Part shown: positions 1 to 64,000 of the stretch, piece after piece
Layout: the number at the start of each line of letters is the position of its first letter
How positions within the stretch are numbered: the first letter of the stretch is position 1
Assembly: GCA_001972305.1 (NCBI GenBank)
Contig: BDDD01000269.1
Coordinates: 685,408 to 749,407, forward strand
Length of the DNA stretch: 64,000 nucleotides
Direction of reading: 5' to 3'
Source: Cephalotus follicularis
Taxonomy: Eukaryota > Streptophyta > Magnoliopsida > Oxalidales > Cephalotaceae
The notes under the pieces: model-generated
What the model saw: the letters and a program-made list of their open reading frames with translations, nothing else
The model's database searches: none
What the model was told of the DNA's origin: nothing
Program-made: the position numbers and the translations under genes

Positions 1-587
1 AATATACCCTGCTCAGAGGACTATCAATTTTAATACATTCTTACATTCATTCATCCGGCACAATATAACACAGTATACGATATTCACAGTAAAATATGAG
101 CACTGAGTAGGTGATAGAAACCTACTTGGACATCCTCTGGAGTCTGATCATGCCTTCATTTGCCTTGCTAATCTGTTTTAAATGCTCGTTTGCCTCCAGA
201 GAGCTCATTTCTCCCATTACTTCTTCTTCCTTTACTTCACTAGCCATTCCTTCCTCATTTCTTATTGTCTCTTACTCTCTTAAAATTATCAGCAACCATC
301 ACTACACCAACTTCCTTCTTTTTATAGCTACTCGTGGAAGGCTCCAGAATTCTCTACACATTTCTACCATTTCATTCTCTAAATTGGGCTGGTGAACTTG
401 CTTGTCGGTCCACTCTCCCTTCATTTCAATTTGGCCAAAGTCTTACTTGCTTCCTTTTATAATAACATAGCCCACTAATAATATATTTTAGGCCCAATAA
501 ATAAATAGCCATTCCTTCATTAATTCCATTCTAGCCCAAAGGAAGTATTGTCAGTCCAATAGCTATTTTAAAATTCCGGGTGTTACA
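1..587 (+). mobile_element. Possible 3' end of an LTR (cut by window edge)
   Basis: The stretch ends at 587 with GGGTGTTACA, a terminus typical of long plant gypsy LTRs, immediately before a second LTR-like segment. No coding domain is visible, and the left end lies outside the window, so no target duplication can be tested. The open frame in 111-395 shows no recognisable domain. This is an inference from the end motif only. Confidence 0.28.
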
Positions 588-1042
588 TGTATACATGCTG
601 CATGGGGTTTCTGCTTAGCCTTGTGGCTAATCTCATCCCTCGAGGTAGGATTGTGTTGTACTTTTATGTGCGGCATAGGTAGGGCAGCAGATGGTAGCGG
701 ACAGAAAGATTGAAGTTTCGGTGCGACCGCATGATCGTTTGGATGTGACAGAGCCATCTTACAGATTGTACCGATGAGACTGAAGACTAGTGTTGTATGG
801 AAATGTATCAGAATGAAATGACTGACATAGTGTTGTAACTGAATAAGTGTTGTATTATAATGACTGGTACTGTACCGTATTGTATCGCATGAATGAATAT
901 TTGTATTGTATCTTCCGCATATGACATGTATTGAAAAGTTTTAAGTTTTTCCGCATTTTTATATTGTTAGTCCCGAACACTGTATTGTATATTGGATTGA
1001 GAGTAATGTCACATGTCCGTTCTGCGGACACGGGGTGTTACA
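588..1042 (+). mobile_element. LTR-like 3' fragment ending GGGGTGTTACA
   Basis: The segment closes at 1042 with CGGGGTGTTACA, close to the end of the solo LTR at 10000-12452 (CGGGGTGTGACA). The upstream TGAAAAGTTTTAA stretch near 930 is also shared with that LTR near 12357. It contains the phrase ACCGTATTGTA, which recurs in the LTR start at 63039. The 5' part is missing, perhaps replaced by the sequence ending at 587. No coding content is seen. Confidence 0.35.
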
Positions 1043-2456
1043 CATAAAGAAACTTTTTTTATTTATTTATATTCGCATTCTTATACAGGATCAATAAAAA
1101 AATATCATTTGAGGAAAAAAAAAGAAGAGAATCTAGATCTATAATCAATAGTAATAAATAAGATGGTTTTTTTTATCACTCTCAATACACATCATATCAT
1201 ACTACATAAAGTATATTAAAAATCAAATTTATATTTTTATATATCTATTTCTTTCTTCTCTTAAGAGTACTCGTTAATCAAACCTTTATAATAATCATTT
1301 TAAAACTAGCCATCAATTACAAGAATACAAGGAGAGTTAATTAGGAGAAGCAAGAAAGAAAACAAGTTGACAACAACATAAGCAAGTAAGACAACAACAA
1401 ATCTAGCTGACATAATTATCAAAAATTCAGTACCCTACGCAAGCATTTTTTTTTTCTTTTACAAGGTGATCACACGTGTTTTTATCACATCACGTAAAAA
1501 ATGAGTGAAAATGATACTTTATATTTCGTATTATCGCTATGATAGTTTGGAAGAAGCACCTAATTATAGTATATCCATTTATAGAGACAACAACTTTATC
1601 CGTCTTTGTAAGAATTCTATTCCAATCCAAAATGGAATAAAATTCTCAATAAAAAACAAGGAATGGGTTCGTCTGCTACCCAATAACTTTTTTTTTACTG
1701 ACATGAAAGTGATCAATAAAAATAAAAGAAAACGAAAATCACCGAAATAGAAAAAAGAAAACAAATCTTCTTTTTGCCTAAATTGCATACTGCCAATAAA
1801 ATGGCAAACATTTGTCAACATTTACCTCAACTGAACCGATGTTATATGTTGAATTGTTTGTCTTTTACGTAATTACGAATTTAAAATCAGCCCGCCCCAT
1901 TAATTACTATCCAATCATTCGATCAATAATGCAGTCACATGTCGCCATATACAGGTTTACCCACATTAATTGTTGCTGTAGCTAGGCACAATTTTTTTCT
2001 TTCTCAAATTTTCTTATTCATTATGGTTACGTTGAAAGGGTTAAATAGGTAATTTGGGTTTGAGCTGAGATATTGTAATTTTAGTCATTGATCGACTTTA
2101 TATATATTATTGTAAACGTTTATGCTCGTGCACGAGTCTGTGTGTATACATGAGCCCCAATGGGGGCTCATGCACCCACTGGATTTGTGAGAATTTTTTT
2201 TTTAATTGCATTCAGTCTCTAATTTTATCATCAATATCCCATTATATTAAACTATTTCTTACTAACTTACTAATACTTTAATTTTCTACAACCATATTAT
2301 GTAATGCTTTTTACATTAATTCTAGAGTTCTATATTAATTACTCTTTGTCCCTACTGAATTGATTACATGGCTCTGCCACTGAGCACAAATACATATTGA
2401 CGGTTTTTTTGTTGAAATTTTAACGTAGAAATGTTGATGAAGTGTTACATGTAAAC
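1043..2456. other. AT-rich intergenic spacer
   Basis: No gene recognised. Short open frames around 1505-1821 on both strands overlap each other and have low-complexity translations. A segment at about 2150-2382 contains a short palindrome (AGCCCCAATGGGGGCT) and ends in CTCTGCCACTG, nearly the same as the right end of the adjacent hAT element. It could be a remnant of a related element, but no target duplication was found. Confidence 0.5.
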
Positions 2457-2464
2457 GTCTAAGG

Positions 2465-5400
2465 CTGAGGCGGACGCAACATATAATTATATATCACTCA
2501 AAGATTAAGTTTAATTGTGGACTATAGGATATTTACCATAATCTTAAATTTCTTAACAAAATGATAAAACTCAATTTGAATATAAAAATAGTCGTCTTTC
2601 AAAGTATATAACTAAACATAGAAATAAACAATTTTTTTTTTTTTACAATCGTCCTTGACGAGTCTTCATATTTTGAAAACGCTTGATGATCTTCTCATTG
2701 TCGATGATATCAAATATGTCCTTTTCAATGTATGTCACCAAGCAATTATTCATCTCCCACGCGATTGCGTAACCGATTTTTCACAATTTTCATCGCAGAA
2801 AAAACTCTTTCAACCGTTGCAATCGCAACCGGTAGAATCAATGCAAATTTCATAAGTTTATACACTAAGGGATAAACAATGTCTTTCTTCTTGTCAACTA
2901 ATTTCTTGGCAAGGTCACCAATCCCTTTCAACTCAAAACAATCATTACAAGAACGCATATCAATAATATAAGTCTCAAGTTGATCATCAAGCACCATTAG
3001 CTCAACTGGGAAAAAACCAGATTCATAAAATTGGGCAAAACGGATCAACTTATGTTTGTCAAAAGCAGAGAACGAATCACTTGGATTTAAGCAAGTCATG
3101 CAAAGAAGCAATTCAGTATTAACCTCATTGAAACGAGTGTTCAATTCTTGAAGCTGCATATCTATCACACTATAAAATAATTCAACTTGATTGTGATGTG
3201 AATTTGCCATTTGTTCAACTCTACGTCGTGGTTGCCCTCGAATTGCAAACATATCATCCATGTCCAAAATAACAATACGGTGCTTGGTACAAAATAAAGA
3301 AACTTCATCTAATAAAGATTCACATCCTGCATCTCTAAACAATTGTAGTCGTTGCTTGGACACTTTAACTAAGGTCACAACATTTACAATGTCTTGATCT
3401 TTTCTCTGTAATGCTTGTGACAACTCATTAGTAATTGCCAATATACTTCTCATAAGATGCAAGGTGAATGCAACATCAAAAGAATGGATTGAAACTAATA
3501 GAACACATGCCTCAGCTTTTTGGTCTAAATTTAAACCATCTTCGACAATAATCTCAAGCACATCACACACAGAGGAAAACAAAACAATCAAATTAATTAG
3601 TGTACCGTAATGCGAACTCCAACGTGTGTCACGGGGTCGTTTCAGACTTATCTCTTGATTCAACCCCCGTCTACTCACAACTTCACCAATCTTTAATGCC
3701 TCGGCAAGTTTAGCAACTTGACTCTCTCGAAGCAAGTCCCGACGCTTGCATGAACCTCCTACAACATTTATCAAACTAGAAATCACATTAAAAAATGAAG
3801 CCACAGAAATGTGATTTTTTGCAATAGCAATAATTGTCAATTGAAGTTGATGTGCAAAACAATGAACATAATAAACAAATTCATTCTCTCTCATAATCAA
3901 ACTTTTAAGACCATTGAATTCTCCTTGAATATTACTTGCGCTGTCATAGCCTTGTCCACGTAATCTTGATATACTCAATCCATGTTTTGAAAATAATGAC
4001 TCAAGATAGTGCAGTCGTGTCACTAACATGAACAATGCCAAGAAATCGTTCAATCACATGACCTTTTTTGTCTACATAACGTAGAGCAGAAGCCATTTGT
4101 TCCTTAATGGAAAAATCACGAGACGCATCAACCAAAATTGCAAAGAATTCATCTCTAAGATCGTTAATGATAGCACCTGTGGTTTCATTTGCAGTTGCAT
4201 TCACAATATCTTTTTGAATCCTAGGTGATACCAATTTAAGATTTTCAGGAGCATTCTTTAAAACAACATTGTTGACATCTTCATTATGGTCAGCTAGAAA
4301 GTGAAGAAGTCCAAGAAAGTTTCCTGGATTTTTTGAGTCTTCAGTTTCATCGTGACCACGAAAAGCCAACCCATGACTTAACAGAAATCTAATGCAATCA
4401 ATAGATGCAGTCAAGCGAATCCTGTATTCATTTCGAACTTGATCTGATTGCCTAGAGAGACCAACTTCAATATGTTGCTTTTGATTCATTAAACTCTGAC
4501 AACTCTGTCGTGCTTGGTTATGAACACTATTTGGTTTGCCAACATGAATTTGAAACCGTTATGGTTTCTTCCAATTACTAAAACCCTCACTGATGAAAGA
4601 GTCACCACCCGCTTTGTCTCCCATCTCAGGTCTAAAAAGGTAACAACACAAACAAAACGCAGCATATCTTGTTATGCTATACTCCAACCAATCGCCATAC
4701 TGACTAAACCAAGTCGAATTAAATCGACGATACCCTTTCCCAAATTTTGATTGTGGAAATTGATGATTACAAGGTTGACAAGGGCCTTTTTGCAAGTAAA
4801 ATCTTTGAATTGCATCTCTATCATTAGGATGATAGCTATTGATTTTAGGCCGTAAAGCTGGATCGGACGGAAGATCTTCAAAGTTAACTTGTACACAGTT
4901 TTGTTCAATGGCTTTTCCTTTATCCTTGGATTTTTTTCTTGGACTGTTGAAGGCGTTTGATCCACTGGTGATTTTCTTTTCAAAAATTTATCCATAACTG
5001 ATAAAAAGTTAAAAAAATAAAATTATAACAAATTTATTACATAATTTTAAATTTTAATAAATCTCAGTCAATAATGATACATAGAGTAGAACAAAAACAT
5101 TAACCATAAATTGATCGATCACCAAAAATATTCATCACATATCACATTTAATTAAAAAACTAATAAAAAACCTAACAAAAGAAATCAATTGCCTAAAAAG
5201 TGTAAAAATAAATTAAACAAAGAAGATGAAGAATAGAATGATTTTTGTTATAGATTAAGAATAGCTCTGAGTTTCTGACCCTTTATTTCAACACCATCAG
5301 TCAATCCTATTTTAAGTACTCTGTCCCTTATAGATACATCAAACACGTTTGTCATACCGCACATGTAATGACAATTGCATATACTGATATACATATCATT

Positions 5401-6112
5401 TATGTGGCAGTTGCATCATAATCTATCTCATTAGGTATTTTCAAGCTCCAAAATTCAGATGAGCACTAACAATACCATTATTTTTATTAAATTAATCAAA
5501 GAATTGACAAATTGAATAATAAATTTGGGGGCTAAATAATTAAATTTTAACAATCTAATAATAAGATAAGGGAAAATCACAATTCACTTTAAAACTAATA
5601 AATTAAAACTAGAATTTACAATTTCATATTTATAAATAAAATAACAAATTTGAGGGTTAGAGTTTGATATGTTACCTTATAAAACTTGTCTCATGAGTGA
5701 AATTAAATGTTACAACACCGATTACAAGCTTTGTTTTCCTAAACCGAAGAAATTGTATATAGTCGGGGACTCGGGGATGGTATCAATTTGCTGTGCGCAT
5801 GACAGAACTCACAGATGCTTTATTCATTTTTATCAATTATATATTCCTATTTGTTTTTACCAAAGACTGTGTGTTTTTATTGTTTTTGCTAAGCTAAAAA
5901 AGCAAGCATGACCCATTAATTAGAAAGTTAGTTAGTTTAACTTAAAAAACTTAAAACTAGTCTGACCCATATCATATAATGTCAGTAGTAAAATTGAGGC
6001 AAAAAATAAAAAAATGTGAGACAAAACATTTGAAAAGGTTAAATACTTATTTTTATTAAAAAATCAAGTGGGGGCAGCTATCCCCACTTGTCATTACTTG
6101 TGTCTGCCACTG
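2465..6112 (-). mobile_element. hAT superfamily DNA transposon, full length
   Basis: The 3,648-bp element is bounded by the perfect 8-bp direct repeat GTCTAAGG (2457-2464 and 6113-6120), the length expected of hAT target duplications. Imperfect terminal inverted repeats are visible: the left end reads CTGAGGCGGACGCAA and the right end, read inward, CAGTGGCAGACACAA. It contains one minus-strand transposase pseudogene plus about 1.1 kb of AT-rich 5' sequence (4996-6112). The exact duplication and matching ends make the boundaries secure. The broken transposase implies it can no longer move by itself. Confidence 0.92.
2643..4995 (-). pseudogene. hAT transposase (TTF-type zinc finger / DUF4371 / hAT dimerisation), disabled
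   Basis: This is the transposase of the surrounding hAT element and would cut and paste it. Reading 4995 to 2643, the N-terminus (MDKFLKRK) is followed by a TTF-type zinc-finger region containing CQPCNHQFP and FCLCC. A DUF4371-like segment (4489-4001) and a long RNase H-like core (4053-2746) follow. The C-terminal hAT dimerisation motif is at about 2860-2760 (VERVFSAMKIVKNRLRNR). The frame is broken repeatedly: a shift near 4900-4920, an in-frame stop near 4558 just after WKKP, a shift near 4045-4055, and another at about 2745 within the dimerisation region. The final tail runs in a different frame to a stop at 2643. The plant family is normally a single exon of roughly 700-800 residues, which fits the span. 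No intron signals explain the breaks. Confidence 0.88.
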
Positions 6113-6254
6113 GTCTAAGGCCTGGAAAATTTTCTCCATATATATCGTATCTCTAGTTATGTGGTATGTATTTGTTGCATCATCACTTTATGGTTTTTTT
6201 GGATTGGTTAAAATTTATGTCACTCTCTCATTGAACTCATTTTCAATAACTTTA

Positions 6255-6346
6255 CTATTNAAAATACAAAAAACCCTTCGATATTTAAACTCGTCAACAC
6301 TTAACCTTCGAATTTTCAAAAATATTAAACACCCCCTTAAGGTTTA
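6255..6346 (+). repeat. Left terminal inverted repeat of the MULE-like element
   Basis: Reverse complement of 12992-13079 with scattered substitutions and small indels. Shared blocks include the AAAATAC/AAAATAT start, TTTAAACTCGT and AAAAATATTAAA. The single N in the window (6260) lies here and blurs the outer boundary. Confidence 0.7.
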
Positions 6347-6429
6347 CTTCTGATTAACACATAACCCATTCCGTTAATAGAAATGTTAATTCATGTCAGA
6401 ATTTATAAAAAAAAACTTCTAAAATTCCC

Positions 6430-6772
6430 TCTAATTACACACATAACACACCATTCTCTTCCAGGCTAGCCTTCCAAGCTTCTGCAATCTCCTTCGCCTC
6501 CACTTTCACCCTAGGCGCCACCAATAGCCTCGACCTGCAGATGATCGAGTCAACCACTACCGGAATCAGGCTCTCTAGAATCAACACACAGGCCCAGCAC
6601 AAATCATTAACTTTACTGCCCCTTTTGTCCATAGGATATGAACCTCCAAAATCGCCTCCAGCACAAACTTCGCCGACCCATACGCTCAGCCAGCGCCAAC
6701 GGAATCGAGCTCCTCAACAAACCTCCAAAATTTAAATGCTTTCATCTTCAAACAGAAGGACTTCAAAGCCGT
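6430..6772 (-). pseudogene. FRIGIDA-like gene fragment, C-terminal part
   Basis: Read on the minus strand, this piece shows phrases of the plant FRIGIDA domain in order. One frame (about 6770-6640) gives FCLKMKAFKFWRFVEE and then YGSAKFVLEAILEV. After a frame change near 6635-6650 a second frame gives WACVLILESLIPVVVDSI and then AKEIAEAWKASLEENG, ending at a stop near 6435. FRIGIDA-like proteins act in the nucleus, FRIGIDA itself in flowering-time control through FLC. This copy lacks the downstream half of the domain, has a frameshift and is separated by an LTR from its upstream part at 9625-9999. It is a captured, non-functional fragment. Identification rests on recalled family motifs, not on a database search. 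Confidence 0.72.
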
Positions 6773-9624
6773 TGTGACATCCGTGTCCTTGTACGGTCGG
6801 TGTCTGTGAGTCTGCGGGGCTTCTGTCTGTCTGTCTGTTAATCTGTTTTTCTGGCTCTCTTGACATATGCATCATGGCATTTATAATTTTTTTACCATTT
6901 CGATTTCATTATGATGGTTTTTCTGCGTAACAACTAAGTTTTCTCTGCTGAAAAATTTAACAATATTTTACTGAAACTACTGCTGATTTCAGAAAATAGG
7001 CCAAGTGGTATGTCCTAAACACCCAATTTTTGTCCGCATTGGTTAAATTCTGGATAAAAGCCTAGTCCGTTTAGAGTTGAATATATATGGGAAATGCCAT
7101 TTTTTGGCTTACTTTTTCCATTTCCCTCTCTCTCCCCGACACTCTCTCTCTCTCTTCTCTCCTGTCTCTTTACGGTTTCTGCCTTCTACCGCCGGCGTCA
7201 GTGCCGATCTGACACCGGCGAAGGTACCGGTCGAACCACAGCGACCTCCAGAGCACGCCGAGCCCCACCACCGCGCCGTTCGCGCGCACGGACCTCTTCT
7301 CTCACCTCCCCTATTTCGCTTCGTTCCAGCGTCTCCGGTGGTCGTCACGGCAAGGCGAGCCCAGATTCGGACTCCTGGCGTTGCGGCTGTTCGAACGGTA
7401 CCAGCCCCGACACATGACGACGTCGGCAATGCCGATCGGCGGCGAAGGACAGTCGCGGTCAACGCGGCCGTTCCGGCCAGATACGGCGGTGCCAGACCCA
7501 ACGCGCCTTAGATCCGTGCTCCTCGACCTCCAGCGCGTCAGATGCAACCTCTGCGGCTGACCGGTGATGCGCGTGGCTGTCACGCTCCGGCCAGCGGTAA
7601 AGCGTGGGTCGATGCGTCGGCGACCCTTCGACGAGAAATTTCTGACAGTTTTCCGACTCCGTTCTCCGCGGTGATGTGATCTATTCCAGTTCCGCTCTGG
7701 GATTCTGACTCCGTGCTCCATTCTGTTAGCTTTCGGTAAATTCTGAACTCTTTTCCGTTAGTTCTATTTTCTGATGTTTTCTGCATTTCTGTATCTGTTT
7801 CTGTTACATATAAACTTGAATTGCTTATATGACTCGAAATTGGATAACTTGGACAACCACTTGGACTGTTTTAAATGATTTCGAAAGAGTGTTTAATAAG
7901 AGGTTTAAAAGATGTTTTAATAATCGAACTTCTGTTCTGTTAACCGGTTTGATCGGTTATGTTTTTCTGACATCTGCACGCATTTCATTGCATAACGCTT
8001 TTCACGTCTTGGTACGTGTGTGAGTCTGATAGTCTGTTATCTGTCTGTTTGTCTGTCTGCTGGTAGGAGATCCTGGTGTTGAGGTCGGCCATGGAGGCTA
8101 CCAGTCGAGGGACTCGCTCGTCTGTACAGTGAGTGGAACGCTTTCTTTAACCTTTTTACTCTGAAGTACTTTTAATGTTTTGAATGTAGCGTTTTCGCTT
8201 ATTTTGTTTTCTGTATCTGAATGAACTTGAGTTTTAGTTCATTTCTGAAATTAGTTTAAGTTTTAATGTCTGAACTTTCTTTCAATGTTTTCAAACGCTC
8301 GCAAGATGATAGTCATAGTATGACGCTATTTTCTGCTATATCTGTATATGATAAGAAAAACGATTTCTGTATCTGTTTAAATATGTTTTGATGGCACTGA
8401 TGAGTTGCCGTATCTGTTTGAATATGTTTAAATCTGTTTGAAATCTGTTCTGAGACGTTGATGATTTCTGTATCTGTCTGAATCTGTTTTAAAGTCAGTT
8501 TTGAATCTGTTTTAAATCTGCTTTGAAGTATCGGTGATTTCTGTGTTTTGAAATAGGTTTAAACATATCTTGATGCTCTGGGATCTCGGTATTGTATTAC
8601 TTATACTTTTGTTGCTCATGAGAGGCACTGTCTACACGGTAGACTTTCTGTTTTGATACTTTGATACGACGGTATCATTGCCCTTCTATTCTGCTGGACG
8701 TTCGGCTCGACGGGACCCAGGCGTCAACCTTACCTAGTAGACCCATTGCATCTTTATATGTTTATTCTGTTTAAACTTTGTTGGATACTATATGTATATC
8801 TGAGATTCTGAGGAATTAAATCTATTTTGAGAAAAGAATCTGACTTTCTGCTAATTCTGTTAACTTTTGTTTTATAATTTGTTTATAAAACAGATTCTGG
8901 ATTTTTATTCTGTTTCAATTATTTTATACTTTTATATCGTTTCTGTATAGACATTTTATTATTGCGAGCAAATACTCTACTGAGTCTTTTTGTTTCATCT
9001 CACTAGTCCTGTGGACTAACCCTCTCATCTTTTTTCTGTTTTTAGTTCTGACAGGTTAGTCTGCTGAGTTCTGTCAGCTGGAGTCAGTCAGTCTGCTGAG
9101 GTGAGACCAAAGGGCATGCTACCAGAGTCAACATATGCATACCATCACTGCATCATCATTTTAAATTTTCTGCATTTCCTATGGTTTTATATAACTGTTT
9201 TAGTTTTGTTTGAAAGGGCGGAGCCCTAGTTTAGCTTTATGTTTTGTTAATATGGTTGAGGCAGAGCCCAACCCATTACTTGTTTTCTGTTTTTAAATTC
9301 TGATCTGCTGAGGGTCGAGCCCATTTTATAAATTGTTTCCTCCTTCGGGAGTGTGAATTTATAAAACTGTGTTTTTCTTTATAGGGGGCATAGTCTGATA
9401 AACGAATACTACATGCCCGATTTTCGTAAAATTTTAAGAGTTAGAATTATTTTCAAGTTTTTCAAGAAACTTTTCTGTTTTCTTTCTGTTTTGAAGAATC
9501 TCTTTGTTTAAAAATGTATTTCTGAATCTCTGATCTGCTGAACCTACGAGGTGAGTCTCTGATGGGAGGCTTGGCCTCGTAGTGGGCGGGACGGATTCCA
9601 GCCGGGCTGGGTCCGGGCGTGTCA
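6773..9624 (+). mobile_element. Large solo LTR (2,852 bp), family A
   Basis: The unit begins TGTGACATCC and ends GGGCGTGTCA. It is flanked by the identical 5-bp repeat GCCGT (6768-6772 and 9625-9629), as expected for LTR-retrotransposon integration. No gag-pol or internal LTR copy is seen, so it is a solo LTR left by recombination. A homologous copy lies in reverse orientation at 46244-48671. Features include a TATA-like stretch near 7080, a CT-rich leader (about 7130-7165), a GC-rich zone (about 7180-7560) and many CTGT-rich stretches. The very long LTR and these ends recall Del/Tekay-type gypsy elements, but the lineage cannot be assigned without internal domains. Confidence 0.88.
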
Positions 9625-9999
9625 GCCGTCGCCATCGGGGTTCAAATCGGGACCGTATTCTTCTTTGAGCAACATTTGGGCAGCTCTCTTGCGCCATTCG
9701 ATTGTTTCAACGGTGATCTAGACCCTACCGTCGATTGTGACCTCTCGCTTCTTCACAAGTCGAACAAGGCCTGGTGTCATGGTCTAGGCCTTGGATTTTG
9801 CCCTTGATGGCCATCGATTTCTTGAGGAGATTCTACTCTATGGTGGTGAAGTGATCGAAGCGCTCCTTCTAGAGGAGGGTGCAACTCGTCATGAGGAAGG
9901 CCTGCCTTTGGAACTCATCGAAGCTCAGCTGTGTCAACTCGTCGCCCAACACACCCACAACCCCTACCCCAACTTCAAGTCAATTGCCACTAAAACAAA
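9625..9999 (-). pseudogene. FRIGIDA-like gene fragment, N-terminal part
   Basis: Read on the minus strand from 9999 downward, this shows LSFDEFQRQ, then SMAIKGKIQ, then KREVTIDGRV followed by an in-frame stop and ITVETIEWRKRAAQMLL. The coiled-coil start and the (E/R)VTIDG phrase precede the FRIGIDA domain in FRIGIDA-like proteins, and the order agrees with the downstream piece at 6430-6772. At least two in-frame stops are present. The piece lies between two solo LTRs: its left edge is the GCCGT duplication and its right edge (9995-9999) the ACAAA duplication. Before those insertions it was continuous with the flanking pieces. Confidence 0.7.
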
Positions 10000-10149
10000 T
10001 GTAATGTCCCAAATTTTCATTTAATGTATTATTGAAATTTTTGTTGTAATTATATGTTGAATTAATGAAGATTATTGATTTCCAGTTTGTAATATTGGAT
10101 CTTAAGTAAAGAGTGTTAAGGAATGTTGTAATGAGTTGAAAATATAAGG

Positions 10150-10440
10150 AAAAGAGGAGCTTAAAGCGTCAACGCCAAGAGATAGTGTCGACGCCAAGAA
10201 GTAAAGCGCCATGCTTAAGGCTCCTTGCCTTAAAGCGTTGGTGCCAAGAGATAGCGTCGACACCCATCGATTGTGAACTAAAGACACATAAGTGATGCGT
10301 CGACTCGTAACTCAGTATTGTGGAGTAACCCGTTAACGCGATACGTGGAGCCTGTTAGCGCTAAGGAAGGATGGTCAACGCGTCGACACGCACCCTGAGT
10401 GTGTGCTCCTAGTGCGTCGACGCATAAACATGACAACAGG
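10150..10440 (+). repeat. Degenerate GTCGACGCC-type repeats inside LTR
   Basis: Repeated phrases such as AAAGCGTCAACGCCAAGAG, GTGTCGACGCCAAGAA and GCGTCGACACC recur at irregular spacing of about 20-60 bp. A second block occurs at 11085-11400. The core TCGA palindrome is kept more often than the flanks. Function is unknown; it may be a tandem array or a set of protein-binding sites in the LTR. Confidence 0.65.
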
Positions 10441-11084
10441 TGAAGCTAAGGCACTGACAGAAGACGCGCTAAGGACAGGTGTAGCCCACTGATCGGGAGC
10501 CTTATCACGCCAGTGATAGCGTGTTAGGCATTGCGCCATTTCCCCAGGCCTGCAATGGTAGAAGAAAGAGAGAAAAACACAACTCTCTATAAAGCATGCC
10601 TCTCTTCTTCTTCAATCTGCACCTGAGAAAAGTGAAAGGCTTGAAATCTTAGACCAAGGTTGGGGTCGAGCTTGTATTGGAGTTACTGTACCGGACTTGG
10701 AAGCTCAAAAGAGCATTACTGGCCTATGATCTTGAAGAGGTGAACTACGATTCCTAACTTGGAATCTGAGGTAGGGATTATATAACTATATATTTTGAGT
10801 TCATTTATAATAAGTGTTCATTGATGAGATGCAGAGAGGAAATAAAAATGGTAGAACGAATCTGTGCATGAATGTGTCTTGCCATTGATGATACTCTGTT
10901 TGGATGAATATGAAATGAGTACTGCATGTGTTGTTCTATTTGGTTTTAAGAATGGGAATGGATTGAGTGTTGCATGTGTTGTTCTACTTAGTTTCAAGAA
11001 TGGAAATTGGTTGAATTGCATGTGTGGTCCTACTTGGTTCCACTGGTGTTGAGACTACGATAGAGAAGACGCCTTCTGGTTTTG

Positions 11085-11400
11085 CATAACCATCGACGCT
11101 TATAGTAAAGCGTTGAGGCCTTGGCCTATTATGAGAGCAAAAGGATGCTTAAAGCATTGACGCCTAAGGTTCCTACCTTAAAGCATCGACGCCAAGAGGT
11201 AAAACGTCGACACTTAATGGTCCTTGCCTTGAAGCGTCAACACCAAAGAGACAAGACGTTGACGCCTAAATCTTCTGCTTTAAAGCGTCAACTCCAAGAG
11301 GCAAAGCACCGACGCTTAAGGGTCCTTACCTTGAAGCGTCGACGCCAAAGAGACAAGACGTTGACGCCTAGAGAGTATGTGTTGACGCCAAAAGGGTCTG
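11085..11400 (+). repeat. Second block of GTCGACGCC-type repeats inside LTR
   Basis: It has the same unit as the block at 10150-10440, with phrases including AAAGCATCGACGCCAAGAG and AAGCGTCGACGCCAAAGAG, here closely spaced. The 99-codon open frame crossing it translates to K/R/L-rich repeats and is judged a by-product of the repeat. Confidence 0.62.
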
Positions 11401-12452
11401 TTTGCATTTTGAGCATATGATTGCCTGCATATTACCGTGGATTGATTGTTATTGATTCTAAAGTGTTTTATCATTTTAGAAAAAGAGCATACTTGATTTT
11501 ATAACAAATCATTATTTTACATGAAAAAATGTATATTTCGAAGATTGAAACACTTTTCCAAAGACTGTTATACATTTTGAACAAATGCGTTATTTCAAGT
11601 ATTTTATAACATATAAATTACTTGAAAACGGATTGATTGTTGGATTGTGATTGGGATTGATGTCATGTTAGTCGCGGTGGCGGAGGTTGTCACTGATGGC
11701 TAATGGTGGGTTAGGCTCTAGGTGCCAGGAGATGGCTAGGGCAACCCATACTGGTTACTTGGCCTTAGTGCAAGTAACATTGGATTAACTGACCTGCTTC
11801 AAGTTGGTCGGAGACGAGGCTGAAGTAGGAGTACGACATCAGTGCCAGGAGATGGCGATGCGCTTCGTACGTACATATGGATTGATTGGTCCTTTGTGAC
11901 ATGATTGATGGATTGTATTGATGTAGGCATTTGGCATGGTTGCTCATATATTGATGGATATACATATGTATCTATATATATACGTAGTGTTTTATATATT
12001 ACATATTGCATCGTGATTCATTCATTTCATGACATTTATTATCGTTAACCTCAAATGCTTTTATATCTTTCCTACTTAGCCAGTAGATTCGACAAACCCT
12101 ATCAATTTCATATTGATGTAGTGGGATCGATATTGCTTAAGCTTTGAGGACCGAAGAGAAGATAGAGTTGTCTTTCTTTTGGAGAAATGTTAAATTGGTT
12201 AATATATTGATGGATAATAGTTCATGCTCCGTTTGAGGGCGATTAACGATGATTATATTGTGTTGTTGTTAAACATTTGGTAACATCTAGAATGAGATGC
12301 ATGTTACGTTATTTAAATTCAGCTTATATTTAATGCTTCTGTAAGAAATTATATGATTGAAAAGTTTTAAATTTTCCCAATTTTCGTTTAAGCTGGATAT
12401 ATGTTAATTTTCATGACATTCGGGTCGTTGATTATGGAAACGGGGTGTGACA

Positions 12453-12991
12453 ACAAAACCCCACCTGCCACCAAATCAACCAAGCATCTACATTACATCG
12501 AAAACCTCTCAAACACAAAACAAGCAAGCCACCATTCCAAAATCCCCTTTCACCCGCCACTGCCATCACCTATACTCCACTGCTGCCACCATGACTGTCA
12601 TCACATAGGGCACCTAGGAGCCATAAGCGCCAGCAACTCTTCTTTGCGTCAGACCCATGTATAGGCCCCAAGAGACGTGAACCGCCATTGGTGAAAGTCA
12701 CGCGAGCTACCCAGCATCCATTTTCACCGCCGTTGGATGACATAAATCATTAGTCTTTCTCGATCTGGCACGTGCTTGTGTAGTCTTTGATGGTCTCTTG
12801 CCTGGAGACATGAGGTCGCCGGAGTTGACCAGACGCCGACAAGTGATAAAGAAACAAGAGAGAGTGTGTGATTTAACAGAGAGGGAACTGTATTTAGGGT
12901 TCAGCTAATTTTGCTTATAATTATAGTGTTATATAGGAGGGTATTTAGGGTAAAGTAAAAAAATTAACATAAAATATTGACAAAGTTAGTT
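12453..12991 (-). other. Upstream part of the Pack-MULE-like element (possible promoter/leader of captured fragment)
   Basis: This lies between the ACAAA duplication and the right terminal inverted repeat. On the minus strand it would precede the FRIGIDA-like fragment. It is GC-richer than its surroundings and has no clear open frame or recognised domain. It may be further captured gene sequence or the original leader. I see no motif that decides this. Confidence 0.4.
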
Positions 12992-13079
12992 TCAGGGGGG
13001 TATTTAATATTTTTAAAAATTTAGGGGGTCAAATGTTAACGAGTTTAAATTTCAGGGGATTTTTTATATTTTACCATAG
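12992..13079 (-). repeat. Right terminal inverted repeat of the MULE-like element
   Basis: Inverted partner of 6255-6346. It ends outward with GGGGATTTTTTATATTTTACC; a CATAG beyond it has a counterpart (CTATT) at the left end. Confidence 0.7.
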
Positions 13080-13675
13080 ATTCTAAATATTATAATTTTT
13101 TAATATTTTTTAAATTTCTTTTAATATTATAAAATTAATTATTTGTGTTTATAGATTACTCTTACAAGATTTTTTTTTAGTTAAATCTATTAATTAAGTA
13201 TTTTAAATACATATTTGAATAAAAAAAATTTGTGTATCGCATGGGTTGAAAGCTAGTACTGTAATAAAAACAAAATTGTAGTCTTATAATAAAGGTAAAA
13301 AAATGACGTATATTAGAATGTAGTTAGCAAAATTACGTATTTTTCAATAATTAAAAGCTACAACGAGTTTATGTTGAGCTTATGTGACATTTATTTTGGA
13401 TCTAGGTGTCATCTTCTAGAGATATATGTTTGAGATCTTAGGTATCAACTTCTACGGATGAACTATTACTTATATATATGATATTTTTCTTATTATTGAT
13501 ATTTTCTTAATAAAATAATGTATTTTTTTTTTTAAAGAACTATCAAATTAGGTGTTTTTATATCTTTAAAGTAAGTAATTTCTGTCTTTTTTATAATAAA
13601 AAAAAAAGAGGGTTATCTTTCATTAAATTTGAATTTGAACAGTTTTGATTTTACAAATCTAACGGTTAGATTTGA

Positions 13676-13703
13676 TAATATATATATATATATATATATA
13701 TAT
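13676..13703. repeat. (TA)n microsatellite
   Basis: An uninterrupted TA dinucleotide run of about 14 units. TTTGATA precedes it and TATCAAA follows, so the block can form a hairpin. Confidence 0.9.
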
Positions 13704-14184
13704 CAAATTGGGAGAGGAGGATATCATAGGTTAACATAAATTAGGAAAAAATAAAAAATAAACCAAGGCAGATCAGTACGGCAGTGTCCGTGACTGAGAT
13801 AGTGAGATATTATCGTTGATTGAATGCTATCGTTTTTGAAACTTACCAAGCTTTTGTTTGGCTCCAAAACTAACACTTATATGGAACGGAAGTAATTAAT
13901 GGTACACATCTTTATCAAGCAATCAACCTCTTTTTCTCTTATTACAATTTATAGTTTATTAATGTCCTTTCCCTTTACACTTTATTGTGGTACCATATAT
14001 CTTAAATAGTTTTTTCTCTTGTGAAGCTAGCTAATTGCATGGTTAATTATTACCAATTGTTGATTGTAACAATGTTTTTAGACTAACTAATTAATATTGA
14101 TTCATCAAATGGTCTACATTATTTTCAAAGTATTTTTCTAACTTCATCATTTAACTGTAAACTTAAACACCCTTTTATGTGATC

Positions 14185-14355
14185 GGATCCTCTGTTGTCT
14201 GCAAGGCAATCTAAGTGTGTTGTCTACAGGACAACCTAAGTGTGTTGTCTGCATGACAACCGTTGTATCTAGCCAGTATGATGTCATGCGTACCAGATCC
14301 AACGGCTGTCATGCAGACAACACACTTAGGCTGCCCTGCAGGTAGTAGAAGATCC
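14185..14355. repeat. Foldback / MITE-like hairpin
   Basis: Arms of 34 bp at 14232-14265 and 14300-14333 are nearly perfect inverted copies (core CTAAGTGTGTTGTCTGCATGAC) separated by 34 bp. A second, imperfect copy of the left arm lies just upstream (about 14185-14231), and the outer bases (GGATCC... and ...GGATC on the opposite strand) also pair. No target duplication was identified, so it may be a MITE or a simple foldback. Confidence 0.72.
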
Positions 14356-14459
14356 TATCCCCCTTTTATAGTTTTATTGTAGTAAGAGGAGGTGATCAAT
14401 TTCAAATGGACTCCACTGTTTAATTGTAGTACTCAATTTGTTTATCGTTTAAGATATAT

Positions 14460-15108
14460 ACTAAGAGTAATGCTATTAATCATAAATGATGTGATATCAT
14501 AAATACATTAGTATTTTTTAAACACTATTAATAATGTTTTGATTTTTAACAAAATAATCATCGATTTGATAACTCACTTGTGATCTTTTGTGATGCTAAA
14601 TCATTTGTCTTTCATAACATTACTATATAAATTAGCTCCCTAATCTCCTGGTCTGTTATGACTTTTGGGAGTGTCAATCTCCTTGCCCATGTTATTACTT
14701 TTAGGAGGTGAAAATATTTGATATCTCATATAGAGAGTGCTATTCTAACTCCTTAAGTCACCTTCTATTATTTTATTCAATCATTAAATTTGATCTACTA
14801 TTTATGCAGATGATGCATGCTGATTATTAAATCAATCGAATATCTATAGTTATACTATATATTTGCGCATAATAAATTCAATTGTTACATCATTTTTACA
14901 TATATCATTAAAGAGTTACTTATTGAATAACATATTTAGATATTTGATTGACTTAAAAATTAACATGCATGATCAATAAACATAATAGATGATATTCAAC
15001 ATTATTGATGATTATTTTATTAAAAATCAAAATATCATTAACACTGATAATATTTTAACAACACTATTTATGATTAATAATATAATTCATTTGAAGAATG
15101 ACCCTAGT
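14460..15108. repeat. Weak long inverted repeat, possible MITE
   Basis: Sequence near 14477-14580 (ATTAATCATAAAT, then TTTTGATTTTTAACAAAAT) recurs inverted near 14990-15085 (TTTTATTAAAAATCAAAA, then ATTTATGATTAAT). The ends, read inward, both begin ACTA. The match is AT-rich and imperfect and no clear target duplication is seen. Confidence 0.35.
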
Positions 15109-16776
15109 ACTTATGATGGCTTGTACAGGTAATGATCTCTTAATCTATCCCTCTAACTAAATCATTTTATGAAACGGGTGCATTTATATTTTCCCTTTTC
15201 AATCTTGCTTTTTAACTGATCACTTTAAGGAATTTGTGCCTGTACATTTTCCACCATGATGGGCAAAAGACCCATAATTAAATTAGTGTTGAGTCGTCTC
15301 TAAAGATAAAATCAAAGATGGGTATCGATTGTTTTCAATGCAGTTTGTATCAACTTTAGAGAGCGGCTTTTTCTTTTATTATGAAATGGTTAAAAGGCCC
15401 GAGATTATCCTAAAATATATAAGCATCCTTTAAGGTGTAACAATTTTAATATATGGGTCGTTTGTTACGATGGTATCTCATATAGTTCTTAACTTGAGGG
15501 TTATCTAAGATACCCTTTTAAATTGATTCTTTTTTTTTAATTTTTGTATGAATACTTATAGTAAAAATTTAGATAAAAAAATAATTTTGTAAAATGATAT
15601 ACTAAATAGATTTATATTTGCACGTACCTTTTTATTTCATATATTCTTTTTAGTATAACAGTGTATATGTATTATTATTAATGGGCAATCTCATACTGGG
15701 TGGGAATGCCCATTGATGAATCTAATATTTTAAATTCTAGTCCAAGCCTCTCTAAATTCTGAGGTAGCGTTTGGATAAGTCTAAGGTAGCATTTTGATAA
15801 GAGAAATATGTTTTTTCTCTTGATTTAAGAGGGAATCAAAATGATCAGAATATAAGATTGCTATGTTTGGAGAAATTTTAAAGTTTCCTTCAACCTATAT
15901 TTCAAACAAATTCATTAACTTGTATGTTTTTTAAACACCTTTATACAACTGATATTATTCTTTTAATAATTACAATGGATTTTAACATAATTACTAGTAT
16001 AGGAATGAAAACATTTTTGCAAAATTTTTCTTGAAAAATCAATAAAATACATACTGATATTTATATAAATTAAAATCATGAATTGTATTATAAATAAAAT
16101 TCATATATATAACTAATAAAATCATAAATTATAAAAATAAAATCCACTCTTATTAGCAAAACCGTCAATCAAGGTCATCAAGATTCATGAAAACAAAAAA
16201 TCATTCACCAAACTATCCAAAAATATTAGGTTTTTGTTATGCAAAGCATTATTTACAAGGTTAAAATTCTTATTTTGGATTCTCTTCACATAGAAATCTC
16301 ATAATACCAACTATCATGAGAGGAATCACATTTCCATGTTTTATGAGAATGTAGTAACCGTAGAAAAGTCACATCTCTAGGAAAAAAAATTTAATACTTC
16401 ACTAAAAAAGAGAAAAAAATTTATGAAACAAACGACAACTAAACCGTAAACAGAAAAGTTTATTCATAATTTTTACTATGGTTATTTCCCTTTTCTTTTC
16501 TTTTTTCAATCATATGGTATCATAAACTGATTTTCAAGTCCTTAAATATAACTAAATGAAACAGAAAAAGCTAAATCTGTACTTAGTTGGCCAACAGTTA
16601 TTTGGGAGGCTGGGATTGAAAGATGGTTAAACAATCATTAAAATTTCATCATCTAATAATTAATGAAAAATGGAATCTCTGTACAAATGAATGGAGTTCA
16701 GAGGCCTAGTGGAGGATGATAGGATGTTATCTATATACAAATATTTACAATGTTATATACAAAGCCACTGGGGATT

Positions 16777-19700
16777 TTAGGTGCTGATGTTGAAATACTT
16801 GGGATTAGAAGGATAGTCATATTCCACATGTAACTGCATTGCAAAACAACATGATTTATTAGATGGGAGGAGAATCAAAGCAATGTGAATAGTATTCTTA
16901 ATATAATTAGAAACATAAAAAATAAAAATAAAAAGCAGCAACAAGATTCAACTTCTCATAATTGAATCACAAAATTTGATTACTATTATCTTAAATTCTA
17001 ACAATAGGGGAAACTGACTTCTTAGCCAAGACAAACATATACCCACAACTATCAGGCCGGGAGTGCTTCTCCTGATTTTTTATACTTAAAGCTGGAAAAT
17101 CTCTAAAAAAATTAAAGCAAAAACAAAGAGTTGTTAACTCTGCAGCCTCCACATATTGAAAGAGGAAACACTTGACTCACCAATTGAAATGCAAAAATGG
17201 TAATGGAACGTCTGCATGCATACGTAATACTAAACCAAAAAATGAGCTTCATGCAAGAAAATGACAAGCGGAAGAAGCACTTCATGAAGTTTGAATTTAT
17301 CATCACAGAATATACCTTGCCCTCATCAGAATCCGACTGGCGTTGTGGGAATACCACCCTCATATCACCGTATAAGTAGAAGCACCTCTCCATTTCAACT
17401 TTCTTTTTTTCTGCTGATGCGGATGATTGATGAGATTTGTATCTCTGAACTGACCTAGAACAGTTTTTGGGAAAAGAACATAGTAAACGGAGATGAAGGG
17501 CATATCGCAGAACACCGGCACCAGCTGAATTCTTGTTGATTTTTGAAGGACTATGTACAAAGTCGTTGGCATTTGTATTGCATGTAGATAGGCTGCTGTC
17601 CTCCGCATCTCTTTTTATACATTCATTACTGTTGAACTTGAATCCGCTGGTTTGAATAGCAGGACCCCAAGAAAAGGCTGAGCCTTCAGTTTCCATGTCA
17701 TGTATATTTTGACATGAAGATTCTATAGCATGAACAACATCAACACCATTTACATTGACTAAATCTTTGTTAAGAAAAGAAGATTGACTGGCATTTGGCG
17801 TCAATGATGCTTTGCCATCATTCTTCACTTCTAAATCTCTCTGACTTCTGTACCCTGGAATAGAATGTGGCCCAGAAGATCTTAACGTGATCTTCTGACG
17901 CATAAATGTCTGTTTGAATAGGTAGAATTTGAAAAAGAAAGGGTCAGAACAAGAATCTAACTAATTGCTAATAATGTGAAGGACAACAAAAGAAAGCAAA
18001 ACTTAGTTTAATAAATCCTCGATTATTCTAATTCATTTAGAAGACAAGACCACACATCTTTAACCATGGGCAAAGTCAGATCTATCTACTTCCGAATCAT
18101 CACTGAGGACTTCAAATCTTCATCCATGAATGAAAGTAACAAATGCAAAAAATAGGTGAACATGATATTAAATAAATTTAAATAAAACCTTGACTTAATG
18201 TAACTGCAAATAACCACATATTAAAACACAGATGTTTGGTAAAACATTATAGCAATATGTGAACGATCACCAGGAAAACTTAATATGTGGTGTTTATCCA
18301 TACTTACCTTGGTCCCAGCTGGCATGTCACTCAAATCATAGTTAACAAAAAAGGTGTGAATAGGTGTCTTTTCTGGATTGCTAAGAACCTGCAAAACCAT
18401 TTCAAGTTGTGAGACTACGACGGCTGTTGCTGCAACAACGCCACAACTATAAATACATAAAACCGCTGCTAATCGATATAAACACACAAGCACAGACACA
18501 AACCATATATGTAAATATATGGTCTCCCTATATCTTGATGACCTCAGACGGCATCAAGTACATCCATAAATAACCATGCCATTATCTCCATAAAATGTTC
18601 ACTGCTGTCTTTGCAGTTTTACCAACTCTATGCTTGCAGTTGTCGTTCTGACATCACACCATTGAGCATGGATAACTCCAACTCTATGCGTCAAGGACAT
18701 CTGGTCAATACCCCTCATTACTTGGGTGCCTATGCCAAGCAAGAGAGATGAGAAGATGAAAACCATGATACATATTCAATTCTTGTAATGTAAATTACTT
18801 AAAAATGGGTCTAAAGCAAGTTCAAACATTTAGTTGAGACACATTCTCCCGAAATATATTTTATGCTACGAAAACCAATTAAAATTAGGTAGAGCTTCAG
18901 TTCATGCAATCAACTAAAACTGGAACACTGATTAGCTGTCAGGGCAAGTTACCTTCAACTTAGATAATAAAGAAAATAACAGAACAAAGAGACAACTTAG
19001 ATAATAAAGAAAATAACAGAACAAAGAGATTATTAAAATAATAAGATGTGCAAGAGACAATCACAAAGAAGCAGAAAGCTTATCCCATATATGTCCACAA
19101 AATGCTAAACAAACCATGAGATTGTCTTGAGGGGAAAATCCCTACAAAAAACAGCCATCCTTTCCTCTATTGATGGTCTTTGTTTCACCCATTTGAACTA
19201 TTAAATTTTAGCCTTTGCTTCTTTCTGAAAACAAGGGATAGTTTCGTCCATAAAAAATATGAAATAATCAATACAAGATTAAAGAAGGAACAAACAAGAA
19301 TATCTTAAGATTGTTGACACTGAATTTTGAAAAATAAAGTTCAGCATTGAGACTGAAGCCTCAGTTGCCCCCAACTCCTGACCATGCCTTTTATCATTCT
19401 TATTTTCTCAATGCGCATTGCTTCAAAACCTAAAATCATGAGATCAAGGCCAATATCTCACCCAATCAACTTTGAGTGATAATATTTCCTAATGGATAAA
19501 TACAACAACAACTCGTTTTATGAAACCAAATCCAGCCTAGATTTGATACACAGGATCCAAACAGAAGAAAATGAAAATACACGTTGATGTACCTATCTAT
19601 AAGCATAGAAATTAATTACCAATTGTAAACATCCTTTCATCGGGATACGCAGACGACTCTTATCTGCTCGGATATCATCAATGCCAAGGCTTCTTTTCAT

Positions 19701-21219
19701 TTTTGGACCCCTACACTTCTTAGATGGCAAATGCCCTGCTAGATATATTGATGAATAGTAGAGCAAGTAATTGTCTGCATCCACACTAGTCACTGCAAAA
19801 GGAAGCTTCTGTGATTGTGGCGAGAAACTTCCTCCAGTGACATTGAGAACAGCAAGGAAACCATCAATTCTCTGATTGGATCACAAACAAGTAATTGAAA
19901 GTCAGAAGATACTAACAGATACAAACTCAGAGCCCACATATGAGTCAAACACATGAATTTCACCCTATGTCTCAAGATTCAAGACTAACCTTGCAAACTG
20001 TCCCTGATAATAGCCGACCAGTCAAGAGGGACTCCTCAAAGGAACCAACCAAGGACCTTCTAACAGACAGCCCACTAAGACTTCCGAACAGTTTGCCAGA
20101 TTGAGCAGTGCTGTTGGTACTCCCTGGAGTAAACAGATCAAACTTTCTCTGCAAATTGTCGATATTATGTTTTGATTTACAAGGCATTCTCAAATCGTCA
20201 TCCTTCTTAGAAGGTAAATTCCCCGAAATAGTTCCAGCAGTTGTCTGTCCTATATTATTTAAAAAAATAGGCTCACCATTAAATTTTTTTGTTATTTCAT
20301 TGTATACATTGGCAGATTTTAATCTTTCAGGGAATCTTGGGCCAAGAGGAGACAAAGACAAGGGAGGTGATACCACTTTTTTATTAGTTGGTATCACTAT
20401 AGCTGCACTGCCTCCAGAATGATTGCATCCTGGAGAGGAGAAAAAACCACCATCATGATATTGCAGGTCCTTGTTCTCCAGTAAAGGGCCATCAGTGAGA
20501 AAAATGGAGTTCAGCCTGTAGTTATTATATAGTGAGCTCTTCCCTTCTGGTGAGTAAGATGTATAAGAAGTTGGAGGATTGAAGTAATTGGAGTCTCCAA
20601 GATGAGCTTTCTTATGCTCTTGAGACACAGGAAGATTATACTTATCATTATTGCCCCCAAAATCTCTCTGACCAATACCGCCACCAATGTCTAGGTAATC
20701 ACAATCAAATTGTTTAGGGAAAAGCATTCCATTCAAAGGTGACAACAACCGCTTCCTAACTAGTGAACCTGTGGAATCAGTTGTACTACCAGTGACACTA
20801 ACCACAGTAGATGAAGATTGGTATTTGTTGAACTCATTAGCTGGAGAATTCAATGGCCTTGACTCAAACCCAACAATCCTAGAAGCAGTAGTCTGAAGAT
20901 TCTGTCCACTTCTCTGAGTGAGCCAGCCAGTTTGATTTATATAGCCAATTTTCAAGCTATGCATACTGGATCTACCATCCTTGTGCAAATTAAGAAAATC
21001 TGAGTCCTTTGGGAGCTCAACAACGGATTTCCTTTGGAAATCTCCAACCGAAGAGCATGGCAAATCTACCTGCATTCGATTGCCCAAGTTTACTCCATGC
21101 ACACCAAATAAATCACAGCCACTTATGGTAACAGGTCGAGGAGGGGCTGGCACAAATGTGCTCAGTGATGCTGCAACTTCCTCAGTAATAGTGTCAGAAG
21201 ACACCTGAGGCAAGCCCAT
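16777..21219 (-). CDS. Atos-like (FAM214-type) protein, 737 aa
   Basis: Five coding exons can be joined by GT-AG introns, all in phase 0: 21219-19990, 19871-19620, 18388-18308, 17909-17316 and 16833-16777. The product is 737 aa. It starts at the first methionine of a 410-codon first exon (MGLPQVSS). Residues around 390-410 hold [12 protein letters not shown], the conserved phrase of the Atos (DUF4210) domain. Exons 2-4 carry the neighbouring chromosome-segregation-type domain ([11 protein letters not shown], then [17 protein letters not shown], then TFMRQK). The tail ends [15 protein letters not shown]. In animals, Atos proteins are nuclear regulators of transcription; the plant members are poorly characterised. 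The N-terminal 350 residues are Ser/Gly/Asn-rich and look disordered. The plant family assignment is from motif recall. Confidence 0.85.
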
Positions 21220-22900
21220 CTATGATCTTCAATATATTGTCCAGCCAAATTTATGAGATAGTCTTTTTAAGTTCCTTGTTCATAGTTACACAGTTTATTC
21301 CTTAACCTCTCCGAAGTACACCACGCACAAATATCAAAACCAAACTGTCATATCTCAAGGACTGGATATAATTCAAGCTCCAAAATCTTATCGGTGCAAT
21401 CAAGGATATTAGTTCTTCATATGTCCAAATTCCCAGAATGAAATAAAGATTACTCCCTGATCTGGTTCTCATCTATGGCAGAGGTTGCTACTGTCCATCT
21501 ACCAAACGCATGTATCCTATCTGATTAGAGCTCTTTCACCATATTAAGCGAATACTCAAGGATCCAGGAATACAGACACAATAGAAGTGCAACTGGTCCT
21601 GCTTCCATGGCAGCAAGCATCAAGAAAAGGGTGGTTCATGCTCCACTCAAATCAATGCATTATCCTGGAATGATATTCAGAAAGAAAATAAGCTCCACAT
21701 AGAAATAATAAGGCAATGTAACACAAATTAAACATCAAAATTTTTCCTTTTCACTCATTATCTTCATCGCAAGTATTTCCAAAGACAAACAAAGAAATTA
21801 TATACCAATATAATAGTACTCAAATTAATTAGTTTCTTAAGGACAATTCGTTGAGAAGTTAATACAGTTAAAAAACTAAACATGAGAAATTGCAATCGCA
21901 GAAGGTATTCTGAAACCCACATCACCAAAAGAAATAGTTCGACAACAATGTAATAATCAAAAAATGGTCTTTCATAGGAATCTTAGAGCATAAAGGAACA
22001 GAAGCCAACCAAATTCAACCAATTGAAAGCACGGGTTTATGGAACCTCTAACTTCATTTCTTCGTCATTACGCTTATAAATCGCAAAACAACACAGAATT
22101 CCACATTGGGTGCTCAAAAAGTGTAGACACAGAGGAAAAAGAAATCAACACTTGAAGCTTTTAGACAAACCAAAACAAAAGGTTGAATTTAACTAATCCA
22201 ATAAACTGTCTTTGTTCAAACAACAGTTACTATAAACCTCATAATTACATTTCATCACTTTTGCTTTGATCTTGTGGGCAGCCAAGTTAAACATATGGCA
22301 ACATAAAAGCACACCATAACCTCAAGATCATAGCTCAGATAATCGATGACAATGCAATCAAACCCAATTCGGAAAACAAACAACAACCAAAAAAACACGC
22401 ACCACCGTAGCTCTCATGTGATAGGAAAAGGTGAAACCAAGCTCGAGCTTGCTGGCGTAAAATTTATCAAAATCAGCAATAACTTGTTTTAAAGACACAA
22501 ATAAAATTATTAAGGACAAAAACCCATGTGTCCTTTTTTTGTTGTTGTTGTTTTAATCTAATAAAAATTCTTCTTCTTCTTCCTTCTTCATCATCGAGTT
22601 CATTTTGTTCTCTTTGACGTCCCTATCATTTCCATAAAAAGACTCTCTCTTCATATATATAGTATATAGTATATGATTGAAAATGAAAAAGATACTTAAA
22701 AATGATCTGTTACGACTTATGAATGAGTATATCTTTCCTTGTGTGTAGTGTGTTGCCTTTGCGATGATTGATTGTGAGCCTCCCAAATAAAAAAAGGATT
22801 TTGGGTCATCGCTTAACCAGAAATTTCTGGTTGTCTGCAATGTAATCTACTTTTTTGAAAACCACATGCATATCTCTCTCTCTCCTCTGTCTTTTGTTGA
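21220..22900 (-). promoter_or_regulatory. 5' UTR / promoter region of the Atos-like gene
   Basis: No other gene is seen here. The 5' leader probably includes an intron, since TC-rich blocks and stop-rich sequence extend up to about 22900, but I could not place the transcription start or a leader splice site. A CT-rich run at about 22871-22890 and a repeated TATAGTATATAG stretch near 22656-22672 are the only promoter-like features. Confidence 0.35.
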
Positions 22901-23153
22901 AGCTACGGCTCTCTTTTTCTTACAATTTCCTTCTCTACGTTAGTGGTTAAATATTTTTTTTAGTCATTAGTTATTAGTGGCATACGATACTATTTCAGTC
23001 ACATATTTTTCCTTTTTCTTTTTCATAAAGCTAAATTACACATCCAGTTTAAGAATACTTTAAATTCAGTTCCAAAGTTCTTCAACCAACCACCAATTTT
23101 GCATCTTTACAAAAATGATAATATGAGTATCACGTTTCAAGTCTAATGATTTT
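22901..23153. other. Short AT-rich spacer before the gypsy element
   Basis: No feature recognised. It ends at the GGTTT target duplication (23154-23158). Confidence 0.5.
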
Positions 23154-23158
23154 GGTTT

Positions 23159-24112
23159 TGTTGGAGGGAAAATCTGTTTATAATAAGAATGACACGTGTC
23201 CATTGCAGACATGACCAGTTGTCCAGAGAAGATTAGAAGCTTGTCAACAGGCCGTGCCGAGAAACAAACACATGGCAAAGAACACCCTCCTCGGACCAAG
23301 AGCCGAGGACCACTATTTTTTGAAGAGGACATACAGAGACCTCAAGTCCGAGGACCCTCCTCGGACTTTGAGTCAGAAGACCACATCCAGGGTGTCGGGG
23401 CCGAGGATTTCCTCTGCCCACAGTATCTATCAGACACGAAACAGGAGACACGCCCTCCACTACACAGAAACTGTCAACCTTCTCCTCGGACGTATTAAAG
23501 CTAGTTTTGTCCTCGGACTAATGAAGACCTGGCAATCTAAGCACACACTGCTGAGGAGCCAAAGGAGATAGCAAGAGGCATATGACCTCGACAGCAGCAT
23601 CATAGTCGATTTCCTCTACAGCCCTGCAACGGAGGACCTCAGCCTTATCTATGGGATAAGGAGATTAACTCCACCTGATTTCCTGGGATTTGCACTTATC
23701 CAAATGAAGAGATAGTGTCACAACCAACTACGAACAAAGGAAACAGCGACATTATTGGCGGAGATCAAGGGGAATGACCGAGATCCTCGGCATTTCCCTA
23801 GGGGACAGCTACTACCTCCAAATTTCACGCTCAAACCGTTACAAAACATCACTATAAATACAAGTTCAACAGACTGAACAAAGGTCAGCCATTTTTGCAT
23901 TACAAAGAACATTGTTTCATCTGCACCTTGTCTAACTTGAGCGTCGGAGTGTCCCCGGGAGAACAACCTCCTGGACTTTCCACCATTTTTGTTACTTTGC
24001 GCAGGTGTCCGAGATCAAAGTCTTCCTCCAGGCATCTGTGATAAGCGTTTCTCTTAACAAATTAAAGTCCTCCACGTAGGATACTGTTGAGAAAAGGATT
24101 TTTGTATCAACA
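23159..24112 (+). repeat. 5' LTR of the gypsy element (954 bp)
   Basis: Begins TGTTGGAGGG and ends TATCAACA. A TATA box (CTATAAATA) lies at about 23852. The hexamer CCGAGG or its complement occurs about eight times. Confidence 0.95.
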
Positions 24113-24132
24113 GTTGGCGCCGTCTGTGGGAA
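24113..24132 (+). promoter_or_regulatory. Primer-binding site of the gypsy element
   Basis: TTGGCGCCGTCTGTGGG follows the LTR by two bases. This sequence is a familiar primer-site form in plant gypsy elements. I do not assign the tRNA. Confidence 0.75.
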
Positions 24133-24157
24133 ACGCAGCAAAAAGTCATTAACAATC

Positions 24158-25861
24158 ATGCCTCCAAGGAAGAACAACTTAGTTGGAGCCACTGGTAGCC
24201 AGCAACAGGAGGTCGTAGCTCCTCCGCCAGAAGCCGTTCAAGAAGCAGCCCAACAACAAGCTCCCGTTACAGGGGAGCAACTCAATCAGCTCCTCCAAGG
24301 GATGGAGCGAATCACTGATCTGTTGGTCACAACGTTAGCCAACCAACAGCAAGCCGAGCCTGCTCAGCAAGTGGTCCGAGGAGCGTCTGGTCCCCAAAGA
24401 CCAGAGGAGGAGGAACGGCACCTACGAGGTGCCAGGCGAAACCCGTCGAGGGGAGATGAACTTCCCCTTAGGCGGTCAGGGGACAACAATCCCCTGGGAA
24501 GGAGGGCTGAGATCAATGCATCTCAGAGGGCTGAGTCCTCGACCGCAAGGGATCACCCCAACGATCCCAGGAGAGTGCACCCTCAGCACCAGGCCATGGA
24601 CGTGGATCCTCGGCAGGAGGCCAGGGGAGCAGAGGAGGCACAAGTACGCTCCAACGCTCCGCGCAGAGCTAGCACGGTCCGAGGAAGCAGAGCCAATCCC
24701 CCAACCTCTGTGGCTGGAAGGTCACATGTTTCTAGCAGAGTTAGGAACATAGAAGAGGTGGAGCAAGAAGTGGATAGAAGACTTGCTGACCTGGAAAGGA
24801 GGTTCCGAGGAGTGGAACAGCACAGGGGGCACCTATCCGAGGTACGAAATATCAACGCACACCCCTTCACGGCCGAGATCATGGCCGAACAAGTCCCCAG
24901 TGGGTTTCGAAACCCAAGTCTTGATAAGTACGATGGGTCCACGGACCCCATCCAGCATGTGCGCACCTATATTCAGGCTATGTGGATGCATCGGGCCTCG
25001 GATGCCATGCTTTGCCGAGGATTCTCAGTGACCTTGATTGGAGCTGCTCAATCATGGTATTTCACCTTGGCAAGGAATTCAGTGAAGAGCTTCAATCAGT
25101 TTATGGAACTGTTCGTGACTAAGTTCCTCAACAGCACCACGCAGAGGAGGAATTCTACCCACCTCATCAACGTGGTGCAGGGTAAAGATGAGTCGCTGAG
25201 AGACTACCTCACCAGGTTCAACAAGGAATCACTCACAGTGAAAGACCTGAAGCCGTCCTTTGCTCTGGCAGCTTTGAACAATGGGCTGAAGAGTAATTCT
25301 TCCTTCACTTTCTCTCTACTGAAGAAGCCAGCCAAGGACATGGCAGACCTGCTGAAAAGGGCGGAGAGGTATGTCAATGCAGAGGAAGAGATGCTGGCCA
25401 GGAAACAAAAGACACCCTGGTCTAGCCACCAGGAAGAGAGAAGGGAGCATTCACGAAATGCTCCCGAGAGAAGAGAGAAGAGGAAGGAAAGGTCAGGCTT
25501 GTCCAAGGAAGACCTCAGACATAAGCTCTCCAGACGAGAGGGCACATCCAGGGGTGGGGCACCCATACCATCATACAACACTTTTGCCCCCCTCCTGGAC
25601 ACACGAACCAGGATACTTGCTGTGGAGCAAGATAAAGTTCCCTTCCAGTGGCCTGAGAAGCTGAAGACCCCGGCAGAGAACAGAAATGTGGAGAAGTACT
25701 GCCAGTATCATCGTGACCATGGGCACGATACAGAGGAGTGTAGGCAACTAAAAAATCAGATTGAGGATCTGATTAGGAAGGGACACCTGCGCAAGTATGT
25801 AGACAGAGATGCCCCTCAAGGAAGGAGGGAACAGAGAAGAGAAGAGGCTCCTCAGCAGTAA
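24158..25861 (+). CDS. gag: Gypsy gag polyprotein segment, 567 aa
   Basis: This encodes the structural capsid protein that packages the element's RNA into cytoplasmic particles. It starts 45 bp after the LTR with MPPRKNN. The first 230 residues are Gln/Arg/Glu-rich and disordered. The retrotransposon gag domain follows at about residues 255-400 (NPSLDKYDGSTDP, AAQSWYFTLA, FNQFMELFVTKF). A zinc-knuckle-like motif CQYHRDHGHDTEEC lies at about 515-528, a form common in Tat-clade gags. The frame is open to a TAA at 25859-25861. The same frame continues into protease and polymerase beyond that stop, so gag-pol was probably one polyprotein and this stop may be a mutation. Confidence 0.9.
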   Translation: MPPRKNNLVGATGSQQQEVVAPPPEAVQEAAQQQAPVTGEQLNQLLQGMERITDLLVTTLANQQQAEPAQQVVRGASGPQRPEEEERHLRGARRNPSRGDELPLRRSGDNNPLGRRAEINASQRAESSTARDHPNDPRRVHPQHQAMDVDPRQEARGAEEAQVRSNAPRRASTVRGSRANPPTSVAGRSHVSSRVRNIEEVEQEVDRRLADLERRFRGVEQHRGHLSEVRNINAHPFTAEIMAEQVPSGFRNPSLDKYDGSTDPIQHVRTYIQAMWMHRASDAMLCRGFSVTLIGAAQSWYFTLARNSVKSFNQFMELFVTKFLNSTTQRRNSTHLINVVQGKDESLRDYLTRFNKESLTVKDLKPSFALAALNNGLKSNSSFTFSLLKKPAKDMADLLKRAERYVNAEEEMLARKQKTPWSSHQEERREHSRNAPERREKRKERSGLSKEDLRHKLSRREGTSRGGAPIPSYNTFAPLLDTRTRILAVEQDKVPFQWPEKLKTPAENRNVEKYCQYHRDHGHDTEECRQLKNQIEDLIRKGHLRKYVDRDAPQGRREQRREEAPQQ

Positions 25862-28800
25862 GAGGAGCAGCAACAACAGCAACCTAGAGATGTCATCCAT
25901 ACCATCTCTGGAGGGGTCGCATCAGGGGGTGACCACTCTAATGCAAGAAAGGCCTATGAGAGACAATCCCTTACTGTGTAACAAGTCCCTCACAGCAAGA
26001 GGCTCAGAACTGGAGGAGTCGAGGAGGTGATAACCTTCTCAGAGGCGGACTACGAGGGAGTACGTCTTCCTCACGATGATCCAGTGGTGGTAACTCTTCT
26101 GGTAGAGCTCTTTACCATGAAAAGGATCCTCATAGATAGTGGCAGCTCGGCCGACATCCTGTACAAACACGCATTTGATCAGCTGAGGATACCGGTCGAC
26201 CAGCTAAAGCCCGTCAAAACCCCATTGGTTGGTTTTGCAGGTGAGACGATCCATCCTCTGGGATCTATCAACCTGTCCGTGGTTGCTGGCACGGCCCCAC
26301 GTCAAACTCAGGTAGAGATGACGTTCCTGGTAGTGGATACCCCAAGCCCATACAATGCTATAGTGGGGCGACCAGGTCTGAACTTGTTGGAGGCTATAGT
26401 ATCCACGAGACACTTGTTAATGAAGTTTCCCATAAGGTTTGGCGTGGGGGAGGTCAGAGGAGACCAAGAGGTGGCAAGGCGATGCTATAAAACTACCATC
26501 TCGGACAAGGGGAAGGGCAAGGTTCTCCCCATAGCAAACGTAGAGCTCAGAGGAGACGTGGAACCTGAGCGTCCACAGCCGGTAGAGGATGTCCTCCAAG
26601 TGCCCATAGAAGAGGGCAACACAGAGAAAGTACTCCAAGTTGGCTCACAACTTGGAGAGGCGGAGAAGGAGGAGTTAATAATATTCCTCCGAGATAACAG
26701 AGATGTCTTTGCGTGGTCGGCAGAGGAGGTCCCTGGCATCAGCCTAGATATAATGGTTCACAAACTAAGTGTGGACCCAGCCAGGCCCCCGGTCAGACAA
26801 AAGAAGAGAAACTTTGCCCCTGAGAGGCAGCAGGCAATAGCCGAGGAGGTAGGCAAGTTGTTACAGGCAGGTTTTATCAGAGAAGTGCACTACTCGGACT
26901 GGCTAGCAAATCCGGTGTTAGTCAAAAAAGCTAATGGCAAGCGGAGGATGTGCATAGACTTCACAGATCTCAACAAAGCCTGCCCAAAGGATCACTTCCC
27001 TCTCCCAAAAATAGACCAGCTGGTAGACGTAACCTCGGGTTACAGAATATTGAGCTTCTTGGACGCTTACTCGGGATACAATCAAATCCCCATGTACAAG
27101 CCAGACGAGGACAAGACAGCATTCATAACAGACCGAGGAATGTATTGCTACAAGGTTATGCCCTTTGGCTTGAAGAATGCAGGGGCCACCTACCAGCGCC
27201 TGGTCAACAAAATTTTTGAACCTCAGATTGGGAAGAATATGGAGGTTTACATAGACGATATGCTCGTCAAAATCACTGCCAGGAACCCCCACATAAAAGA
27301 TTTGGAGGAGACTTTTGAAATACTGAGGAAGTATAATATGAAGCTCAATCCGTCCAAGTGTACGTTTGGGGTCACCTAGGGGAAGTTCCTCAGATTCATG
27401 GTCTCTAGCAGAGGAATAGAGGCCAACCCGGAGAAGATCTCGGCAATTCAAAGCATGAGGCCACCTCAAACCATCAGGGATGTCCAGAGGTTAAATGGGA
27501 AGATTGCAGCCCTGAGCAGGTTTGTGTCCAAGTCAGCAGAGAAGTGCCTTCCCTTCTTCAAAATACTTAGGGATCCCAAGGGATTCTCTTGGTCAGACGA
27601 TTGTCAAGCAGCCTTCGAAAAGTTGAAGGAATACTTGGCTTCTCCTCCTCTGATATCGAAACCTAAGGAGGGAGAAGACCTGTATTTGTACCTTGCGGCC
27701 ACCTCGGGCGCAGTGAGTGCAGTGCTAGTCAGAGAAGAGGAAAAAGTTCAAAGGCCAGTGTATTACGTGAGCAAGGCTTTGAACGATGCCGAGGGAAGGT
27801 ACCCAGAGGTGGAGAAGTTCGCTTATGCCTTGATCATCTCGGCCAGAAAGTTGAGGCCATATTTTCAAGCACATACAATCAAGGTTCTGACTGATAAGCC
27901 ACTCAAGCAAGTTCTCGTCAAACCCGACACCTCGGGCAGGCTAGTTAAGTGGTCAGTCGAACTAGGCGAGTATGATGTGAAGTTCGAAGCTAGACCAGCA
28001 ATCAAATCACAGGTACTGGCCAACTTTGTTGGAGATAACACACCTGCGGAGTGTATGGAGGAGAACCCTTCCGAGACCGAGAAGAGAATATGGAAGTTAT
28101 CAGTGGATGGATCCTCATGTCTCGCTGGCAGTGGGGTAGGGTTAGTATTGACGAGTCCAGATGGTTGGACATTGGAGTATGCTCTGAGGTTCAAATTCAA
28201 AGCTACAAATAACGAAGCTGAGTGGGAAGCTCTGATAACTGGACTGACAATTGCAAAGCACTTGGAGGTGCATAGGATTGAAGCCTCGAGTGATTCTCAG
28301 CTAGTGGTTGGTTTGTCAAATGGGGAGTATGAGGCCAGAGAAGACCTTATGATGAAATACTTATCCCATTTTTAGGGCATGAAGTCAGCCTTTGAAGTTT
28401 TGAGAATTGTGAAAGTACCCAGAGCAGACAACGTCAGAGCAGACCAATTGTCAAAGCTAGCAACAACAGAGGAGTTAGAGAAAAATCAAACAGTGCTAGT
28501 TGACTACCTGGATCGACCGACAATCTCTCAAGCAGAGGTAATGGACATAGATGTTCCACAGGAGCCAAATTGGATGACTCCCTTTATCAGTTGGCTAAGG
28601 GACGGAATCCTGCCCGAGGACCCCGTAGAGGCGAGGAAGCTAGTTTACAGGGCAAACAGATTCCAATTCCGAGATGGGATCCTCTACAAAAGGTCTTTCT
28701 CGTTTCCTTGGCTGAGATGTTTGAACCCCTCAGAGGCCGATTATGCTCTAAGGGAAGTTCATGAAGGGATTTGTGGCAACCACACAGGGGGCAGGACTTT

Positions 28801-29805
28801 GTCTCACAAGTTGCTAAGGCAAGGTTACTACTGGCCGACCATGCATCAAGATGCTATAAACTTAGTGAGGAAGTGTGACAAGTGTCAGAGGAATGCCAAC
28901 ATAAGTAGAAGGCCTTCCCAACCTCTGACATCAATTACGGCCCCGTGGCCCTTCGCACAGTGGGGAATGGACTTCGTCGGACCATTACCTATGGCAACAG
29001 GCCAGAGGAAGTTTCTCATTGTAGCGGTTGACTACTTCACTAAGTGGGTGGAAGCAGAACCCTTGGCCACAATTACAGAGAAGAACACAGAGAGCTTTGT
29101 ATGGAAGCCGATAATCTGCAGATTTGGAGTTCCGAGGACGATTATCACAGATAATAGTAAGCAGTTTGATTGCCAAGCCTTCCGGGACTTTTGTAGAGAA
29201 TGGAGGATAGAGCATAGGCTCGCCTCAGTAGCCTACCCTCAAAGTAATGGACAAGCCGAGGTGATCAACAGGGAAATCATCTCGGGCTTGAAAAAGCGCC
29301 TAGAAGACAGCAAGGGAAGGTGGACCGAGGAACTACCAAGTGTGCTATGGGCATATAGAACCACTCCTCGGACTACCACCGGAGAATCCCCATACAGTTT
29401 ATGTTTCGGAGCAGAGGCCGTGATACCAGTGGAGGTTGGAATACAATCACCAAGAGTGTACACTTTACTGAGGACAACAATGAAGAAAGGCTGAGGAGCC
29501 TCCTTGACCTAGTGGAAGAACTCAGAGATAAGGCCGTGATCAGAGTTGCAGCCTACCAGCAGAGGGTAAGCCGCTACTACAACAAAAGAGTAAGTCCAAG
29601 ACCACTAAGGCAAGGAGATCTAGTCCTACGCAACTCAGCGGTTGCGGATCCTACTGGTACTAGAGGAAAGCTAGCCCCCGCCTGGGAAGGGCCATACAAG
29701 ATCAAAAGGGTCCTCCGCCCAGGAACATTCAAACTTGAAACTTTGGGGGGTAGGGAGATCGCTAGAGCTTGGAATGCCGAGCATCTGAGGAAGTATTATC
29801 AATAA
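25862..29805 (+). pseudogene. pol: Gypsy pol: protease, reverse transcriptase, RNase H, archaeal-type RNase H, integrase
   Basis: Continuing the gag frame, protease shows LIDSGSSADIL (catalytic Asp codon at 26135). Reverse transcriptase spans about 26870-27320 with YIDD at 27248-27259. RNase H is at about 27590-27900 and a second archaeal-type RNase H at about 28090-28370 (SVDGSS, TNNEAEWEAL). Integrase has an HHCC finger (28760-28900) and a DDE core (GMDFVGP, ITDNSKQF, NGQAEVINRE). The C-terminal part ends YKIKRVLRPGTF...HLRKYYQ at 29805. In-frame stops lie at 25979-25981, 27377-27379 (TAG) and 28373-28375 (TAG). A frameshift near 29460 moves the end of integrase to another frame. The second integrase motif has S-K where G-x is usual (TDNSKQF). 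These breaks make the copy defective. Confidence 0.93.
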
Positions 29806-30950
29806 TTGTAAGATATTTTCAATGAAGTTTGAACTTTTTTCAAAGATTTGTCCAAAATTTGTGTTCAACATTATAATTCCAAGTTTGCAAGGGACCGGAG
29901 GTCTAATGTTCATGTCCTCAAACCTCTGAACAGCCACCGATCAGCTCCCTCAGTCTTAAGCTAAGCATCTCGGACCATGCCCCCAAAGGGGCATTTAGAG
30001 ATCTAAAGCTTCCTAAGCCTTACGGAGGCTAATTCTCAAAAGGAAAACCAACACAAGCCGAGGTCTCAGACAGACCAGCGAAACAGGCATTCAAGAGCAT
30101 CCAAGGATGCACATATCAAAAGCCTCCTTCCGAGGAGCATGCAAAAGACTCCTTCCGAGGAGCACCTATATTTATCAACAAACACTCCTCCCGAGGAGCA
30201 CGCCTAAAAGACTTCCAAGGAAGCACTAAGACTCCTAAGGGAGGAAACACTGGTTGACAACACCATGGGAACTTGTCCGACCAGACCTAAAGTCGTGACT
30301 TGAAAGGCGAATCCATGGGAACTCGCAACGATCAAGCTCGTCGGACTGAGCACTTTAATACAAGTGTCTCCAAGTGGACTGAAAGCTCAGCCGATCTGTC
30401 CTAAATCATCTTAGGTCAGACGATACTCTCCTCGGCAAACCCATAGGAATTTGTCCGAGCAGACCAAGAACTCAACCTGTGAGTGCAAAAATTTTCTTAT
30501 AATTACTCAAGCATTTTTAGAAATAAAGGGTCCTACGAGGACTGCCAAAGCTCGAGTGACCTCGCCCACGAAAGGTTAGTGATTTGAGCTAAGTTAAAAG
30601 TCCTAAGGAATTACCAGCATATATATACACTCAAAGCTCAAACACACAAGGAACCCATTGAAGATAAAGTCTGAGAGGGCAAAACCTCTTTTACTTATAT
30701 TTTTGATAAGTTACTTAAGGTTTTTTTGGAGTCAAGTGCTCACTTGTGTGAGAAGTCAGAGGTCACCATGAAGACAAAGTTCCTAAGGGAATTGTTAACA
30801 AGTACAAGTATGCAGAGATCAACCACAACACACAGAAGAAAAACTTAAAGCCAAGACCAGAGAATGAAGAAAGAAATTCCTTTATTAATGTTCGAAAGAG
30901 ATTACAAGGAAAAAAGGGACTAAAAACTATTACAAGACAAAAGCAAAAAA
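29806..30950 (+). other. Gypsy internal spacer between pol and the antisense ORF
   Basis: This 1.1-kb segment has no coding domain. A short motif around CTCC(T/C)(T/C)CCGAGGAGCA recurs four or so times between 30120 and 30220, and CCATGGGAACT/TTGTCCGA phrases recur between 30260 and 30470. Such repeat-rich spacers are usual in Tat-clade elements. Confidence 0.6.
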
Positions 30951-33425
30951 CTATGGTTGAGGAGGATCTTCTTGCTCAGCCGAGAGATCTTCATGAAGAG
31001 GTGGAGGAGCAAAGAAGGCCTCAACAGAAGGTAGAGGAGGATCGCCAAAGCCAGCAAAAATGTCCTCTGGAGCTGAAGAAGAAGGAAGAGCAGAGGGCTC
31101 GGTTGTAGGCTCCGAGGAGGCAGCAGCAAGATCCCCAGCGAGAATAACCAAGTCAGGAGAAGTGGGAGTTTCCAGATCATCCACCAAGGCAGACGAGGCT
31201 CCTTCCTCCAACCTCTGACGAAGCTTCTCCTCCAATGCATCAATTCCCTCTGGGTAGAAGTCAAATGCATTGGTAGGGGGACCATACACCACTTCGTCCA
31301 ACGAGAACTCGGGCTGCAGAGAAGAGACCCAATTCCGGTAAGCATAGAAGCCCCGATGAAAGTACTCGGCCGCTTCCAGGAACACTGCCTCATCGAACTC
31401 ATCCGAGCTCTTGAACTCCTCCACGGAGGACCTTATCAACCCCTTGAACTCTTCCGAGTTCTTGAAGTCGGCCACTGCCTGGTTTTGTTCCCTCCTCAGT
31501 TGCTCCAACTCCCTCCTCTGCTGCTCCATCTCTCTCCTCTGCTGCCGTTCAAGTCTGGCTACCAGATCATCAATTTTCTCCTCGGCTCATTTCAGCTTGG
31601 CCTCCAGCCCCTTCTTCTCAGCCCTCTCCTCCTCCAAGTCCTCAACCGCTTACTTCTTCTCCTCGGTCAAGGACTCCTGAACCTTGAAAACCTCGTTTAG
31701 TTGAGCTTGGGCCCAGCGAGCAGTTTCTTCCAATGTGGCCATGCTCGACCAGCTCTCTGTCCCTGGCTACTACTGCAGAGAAGTTGTCCACAAGCAGTTG
31801 AGTGTTGTTCAGAGACTGTCAGAGGAGTACAAATGTTAGTAATTATGAAGAACCAAAACACGAGAAAAATCAAGGCAACTAAGGAAGAGATCATTTACCC
31901 TCAAGTGGCTCCTCAGACAATGGGTCACCAACTCCTCGTTGGACCATCTCTGCCTTGCCTCCATTTCCATGGGAAAGAAGACCAGTCGACTGATTGCTTG
32001 GGGGACTCCAGGACCATTGAGGTTTAGTTGGTGGCAGTCCCTGCCCTCGAACTCATTAAGCAGCTCGTCTACCTCCCGAGTCAGAGGGATGATAATTGGG
32101 CCCTGGGAGCTTGATCCGAGGGCAGCCACGTCCTCGACCTCCTGTGCCTTCTTGGTCCCATCGACGGCCTTCCCCTTCCTGCTCTTCTTTGTCAGAGGAG
32201 CGTGCTCAGCAGTGGGGGCGCTGTCTGCAGCCCTTTTGCTTGCCTCCTTTCTCTTCTCAGCAGCAGCAATGGGCACCCTAGCAGGAGGAGGAGTTTTGGC
32301 CTGGGGCCTTGACCCCTCGGCCACAGGGGCCTTCCCCTTAGGCTTTGGCGCAGTAGTTGCAAGGGCCTTCCTCTGGTCGGTGGCCTTCATTATATCAGAG
32401 AAATCGCGGCGAGGAGCCATTGCTGAAAGAAGACATAATAGTTAGAATCAGAGATCCAAACATGCAAAAATCAACAAAAATAGCATTAACAGAAGGAACA
32501 GAGGAGACAAAGGTGTTATACAATTTTGTTCCAACATTGGGGGCAGAGGACTATCTTGCTCTCCCTCTCCCTCTGAGACATCCTCTTTGGACCCATCCGA
32601 GGAGGATGCTCGTCCGAGGACTACACTCAGTCCTGCCTGAATCAGACGATCCTCACTAACGGTGGAGTTTACTTCCTCTGGCTCAAGGGCCAAGAGTTTG
32701 CTAAGGGCAACCTTCTCAGCCGAGGTCAGGAGTGACCTCTTGTTCAGAGATTTGACATCCAAGGAATTGCACCAGGGAGAGGGAGTAAATCCTTCGAAGT
32801 TCTTTATCAAGAAGTACTTCCTCCTCCAGTTTTATATGGATTTGGTAGGGTTGAGGAGAAGCTTTTTCACCCCAGAACGGGACTTGAAAAAATACCCGAT
32901 CGTTTTAGGGGTGGCCGAGATGACGTGAAACTCTTTGAACAGGTTCACAATCGCGTCCACCTCGGACTCTATACATTTGACGAGGAAGCCAATTATGAAG
33001 CTCCAAGACTGAGGTTGGAGAAGAGAAGGGTGAAGACAGAAGCTAACTAAGACAGAGATGGCAAAGGAAGAAACTGGGACCCTCAGACCATGGGAAAGTG
33101 CCCCTTCGAAGATCACAAAGAGACCTTCTCGGCTCATGGTAACTATCTGAGGATCCTTAGGAAGACAGAAGGTCAACCCACGAGGAAAATTGTATTTTCT
33201 AAAAATATTTTTCACCTCAGCTTGGCTGAGGGTGCTTACACCAAAGACACAATCCTCAGGGAGAGGATTGGCCTCTGCAGTGGGTGCCTCAGGGTCACCC
33301 ACCGCAGCCCCCAAAGAACCCTCAACACCAAGTGGCCTTTTAGCGGTGGGAACCACCATGGCCAAAGGCTCGACAGACAGGGGAGAGGTAGAAGAAGATC
33401 CACTAGACTGTTCTTGACTAGCCAT
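30951..33425 (-). pseudogene. Antisense ORF of the Tat-clade gypsy element (putative gypsy-type transposon protein)
   Basis: Coding-like sequence runs against pol. The first block, 33425 down to about 32450, starts MASQEQSSGS and carries a globular part (PRGLTFCLPKD, VPVSSFAISVLVSF, QPQSWSFIIGFLVKCIES). That pattern resembles the plant 'putative gypsy type transposon' family (Pfam Transposase_28). One in-frame stop at 32832-32834 interrupts it. The second block (32420-31836) starts MAPRRDFSD and is Lys/Ala/Pro-rich and basic. The third (about 31800-30951) is a Glu/Gln/Lys-rich coiled coil followed by an acidic Pro/Ser tail. Block junctions look like introns (TTTCAG before 32420, a GTAAAT donor near 31892, CTGACAG near 31819). 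The third block has further breaks. Function is unknown; related antisense ORFs are known from Tat-clade elements. Confidence 0.72.
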
Positions 33426-34052
33426 GAGTTAAGAGATGAAGAAGAAGAAATCGCTAAAGAAAAAACCTTAGAACGATCTGGAAAAGCAAAGAGATGACAG
33501 AAACTTACCAAAAACTTTGATTCGAAGGGATTGGAATAGGGTACTGGAGGCACTGCAAATTTGGCAAGCTCTCAAAAGCACTGTAAGTTCTTAAGGTTGA
33601 AGAAGCGAAAGTTTTGTTGTGAAAAGAACAAAAGCTTTTATAGACCCCCATCTCGGATCCTGGCCCTCCACCTCGCACAAGATCCAACGGTTGGGAAACA
33701 GATCGTCACATCATGTGCGGGAAATGAGGAGACAGGCGCGGGAAACGAAAAGGCAGAGGCGGGAGACGTTTTGGGCGTGCCACGTGTGAAGCGTATTTAG
33801 TACGCAACTTAAATGCTAATCATAACGGTTCACAATTCGAGGCCAGTTAATAAAATCAATGGCAGACCAAAAGGCAGGCTTTAGTCCTCGGTTCAGGCAG
33901 ATAAAGTTTTGTGTCAGAGGAACAACAAAGGCTACACTCTCAGCCTCAGCCAATTTATACAAGGAAAAGCTAACAGGAAGTACTGCAGAGGAGTCTTGCC
34001 CGGGCCACGGCTCTCAACTCTGATCCTCCTCCTCTGACCAAGGTCAGAAAAC

Positions 34053-34070
34053 AAGGACCAGGGGGGCATA
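34053..34070 (+). promoter_or_regulatory. Polypurine tract of the gypsy element
   Basis: A purine-rich run including AGGGGGGCATA sits directly before the 3' LTR, where plus-strand priming is expected. Confidence 0.7.
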
Positions 34071-35024
34071 TGATGGAGGGAAAATCTGTTTATAATAAGA
34101 AGGACACGTGTCCACTGCAAACATGACCAGTTGTCCAGAGAAGATTAGAAGCTTGTCAACAGGCCGTGCTGAGAAACAAACACATGACAAAGAACACCCT
34201 CCTCGGACCAAGAGCCGAGGACCACTATTTTTTGAAGAGGACATACAGAGACCTCAAGTCCGAGGACCCTCCTCGGACTTTGAGTCAGAAGACCACATCC
34301 AGGGTGTCGGGGCCGAGGACTTCCTCTGCCCACAGTATCTATCAGACACGAAACAGGAGACACGCCCTCCACTACACAGAAACTGTCAACCTTCTCCTCG
34401 GACGTATTAAAGCTAGTTTTGTCCTCGGACTAATGAAGACCTGGCAATCTAAGCACACACTGCTGAGGAGCCAAAGGAGATAGCAAGAGGCATATGACCT
34501 CGGCAGCAGCATCATAGTCGATTTCCTCTACAGCCCTGCAACGGAGGACCTCAGCCTTATCTATGGGATAAGGAGATTAACTCCACCTGATTTCCTGGGA
34601 TTTGCACTTATCCAAATGAAGAGATAGTGTCACAACCAACTACGAACAAAGGAAACAGCGACATTATTGGCGGAGATCAAGGGGAATGACCGAGATCCTC
34701 GGCATTTCCCTAGGGGACAGCTACTACCTCCAAATTTCACGCTCAAACCGTTACAAAACATCACTATAAATACAAGTTCAACAGACTGAACAAAGGTCAG
34801 CCATTTTTGCATTACAAAGAACATTGTTTCATCTGCACCTTGTCTAACTTGAGCGTCGGAGTGTCCCCGGGAGAACAACCTCCTGGACTTTCCACCATTT
34901 TTGTTACTTTGCGCAGGTGTCCGAGATCAAAGTCTTCCTCCAGGCATCTGTGATAAGCGTTTCTCTTAACAAATTAAAGTCCTCCACGTAGGATACTGTT
35001 GAGAGAAGGAATTCTGTATCAACA
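34071..35024 (+). repeat. 3' LTR of the gypsy element (954 bp)
   Basis: Begins TGATGGAGGG and ends TATCAACA. It has the same length as the 5' LTR with about 11 substitutions and no indels seen. Confidence 0.95.
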
Positions 35025-35029
35025 GGTTT

Positions 35030-35522
35030 CAACCTTTGGTTTGAACATGGTTGTTAAAAATTGTTATATAAGCAAATTATTATTGTCGATACAAAATTAT
35101 CATTAATAACAATAATGTTTGAACATCACAAATAAAAATTTGCTAACGTAACTTATTTTTAGCTATCAATTTTCAATTCAATAATTTATATCAAAACTAT
35201 TTTATCTCTATTTATTCATAGAATTATAAATGATTTTCAATCTTCTATATTTATTTTGTTTATAGTTTGTATTTCGTATATTTAAAACATTGGATTTAAT
35301 ATTCTTTCTATTTAGATTAATTATATAAATTTTTAAATCAAAATATTTATGTACTTTATGTCTCGTATAAAAGTTAAATATATTTTAAAATAATAGTTTA
35401 AAATTTTTTAATAGATTTAAAATTTATATAAAATATCAATAAATGAATTGACATTTTATGAGTTAAAATCCACTTTCCTTAATGTATTCTCGATATATAT
35501 ATATATAAACAGAGAGCGAGCG

Positions 35523-35555
<33 letters not shown>

Positions 35556-35662
35556 ACAAAACATATGACTAAAGTGTAAAATTACGACTCCACAAACTAT
35601 TTTGGGGCCCTCCTTTCTGTCTTGTGTTGTGTTTTGTTGGTTTTGTAAGTAAGGAAGTGAAG
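35030..35662 (+). promoter_or_regulatory. Promoter and 5' UTR region of the UBC27-type gene
   Basis: AT-rich sequence follows the gypsy target duplication. A TA-rich TATA-like run lies at 35492-35509, directly followed by a GA repeat at about 35511-35548 that probably lies in the 5' UTR. The gypsy insertion left about 0.6 kb of original upstream sequence, so it may influence this promoter. Confidence 0.55.
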
Positions 35663-38032
<2,370 letters not shown>

Positions 38033-41000
38033 AACATGCATCAACTGCTAATCATTTGATGCCATTATGTTTCTAATGCCACCTACTCGGTGGCCATAAG
38101 TTATACGAAGTTGCAAATGATTAATTGAAATAGTCTAGTCATAACTTGTGACCGCCCTTCTCTACCAACTTGGACATTTTGTATGATGTCGCTGCATCCA
38201 TATGTAGCGTCAGATATGAGGATGAAGCCGCTAAACTTAATTGTGTTACTGAAAACATTCAAGAAGTCAAATTAAATTAAACAATTATATGGTCTTTTTT
38301 TATATTTCTATTTTCATTGAGTGATGTGTTAATGGAAGAATTAAATTTATTGAACTGCGAGTGTGGCAAATACCTCGAAACGTTGTTTGTGGTGCTGGGT
38401 TGAACACAGAAACGTTCTCTGTGGGACTTGGGAGGACACGATGGTCCATCGTTAAATTTGTCAAAATGTTATAATACCCTGTTATTAGATTTGCCTTGAG
38501 CATGGTGTTTAAGATGCGATGATGCACTTCTTTAATTGGCATCCAAATGAAAAGCTAAAGGCAATTCGAGATATCCATCATACTTGTATGTATAATTCCG
38601 GCTTAATATACCTTAGAAAACTATAAGAAGATAGATATAGGTACAGGAATGAACTTTAGGCTATTGAAGAATTAGCTTCTTATTGAACCAAAAATGCGAA
38701 GAAAGCCACCGCAACGGCCACGCCTCGTAGTAGTAGCGTTATGTAGTCCGAATCTGAACCATAACATGCCATTTCCAGTCTACCCTTGGTCTTTACTCAA
38801 TTCCCAAGTAAAAAATATAAAAATTTTTAAACTAGGGTTTATAGACAAATATTTGTGAAATCAGCCCATGGAGGTGAAACGTCTATTAAAGTTGTGGGTC
38901 TTAAATTTGTCACTTCCATAAGTTTAGGCAGCAGCTTTGGTATCAGATGCATGCATGTGACCTCCTGTGGCTTCTTTAGTCTTAGTCTTTTCAAAATTAT
39001 GAAGAATACGGTAGGATTTTTTCTTTCTTTCTTGGGAACATATATTCACTTGTCAAATAAAATCGTGTAACTCATCATGCAGATCATCTCATACAAAATA
39101 AATACACACAAATCACTCGTCGGTTATTGTGTATTTACTAGCTGCAACACTGTCAGTGTCCGGCGCCACATAGGAGGCATCGAATCGAAGCAGACCATAT
39201 ATATCTGACCACCCAGCCCAAAATCTGCTTATGCGATCCATAGGTTGCACTTTGTTGATTTGTTATATTCAAGTTCTTCCACTGGAATAAAGATTTTATT
39301 TGGAATAATATTATTGATAATAACTAAATAATAATAATTTATAGTAACATTTTTTAATTCAACTTAATAATAGTTTTTTCACTTTTTTTTTAATTCAACT
39401 CAATGATATTATGAAACATCAACAATCACTGTAGTTGTGTTTTTTTTATTACTGTCTATAGCATTACTCTTTTATTTATCAAATAACTATGTTATTTAGT
39501 TATTTATTTATAAGGTAAAATACTAACAAACTTCAGTGGTTTATGATAGATGATACTTTAATTTTTAATACCTAACGTTTCAAAAATAAAACAACAATAT
39601 TATTCACATTAAGTTACCGTTAGTATATATGTTACTATAATTTTATAATTCTTATACTATTTATTTCTATTTTACTTTTTATAATTTAAATTCTATATAC
39701 TCCTTCATGTAAGGTTTATAAATAAACGTTAAAATAAACTTCTATTAAATTGAAGTATATTTGTGTTCATTTTGAAACTTCATATGATAAAATGTTCTTT
39801 ACCCTAAACTACAAAAACTTATTAATGTTTTACTCTTATTTATACTTATAGGTATATTTTACAACTAACTACGTACTTTGTTATACCGTTTCAATAGATA
39901 CATGAGGTCTTAAAGAGGGAATCCTTACCAAAGAACAGAGATTGTGATGTTTAAGTTATAAAATAATATGTTCCAAAAAAGAAAAAAAAACACTTGCAAA
40001 ATTGGTGTTGGTTATTGTTATTTTCAAGAACATATTCACTACAGCTGTTGGGCTTTGAGTAAAAATAAATAAAATAAAAAACAGGCAGGCGGGCATGGAC
40101 CGCTTTTTGGTCATTGTTGAAATAGGGTTGTAACGAGAAAGTCTTATTGTTAATAATCAATATACACATCTTTGACCAACAAAATAAGCACTATAGTCAT
40201 GCCCTTGATTGTCTCTTAATTGGAGTCTTTTAAATTCTAACGCAATCCACTTCATGCATGATGCGAGGAAACGCCAGATCATACAAAATCACAAAAACAC
40301 ATTGGTCCATACCCTTTGAATTTAAACTCTATTTATGCCAATAGTAAGGCCAAGGATCGCATTAGATGCCTAATTCCTAATGTATTACTCTTCAAGTCAT
40401 AGGTACAAAATAGCCTGTCCATCACTTATGAACTCGTTTTTGTTTTAAGTCTTTTGAATGTTAAGACACTTAAAATTGAACTTCCAAATTTACTTAGAAA
40501 TAAGTTTGGGTATTAAATCACTATTGCCGATTATATAGATAATTATTAAAAAATAGATATAACGAATGTAAGAGCAAGAGACTAATACATCAATCGCAAG
40601 ATAAAATGGTTGATGTATCGATTTATTTTATATCAATTAGGAATAAAAAGATATGTTCATTTTAAATAATTAGACAATTTTTTTCATAATTAACCAAATA
40701 TTTGATTATCCACGAGATTCTTAACATGATAATTGATTACACCTTACATGTAAAAAATGATTATAAAATTATCATTTTATCTCACATCGATTAAAATAAA
40801 AATAAAAAAGTACATCGACTCGAAAGTACTTCTGAGATACTAGATTTAATTAACCAAAAAGAAAAAAGAATGCGTGCTATAGATTGGAAGAGAATATTCA
40901 ATAAAGGTTGAATAACATGAGTAGCGTACAAAAAGATCAAATCCCCAGCTGAGAAGGGCACCTAAAGTAGGGTTTGGTCGTGTGGCTACCAATTCTGACC

Positions 41001-43591
41001 ATGAGACAGACGTGCATTAATAATACAAGAAAGGGTAAGTTAAAACGACCATCAAGATTCAAGAGGAAGGTCAGGTCATTGAAAGATGGCATTTAATAAC
41101 TTGCAGTGATCATTGAAAGAGTTAAAAAAAAATGGAAGTAAACAAGCAAGTGATGGGCTTGCAGATTCAACACGTTCATACGAAGAACTCGTGCTTTTGA
41201 AGGTGGTTGAAACTTTTGACACCATTGACTAGTGTTTGTTGCAGAGCTGATTTCTCAAAAATCAAAACTCTCATTCATTATTAGTCAATATCACGACGTT
41301 AAACGATTCTGCCTTTCTTTAATATTCAACATTCCAACTAAGTCACATTCCTTTCCTTTGAATAACGGCATAAGTTTTACTTAACTCGATTAATTATTCT
41401 ACTATAAGTACACGAAAGAGAATTATTATTCTTACATGGACCTTAAATAAAGTACTCTTTTTTTTTTGTCAATTATTGAGCACTTTATTACTGGGCTCCG
41501 CTTTCAAATAAACCACTAATATGCCCCCATAGGAGACCCATATCAAAGTGAAAAACAAGCAAAGGAAAAGATGAGAAGATGGCACCTTTTAATGGGGACA
41601 AAATCTGATTATCCAATGTTTACCCATATTAACAGAGATGCCATAGTTCTTCTAAAATAATAAACTATATGAACAGTATGAGTTGCGTTGTTTGCAGATA
41701 GACCTACTGTTAAAAAATATGTTTTAACTTTCTGTTAACAGAGTAATGTTATTTATAGTAATTTAAAAAACATAATAATTTTTAACAATTGTTTATCTGT
41801 TATAGCAAACGAAATGAAACGATAACAGAACATTCTGAGTTGAACTAAAAAAAATATGACCTATAATGTTTTCAGTAATAATTTTTAATTATATGTTTTT
41901 TAATTATTATTTATAACATGAATAATTATTTATTAGTAATAAGGTTGCCTTCGTCGTCCACGTACTTATATGGAACATGATTTATTTACCTCACCTAACA
42001 TCATGAAGTGAGCAATGACTACATATGTTTTCTAGAACTTTGCTATCACTGTCTCAAATTTAATGTTATCTGTCTCATTGCCTTTTTTTTTTTCCTTCTT
42101 CCTAGTTTTTCTTGAAATTAATATACTTTTGAAGATAGATAAAAAATTTTGTATATTAAAAAGAGATTATTGACAGAATTATACCAAACATTGTTCGTAT
42201 ATACTTGCTAACGACATTCCCTTTTTGCGTTGGATTTGCATCGTTAACTTACGGAGTCTAAACTTTGAAAAACAATATGAAACCATACAAAATAACATTT
42301 GAAACTACCAATAAGTGTTAATAAAACCCTTCTTATTTATAGTCTATGGTTGATAGCTTTGGTTTGTTAAGTTTTGTCTTCACTGTTTTAAAGAGTTTGT
42401 GAAGGATGTGAGGCTCTCATCTTTATTTGGACTGCATATAGACTTCCCTTAACAGCTTTGTTACATGCTAATTATTTGAGTGAATTTTCAGTCCAATTTG
42501 AAAAAAAATAAAATAAAATTAGTCCAACCCATTTTTTGTCACTAATTCTCAACAGTTGATTGTATAAAGAAATAACATCAAATGTGTTATATTATTATTG
42601 CGAATACCAAATTAAGTTCAATCCCTTACGGTAACAAGTTTGAGATTCGAAAAATCTATTATCGTTGATAGGATTTGTTGTTCAATTCTCAAAAATATGT
42701 TTATAAATAAGAGAAGTCTTGTAATATGATAATGACTAAACTCTTCGTACGTAATCAACGTATAATATATAAAATTCTTAACAGTAAGAGGTTAGAAATA
42801 AACATTTAACCTTCTACTCTGCCCTTAGGCATTTGAGTATGTTAAAAAGGGAGTACCTCTATAGTCTATAGACTATACTAGTCTACTAGCAATGAATGCG
42901 AACCATGCTTTTTTAATAAGCTCGCTGGGGTTGGTAGAAGTGGATTTATATCCTCTGCAGTATGTTCACAACCGATTCATTACACCTTTCATATTTTATT
43001 ATCTTATGAACTACTTTCTACTTTCAATTACAAGTACAACTTTTAGATGACAACTTCATGCAGATGCAATGAGAATTGCAAGTGTTGGGTACTCTTCATA
43101 TTCAATTTACACACTTGTGTTTGAGAAAGAAAAAAAAAATTACACACTTGTACAAAAAATGTGTATCATTAATGAATAAGGTGAAGTGGATATATTTTAA
43201 TTAGAAGGATAGTTAGCATATTCAATGCACCAACAGTAGTAATTTTTATTTCCATGTTTATTAATGAAGCACTCCTCAAATAAATTTTGCCATGTGGGTA
43301 CTACATGAGATTCCACACTAAAGTAATTTCATATAATTAAGGAATTAACGTGGAGCCCATTATTTGGTTTTGTCCAATTACAAAAAGAGTGGGGGACTAA
43401 CCTTAGCATTGCCCTATTTTGTATAAGGTAACTAACTGACCCATGTCTATTGCCACACATATCATGGAAAAGGAGTGCATGGCTTGATGGTATGGTTAAT
43501 GCATGTAAAAAACAAATTCCATGCATTAACGCATTAGCCGTACCATCTAGACATGCATTAATTTTTTTTAATAAAATTATACATATATCGT
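38033..43591. other. AT-rich intergenic region
   Basis: About 5.5 kb with no gene or transposon that I can support. The first 200-300 bp should be the UBC27 3' UTR. Open frames here are short, isolated and without recognisable domains (for example 38855-39070). Near 43485-43560 the octamer ATGCATTA recurs within a local inverted arrangement (GGTATGGTTAATGCATG and CATGCATTAACGC). No tRNA-like cloverleaf was noticed. Confidence 0.45.
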
Positions 43592-44301
43592 TAGGAATAG
43601 AAATTATATTCGTAAAAATGGGTATTCGATCCTACTCGATCAGTACGATGAAGGGATTATTCGCAAAAAATGGGGACGGGGAAGGGGAATTTTTAGGTAC
43701 CCGACAATATGGACGGGGAGGGTACGAATATAACTTGTCACATTATCCTATTATCCCCGTACTCATTATTAAGTTTATAAAATATCCTTAAACTTCATTT
43801 TTATTACATAATTAATTATATAGAGAGAGAGATAGATAGATAAAACCCTATTTTTTTAACTATCAGTATATTACTATTACTGTTGCATAGTGCAGCCATG
43901 AGCCACACTCTTTAAATCTCTATTTCATTTCCTTAAGATTGATGAATCAAGGAATGTCATCACCACTTTTTGGGTAATATATTTAATCTCATATCTCATG
44001 ATAAAAAGTGATATAATAGATTGCCAAAATTAATTTCAAACTTACGATACCCTTTTGTTGGGTACCCACAATTTTTTTTAAAACATTATGTTTGTTTTAT
44101 ATTATTGAGTATTGTATTATGATAACAGGAAATTTTCTCTATATACGGAAATGGTTACGGGTATTAATAAGTTTTTGTAGAGACGGGGACGAGGATCTTT
44201 ACAAATACCCGCACAAATATGGGGAGGGTACGGGGCAAAATAAAAAAAATGAGGACGAAGACTATGGTATTCGTACCCGACCCTCCCCATTGTCATCCCT
44301 A
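43592..44301. mobile_element. Non-autonomous hAT (Ac/Ds-like) element
   Basis: The left end reads TAGGAATAGAAATT. The right end, read inward on the opposite strand, reads TAGGGATGACAATG, a close match to common Ac/Ds-type hAT termini. Subterminal regions are rich in GGGGACGGGGA and GGGTATTCG/CGTACCC phrases. The flanking octamers TATATCGT and TGTCTCGC match at only five of eight positions, so the target duplication is decayed or the boundary slightly off. No transposase is present. Confidence 0.5.
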
Positions 44302-44375
44302 TGTCTCGCCTCATATTATCTATTTGCCAAATCATCAGAAATCACACTTCATTGGTATAGTAATTTAGTTGTCAC

Positions 44376-44626
44376 TGTTATAAATGAAAAAATACAAAGT
44401 TGATAAAAGAGGAACACACAGAAGAGAAGAAGTCTTTTTACATTAATTATTCAACTGGTCACAAAGCCTTTAAATAAGCAGAAACATCAGTTGAAAAATA
44501 CTAAAAAATAGCAACAAAAACAAACTCCTATAAACTAGGACTACTTCAATAAACTAATTCCTACTAACTAGGACAACATATAGATTTATTGAATAACATA
44601 ACATACATGCTTTGACTGATTCAACA
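44376..44626 (-). repeat. 3' LTR of the copia element (251 bp)
   Basis: Begins TGTTATAAATG and ends GATTCAACA on the plus strand, and matches 52306-52559. A purine-rich tract (minus strand TTTAAGGAAGGGAA, 44627-44640) adjoins it on the inner side. Confidence 0.93.
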
Positions 44627-44686
44627 TTCCCTTCCTTAAACTGATGTTGCAAATACTCAATTTAAAGGAACAAGAGATACCCTCCC

Positions 44687-45002
44687 TCAATTTTGAACAT
44701 CTAACGAACAAACACCAAGCAACCTTCTTAGCTTCTGAAATGTGGGCAACTTGAGGGGTTTAGTAAATAAGTCTACAACTTGATCTTCACTTCTGCAGAA
44801 GATAAGATCAATCACTTCATCCTTCATAAGATCTTTCAAGAAGTGAAACTTTACATCCATGTGTTTGCTTCTACCATGTAGAACATGATTTTTTGAAAGT
44901 TTAATGGCTAAATTGCTGTCACAATAAATTGAAGTTGCTCCTTGTTGCTTAAACTGAAGTTCTTCAAGAATCTTCCTTAACCAAATAACTTGACAAGCAT
45001 AT
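44687..45002 (-). pseudogene. Copia RNase H, C-terminal fragment
   Basis: The minus strand reads CQVIWLRKILEEL, IYCDSNLAIKLSKN, HGRSKHMDVKFHFL and DLFTKPL, the ordered signature of copia RNase H. The fragment ends at a stop near 44687, the end of pol. Its upstream half lies at 46029-46243, separated by a 1-kb LTR insertion flanked by CATAT. Confidence 0.92.
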
Positions 45003-46023
45003 TGTTGAGTTTGGCTTAAATTTTCTGCATTATGCAGAATCCAGTCGGTTGTCAATATACCTGGAAAAATTTACCCAAACCCGTGGGTACCCACGATTTT
45101 TACGGGTAATGGGTTACGGTTTTAGTACCCATTAAAAAACGGATAATTTTTACCCGTTACCCAACGAGTAAACCCGTTACCCAACGAGTAAACCCGTTGT
45201 CACCCGTACCCGCAATTACCCACTGGTACATGAAATTTTATCTCTTTATTATATAAACATTGTAAAATTTACCAAAACTCGCGGGTATCCGTGGGTACCC
45301 GTAATTTTTACGGGTAATGGGTATTTGTTTTTGTACCCATTAAAAACGGGTAATTATTACCCGTTACCCAACGGGTGAACCCGTTATCACCCGTACCCAC
45401 GGGTACCCGTTTTCCAGGTCTAGCTATCAAGGATGGACAGTCAACTGGATAACATGGGTAGTCAGCTGCCAAGGATAGGCAGCCAACTGGAATGTAGAGT
45501 ATGGAGCTGTTACTAATCTGCAGAATCTAGTCAGCTGTCAAGGAGGGACAGTCGACTGAAAAGTCAGGATAGTCGACTGGTGTCTGATGACGATCGACTG
45601 TCGGCGCGACTTGGAGAATTCATTTTATATAAAACAGTCAGTTGTTTTAGGGGACAACCAACTGATTTGGGGAGACAGTCGACTGCTTGAAGGAGAAAGT
45701 CGGCTGCCGCGCGTTTTGTATAAATAGGGAAGTTTTCTGCTATTAGGTCAAGGCGTGAGAAATAGCTAGATAACAGCCAATAGCCGATTTTGCACTAGAG
45801 AGTGGGTTTTTCTGGGTGTAACAGGAGCTAAGGGTTTGTGAGAAACTCATTGTAATCTCATATTTATGTAGTGAAAGAACCATATCACCTCTGCCCGTGG
45901 ACGTAGATCACATTGATCGAACCACGTAAATCTTGTGTCGATTTACCTTTACTGTGTTGCTTGTGTTTGCTTGATTAAACTTTGTTATAGGTTGTTAGGG
46001 ATTTCTGAGGCTAATTTACAACA
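45003..46023 (+). mobile_element. Solo LTR (1,021 bp), family C, nested in copia RNase H
   Basis: Begins TGTTGAGTTTGG and ends TTTACAACA, with perfect flanking CATAT (44998-45002 and 46024-46028). It splits the copia RNase H frame exactly at this site. A TATA box (TATAAATAGGG) lies at about 45719-45729. About ten degenerate copies of the palindrome CAGTCGACTG occur between 45430 and 45710. A hAT-type MITE (45056-45422) sits near its left end. No internal retrotransposon domain is seen. Confidence 0.88.
45056..45422. mobile_element. hAT-type MITE nested in the family C LTR (367 bp)
   Basis: Both ends read inward as TA(T/G)ACCTGGAAAA. Flanking octamers GTTGTCAA (45048-45055) and GCTATCAA (45423-45430) match at six of eight positions. 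The interior is made of repeated GGGTACCCG, ACGGGTAA and TTACCCGTTACCC phrases in two similar halves, typical of subterminal repeats in non-autonomous hAT elements. Confidence 0.7.
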
Positions 46024-46028
46024 CATAT

Positions 46029-46243
46029 GAAGTTGTAGCTACAAGCTCAGCTTCTGTTGTTGATAGAGTAACAATAGATTGCTTCTTTGAGGACCATGAA
46101 ACAACCCTTGTCCTCAGTATAAAAACATACCTATAAGTGCTTTTTCTATCATCTAGATTTCCAGCATAATCACTGTCTGTAAAACCAAATAAATCTGACT
46201 TTTCTCCCTTTTTATATGTCAGCCCATAAGAAGCAGTACCTTG
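46029..46243 (-). pseudogene. Copia RNase H, N-terminal fragment
   Basis: The minus strand reads GTASYGLTYKKG, FGFTDSDYAGN, DRKSTYRYVF and STTEAELVATT, the first half of copia RNase H including the D-S-D-(Y/W)-A-G motif. It is bounded by the CCTTG duplication (46239-46243) on one side and CATAT (46024-46028) on the other. It is thus an exon-sized relic between two nested LTRs. Confidence 0.92.
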
Positions 46244-48671
46244 TGTCACGCCCAGACCCAGCCCCGCTGGAATCCGTCGAGTCTGCTACGAGGCCAAGCC
46301 TTCCATCAGAGACTTACCTCGTAGATTCAGCAGAACAGAGTTTCAGAAAAGCATTTTAAAACAGAAGAAATCTTCAAAACATAAAGAAAACAGAACAGTT
46401 TCTTGAAAAACTTGAAAATAATTCTAACTCTTAAAATTTTACGAAAATCAGACATGTAGTATTCGTTTATAGGACTATGCCCCATGTAAATAAAAACACA
46501 ATTTATAAAAATCACACTCCCGAAGGAGGAAACAGTTTGTAATGGGCTCAGCCCTCAACAGACCACACTCCCGAAGGAGGAAACAGTTTATAAAATGGGC
46601 TCAGCCCTCAGCAGATCACAATTTAAACAGAAAACAAGTATGGGTTGGGCTCTGCCTCAACCCTATTATCAAAAACTTGAAACCTGAATAGGGTTCAGCC
46701 ATTTTTAAGTAAAACCATAAAATATTTATCTAAAACATAAGTAATGCATAAATAAAATGTTTATGCAATGATGGTATGCATATGTTGACTCTGGTAGCAT
46801 GCCCTTTGGTCTCACCTCAGCAGACAGACAGACTCCAGCTGACAGAGCGCAGCAGACTAACCTGTCAGAACTAAAAACAGAAAACAGAGGAGAGGGTTAG
46901 TCCACAGGACTAGTGAGATGAAACAAAAAGACTCAGTAGAGTATTTGCTCGCAATAATAAAATGTCCATACATAAAAGATATAAAAGTATAAAACAATTG
47001 AAACAGAATAAAAATCCAGAATCTGTTTTATAAACAGATTATAAAACAAAAGTTAACAGAATTAGCAGAAAGTCAGATTCTTTTCTCAAAACAGATTTAA
47101 TTCCTCAGAATCTCAGATATAAATATAGTATCCAACAAAGTTTAAACAGAATAAACATATAAAGATGCAATGGGTCTACTAGGTAAGGTTGACGCTTGGG
47201 CCCCGTCGAGCCGAACGTCCAGCAGAACAGAAAGGCAATGATACCGTCGTATCAAAGCATCAGAACAGAAAGTCTACCGTGTAGACAATGCCTCTCATGG
47301 GCAACAAATGTATAAGTAATACAATACCGAGATCCCAGAGCATCAAGATATATTTAAACCGATTTCAGAAACACAGAATACAGAATCTCAGATTTTCTCC
47401 AAATAGACTTCAAACAGATTTAAACAGATACAGAGATCGGCAGAGCCGTCAAAATAGATTTAAACAGATTCAGAAATCGTTTTTTTATCAAATACAGATA
47501 TAACCAAAAATAGCATCATATTATGACTATAACCATGTGAGCATTTGAAAACATTAAAAGAAAGTTCAGACATTAAAACTTAAACAGATTTCAGAAATGA
47601 ACTAAAACCAAAATCATTCAGATACAGAAAACAAATAAGCGAACACGCTTAAACATTCAAACATTTAAAAGCATCTCAAGATAAAAGGGTTAAAGAAAGG
47701 CGTTCTACTCACAGTACAGACGAAACAAGCCACGCGACTGGTCGTCTCCATGGCCGACCTCAACAGCAGGATCCTCGATATCAAACAGAACAGAACACTG
47801 AGTCAGAATCCCGCTGCAGAACTGGAACTGATCACATCACCGAGGAGAACGGAGTCGGAAAACTGTAAGAAATTTCTCGCTGGAGGGTCACCGGAGCGTG
47901 GGCCCACGCGCCACAGCTGGCCGACGCGTGACAGCCACACGTGTAGCCGGTCAGCCGCAGAGGTCGCATCTGGAGCGTTGGAGGCTGGGGAGCACGGATC
48001 TGAGGTGCGTTGGGTCTGGCGCCTCTGCATCTGGCCGGAACGACCGCCTTGACCGCGGCTGCCTTCGCCGGCGATCAGCGCTGCCGACGTCATCACAGGT
48101 CGGGACTGGCACCGTTCGAATGGTCGCGACGCCAAGAGTCCGAATCTGGACTCGCCTTGCCGTGACGGTCACCGGAGACGGAGAAACAACGAAAAACAAT
48201 GGTTGAGAGAGAAGTGATCGCCGGGCGCAAACAGCGCGGTTGCCGGAGCGGGGGAGGGATGCGGTGTGGCAGAAGGTTGTAAGTAGAGAGAGACGAGAGA
48301 GAGGAGAGAGAGAGCGGGAGAGATGAGAGAGAAAGGTAAAATGAGAAAGTTTTTGCATTTCTCATATATATTCAACTCAAAACGGACTGGGTTTCGTCCA
48401 GAATTAAACCAATACGGACAGAAATCGGATATTTAGGATATACCACTTGGCCTATTTTCAGAATTCAGCAGTCTTTTCAGAAAAATATCATTTAATTTAT
48501 GGAAAGGCAAATTCATTTCTTATGCAGAAAACAATCAGAATAAAATCATAAAAATTTAAATAATGTCATGATGCATATCATGAATGCCAAAAAACAGATT
48601 AACAGACCGACAGACAGACAGAAGCCACGTAGGCTCACAGACACAGACCGTACAAGGACACGGATGTCACA
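46244..48671 (-). mobile_element. Large solo LTR (2,428 bp), family A, nested in copia RNase H
   Basis: On the plus strand it begins TGTCACGCCC and ends GGATGTCACA, with perfect flanking CCTTG (46239-46243 and 48672-48676). It is the inverted homologue of the solo LTR at 6773-9624: same ends, same GC-rich zone (here about 47800-48260), same CT-rich leader (GA-rich here, 48270-48320) and same CTGT/ACAG-rich body, about 420 bp shorter overall. No internal domain is present. Confidence 0.9.
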
Positions 48672-51289
48672 CCTTGCAAGTAACGAAAAATTCTTTTTGC
48701 TACTTTAAGATACGTATCTCTTGGACATTCCATGTAGCTACTAATGAGACTTACAGCATGCATAATATAAAGCCGTGTTGTAGTCAAATACATCAAGCTT
48801 CCCACAATTTGCTTGTAGAGAGTGTTGTCCACCTTTCTTCCTTCAGGATTTTTCAGAAGCTTCAAACCAAACTCAGTTGGTGTAGTCGTAGAGTTGCAAT
48901 TCTTCATCTGAAATATGTCTAACATCTTTTGAACATATTTCTTTTGAGAGACAAAAATCTTTGTTGCTGATTGATCCACTTCAATACCCAAAAAATAATG
49001 CATCATGCCAAGATCACTTATATCAAATTCAACCATCATTGATTCCTTAAGCTTGTTAAACATGGCACTATCATTTCCAATAAAAATAAGATCATCCACA
49101 TATAAGCACACAATAAGAAACTTTCTTCCATCACCAGTTTTAATATAAAGTGTATGCTCATATGGATATTTTTTAAAACCTTCCTTCAAAAAATAAGCAT
49201 TAATGCGATTATACCAAGCCCGTGGAGCTTGTTTTAGCCCATATAATACATTTTTTAGTTTATATACCTTATGTTCACTACCTGACTTCACATATCCAAT
49301 AGGTTGATCACTAAATACCTGTTCTTACAGGTCACCATGCAAAAATGTAACTTCACATCCAATTGGAAAATAACCCATGAGTTTTTAGCTACCAATGCAA
49401 TCACCAATCTTATTGTATCATGATTTGCAACACGAGCAAAAACTTCTTTATAATCCACACTAAGCTCTTCCTTATAGCCTTTAGCCACCAAGCGTGCCTT
49501 GTACTTGTCAACTTCGCCATTCTCATTCAACTTTGTCTTGTACACCCACTTGACACCAATTGTTTTGTGTCCTCTTCGAAAATCTATCAACTCCCAAGTG
49601 TTGTTTCTTTCAATGGTTGCAATTTCTTCATTCATCGCATTCCTCCAATTTGATTTTTGTACAGCCTCATTGAAAGTTTTTGGATCACAATCTGAGAATA
49701 AAGCAAAATGTGTAAGTGGGTCTTCAGATTGATCAATTCCAGTTACCTCATAATCTGTCATCCATGCGGGTTTCCTTCTAATACGTTGTGGCCGTTGTTC
49801 ATCTTCTTCAGCTGCAAATGGACTTTGAGCACCTTCTATGGAGGTTGGAATGGTTGTGGGCTGTTGTACATGTTCCATAGATTGTTGTCTTTCCTCAACA
49901 TCATCAAAGTAAGCTGGAATATGATCTCCAACACAATTCTCACTCCATGGCGAAGTTCGATCTTCGTCAAAGATTACATCACGACTGATAATGATTTTCT
50001 TGTTGATAGGATCATAAAGCTTATAACCCTTTGATTGATCACTAATGCCAAGAAAAATGCACTTTTCTCCCTTGTCATCTAGCTTCTCCCTCTTCTGATC
50101 TTGAACATGGACATAGGCAATACACCTAAAAATTCTGAAATGGTCTATTGCAGGTCTTTGGTCGCTCAATGCTTCTTCTGGTATCATATTTTGAACAGCT
50201 AAAGTGAGACTTCTATTCAGAACATGAATGCTTTAGGCCAAAAATTTCTCAGAATTCCACTAGTTGTCATAGGGCTTCGCACCATATTTAAAATAGTGCG
50301 ATTATTCCTTTCACACACACCATTTTGTTAAGGCGTATAGGATGCTGTAAGTTGCCTCTTGATTCGATGCATCTCACAAAAATTTACAAATTCAAGTGAG
50401 TTGTATTCTCCACCACGATCCGTGCGAAGGACCTTTATAGGGTTACCAACTTCTTTTTCAACAAGTACTTCGAAACTTTTAAAGGCTGTAAAACCTTCAG
50501 ATTTTTTTGCAGAAAATAAACCCAAATTTTTCGGCTAAAATCATCAATGAAGGTAATTATATATCGTTTACCTTCATTGGAAGTTGGAGTTATTGGCCCG
50601 TAGATATCCGAATGAACCAGCTCCAATTGCTTCCTTACTCTCCATGATTTTCCTCGTGGAAATTGAGCACAATGTTGTTTACTAACAACACATTCTTCAA
50701 AAATTTCAAAAGGAGCTGTAATTTGAGGAAGACCCTTCACATTGTTCTTTTGATGTAGTGTTCTTAGCCCACCAGATTTGAGATGTCCATAGTGAAAATG
50801 CCATAGACAAGCCTCCTCTTTTAATCTTACAGAGAAGCATCTGTTTGGAGTGTTGTGGAGATACAGTGGAAACATTCGATTTTTCGTCATTTTGACTTGG
50901 GCAATTAAACCTAATTTCTCATCTTGTGTTCTGCAAATTTCATCTTTGATGGAGATTTCGTATCATTTCTCTTGCAGTTGGCCAGCACTTACCAAATTGG
51001 TCTTCAATTCATGGACATAAAGTACATTGGAGATGATTTGCATCGAATTTCCCTTTGTATGAATTACCATATTCCCTTTGCCCATAACATAAACCGTTGA
51101 ATTATCTCCAAACTTCACAGTATTGCGAAAAGATTGGTCTAGATCGGAGAACATCTTTTTATCTCCACACATGTGGTTGCTGTAGCCAGTGTCTAGATAC
51201 CACATGTTTGGTTGAGTTTCTTCCTTCTCATGGCACACCATCAGTAGAGACACTTCTTCTTCTTTTTCTGCAAAGTTAGTTCTTTCCAC
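48672..51289 (-). pseudogene. pol: Copia pol: protease, integrase, reverse transcriptase (disrupted)
   Basis: Protease at about 51200 shows WYLDTGYSNHMCG, with Tyr where Cys is usual. Integrase begins with a GAG-pre-integrase block (LWHFHYGHL, about 50800) and continues LVHSDIYGPITP, FIDDFSRKIWVYF and LRTDRGGEYNS (50700-50390). Reverse transcriptase spans about 49640-48700 with NNTWELIDF, VKWVYKTKLNENGE, KARLVAKGY and the catalytic YVDD at 49102-49091. Its end (RIFRYLQG) stops at the CCTTG site of the nested LTR and RNase H resumes at 46243. Stops or frameshifts occur at several places, including near 50435-50525, 50200 and 49290-49330, so no full polyprotein can be made. Confidence 0.92.
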
Positions 51290-52184
51290 ATTTTGACTAT
51301 TCAAATTAGTTCGACATTCTGATTTGTAATGACCGTACTTGTGGCATCTGAAACACTCCACTTTGGATTTGTATACTGACTTTGGCTTGAAACCAGTTGA
51401 ATGTCAACCTCCTTGTCCTCATCCTCTCCCTTGAGGATCACGATAGGAATGATTTTCAGGTTTTTGATCGAAGCTGCTACGATCATTGTTTCCTCTTCCT
51501 TTGCCTCTACCTCTATTTGCATTAGTTGGTGATGAAAAATGATCTTCAGTTGAGGCCTTCAAAGATTGATCCTCCATCTCTTGTTATTGAAGCTTCTGTT
51601 CATGAACCAACAAGGATCCCTGCAATTCATCAATTGAAAGTTCTTCAAGATCTTTGGCTTCCTCTATGGAACAAACAACAAAATTGAATTTTGGTGTTAA
51701 GGATCGTAGAATCTTCTCAACTGTAGTGACGTCCTCTATTTTGTCACCATGAATCCGTATCTTATTGACAATTGCCATTGTTTGGGAAAAGAAATCTGTG
51801 ACTGACTCTCCTAACTTCATTCGTAGCATTTTGAACTGCGAACAAAGTGTTTGAATCTGTTGCCTCTTTGCTCTTGTTGATCCTTGATATTTCTTCTTCA
51901 TGGAATCCAAAATTTGCTTGGAGGCATACTTATAAAGAATTGTCTCCAAGATTGATCTATAACTATCTTGGAAAAGGTAATTTTTGGCCTTGAGATCTTT
52001 CATTTTTAAGCCATCTAGAGTTGTCTTTTGTGCTACTGACAGTACAGCTCCTTCCTTTGGTTCTGCAGCTTCAAAGGTAACCACGTCCCTTAGACCTGAG
52101 AAAGTTTTCCATCAACATGCTCCAATGATCAAAGTGACCATCAAAGCGTGGAATAGTTGGTTGCACAAAAGTTTCCGAGGCCAT
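51290..52184 (-). pseudogene. gag: Copia gag with zinc knuckle (disrupted)
   Basis: A likely start at 52184 reads MASETFVQPTIPRFDGH, then HWSMLMENFL, the usual copia gag N-terminus. The UBN2-type gag body follows (about 52084-51590, MKKKYQGSTRAKRQQ, LRSLTPKFNFVV, LSIDELQGSLLVHE). Near the C-terminus a Gly/Arg-rich linker precedes the CCHC knuckle CFRCHKYGHYKSEC (about 51355-51314). A frameshift near 52080, a stop at about 51584 and a shift near 51400 break the frame. The frame leads into protease downstream. Confidence 0.9.
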
Positions 52185-52293
52185 TACTGGTGCTACAAAT
52201 AAGCTACTGCTCAAATTTTTGGCTCTCACTCTTTCGTACCTTTGTACCTCACTTTTTCTCATGTGTTTGAACTCTCACTTTTTTATTGTTTTT

Positions 52294-52304
52294 CTCTGAT
52301 ATCA
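52294..52304 (-). promoter_or_regulatory. Copia primer-binding site
   Basis: The minus strand reads TGATATCAGAG one base inside the 5' LTR. This is one mismatch from TGGTATCAGAG, the initiator tRNA-Met primer site common in plant copia elements. Confidence 0.82.
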
Positions 52305-52305
52305 C

Positions 52306-52559
52306 TGTTATAAATAAAAAAAATAAAAAAGTTGATAAAAGAGGAACACAGAGAATAGAAGAAGTCTTTTTTACACTACTTATTCAACTGGTCACAAAGC
52401 CTTTAAATAAGCAGAAAAATCAACGGGAAAATACTAAAAAATAGCAACAAAAACAAACTCCTATAGACTAGGACCACTTCAATAAACTAATTCTTACTAA
52501 CTAGGACAACATATAGATTTATTGAATAACATAACATACATGCTTTGACTAATTCAACA
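52306..52559 (-). repeat. 5' LTR of the copia element (254 bp)
   Basis: Partner of 44376-44626, with TGTTATAAATA and AATTCAACA at its plus-strand ends. Most differences are clustered near 52306-52430. Confidence 0.93.
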
Positions 52560-52651
52560 GTCACCTGCCAAAAAAGTACAGTATGCCTGACTCTCTTATT
52601 AAAATATTGTTTTGGAATAACATTTCCCTCTACACATGTCCTCCTCCATAC

Positions 52652-54415
52652 TAGGAATGGCCACGGGGTGGGGTGGGGCAGATTTTGTCATCCCTGCCCC
52701 CGCCCAGCCAATTGGAACTTCCCTCCAACCTAGCCCCGCCCTGCTAACGGGGATTAAAACCTTCATTCGCCCGGGCCTAACGGGGGTAATATCTTCCCCG
52801 TATTTGCCCCAATCCCCGCTGCATAGTTTGTCTTCTCCCTGCCCCGTCCTCGCCCCGCCTCACCTCGTATAGACCTTGATCCAACCTCCGTTGACCCATC
52901 CCAACCCCCGTCCCTACCCCAGCTCCAACTCCATAGATATATACCAAAAATCGTTAATATGTTGATTTGAACTTAAGACCTTATACATCTAACTAACATA
53001 TACAAACACCAAGCTGGTAGCTTCTTATTTCTAAAACTCACATACTATTATACTTAAAGTTTATATATATATATATATACACACACATACACACATACAT
53101 ATTACAAGAAACATTAGATAGATATAATAATAATATAATCATGCTATGAGAAGTCTTAGTGATTAATTGATATACCGTTGAATATAATCATAAACATAAC
53201 CTTTATGGTCTCGTGTCATAACTATCATTATTTTTGACACATGTCCGATGCCTATATTCAATAATTTTCTTGTAATATAATTTTGAAGATAAGAAATTTC
53301 TAATTGAAATGTTACAAGAAAATTGGAAAGAAAAATATAACTTACGAAATTGAGAATATTTATCAAAATCAATTAGTAAATAGTGATCATATTCAATCAA
53401 TAGTACTCGGAAGAAAAAAAGAGTTAGTATATAGTTTTTAGTGAAGAAGAAAGTGACTATGAATATATGTTTAATCTAACAAGATAACAAAGTATTTGAT
53501 TGTGTTTGATATGACATATAACTTAAGTGTTATGTCACCCTTAATTATCATATCTAAGATTAATACTTTATAAATCTAACCTTTCAATAATTTGATTTGA
53601 TGGTTTAATTATATAAATCATGAACACCAATTTTCAAATAAATAAAAACATAACTTTTTCATCTAGATATAAAAATTTTAACTTTATATGATTTTCTTAT
53701 ATTATGTAAAAATGTATATTAATGTAGCAAATACATATAAATATCAGATTGGTTTGAAAATTAGTAGTTAGCACGATTGATCTCCATAATAAAATATAAA
53801 ACTAATCGATTGATTTATAAAATATCAATCATAAGTACAATATGAGGCGAATGAGTACAAACAGCTAACTAGATGCTATGTAAAACATAATTTTCAAGTC
53901 TCTCTAAGTTAAGTGTTTGTACAATATGAGATCATGAATGTTATGTTTATGGTTATATTCAACGGTATATCAGTTAATCACTAAGACTTCTCATAGCATT
54001 ATTATTATATTATTATTATTATATCTATCTAATATTTCTTGTAATATGTATTTATGTATGTGTATATATATACATATATATATGTGTATATAAACTTTAA
54101 GTATAATAGTATGTGAGTTTTAAAAATAAGAAGCTACCAGCTTGGTGGTTGTATATGTTAGTTAGATGTATGAGGTATTGAATTCAAATTACCATATTAA
54201 CGAGCTGGGCCAAGGTTGGGGTGGGGTCAACGGAGGTTGGATCAGGGTCTATACGGGGCGGGGACGGAGCAAGGAGAAGACAAACTTTGCCCCCGTCCCC
54301 CGCTAATGAGACAATTTTTTTTTCCTCACCCCCACCCACAACCACGGGGAATCTCTGCCTTGTTTTAAACGGGGAAGGACGGGGGATGCGGGACGGGGGC
54401 ATATTGCCATCCTTA
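52652..54415. mobile_element. Large foldback hAT-type element (1,764 bp)
   Basis: A perfect 8-bp duplication CTCCATAC flanks it (52644-52651 and 54416-54423). The ends read inward TAGGAATGGCCAC and TAAGGATGGCAAT. Two arms of about 500 bp (about 52652-53210 and 53930-54415) are inverted copies. Each runs from a C/G-rich GGGGCGGGG-type subterminal zone through AAGCTGGTAGCTTCTTATT and ACTATTATACTTAAAG to ATACCGTTGAATATAATCATAAAC. The roughly 700-bp loop is AT-rich without a gene. Arm ends contain TA/CA microsatellites (53058-53100 and 54060-54095). It lacks transposase and would need one from a relative. Confidence 0.88.
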
Positions 54416-54443
54416 CTCCATACCATTTAGTATTTAGTCTACC

Positions 54444-54580
54444 CAGGGACGGATCCAACATAAAATTTTGGGGGGAGTAAAAATGTCAAATAATTGGAGG
54501 GGTCAAAAAAAATTTCATATATAAATTTTTTTTCTAATTTTTTTATAAGTAAAAATGTTCCCCCCCTTAATCCGTCTTTG
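54444..54580. mobile_element. Small hAT-type MITE (137 bp)
   Basis: A perfect 8-bp duplication AGTCTACC flanks it (54436-54443 and 54581-54588). The ends read inward CAGGGACGGAT and CAAAGACGGAT. The interior is short and AT-rich with G and C runs near the ends. Confidence 0.82.
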
Positions 54581-54588
54581 AGTCTACC

Positions 54589-54949
54589 TATTATTTGTAT
54601 GTTCAATTTCATTTGTATATGTATAAATCATATATATTAAATTTAAAACAAGTATTTTTTAACTAGTTTATTTATATACGATAATTCAATGGTTAAATGA
54701 GTTTTTAAAACTTATATAGCTGTCGAATTATCGTATATAAATGTGTAATACACTTTCAGAAACAAAAAACATAAATTTTTGTTAGTATCGTATCTAGCTA
54801 CCTGGAGATGTAAAAAACAATACTTTTACGAAAATAAAGATTTACATCTCTACCACTTTCTTATCAGAAAGAATGAAAACATCATTGATAACTTTGGTAC
54901 AAAGACCTAATCACTTTAACCAAGTATCCCATTTGATCATAATCATTAT
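54589..54949. other. AT-rich spacer
   Basis: No gene. An imperfect inverted pair (TTATATACGATAATTC near 54671 and GAATTATCGTATATAA near 54724) forms a perfect 16-bp stem with a loop of about 40 bp. Confidence 0.55.
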
Positions 54950-55803
54950 TGTTGATGCAAAAATCCTTCCCTCAACAGTACCCCGCGTGTAAGGGCTTAA
55001 TTTGTTTAGGAAAACGCTGTTTTAATGCTCCGAGATGAAGGGTGAGGATAGTTGTAAGTATTTTCCCTGCACAGAAGAGCAAACACGATGAAGGTCCAGG
55101 AGGTTGTTCTCCCGGGGACACTCCGACGCTCAAGTTAGGCTTTGCACAGAGAAAACAAGGTTATTTCAAATGTAAAAATGGCTGACCTTTGTATAGTGCT
55201 GGTTTGTAACTGTTTGAGCGTGAAAAGCGGAGGTGATAGCTGTCCCCTAAGGAAATGCCGAGAATCTCAGGATTTCCCTTATCTCCACCTGATTTATCGC
55301 AACGTTCCTTGTAGGTAGTTTATTACACCTCATCTTCCATATTTGAAAGAGGTGAATCCCTGAAAAGTAGGCTGATTTTGTGGCCTTGTCCTGCCGAGGG
55401 CAAGGAGAGATAGATTCTCATGGTATTTATCCACTTCAAGGTCTTCAAGTTCCAAAGCTTCTTCTAGGGCTGGCGCCTAAAGTGTTAGGTCCTCTGCCGA
55501 GCTGCCGAGGAAGGTATCTTCCACAGTGCAGTTGAGGAGGAAAAACTTTGGCTTGGTCCTCGGCACCGATGTTGGAATGAGGTCCTCGACACTTATGCCG
55601 AGGAGGGTGGATTCTATAACACCACTAATGGAGAGTTCTTCGGCACTGATGCCGAGGAGGATGTCTCCATCTGCTTCTCCTTCCAGGACTTGATAAGCCT
55701 TCTCTGACCAGTATCCATGTAAACTTTAAAGCCCCTGGACACTTGGCTATGTCCGCGGAGGACACGTGTCATCCTTGGTATAGGAATATTTTTCTCCATA
55801 TCA
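54950..55803 (-). mobile_element. Solo LTR (854 bp) related to the gypsy element's LTR
   Basis: On the plus strand it begins TGTTGATGCAAAAAT and ends TTTTTCTCCATATCA, with perfect flanking ATTAT (54945-54949 and 55804-55808). Inverted, it shares blocks with the LTRs at 23159 and 34071: the GAGCGTCGGAGTGTCCCCGG region, the GGACACGTGTC motif near the start and CCGAGG hexamers. It is clearly divergent elsewhere. It is a different subfamily of the same Tat-clade lineage, reduced to a solo LTR. Confidence 0.9.
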
Positions 55804-55808
55804 ATTAT

Positions 55809-56909
55809 ACATCCTAACTTCACAATATAACATATACTGATTAATATAAGAATTCCATGATATATTATTTCCGTTACGATAAAAGTAGAGCAAAAATACA
55901 TTATTTCTTTCATATTGTAAAAATGCATTCTTTCTGTCCATTGGTTTGATGGTAAATATCGGAATCAAAGGTAAGACAATGAACACGTATCAAAAGTGCC
56001 CATTTATTTAGGTCAATTTTGAAATCAATATTGATTTTAGATATCTAAAAATGAAATATTTATTAGATTTTAAATTTTTTATAAATGATCTGTCCAATTA
56101 AAATTTTGTTTTTGAAATTCATCAAATGAACACAAGTAAATAAATATAAGAACATAAAATATTAATTTTTTTATGGAGAGCATTTTGTTTCACGCCAATG
56201 TGAAAATATAAAAAAATATTTATTATAATCGATTTTGATGTCACCTTAATATCAATATATATGTTGCATATTTTTTTAATTGAATATAAGAAGTGAATGT
56301 AGCATGTCAAAAAATAGAAGAATTTAACTCCACAACGGTGTGACCACGTATTTTTCTTTCCAAATTCCATTAATTAATCAAAAAGACAAAGACAAGAGAA
56401 CACAACATGTTTTTAAGATCCAAACACGTAATGACCCCACATTTTGCAGTGTCAAAAAGGTAACTTTCTCTTGTGTTGGTGGTTTGACTTTGTAAATTGA
56501 CGTCAAGCTTTGCAGTTATTTTTCCTTTTTCCACTCTCCCGCCAGGTAATTATCCATTCCTTCCTGCCTGCCTGCATTTTATGTGGTAACCAAGTGGCAT
56601 CCCCGTAATTATCGCAACAAACATGCCCCCTTATGTACAACAACCCCAATTTCGAAACTTAAAGACGCACTTTCACTTACCTCACTGTGTTTCTTTCTAT
56701 CACCTACCTTACCTCCTTCCTCGCGCTCTCTCTCTCTCTCTCTCTAAATCCAACGGAAAAAATACTAAGCTCAACGATTTTCGTATAAAAAAATGTCGTC
56801 GTTTTAAACATAAAGAAACATCAACAAAACCGCATCACTTGATAAAACGACTCGCTCATTAGCTGCACGTTTTCCGTCGCCGGAATACTACTCCATTTTT
56901 CACGTTCCG
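55809..56909 (+). promoter_or_regulatory. Spacer and promoter/5' UTR region of the CDK-like kinase
   Basis: There is no other gene here. AT-rich sequence to about 56450 gives way to pyrimidine-rich sequence with a CT repeat at about 56727-56745, a common 5' UTR feature in plants. No single TATA box is convincing. Confidence 0.45.
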
Positions 56910-56930
56910 ATGAATTGCTTACACTTTTAG
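56910..56930 (+). promoter_or_regulatory. Upstream ORF of six codons before the kinase start
   Basis: ATG at 56910 opens a six-codon frame (MNCLHF) that stops with TAG at 56928-56930, three bases before the kinase ATG at 56934. If it lies in the mRNA, ribosomes must skip it or reinitiate. Confidence 0.6.
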
Positions 56931-56933
56931 CCA

Positions 56934-59900
56934 ATGGGATGCGTTTTTGGCAAGTGGGCCACCGGAGACAACCGGAGCTCAGATAAGCGCTCCGTCACCG
57001 TAACCGTCACGGACGCCGTTAACTCCGTTAGGGTCAGGAGGAGGAAGGAAACTGAGAGGCGTCGCTCAGCGGATTTCCTGGCGAATATTCCGGTGACGGA
57101 GCGGCATAGACCTCTGCCGGAACTCAGCTTTTGCACTACCGAGAAAGGCTGGCCTTCATGGCTCATGGCCGTCGTCGGTGATGCCATCGGCGATTGGACC
57201 CCTCGCCGGGCTAACACATTTGAAAAACTTGAGAAGGTAATGATAGCCCTAACCCAAAACCATTATCAGTGTTGTTTACAAAAATGGGTATGTTTATGTT
57301 TTAATATAAACGTGTTTTGGTTTTGGGTTTTGTTTAGATTGGACAAGGGACATATAGTAATGTTTATAAGGCGAAGGATCTAGTGACTGGAAAGATAGTG
57401 GCATTAAAGAAAGTGAGGTTCGATAATTTGGAGCCAGAGAGTGTGAAATTTATGGCTAGAGAGATTCTTGTATTGAGAAAGCTTGACCATCCCAATGTGG
57501 TTAAGCTTGAGGGTTTGGTTACTTCAAGAATGTCTTGTAGTCTTTACTTGGTTTTTGAGTACATGGAGCATGATCTTGCTGGCCTTGCCGCTTGCCAAGG
57601 TGTCAAGTTCACTCAGTCTCAGGTATATCAAAGATTGAGTTTTTATTTTAGTTATGGTGCTGGTATTTGTTTTGTGCTGCTATTTAGTTTCCAGCTACAA
57701 TGTCATTACATTTTTCACGTTTCTCTCGTCCTAATGTCCACTTAACAATTTGGGCATACTCATCATTCTTGTTCTCTCCCTGCACAACACTATCCGCACA
57801 TAGCTCACCCGTTTCTAAATTTTTAGGTAAAATCCTCAATGAAACTGTTTTTTTAATATCTCCATCACTTTCTTGGAGTATTTTTGGCTATTAGCTTTAT
57901 GTATGGAACTGTAGTCTTTGGTGGCGCCTTGCATTTCAGTGCTCAAATATCTCTTCTCTTGATCTTGGCATGGCTGAAGATGTGAGATCTGACAGGTCAT
58001 ATTTTTGTGGCAGGTGAAGTGCTATATAAAACAGTTATTGTCTGGGCTTGAGCATTGCCACAACCAAGGTGTCTTACACCGTGATATCAAGGGTTCGAAT
58101 CTGCTAATTGACAACGAAGGGATTCTAAAAATTGCTGATTTTGGACTAGCTACTTTTTATGATCCTGAGCGCAAGCAACCTATGACTAGTCGAGTTGTCA
58201 CCCTTTGGTACCGTCCACTTGAACTTCTTCTTGGGTCCACTTATTATGGTGTTGGCGTTGACCTTTGGAGTGCCGGTTGCATATTGGCAGAGTTACTAGC
58301 TGGGAAGCCGATAATGCCAGGACGAACAGAGGTATAATGTTTTCTTTGCATTTTATGTTTGCTATTCCTAAAGTTTCTTGTGGTAGAATTCTGTTATGAT
58401 ATGTTTATTTTTTCTTGACTGATGATGAATGCTAGAATATTTATGCAACAACTTTTGGTGTGTAACCACGGGGGAGATTCTTAGCGATCTGGTTTTACAA
58501 ACATTTGGTCCATCTCATGTTTTACTTGTTGAATATAATTGCTCATCGGATTACTTTATGCAGGAATTACGATGGGGTAATAACTGCTAAATCTGAATGT
58601 TTCTTGAATAACTCTTTGGTCATGTACTAGAGTGGGACAGTTTATAGCAGAGAATAATCATAACTGCACTCAGATGGTCTTTTTTGGATCTTAAAGTTTG
58701 TAATGCAATTGCTTTTGTAAAACCATGTAAATAGATTATATTTCCAGTCATATAACACTACAACAGTTGAAAAATAGGCATGTTAACACACTTCATTATG
58801 AAATGGGAATCATGCTCTGGTTTTCGTTTTAGAGTTGATATTGCTCTTTGTTACTTGGCTGTCACTCTTATTATCACATCGCCTCTGTTAAGATGTGAAT
58901 CCCACATCGAAATATTAAGTGGGCTTGTTCAATATATATACTTGAAAGACACCTCTTCCTTCTAAGCATGCTTTCAGGGATAGAGATCTTAACATGGTAT
59001 CAGAGACATGTTGACCCTCTATCTTAACAGCCTCTATTAATGTTATGTATTTAATTTTCTGGCCGCCAGGTCCAAATTTGACTCGTTTCTGGACACTTTT
59101 TCCTGCTTAGGTTGAACAATTGCACAAGATATTTAAGTTATGTGGCTCTCCATCTGAGGAATACTGGAAGAAATCCAAGTTGCCAAATGCTACTTTATTT
59201 AAGCCCCAGCAACCATACAACAGGTGTATAGCAGAAACTTTCAAAGATTTTCCAGCTTCTTCTCTGCCTCTGATTGAAACTCTTCTTTCAATAGAACCTG
59301 TAGAACGAGGCACTGCCACTACCGCTTTAAACAGTGAAGTGAGTAGTCATCTATTAGCAACTGCTTCTATCAAAAAAAGATATATCTTATAATACAGCTT
59401 TTACATATATGACATTGCTTGCTGTTGAATATGATCATCTGAAAGTTAATTGTTGTCAGACAATCCATTGTGTTGTGTCTAAAAAACAGATTGCCTGATG
59501 CATGTGTAGTATGTTGACTTATGTTGTTCTCATTTATTGAGTAATCATTTAATTAGTTTTCTGGATGCAGTTTTTTACTACCGAACCATATCCTTGTGAG
59601 CCTTCAAGTTTACCGAAATATCCTCCCAGCAAAGAAATTGATGTGAAGTTGAGAGACGAAGAAGCAAGAAGGTAAGTTTTACCTCTTTGTTTTTGTTTGC
59701 TATATTGGAATTGATTTTGACGACATGCTGACGGGCAAGTTATGTTTATTCGTTTTAGGCAAAGACGTTTAAGTGGAAAAACTGGTGCAGTTGATGGAGC
59801 CAAAAGAGTTAGAATTCGTGATCGAGCTGGCCGGGCAGTCCCGATCCCTGAAGCAAATGCAGAGAATCAAACTAACTTAGATGTATGTGGAATCTTACCC

Positions 59901-60894
59901 CCTTCTTATTTTTTATGTTATTCTTTTCTTTCTTTTTCCAGATGATGGAAGATTATCTTGTGAACCCCACCCACACTTGCACCTCATGCAGAATCTGGGG
60001 TGTCATTTTCACTCTCTAGGAGTTTTAAAATGTTACCCCTTTTTGCCTTTTGCCTGCCCTGTATTTTAGGACAAATAGGTCAACCGTAGCCTCTCTCTTT
60101 CTGTGTGTTAACATCATTTACTTCGGGGACATCAATTTACATATAAATCAGGGGTACCCATATATTGCCTGCTCCTTAGTTATGGTTGGGTCCTATGACT
60201 GTTTTCATTTAGTAAGCCTGACCTTTTTTAGATTCCTCTGGTTGGCTTCGGATTTACTAATTTGATAGTGTTTAAGATCTTCTTCCTACATTGTTACCGT
60301 GACTATTCTTCAGTGTCATTAAAAACGTGGTCAGTCAGATGGTCAATGTCATCGAGTTTGCTTTCACACAGATATCTCTTGGTATGAAAGTTGTCCTCAA
60401 TTCTTCGACTCCCATTGTCCTTTCTATTCTATTTAATCTCTTAGGTTGAATCCTTGGCCTTAGTCCAGAAAAAAAGATGCTACATTCTAATTCTCTGCTT
60501 GGTTTGCCAGCGTAAAATTTAACTAATTTATTATTTGTTTCTTAATTTCCAGAGGTGGAGGGTTGTGACACAAACAAATGCTAAGAGCAAGAGTGAAAAA
60601 TTTCCACCTCCGCATCAGGATGGAGCAGTTGGACACCCTACTTCACAAAAAGGAGCTTTATCATTTGGTGCACCTGATTCTTCTTTTGGCTCATCAATTT
60701 TCATTCCAAAGTCATCAGAATTTGCTAAAAGTACTGGGTCCGTTGGGGGGACTTCCAGAAGAAGGAAAACCCATAAGGAAGACCCTCCGATGGCTCCTTC
60801 CCGGAAGTTCATCCGTGCATTCAAGCCATCCCTAGGGCTAACAATTGATACGATACTCAAGAATAAATCTCAGGTTTTTGGCAGCAAAAGATAG
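56934..60894 (+). CDS. CDK-like Ser/Thr protein kinase with MGC N-terminus, 566 aa
   Basis: Seven exons join by GT-AG introns: 56934-57236, 57338-57622, 58014-58331, 59111-59338, 59571-59671, 59759-59882 and 60553-60894. The MGCVFGK start suits N-myristoylation at Gly2 with palmitoylation at Cys3, implying membrane association. The kinase domain runs from about residue 96 to 385: glycine loop IGQGTYSNVY, ATP-binding Lys125 (VALKKV), a PSTAIRE-like helix (EPESVKFMAREI), HRDIKGSN with Asp220, DFG with Asp238, and SRVVTLWYRPLELLLG. Downstream are a basic linker (about 410-455) and a Ser/Lys-rich tail. This matches the plant CDK-like group typified by At1g54610 and At1g09600. Leu265 replaces the second Pro of the usual RPPE motif. 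Cyclin partners and substrates are not known for this copy. Confidence 0.92.
58886..59029 (+). mobile_element. Collapsed TRIM retrotransposon in intron 3 of the kinase gene (144 bp)
   Basis: A 109-bp LTR (58886-58994) begins TGTTAAGATGTGAATCCC and ends ATCTTAACA. It is followed directly by the tRNA-Met primer site TGGTATCAGAG (58995-59005). Soon after, a short copy of the LTR end (CTATCTTAACA) closes the element at 59029. The 5-bp duplication GCCTC flanks it (58881-58885 and 59030-59034). Most of the interior and second LTR are deleted. The element ends about 80 bp before exon 4. Confidence 0.85.
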
Positions 60895-63038
60895 AGGGAA
60901 ATATGATGGGAGTTAATCCTCTCCTTTTGGATTCTCAAATGTTATTTTGTTTCTTTTTCATCATTATTCTCTCATCTTTTTAAGTATTTGTTGTAGAATC
61001 AGAACAGAAACCCCAACCACTTGGTGTATAATTCCAACGTCTCTTGTACAGTTTTGAAAGTGAACGCTGGCTTATCTACATAGAAAAATTGGTTTTGTCA
61101 AAGCATATTAATTTATGTACATTGTAATCTGTAAAACATGTACAAACATAACATTGCTCTTCTTTTGTTCATTCTATAATTTTCATTAACAGAAGTACTT
61201 TGTCAATTATTGCGATGGTCAACATGTATATGTTTTCATATGCAAATAACTATTTGAGTTTAAGTAGCTTGTTGGGTTGTTAGTTGAAAACCAACTTGTA
61301 GACATTCCTCAAATTCTTTTCCAAGTCAACTGAACTTATTGTTGGAGTATGTTTTAAAGACTTTATATAGTGTGTATCCAACCTTCAACAACTAAGCCTT
61401 TACTATTTATTATGAGTCCTACATGGAGAGCTAGACCCACCATCCACTACTGAAATAAGATTCCTATTTTCATCATTGTATAGTTTGGAATGATTTTTAT
61501 CTTTTTCTTTAAAAAGATAATTTCTTTAATTTTTTTTTTAAATTTGAGTTCAAACAATTTGTTTTATTATGATAATCTATATATATAGATCTTATATATA
61601 AATTTTTAAGTGAATTTGATATCTTGAAATTAGTATATGAAATAATTAAAGTTATATAATTTACTTGAAAATTGATATTTATGATCTAATTATTAGGATA
61701 AGATTTGAATTTCTCTCCATTTTTCTATTTTGTATAATTACTTTTTTATTTTCAAAATTCAAAATGTTCCCTGCTCACGTAAGTGGACGTGATCAGTTAT
61801 TCATATTTCCTTTTCCCTCTAACTATATAGATTAACGTAATAAACGATTAGATTTATAAAGGAGTTGTTTAAATTCAAATTTAAAAAAAAAAGTAGTTAT
61901 CCTTCTGCACAAAAACCATTCCCATTCTAAATCTATTATGTGACTGTTAACTAATGTTAAAATTTTAGTTATGATATACCAAGATGTATATTGTCTTATC
62001 CAAAAAGCACCAATAAGATTGAATTAATGTGAAAAATATATACCTCCTTTGTTATTTTGCACTTTGGTTGTTTTTATATTTATATTGTTTAATTGGATTA
62101 CATATGTACTTGTAATATATTTGTACGGGTCGATTTTAGTAAGAGGGGCCAGAGATAGTGAGAAAGGTGTGGTATATTATATACTCTGTTGTACTTGTAC
62201 CTCTGAATTTCAGTGTCATGTGACCTGCTCCATGCGGGACTGAAAAAGTGTTCAACTTTATGATCCATATTTGTTATTAAGTGTGGAGGAATTTCATCTT
62301 TCCACCTCCCAAACATTATGACTGATATTTTAAAATTTTAATCATTTAATTTATTATTTTTATTTAAATATGTAAAAATAAAATATTTATAGATATTAAA
62401 TTAATTTATAAATTCATAAATAAAATATCAAATTAAACTATTAAAGTTTTAAAACTATAATTTTAAATGTTTAAAGCAATAAAGGTTTAGAAGAATAAGT
62501 ACGAAGCAAATATTGTTACAACAAAAAAAGGTACCAAGATTAGTTGTACGATACAACAGAGCAGAGCACTAACAATTTTTCAAAGGAAATGGGTCTGATT
62601 CAGGACTCAGCTTTTCAGCCCCACGGCATGACATTTCTAAAATTTATGTCCTAAATATTTTTTTGTATGGCAACCACGCAAAGTGGCCTAACACCATGGC
62701 ACATAATATACGTTATTTAAATTAGTAAAGAAAAGTTCTTTGATTTACTGATCAAAATGAGATACAATTAATAGTGGCATTATTTTATTTTTGCAACATG
62801 TTCGTGGCACCGATACCGTGGAGTCTTCAATAGATAAATTCTTAATTGATAACGTGACATCGTTAATTTATCTATATATCGACCGTGTCTAATTTTGTTT
62901 TCGTTAATATTAATTATAAAAGGTAGAAAACACGTATCAAGATTCATCATCACACAGTGATGGGCAAATCAATTATAGGATTGATGACTATATAACGTGA
63001 AGTAACGTATTTTTTATCCTCACCACCTCCTTATTAAA
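60895..63038. other. Kinase 3' UTR and AT-rich intergenic spacer
   Basis: The first 200-300 bp probably form the kinase 3' UTR. The rest is AT-rich and stop-rich without a recognised gene. No transposon boundaries could be supported, though the phrase GAGTCCTACATGGAGA near 61415 looks repeat-derived. Confidence 0.45.
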
Positions 63039-64000
63039 TGTAACGATCCGAATTCCCTTTTTGTACTGTTCATGCATATCTTGCACCGTATTGTACTGTA
63101 TCAAATTGTATTGAATTGTATTGTACTGTTTTGGGTTGAGGTATTCATATATCTATTGGTTATAGTATGGATGATATGCATGTATAGTCGGGATTTTGGG
63201 ATGAGTTTTGAAAAACTGGTAGGTTTGACTATATAAGTCAAAACCTTAGCCATTTCCCTCATTCTCATTCTTCTCCCTATCTCTCTATCTTTCTCTCTCT
63301 TCCTCTCAGCTGGGTAGCCTCCATCTTCTCCATAGTAGCTCCAGATTGACTCCCCCATCAACAAGGATAGTAATTGCAAGTTGTGGCTTGCCGATTAAAC
63401 AAGAAAGTAGCGGGTTCTTGGGTGTTTTTCCGGCCATTGATCGATCGTTGCTCAACTATTGAAGCTTCGATTCTAAGTAGGACTTCTTTACTTGAATTGC
63501 CTACTGCTTATATGATTGATTGACTGAATTGAATGGTTGAATGAGTGTATTGAGTGAAATTGTGGTTTTTAGGGTTTTATTAAATCCTTGACCTAATTGA
63601 TGTAGAGAATGATTGAAATTGTAAATTGAAAGTTGTAACTACTTTTACTAACTTTAAAAGATTGATTTTAACCCTTGGTTTTCAAAGAATGGGTTTTAAA
63701 TGGATTTTGGCTTGAGATTTGCTGGTTTTCTGCACAAAAATCGGCCCTGTCCAGCAAAGGCATCGATCCCCAGCCCATGGACATCGATGTTTTTCGCTTT
63801 AGAATGCAACATCATTTATTCCATAGCAAAGACATCGATGTCTTTGAAAGACATCGACGTCTTTGCCTTGAGATGCCTTCTCCCCAGAGAAGACATTGAT
63901 GCGCATTCCCAGGCTATTTTCATTGAAAGGCGTTGACGTCTTTGTCCAAGGACATCGACGTCTTCGGCCAAAACTTTACATACACAGAGAAAGACATCGA
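63039..64000 (+). mobile_element. Start of an LTR-like element, truncated by the window end
   Basis: TGTAACGATCCG at 63039 resembles the starts of family B-type LTRs (TGTAATGTCCC at 10000). A pyrimidine-rich block near 63250-63310 and a repeat block from about 63760 built on GACATCGA(T/C)GTC parallel the layout of the LTR at 10000-12452, although the repeat unit differs. The 3' end is outside the window, so no target duplication can be checked. Open frames at 63675-63936 cross the repeats and are not credible genes. Confidence 0.5.
63760..64000 (+). repeat. GACATCGACGTC-type repeats in the terminal LTR-like element
   Basis: At least six near-palindromic copies occur (for example GACATCGATGTC and GACATCGACGTC) with irregular spacing of 10-50 bp, continuing past the window end. 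Confidence 0.7.

Follow-up and report, generated by a model that had tools for sequence, protein, structure and literature searches.

Pack-MULEs are non-autonomous Mutator-like elements that form multi-copy families with long terminal inverted repeats (TIRs), 9-bp target site duplications (TSDs) and fragments of host genes, without an internal transposase. The mechanism by which they acquire genes is called "yet to be understood" in a passage of a 2012 report (PMC3310237), and their origination is termed perplexing in the abstract of one from 2021 (PMC8277862). A fusion mechanism has been described for Pack-CACTA, and one section of PMC8903248 argues for it in other superfamilies. As described in part of PMC3310237, the tomato family PM-ZIBP is a multi-copy Pack-MULE family that arose from one acquired gene fragment and was placed in a tree with its parental gene. 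In Zm-Pack-PIF cluster 18, according to part of PMC8903248, a second host fragment joined a subgroup already carrying a first.

Here we describe a family from Cephalotus follicularis (Albany pitcher plant) that has all of the above Pack-MULE traits. It differs from known Pack-MULEs in that one TIR family holds host-gene pieces from four donors, in several combinations, within one retained shell, and in that internal TIR remnants were not detected in the 28 loci scanned. PM-ZIBP, as described in that part of its report, varies in tandem TIRs, whereas the Cephalotus family varies in its captured modules. Cluster 18 belongs to another superfamily, and the fragments given for it in that part measure 163 and 58 bp, compared to about 230, 692 and 824 bp in Cephalotus, where the 824-bp fragment includes an upstream region and a start codon. 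The family adds a member to the known Pack-MULEs, with an unusually readable history. Its donors, junctions, alternative module states and likely event order occur in one genome, so that the fusion and template-switch models give differing, checkable predictions. Among the papers listed in literature searches, none concerned Pack-MULEs of Cephalotus, judging by titles and abstract starts, and none linked a Pack-MULE with FRIGIDA.

Anatomy of the window element

The window is the 64,000-nucleotide stretch of C. follicularis DNA that we analyzed. An earlier note had placed a Pack-MULE-like element at 6255-13079, within 3 bp of the borders as re-drawn here (Table 1). The TIRs are about 85 bp long. 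A pair of 62 nt (6261-6322 and 13011-13072) is 76% complementary, and its local alignment score of 80 was not reached by any of 2000 random pairs from the two flanks (maximum 32). At E ≤ 1, the TIR profile of the family matched both of these ends and nothing else in the 64-kb window. The element is assigned to the minus strand because its FRIGIDA-like (FRL) fragment reads in the sense direction there. It carries this host gene fragment while the host genes themselves lie elsewhere in the genome, and no transposase was found within 6257-13076, where the sole stop-to-stop frame of at least 150 aa (154 aa) is located in nested insertion 1.

Table 1. Features of the Pack-MULE in the window.
Feature	Positions	Strand	Evidence and remarks
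Whole Pack-MULE	6257..13076	-	TIRs, family copies, TSDs, TIR profile
TIR, FRL 3' side	6257..6342	+	Profile match 6261-6342, positions 5-87 of 88, E 6.7e-21; N at 6260
Subterminal tail	6343..6448	-	Common to module types compared; 20-copy alignment, FRL homology stops at GGTG
FRL4a exon-1 fragment, 3' half	6449..6772	-	Pfam Frigida, 40.3 bits; homology to L036:2961-3652; includes first copy of insertion 1 TSD
Nested insertion 1, taken as solo LTR	6773..9624	.	2852 bp, TG..CA ends, 5-bp TSD GCCGT; site empty in sister copies
FRL4a fragment, 5' half, from about codon 12	9625..9941	-	Similarity to FRL4a
Segment X end, adjoining FRL junction	9962..9999	.	About 20 bp (9942-9961) between it and FRL homology
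Nested insertion 2	10000..12452	.	2453 bp, TG..CA ends, 5-bp TSD ACAAA; site empty in sister copies
Segment X, main part	12453..12886	.	Common to types 1, 2 and 3
TIR, FRL 5' side	12991..13076	-	Profile match 12991-13075, E 2.6e-23

The element measures 6.8 kb, or about 1.5 kb minus its two nested insertions, both of whose sites are empty in 13 of the 23 sister loci fetched. Insertion 1, a complete later insertion that splits the FRL pieces, is 75-85% like window positions 46244-48671, which adjoin Ty1/copia pol ORFs. Insertion 2 is likewise taken as a solo LTR, judging from its ends only. The earlier note had overlooked both insertions, as well as the two parts of segment X.

Outside FRL4a, the FRL fragment occurs at 38 places, 26 of which were fetched and examined (the copies at the other 12 were left out). 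The TSD of the window copy is not recognizable (6 of 9 positions mismatch). At the family level, a 9-bp TSD, within the 9-11 bp applied as the criterion for MULEs, was exact in 7 of 22 copies compared to 0 of 462 cross-copy control pairs, and with one mismatch at most it was present in 10 of 22 copies compared to 6 of 462 pairs (L019 and L027, for which one end only was found, are excluded). These TSDs in sister copies and the recurrence of the TIRs elsewhere in the genome bear out the Pack-MULE identity that the earlier note had proposed. We also considered capture by a Helitron. Helitrons have neither TIRs nor TSDs and insert between A and T; the TIRs and 9-bp TSDs of the family do not fit this.

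The captured FRIGIDA-like fragment and its donor

The captured fragment, about 692 bp long, comes from within exon 1 of FRIGIDA-LIKE 4a (FRL4a), codons ~12-241. The search against Pfam Frigida (PF07899) that the earlier note had proposed gives a match above threshold: 6450-6629 on the minus strand scores 40.3 bits against a cut-off of 25.7 (E 3e-10; domain positions 69-122 of 289). The five protein motifs quoted in that note are all found on the minus strand, across more than one frame. The 5' half, identified by similarity to FRL4a and not by Pfam, corresponds to the region of FRL4a before the Pfam domain, which starts at residue 126. FRL4a itself is found elsewhere in the same genome with exon 1 intact (100% to the Cephalotus protein). 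The window copy is not an intact FRIGIDA or FRL coding gene. The decay noted earlier is evident in its stops, frameshifts and two insertions, and the fragment stops near donor codon 241.

In a protein tree with nine other species, the transposon rows form one clade (100/100), and these rows with Cephalotus FRL4a form another (98/95; L010, L019, L021, L027 and L026 are not included). L026 is a neighbor copy nearly identical to L025. At nine sites Cephalotus FRL4a is unlike at least eight of the nine other species; here the transposon copies match the others at five, Cephalotus at one and neither at three. Accordingly, an early form of FRL4a, or a paralogue since lost, may have served as the donor.

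The best explanation, and a very probable one, is that this is a Pack-MULE of C. follicularis with an FRL4a-type fragment that was captured in an ancestor, amplified and later decayed. The statement in the earlier note that the element carried off part of a gene is correct as regards the captured fragment. On the other hand, the capture appears to be a single ancestral event, from which the window copy descends along with many others. Trees of the copies support a single, old capture of FRL and a single burst of copies. The ancestor would have copied the fragment, from FRL4a exon 1 or that of a close relative, between its own TIRs and beside an older segment X, perhaps by template switching or as filler DNA during repair. 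A transposase supplied in trans would then have amplified the element in a single burst that left 9-bp target duplications. No transposase-bearing partner was seen: among 150 scored of 982 candidate PF10551 places, none was within 10 kb of the roughly 100 of 204 TIR places listed, and the nearest was 41 kb away (by-eye comparison). The window copy is a coding-dead member of the family, into which the two LTR-type insertions came later.

Probable module changes inside one terminal shell

The sister elements retain a terminal shell of about 130 bp on one side and about 190 bp on the other, and donor-type host genes for their further modules are found in the same genome. Module Y is a GGPP-synthase-subunit-like C-terminus. 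Module Z, in type 4, is a GATL-like promoter and N-terminus joined to half of FRL; this chimera, of which five copies were fetched, has an upstream region, a start codon and about 102 codons followed by half of FRL (L022 and L029 retain the entire upstream part, which in L020, L024 and L031 is split or shortened). A complete DUF2921 domain is found in other sister elements, and its reading frame is still open at all three transposon places. A DNA search of the same genome with segment X gave 44 matches; those fetched were elements of the same family, with no host gene recognized among them.

Type 4 copies form one clade (99/95) in the FRL tree. In the unrooted X tree (18 rows; type 4, which has no X, is excluded), Y carriers form one branch (100/99), inside which the FRL-less copies form another (99/97). 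Both trees exclude L010, L019, L021 and L027. The simplest order is that modules were gained and lost afterwards while the terminal shell stayed the same. The GGPP-synthase-like fragment would have been gained next to X, and FRL then lost in that line; elsewhere X and the 5' half of FRL would have been replaced by the GATL-like promoter and N-terminus, and the DUF2921 domain would have entered another line.

Another possibility is that the Y elements without FRL (L040-L042) represent the original state, before capture, and that FRL was inserted into them later. In all three fetched, the cut falls almost precisely at the FRL borders (635|1296 of L025, with FRL homology at 656-1301), and the X tree is unrooted. 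However, Y has 92-93% identity with its host gene, compared to 67-79% between the FRL pieces and FRL4a, and the nesting of the FRL-less branch within that of the Y carriers also argues against this order. In the FRL tree, L030, an FRL-bearing Y carrier, sits among other FRL carriers, with weak support. Moreover, both borders carry GGGTG-like microhomology that could serve a deletion. We consider an FRL-less ancestor quite improbable.

It could also be speculated that the capture occurred by fusion, in which two neighboring TIR elements flanking host DNA are mobilized as one (the Pack-CACTA/Pack-TYPE model). In addition to the case made for several superfamilies in part of PMC8903248, about 1.1 kb beyond the final exon of FRL4a there is a member of this TIR family, 285 bp long and with an exact 9-bp TSD (L036:6285-6569), extra TIRs occur just outside L013 and L030, and the TIR of L024 is partly doubled at one end. 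However, the internal remnants that fusion predicts are absent between the ends of the scanned loci at E ≤ 0.01, a threshold that short or old remnants would escape; the captured pieces lie inside the same terminal shell; and FRL4a has such an element nearby on just one side, about 2.6 kb from the captured segment. Fusion is thus an unlikely source of these modules. Tentatively, and with slightly less than even confidence, we suggest that the MULE shell acts as a serial module exchanger, in which captured host segments come in, are exchanged or drop out at microhomologies while the termini stay fixed, with no fusion of neighboring insertions. It would have built the promoter-bearing GATL-like/FRL chimera and moved a complete DUF2921 domain. 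If this is true, template-switch capture would be favored over the fusion model for Pack-MULEs.

Selection and small RNA matches

Raw dN/dS of the FRL pieces was 0.41 among type 1/2 copies and 0.49 among type 4 copies. The former suggested constraint, and one might propose that the fragment was retained for function, as a peptide or through antisense or small RNA control of FRL4a. The signal was gone when mutations were re-placed by base and CG/CHG context (L010, L019, L021, L027 and L026 excluded): normalized omega in type 1/2 was 0.89 for singletons (P 0.20) and 0.98 for shared changes (P 0.47), while two wrong reading frames scattered from 0.81 to 1.24. Furthermore, the donor frame is interrupted by one or more stops in each of the 20 copies counted. 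With mutation bias modeled, evolution of the FRL pieces is neutral, and complete neutrality can yield a raw dN/dS near 0.4 among decaying transposon copies.

Perfect 21-mers to FRL4a occur in 2 of 20 copies compared. The effect on the parent gene through small RNAs that the earlier note had raised has little support, because no 21-mer of the window copy is matched perfectly in FRL4a exon 1; its longest perfect match is 19 nt, and the best 21-mer has one mismatch. Retention for function is very improbable, and for FRIGIDA biology itself the element is probably inert. Selection on the GGPP-synthase-like piece was considered and set aside, as its 58 codons contain too few changes; omega exceeds 1 in pairs with L045.

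Anatomy and target sites of the element

The ends common to the family read GGGTAAAATAtAAAAAACCCC, which places those of the window element at 6257 and 13076. Its inverted repeats at 6261-6322 and 13011-13072 show 76% complementarity, and with a profile of the terminal inverted repeat (TIR) built from 22 repeat ends, the only window matches at E <= 1 were the two element ends. Allowing one mismatch, a 25-base TIR core was found at 204 places in the genome, while the reversed-pattern control gave 0. The 9-bp flanks were identical in 7 of 22 copies (window copy counted) as compared to 0 of 462 cross-copy pairs, and differed at no more than one position in 10 of 22 as compared to 6 of 462; those of the window copy have 6/9 mismatches. 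Two copies, L025 and L026, are near-identical, lie ~8 kb apart on contig C435 and have nearly the same flanks, so they probably represent a local segmental duplication rather than two insertions.

Using blastn, we compared the element region with 23 other Frigida-bearing loci of the genome (L009-L031), the window being the 24th copy. In 13 of the 23 (L011-L018, L023, L025, L026, L028, and L030), window segments 6261-6772, 9626-9999, and 12452-13075 are contiguous and both nested insertions are absent.

Features of the window and of related loci (types in FRL-sense module order)
Feature	Location	Remarks
Nested insertion 1	6773-9624	TG..CA ends; 5-bp duplication GCCGT; 75-85% like 46244-48671
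Nested insertion 2	10000-12452	TG..CA ends; 5-bp duplication ACAAA; taken for an LTR from its ends only
Direct repeats in insertion 2	10160-11380	36-102 bp units, AAAGCGTCGACGCC-like
Putative LTR	46244-48671	taken for one; adjoins Ty1/copia pol ORFs
hAT-like transposase remnants	2746-4558(-)	adjoin element; DUF4371 and Dimer_Tnp_hAT in 2746-4053
Ty3/gypsy-like gag-pol ORFs	24080-29494(+)	RVT_1 in 25982-27379
Opposite-strand ORFs after these	30951-33428(-)	one with PF04195 (Transposase_28)
285-bp two-TIR element	L036:6285-6569	exact 9-bp duplication TATTTTAAA
Type 1, X-FRL	window, L009, L011-L018, L023, L025, L026, L028	clear in 14/24; L010, L019, L021 look like disturbed copies
Type 2, Y-X-FRL	L030
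Type 3, Y-X without FRL	L040-L042
Type 4, Z + 3' part of FRL	L020, L022, L024, L029, L031	L027 probable
DUF2921_N carriers	C3671:169210-170800 (= L048); C919:145849-146355; C2157:287927-288433	L048: GATL-like upstream piece, DUF2921 domain (other strand), FRL end
Unassigned ~1 kb	L047 (C8877:16350-18000)	family member; stretch has a terminal shell on one side and two FRL pieces, apart from each other, on the other

The FRIGIDA-like piece and its donor

Window 6450-6629(-) matches Pfam Frigida with 40.3 bits. The genome of Cephalotus follicularis (Oxalidales; the Albany pitcher plant) was searched over 1.58 Gb in 9746 contigs and gave 48 Frigida matches, many of which stop at model position 121-122, the capture border. 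At the DNA level, query 6440-6772 had 40 matches. Two of these lie in the FRIGIDA-LIKE 4a gene (FRL4a; locus L036) and the remaining 38 outside it (29 measuring >=240 bp, 9 shorter). We examined 26 of these 38 (window, L009-L031, L047, and L048), and the other 12 are presumed family members.

FRL4a lies on contig C3384 (277,032 bp) and is 100% identical to a Cephalotus follicularis protein over the 301 residues compared; several next-best matches are named FRIGIDA-like protein 4a. The captured fragment matches L036:2961-3652, codons ~12-241 of FRL4a (ATG at 2929), all in a single exon, and the elements had no DNA match to the other FRL loci (L032-L035 and L037-L039). A protein tree unites the 19 transposon rows in a single clade (100/100), and this clade with Cephalotus FRL4a (98/95) to the exclusion of nine other species. 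Of 9 Cephalotus-specific sites, however, 5 have the residue of the other species in the copies, 1 has that of Cephalotus, and 3 have neither; so either the capture is old or its donor was a relative of FRL4a that is now lost.

One model holds that genes are captured by fusion of neighboring elements (PMC8903248). The only two-TIR element of the same family in 8 FRL loci scanned (67 kb), 285 bp long, lies ~1.1 kb past FRL4a. However, no TIR remnant was detected between the element ends in 28 loci scanned (E <= 0.01), which makes fusion less likely; all 58 TIR matches there were at element ends, or just outside them in L013 and L030.

Further modules and the probable order of capture

Y, beside segment X, is similar to the C-terminal end of rice Os02g0668100 (PDB 5xn6_C, E 9e-13) and had no Pfam match. 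Its DNA is 92-93% identical over ~230 bp to an open host frame on C239, stop and following bases included. Z aligns with an open frame of the host on C11 (PF01501, E 3.3e-57). It corresponds to 106-929 of the L046 reverse strand, beginning 517 bp before the ATG and extending to codon ~102. L022 matches at 90.6% and L029 at 90.0%, whereas Z is gapped or split in L020, L024, and L031. We call Z GATL-like and Y GGPPS-small-subunit-like, names that go beyond those of Pfam and PDB.

DUF2921_N is complete in L048 (194/194 positions, E 6.5e-20) and occurs in 282-290-aa open frames at three transposon places. Those on C919 and C2157, assigned to the family from nearby FRL matches, share 95% identity with L048. 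On C4953 a host frame of 1003 aa is open and matches at 92%, and C938 has a further partial match at 85%; this capture is possibly young.

The trees are star-like (2 and 3 inner branches with strong support), and the X tree is unrooted. Type 4 forms one clade among FRL carriers in the FRL tree (99/95), and in the X tree Y carriers form one clade (100/99) with the FRL-less copies as a clade within (99/97). Y is 92-93% identical to its host gene as compared to 67-79% for FRL pieces and FRL4a. The simplest order on the Y branch, of which we infer the deep part, is FRL first, then Y, and FRL loss last. In FRL-less copies X is joined to the subterminal tail at a GGGTG-like microhomology; where X borders FRL, a stretch of ~20 bp has no convincing match to either. 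The history of an element of known type, the Pack-MULE, is well resolved in this family.

Coding decay and small-RNA potential

None of the 20 copies counted is free of stops in the donor frame. Raw omega came to 0.41 for type 1/2, from 105 non-independent pairs of copies, and to 0.49 for type 4. When each mutation was assigned anew to a site matching it in base and CG/CHG context, the normalised omega of 14 type 1/2 copies came to 0.89 for 254 singletons and to 0.98 for 150 shared changes. Neither value is unusual, and the wrong frames ranged over 0.81-1.24. In 4 of the 5 type 4 copies, a predicted frame of 153 aa runs open across the GATL/FRL joint.

The observation in the earlier note is real, and its reading as a decayed Pack-MULE-like element with FRIGIDA-like content was mostly right. 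Its proposal that small RNAs from the element affect the parent gene is unsupported here: the window copy shares no perfect 21-mer with FRL4a exon 1 (longest match 19; best 21-mer with 1 mismatch), nor do 18 of 20 copies. Perfect 21-mers with their own host genes number 115-196 in the GATL chimeras (5/5) and 21-49 in 5 of 6 GGPPS-like pieces. If any member acts on a host gene through small RNAs, the carriers of these two pieces would be better candidates than the window copy.
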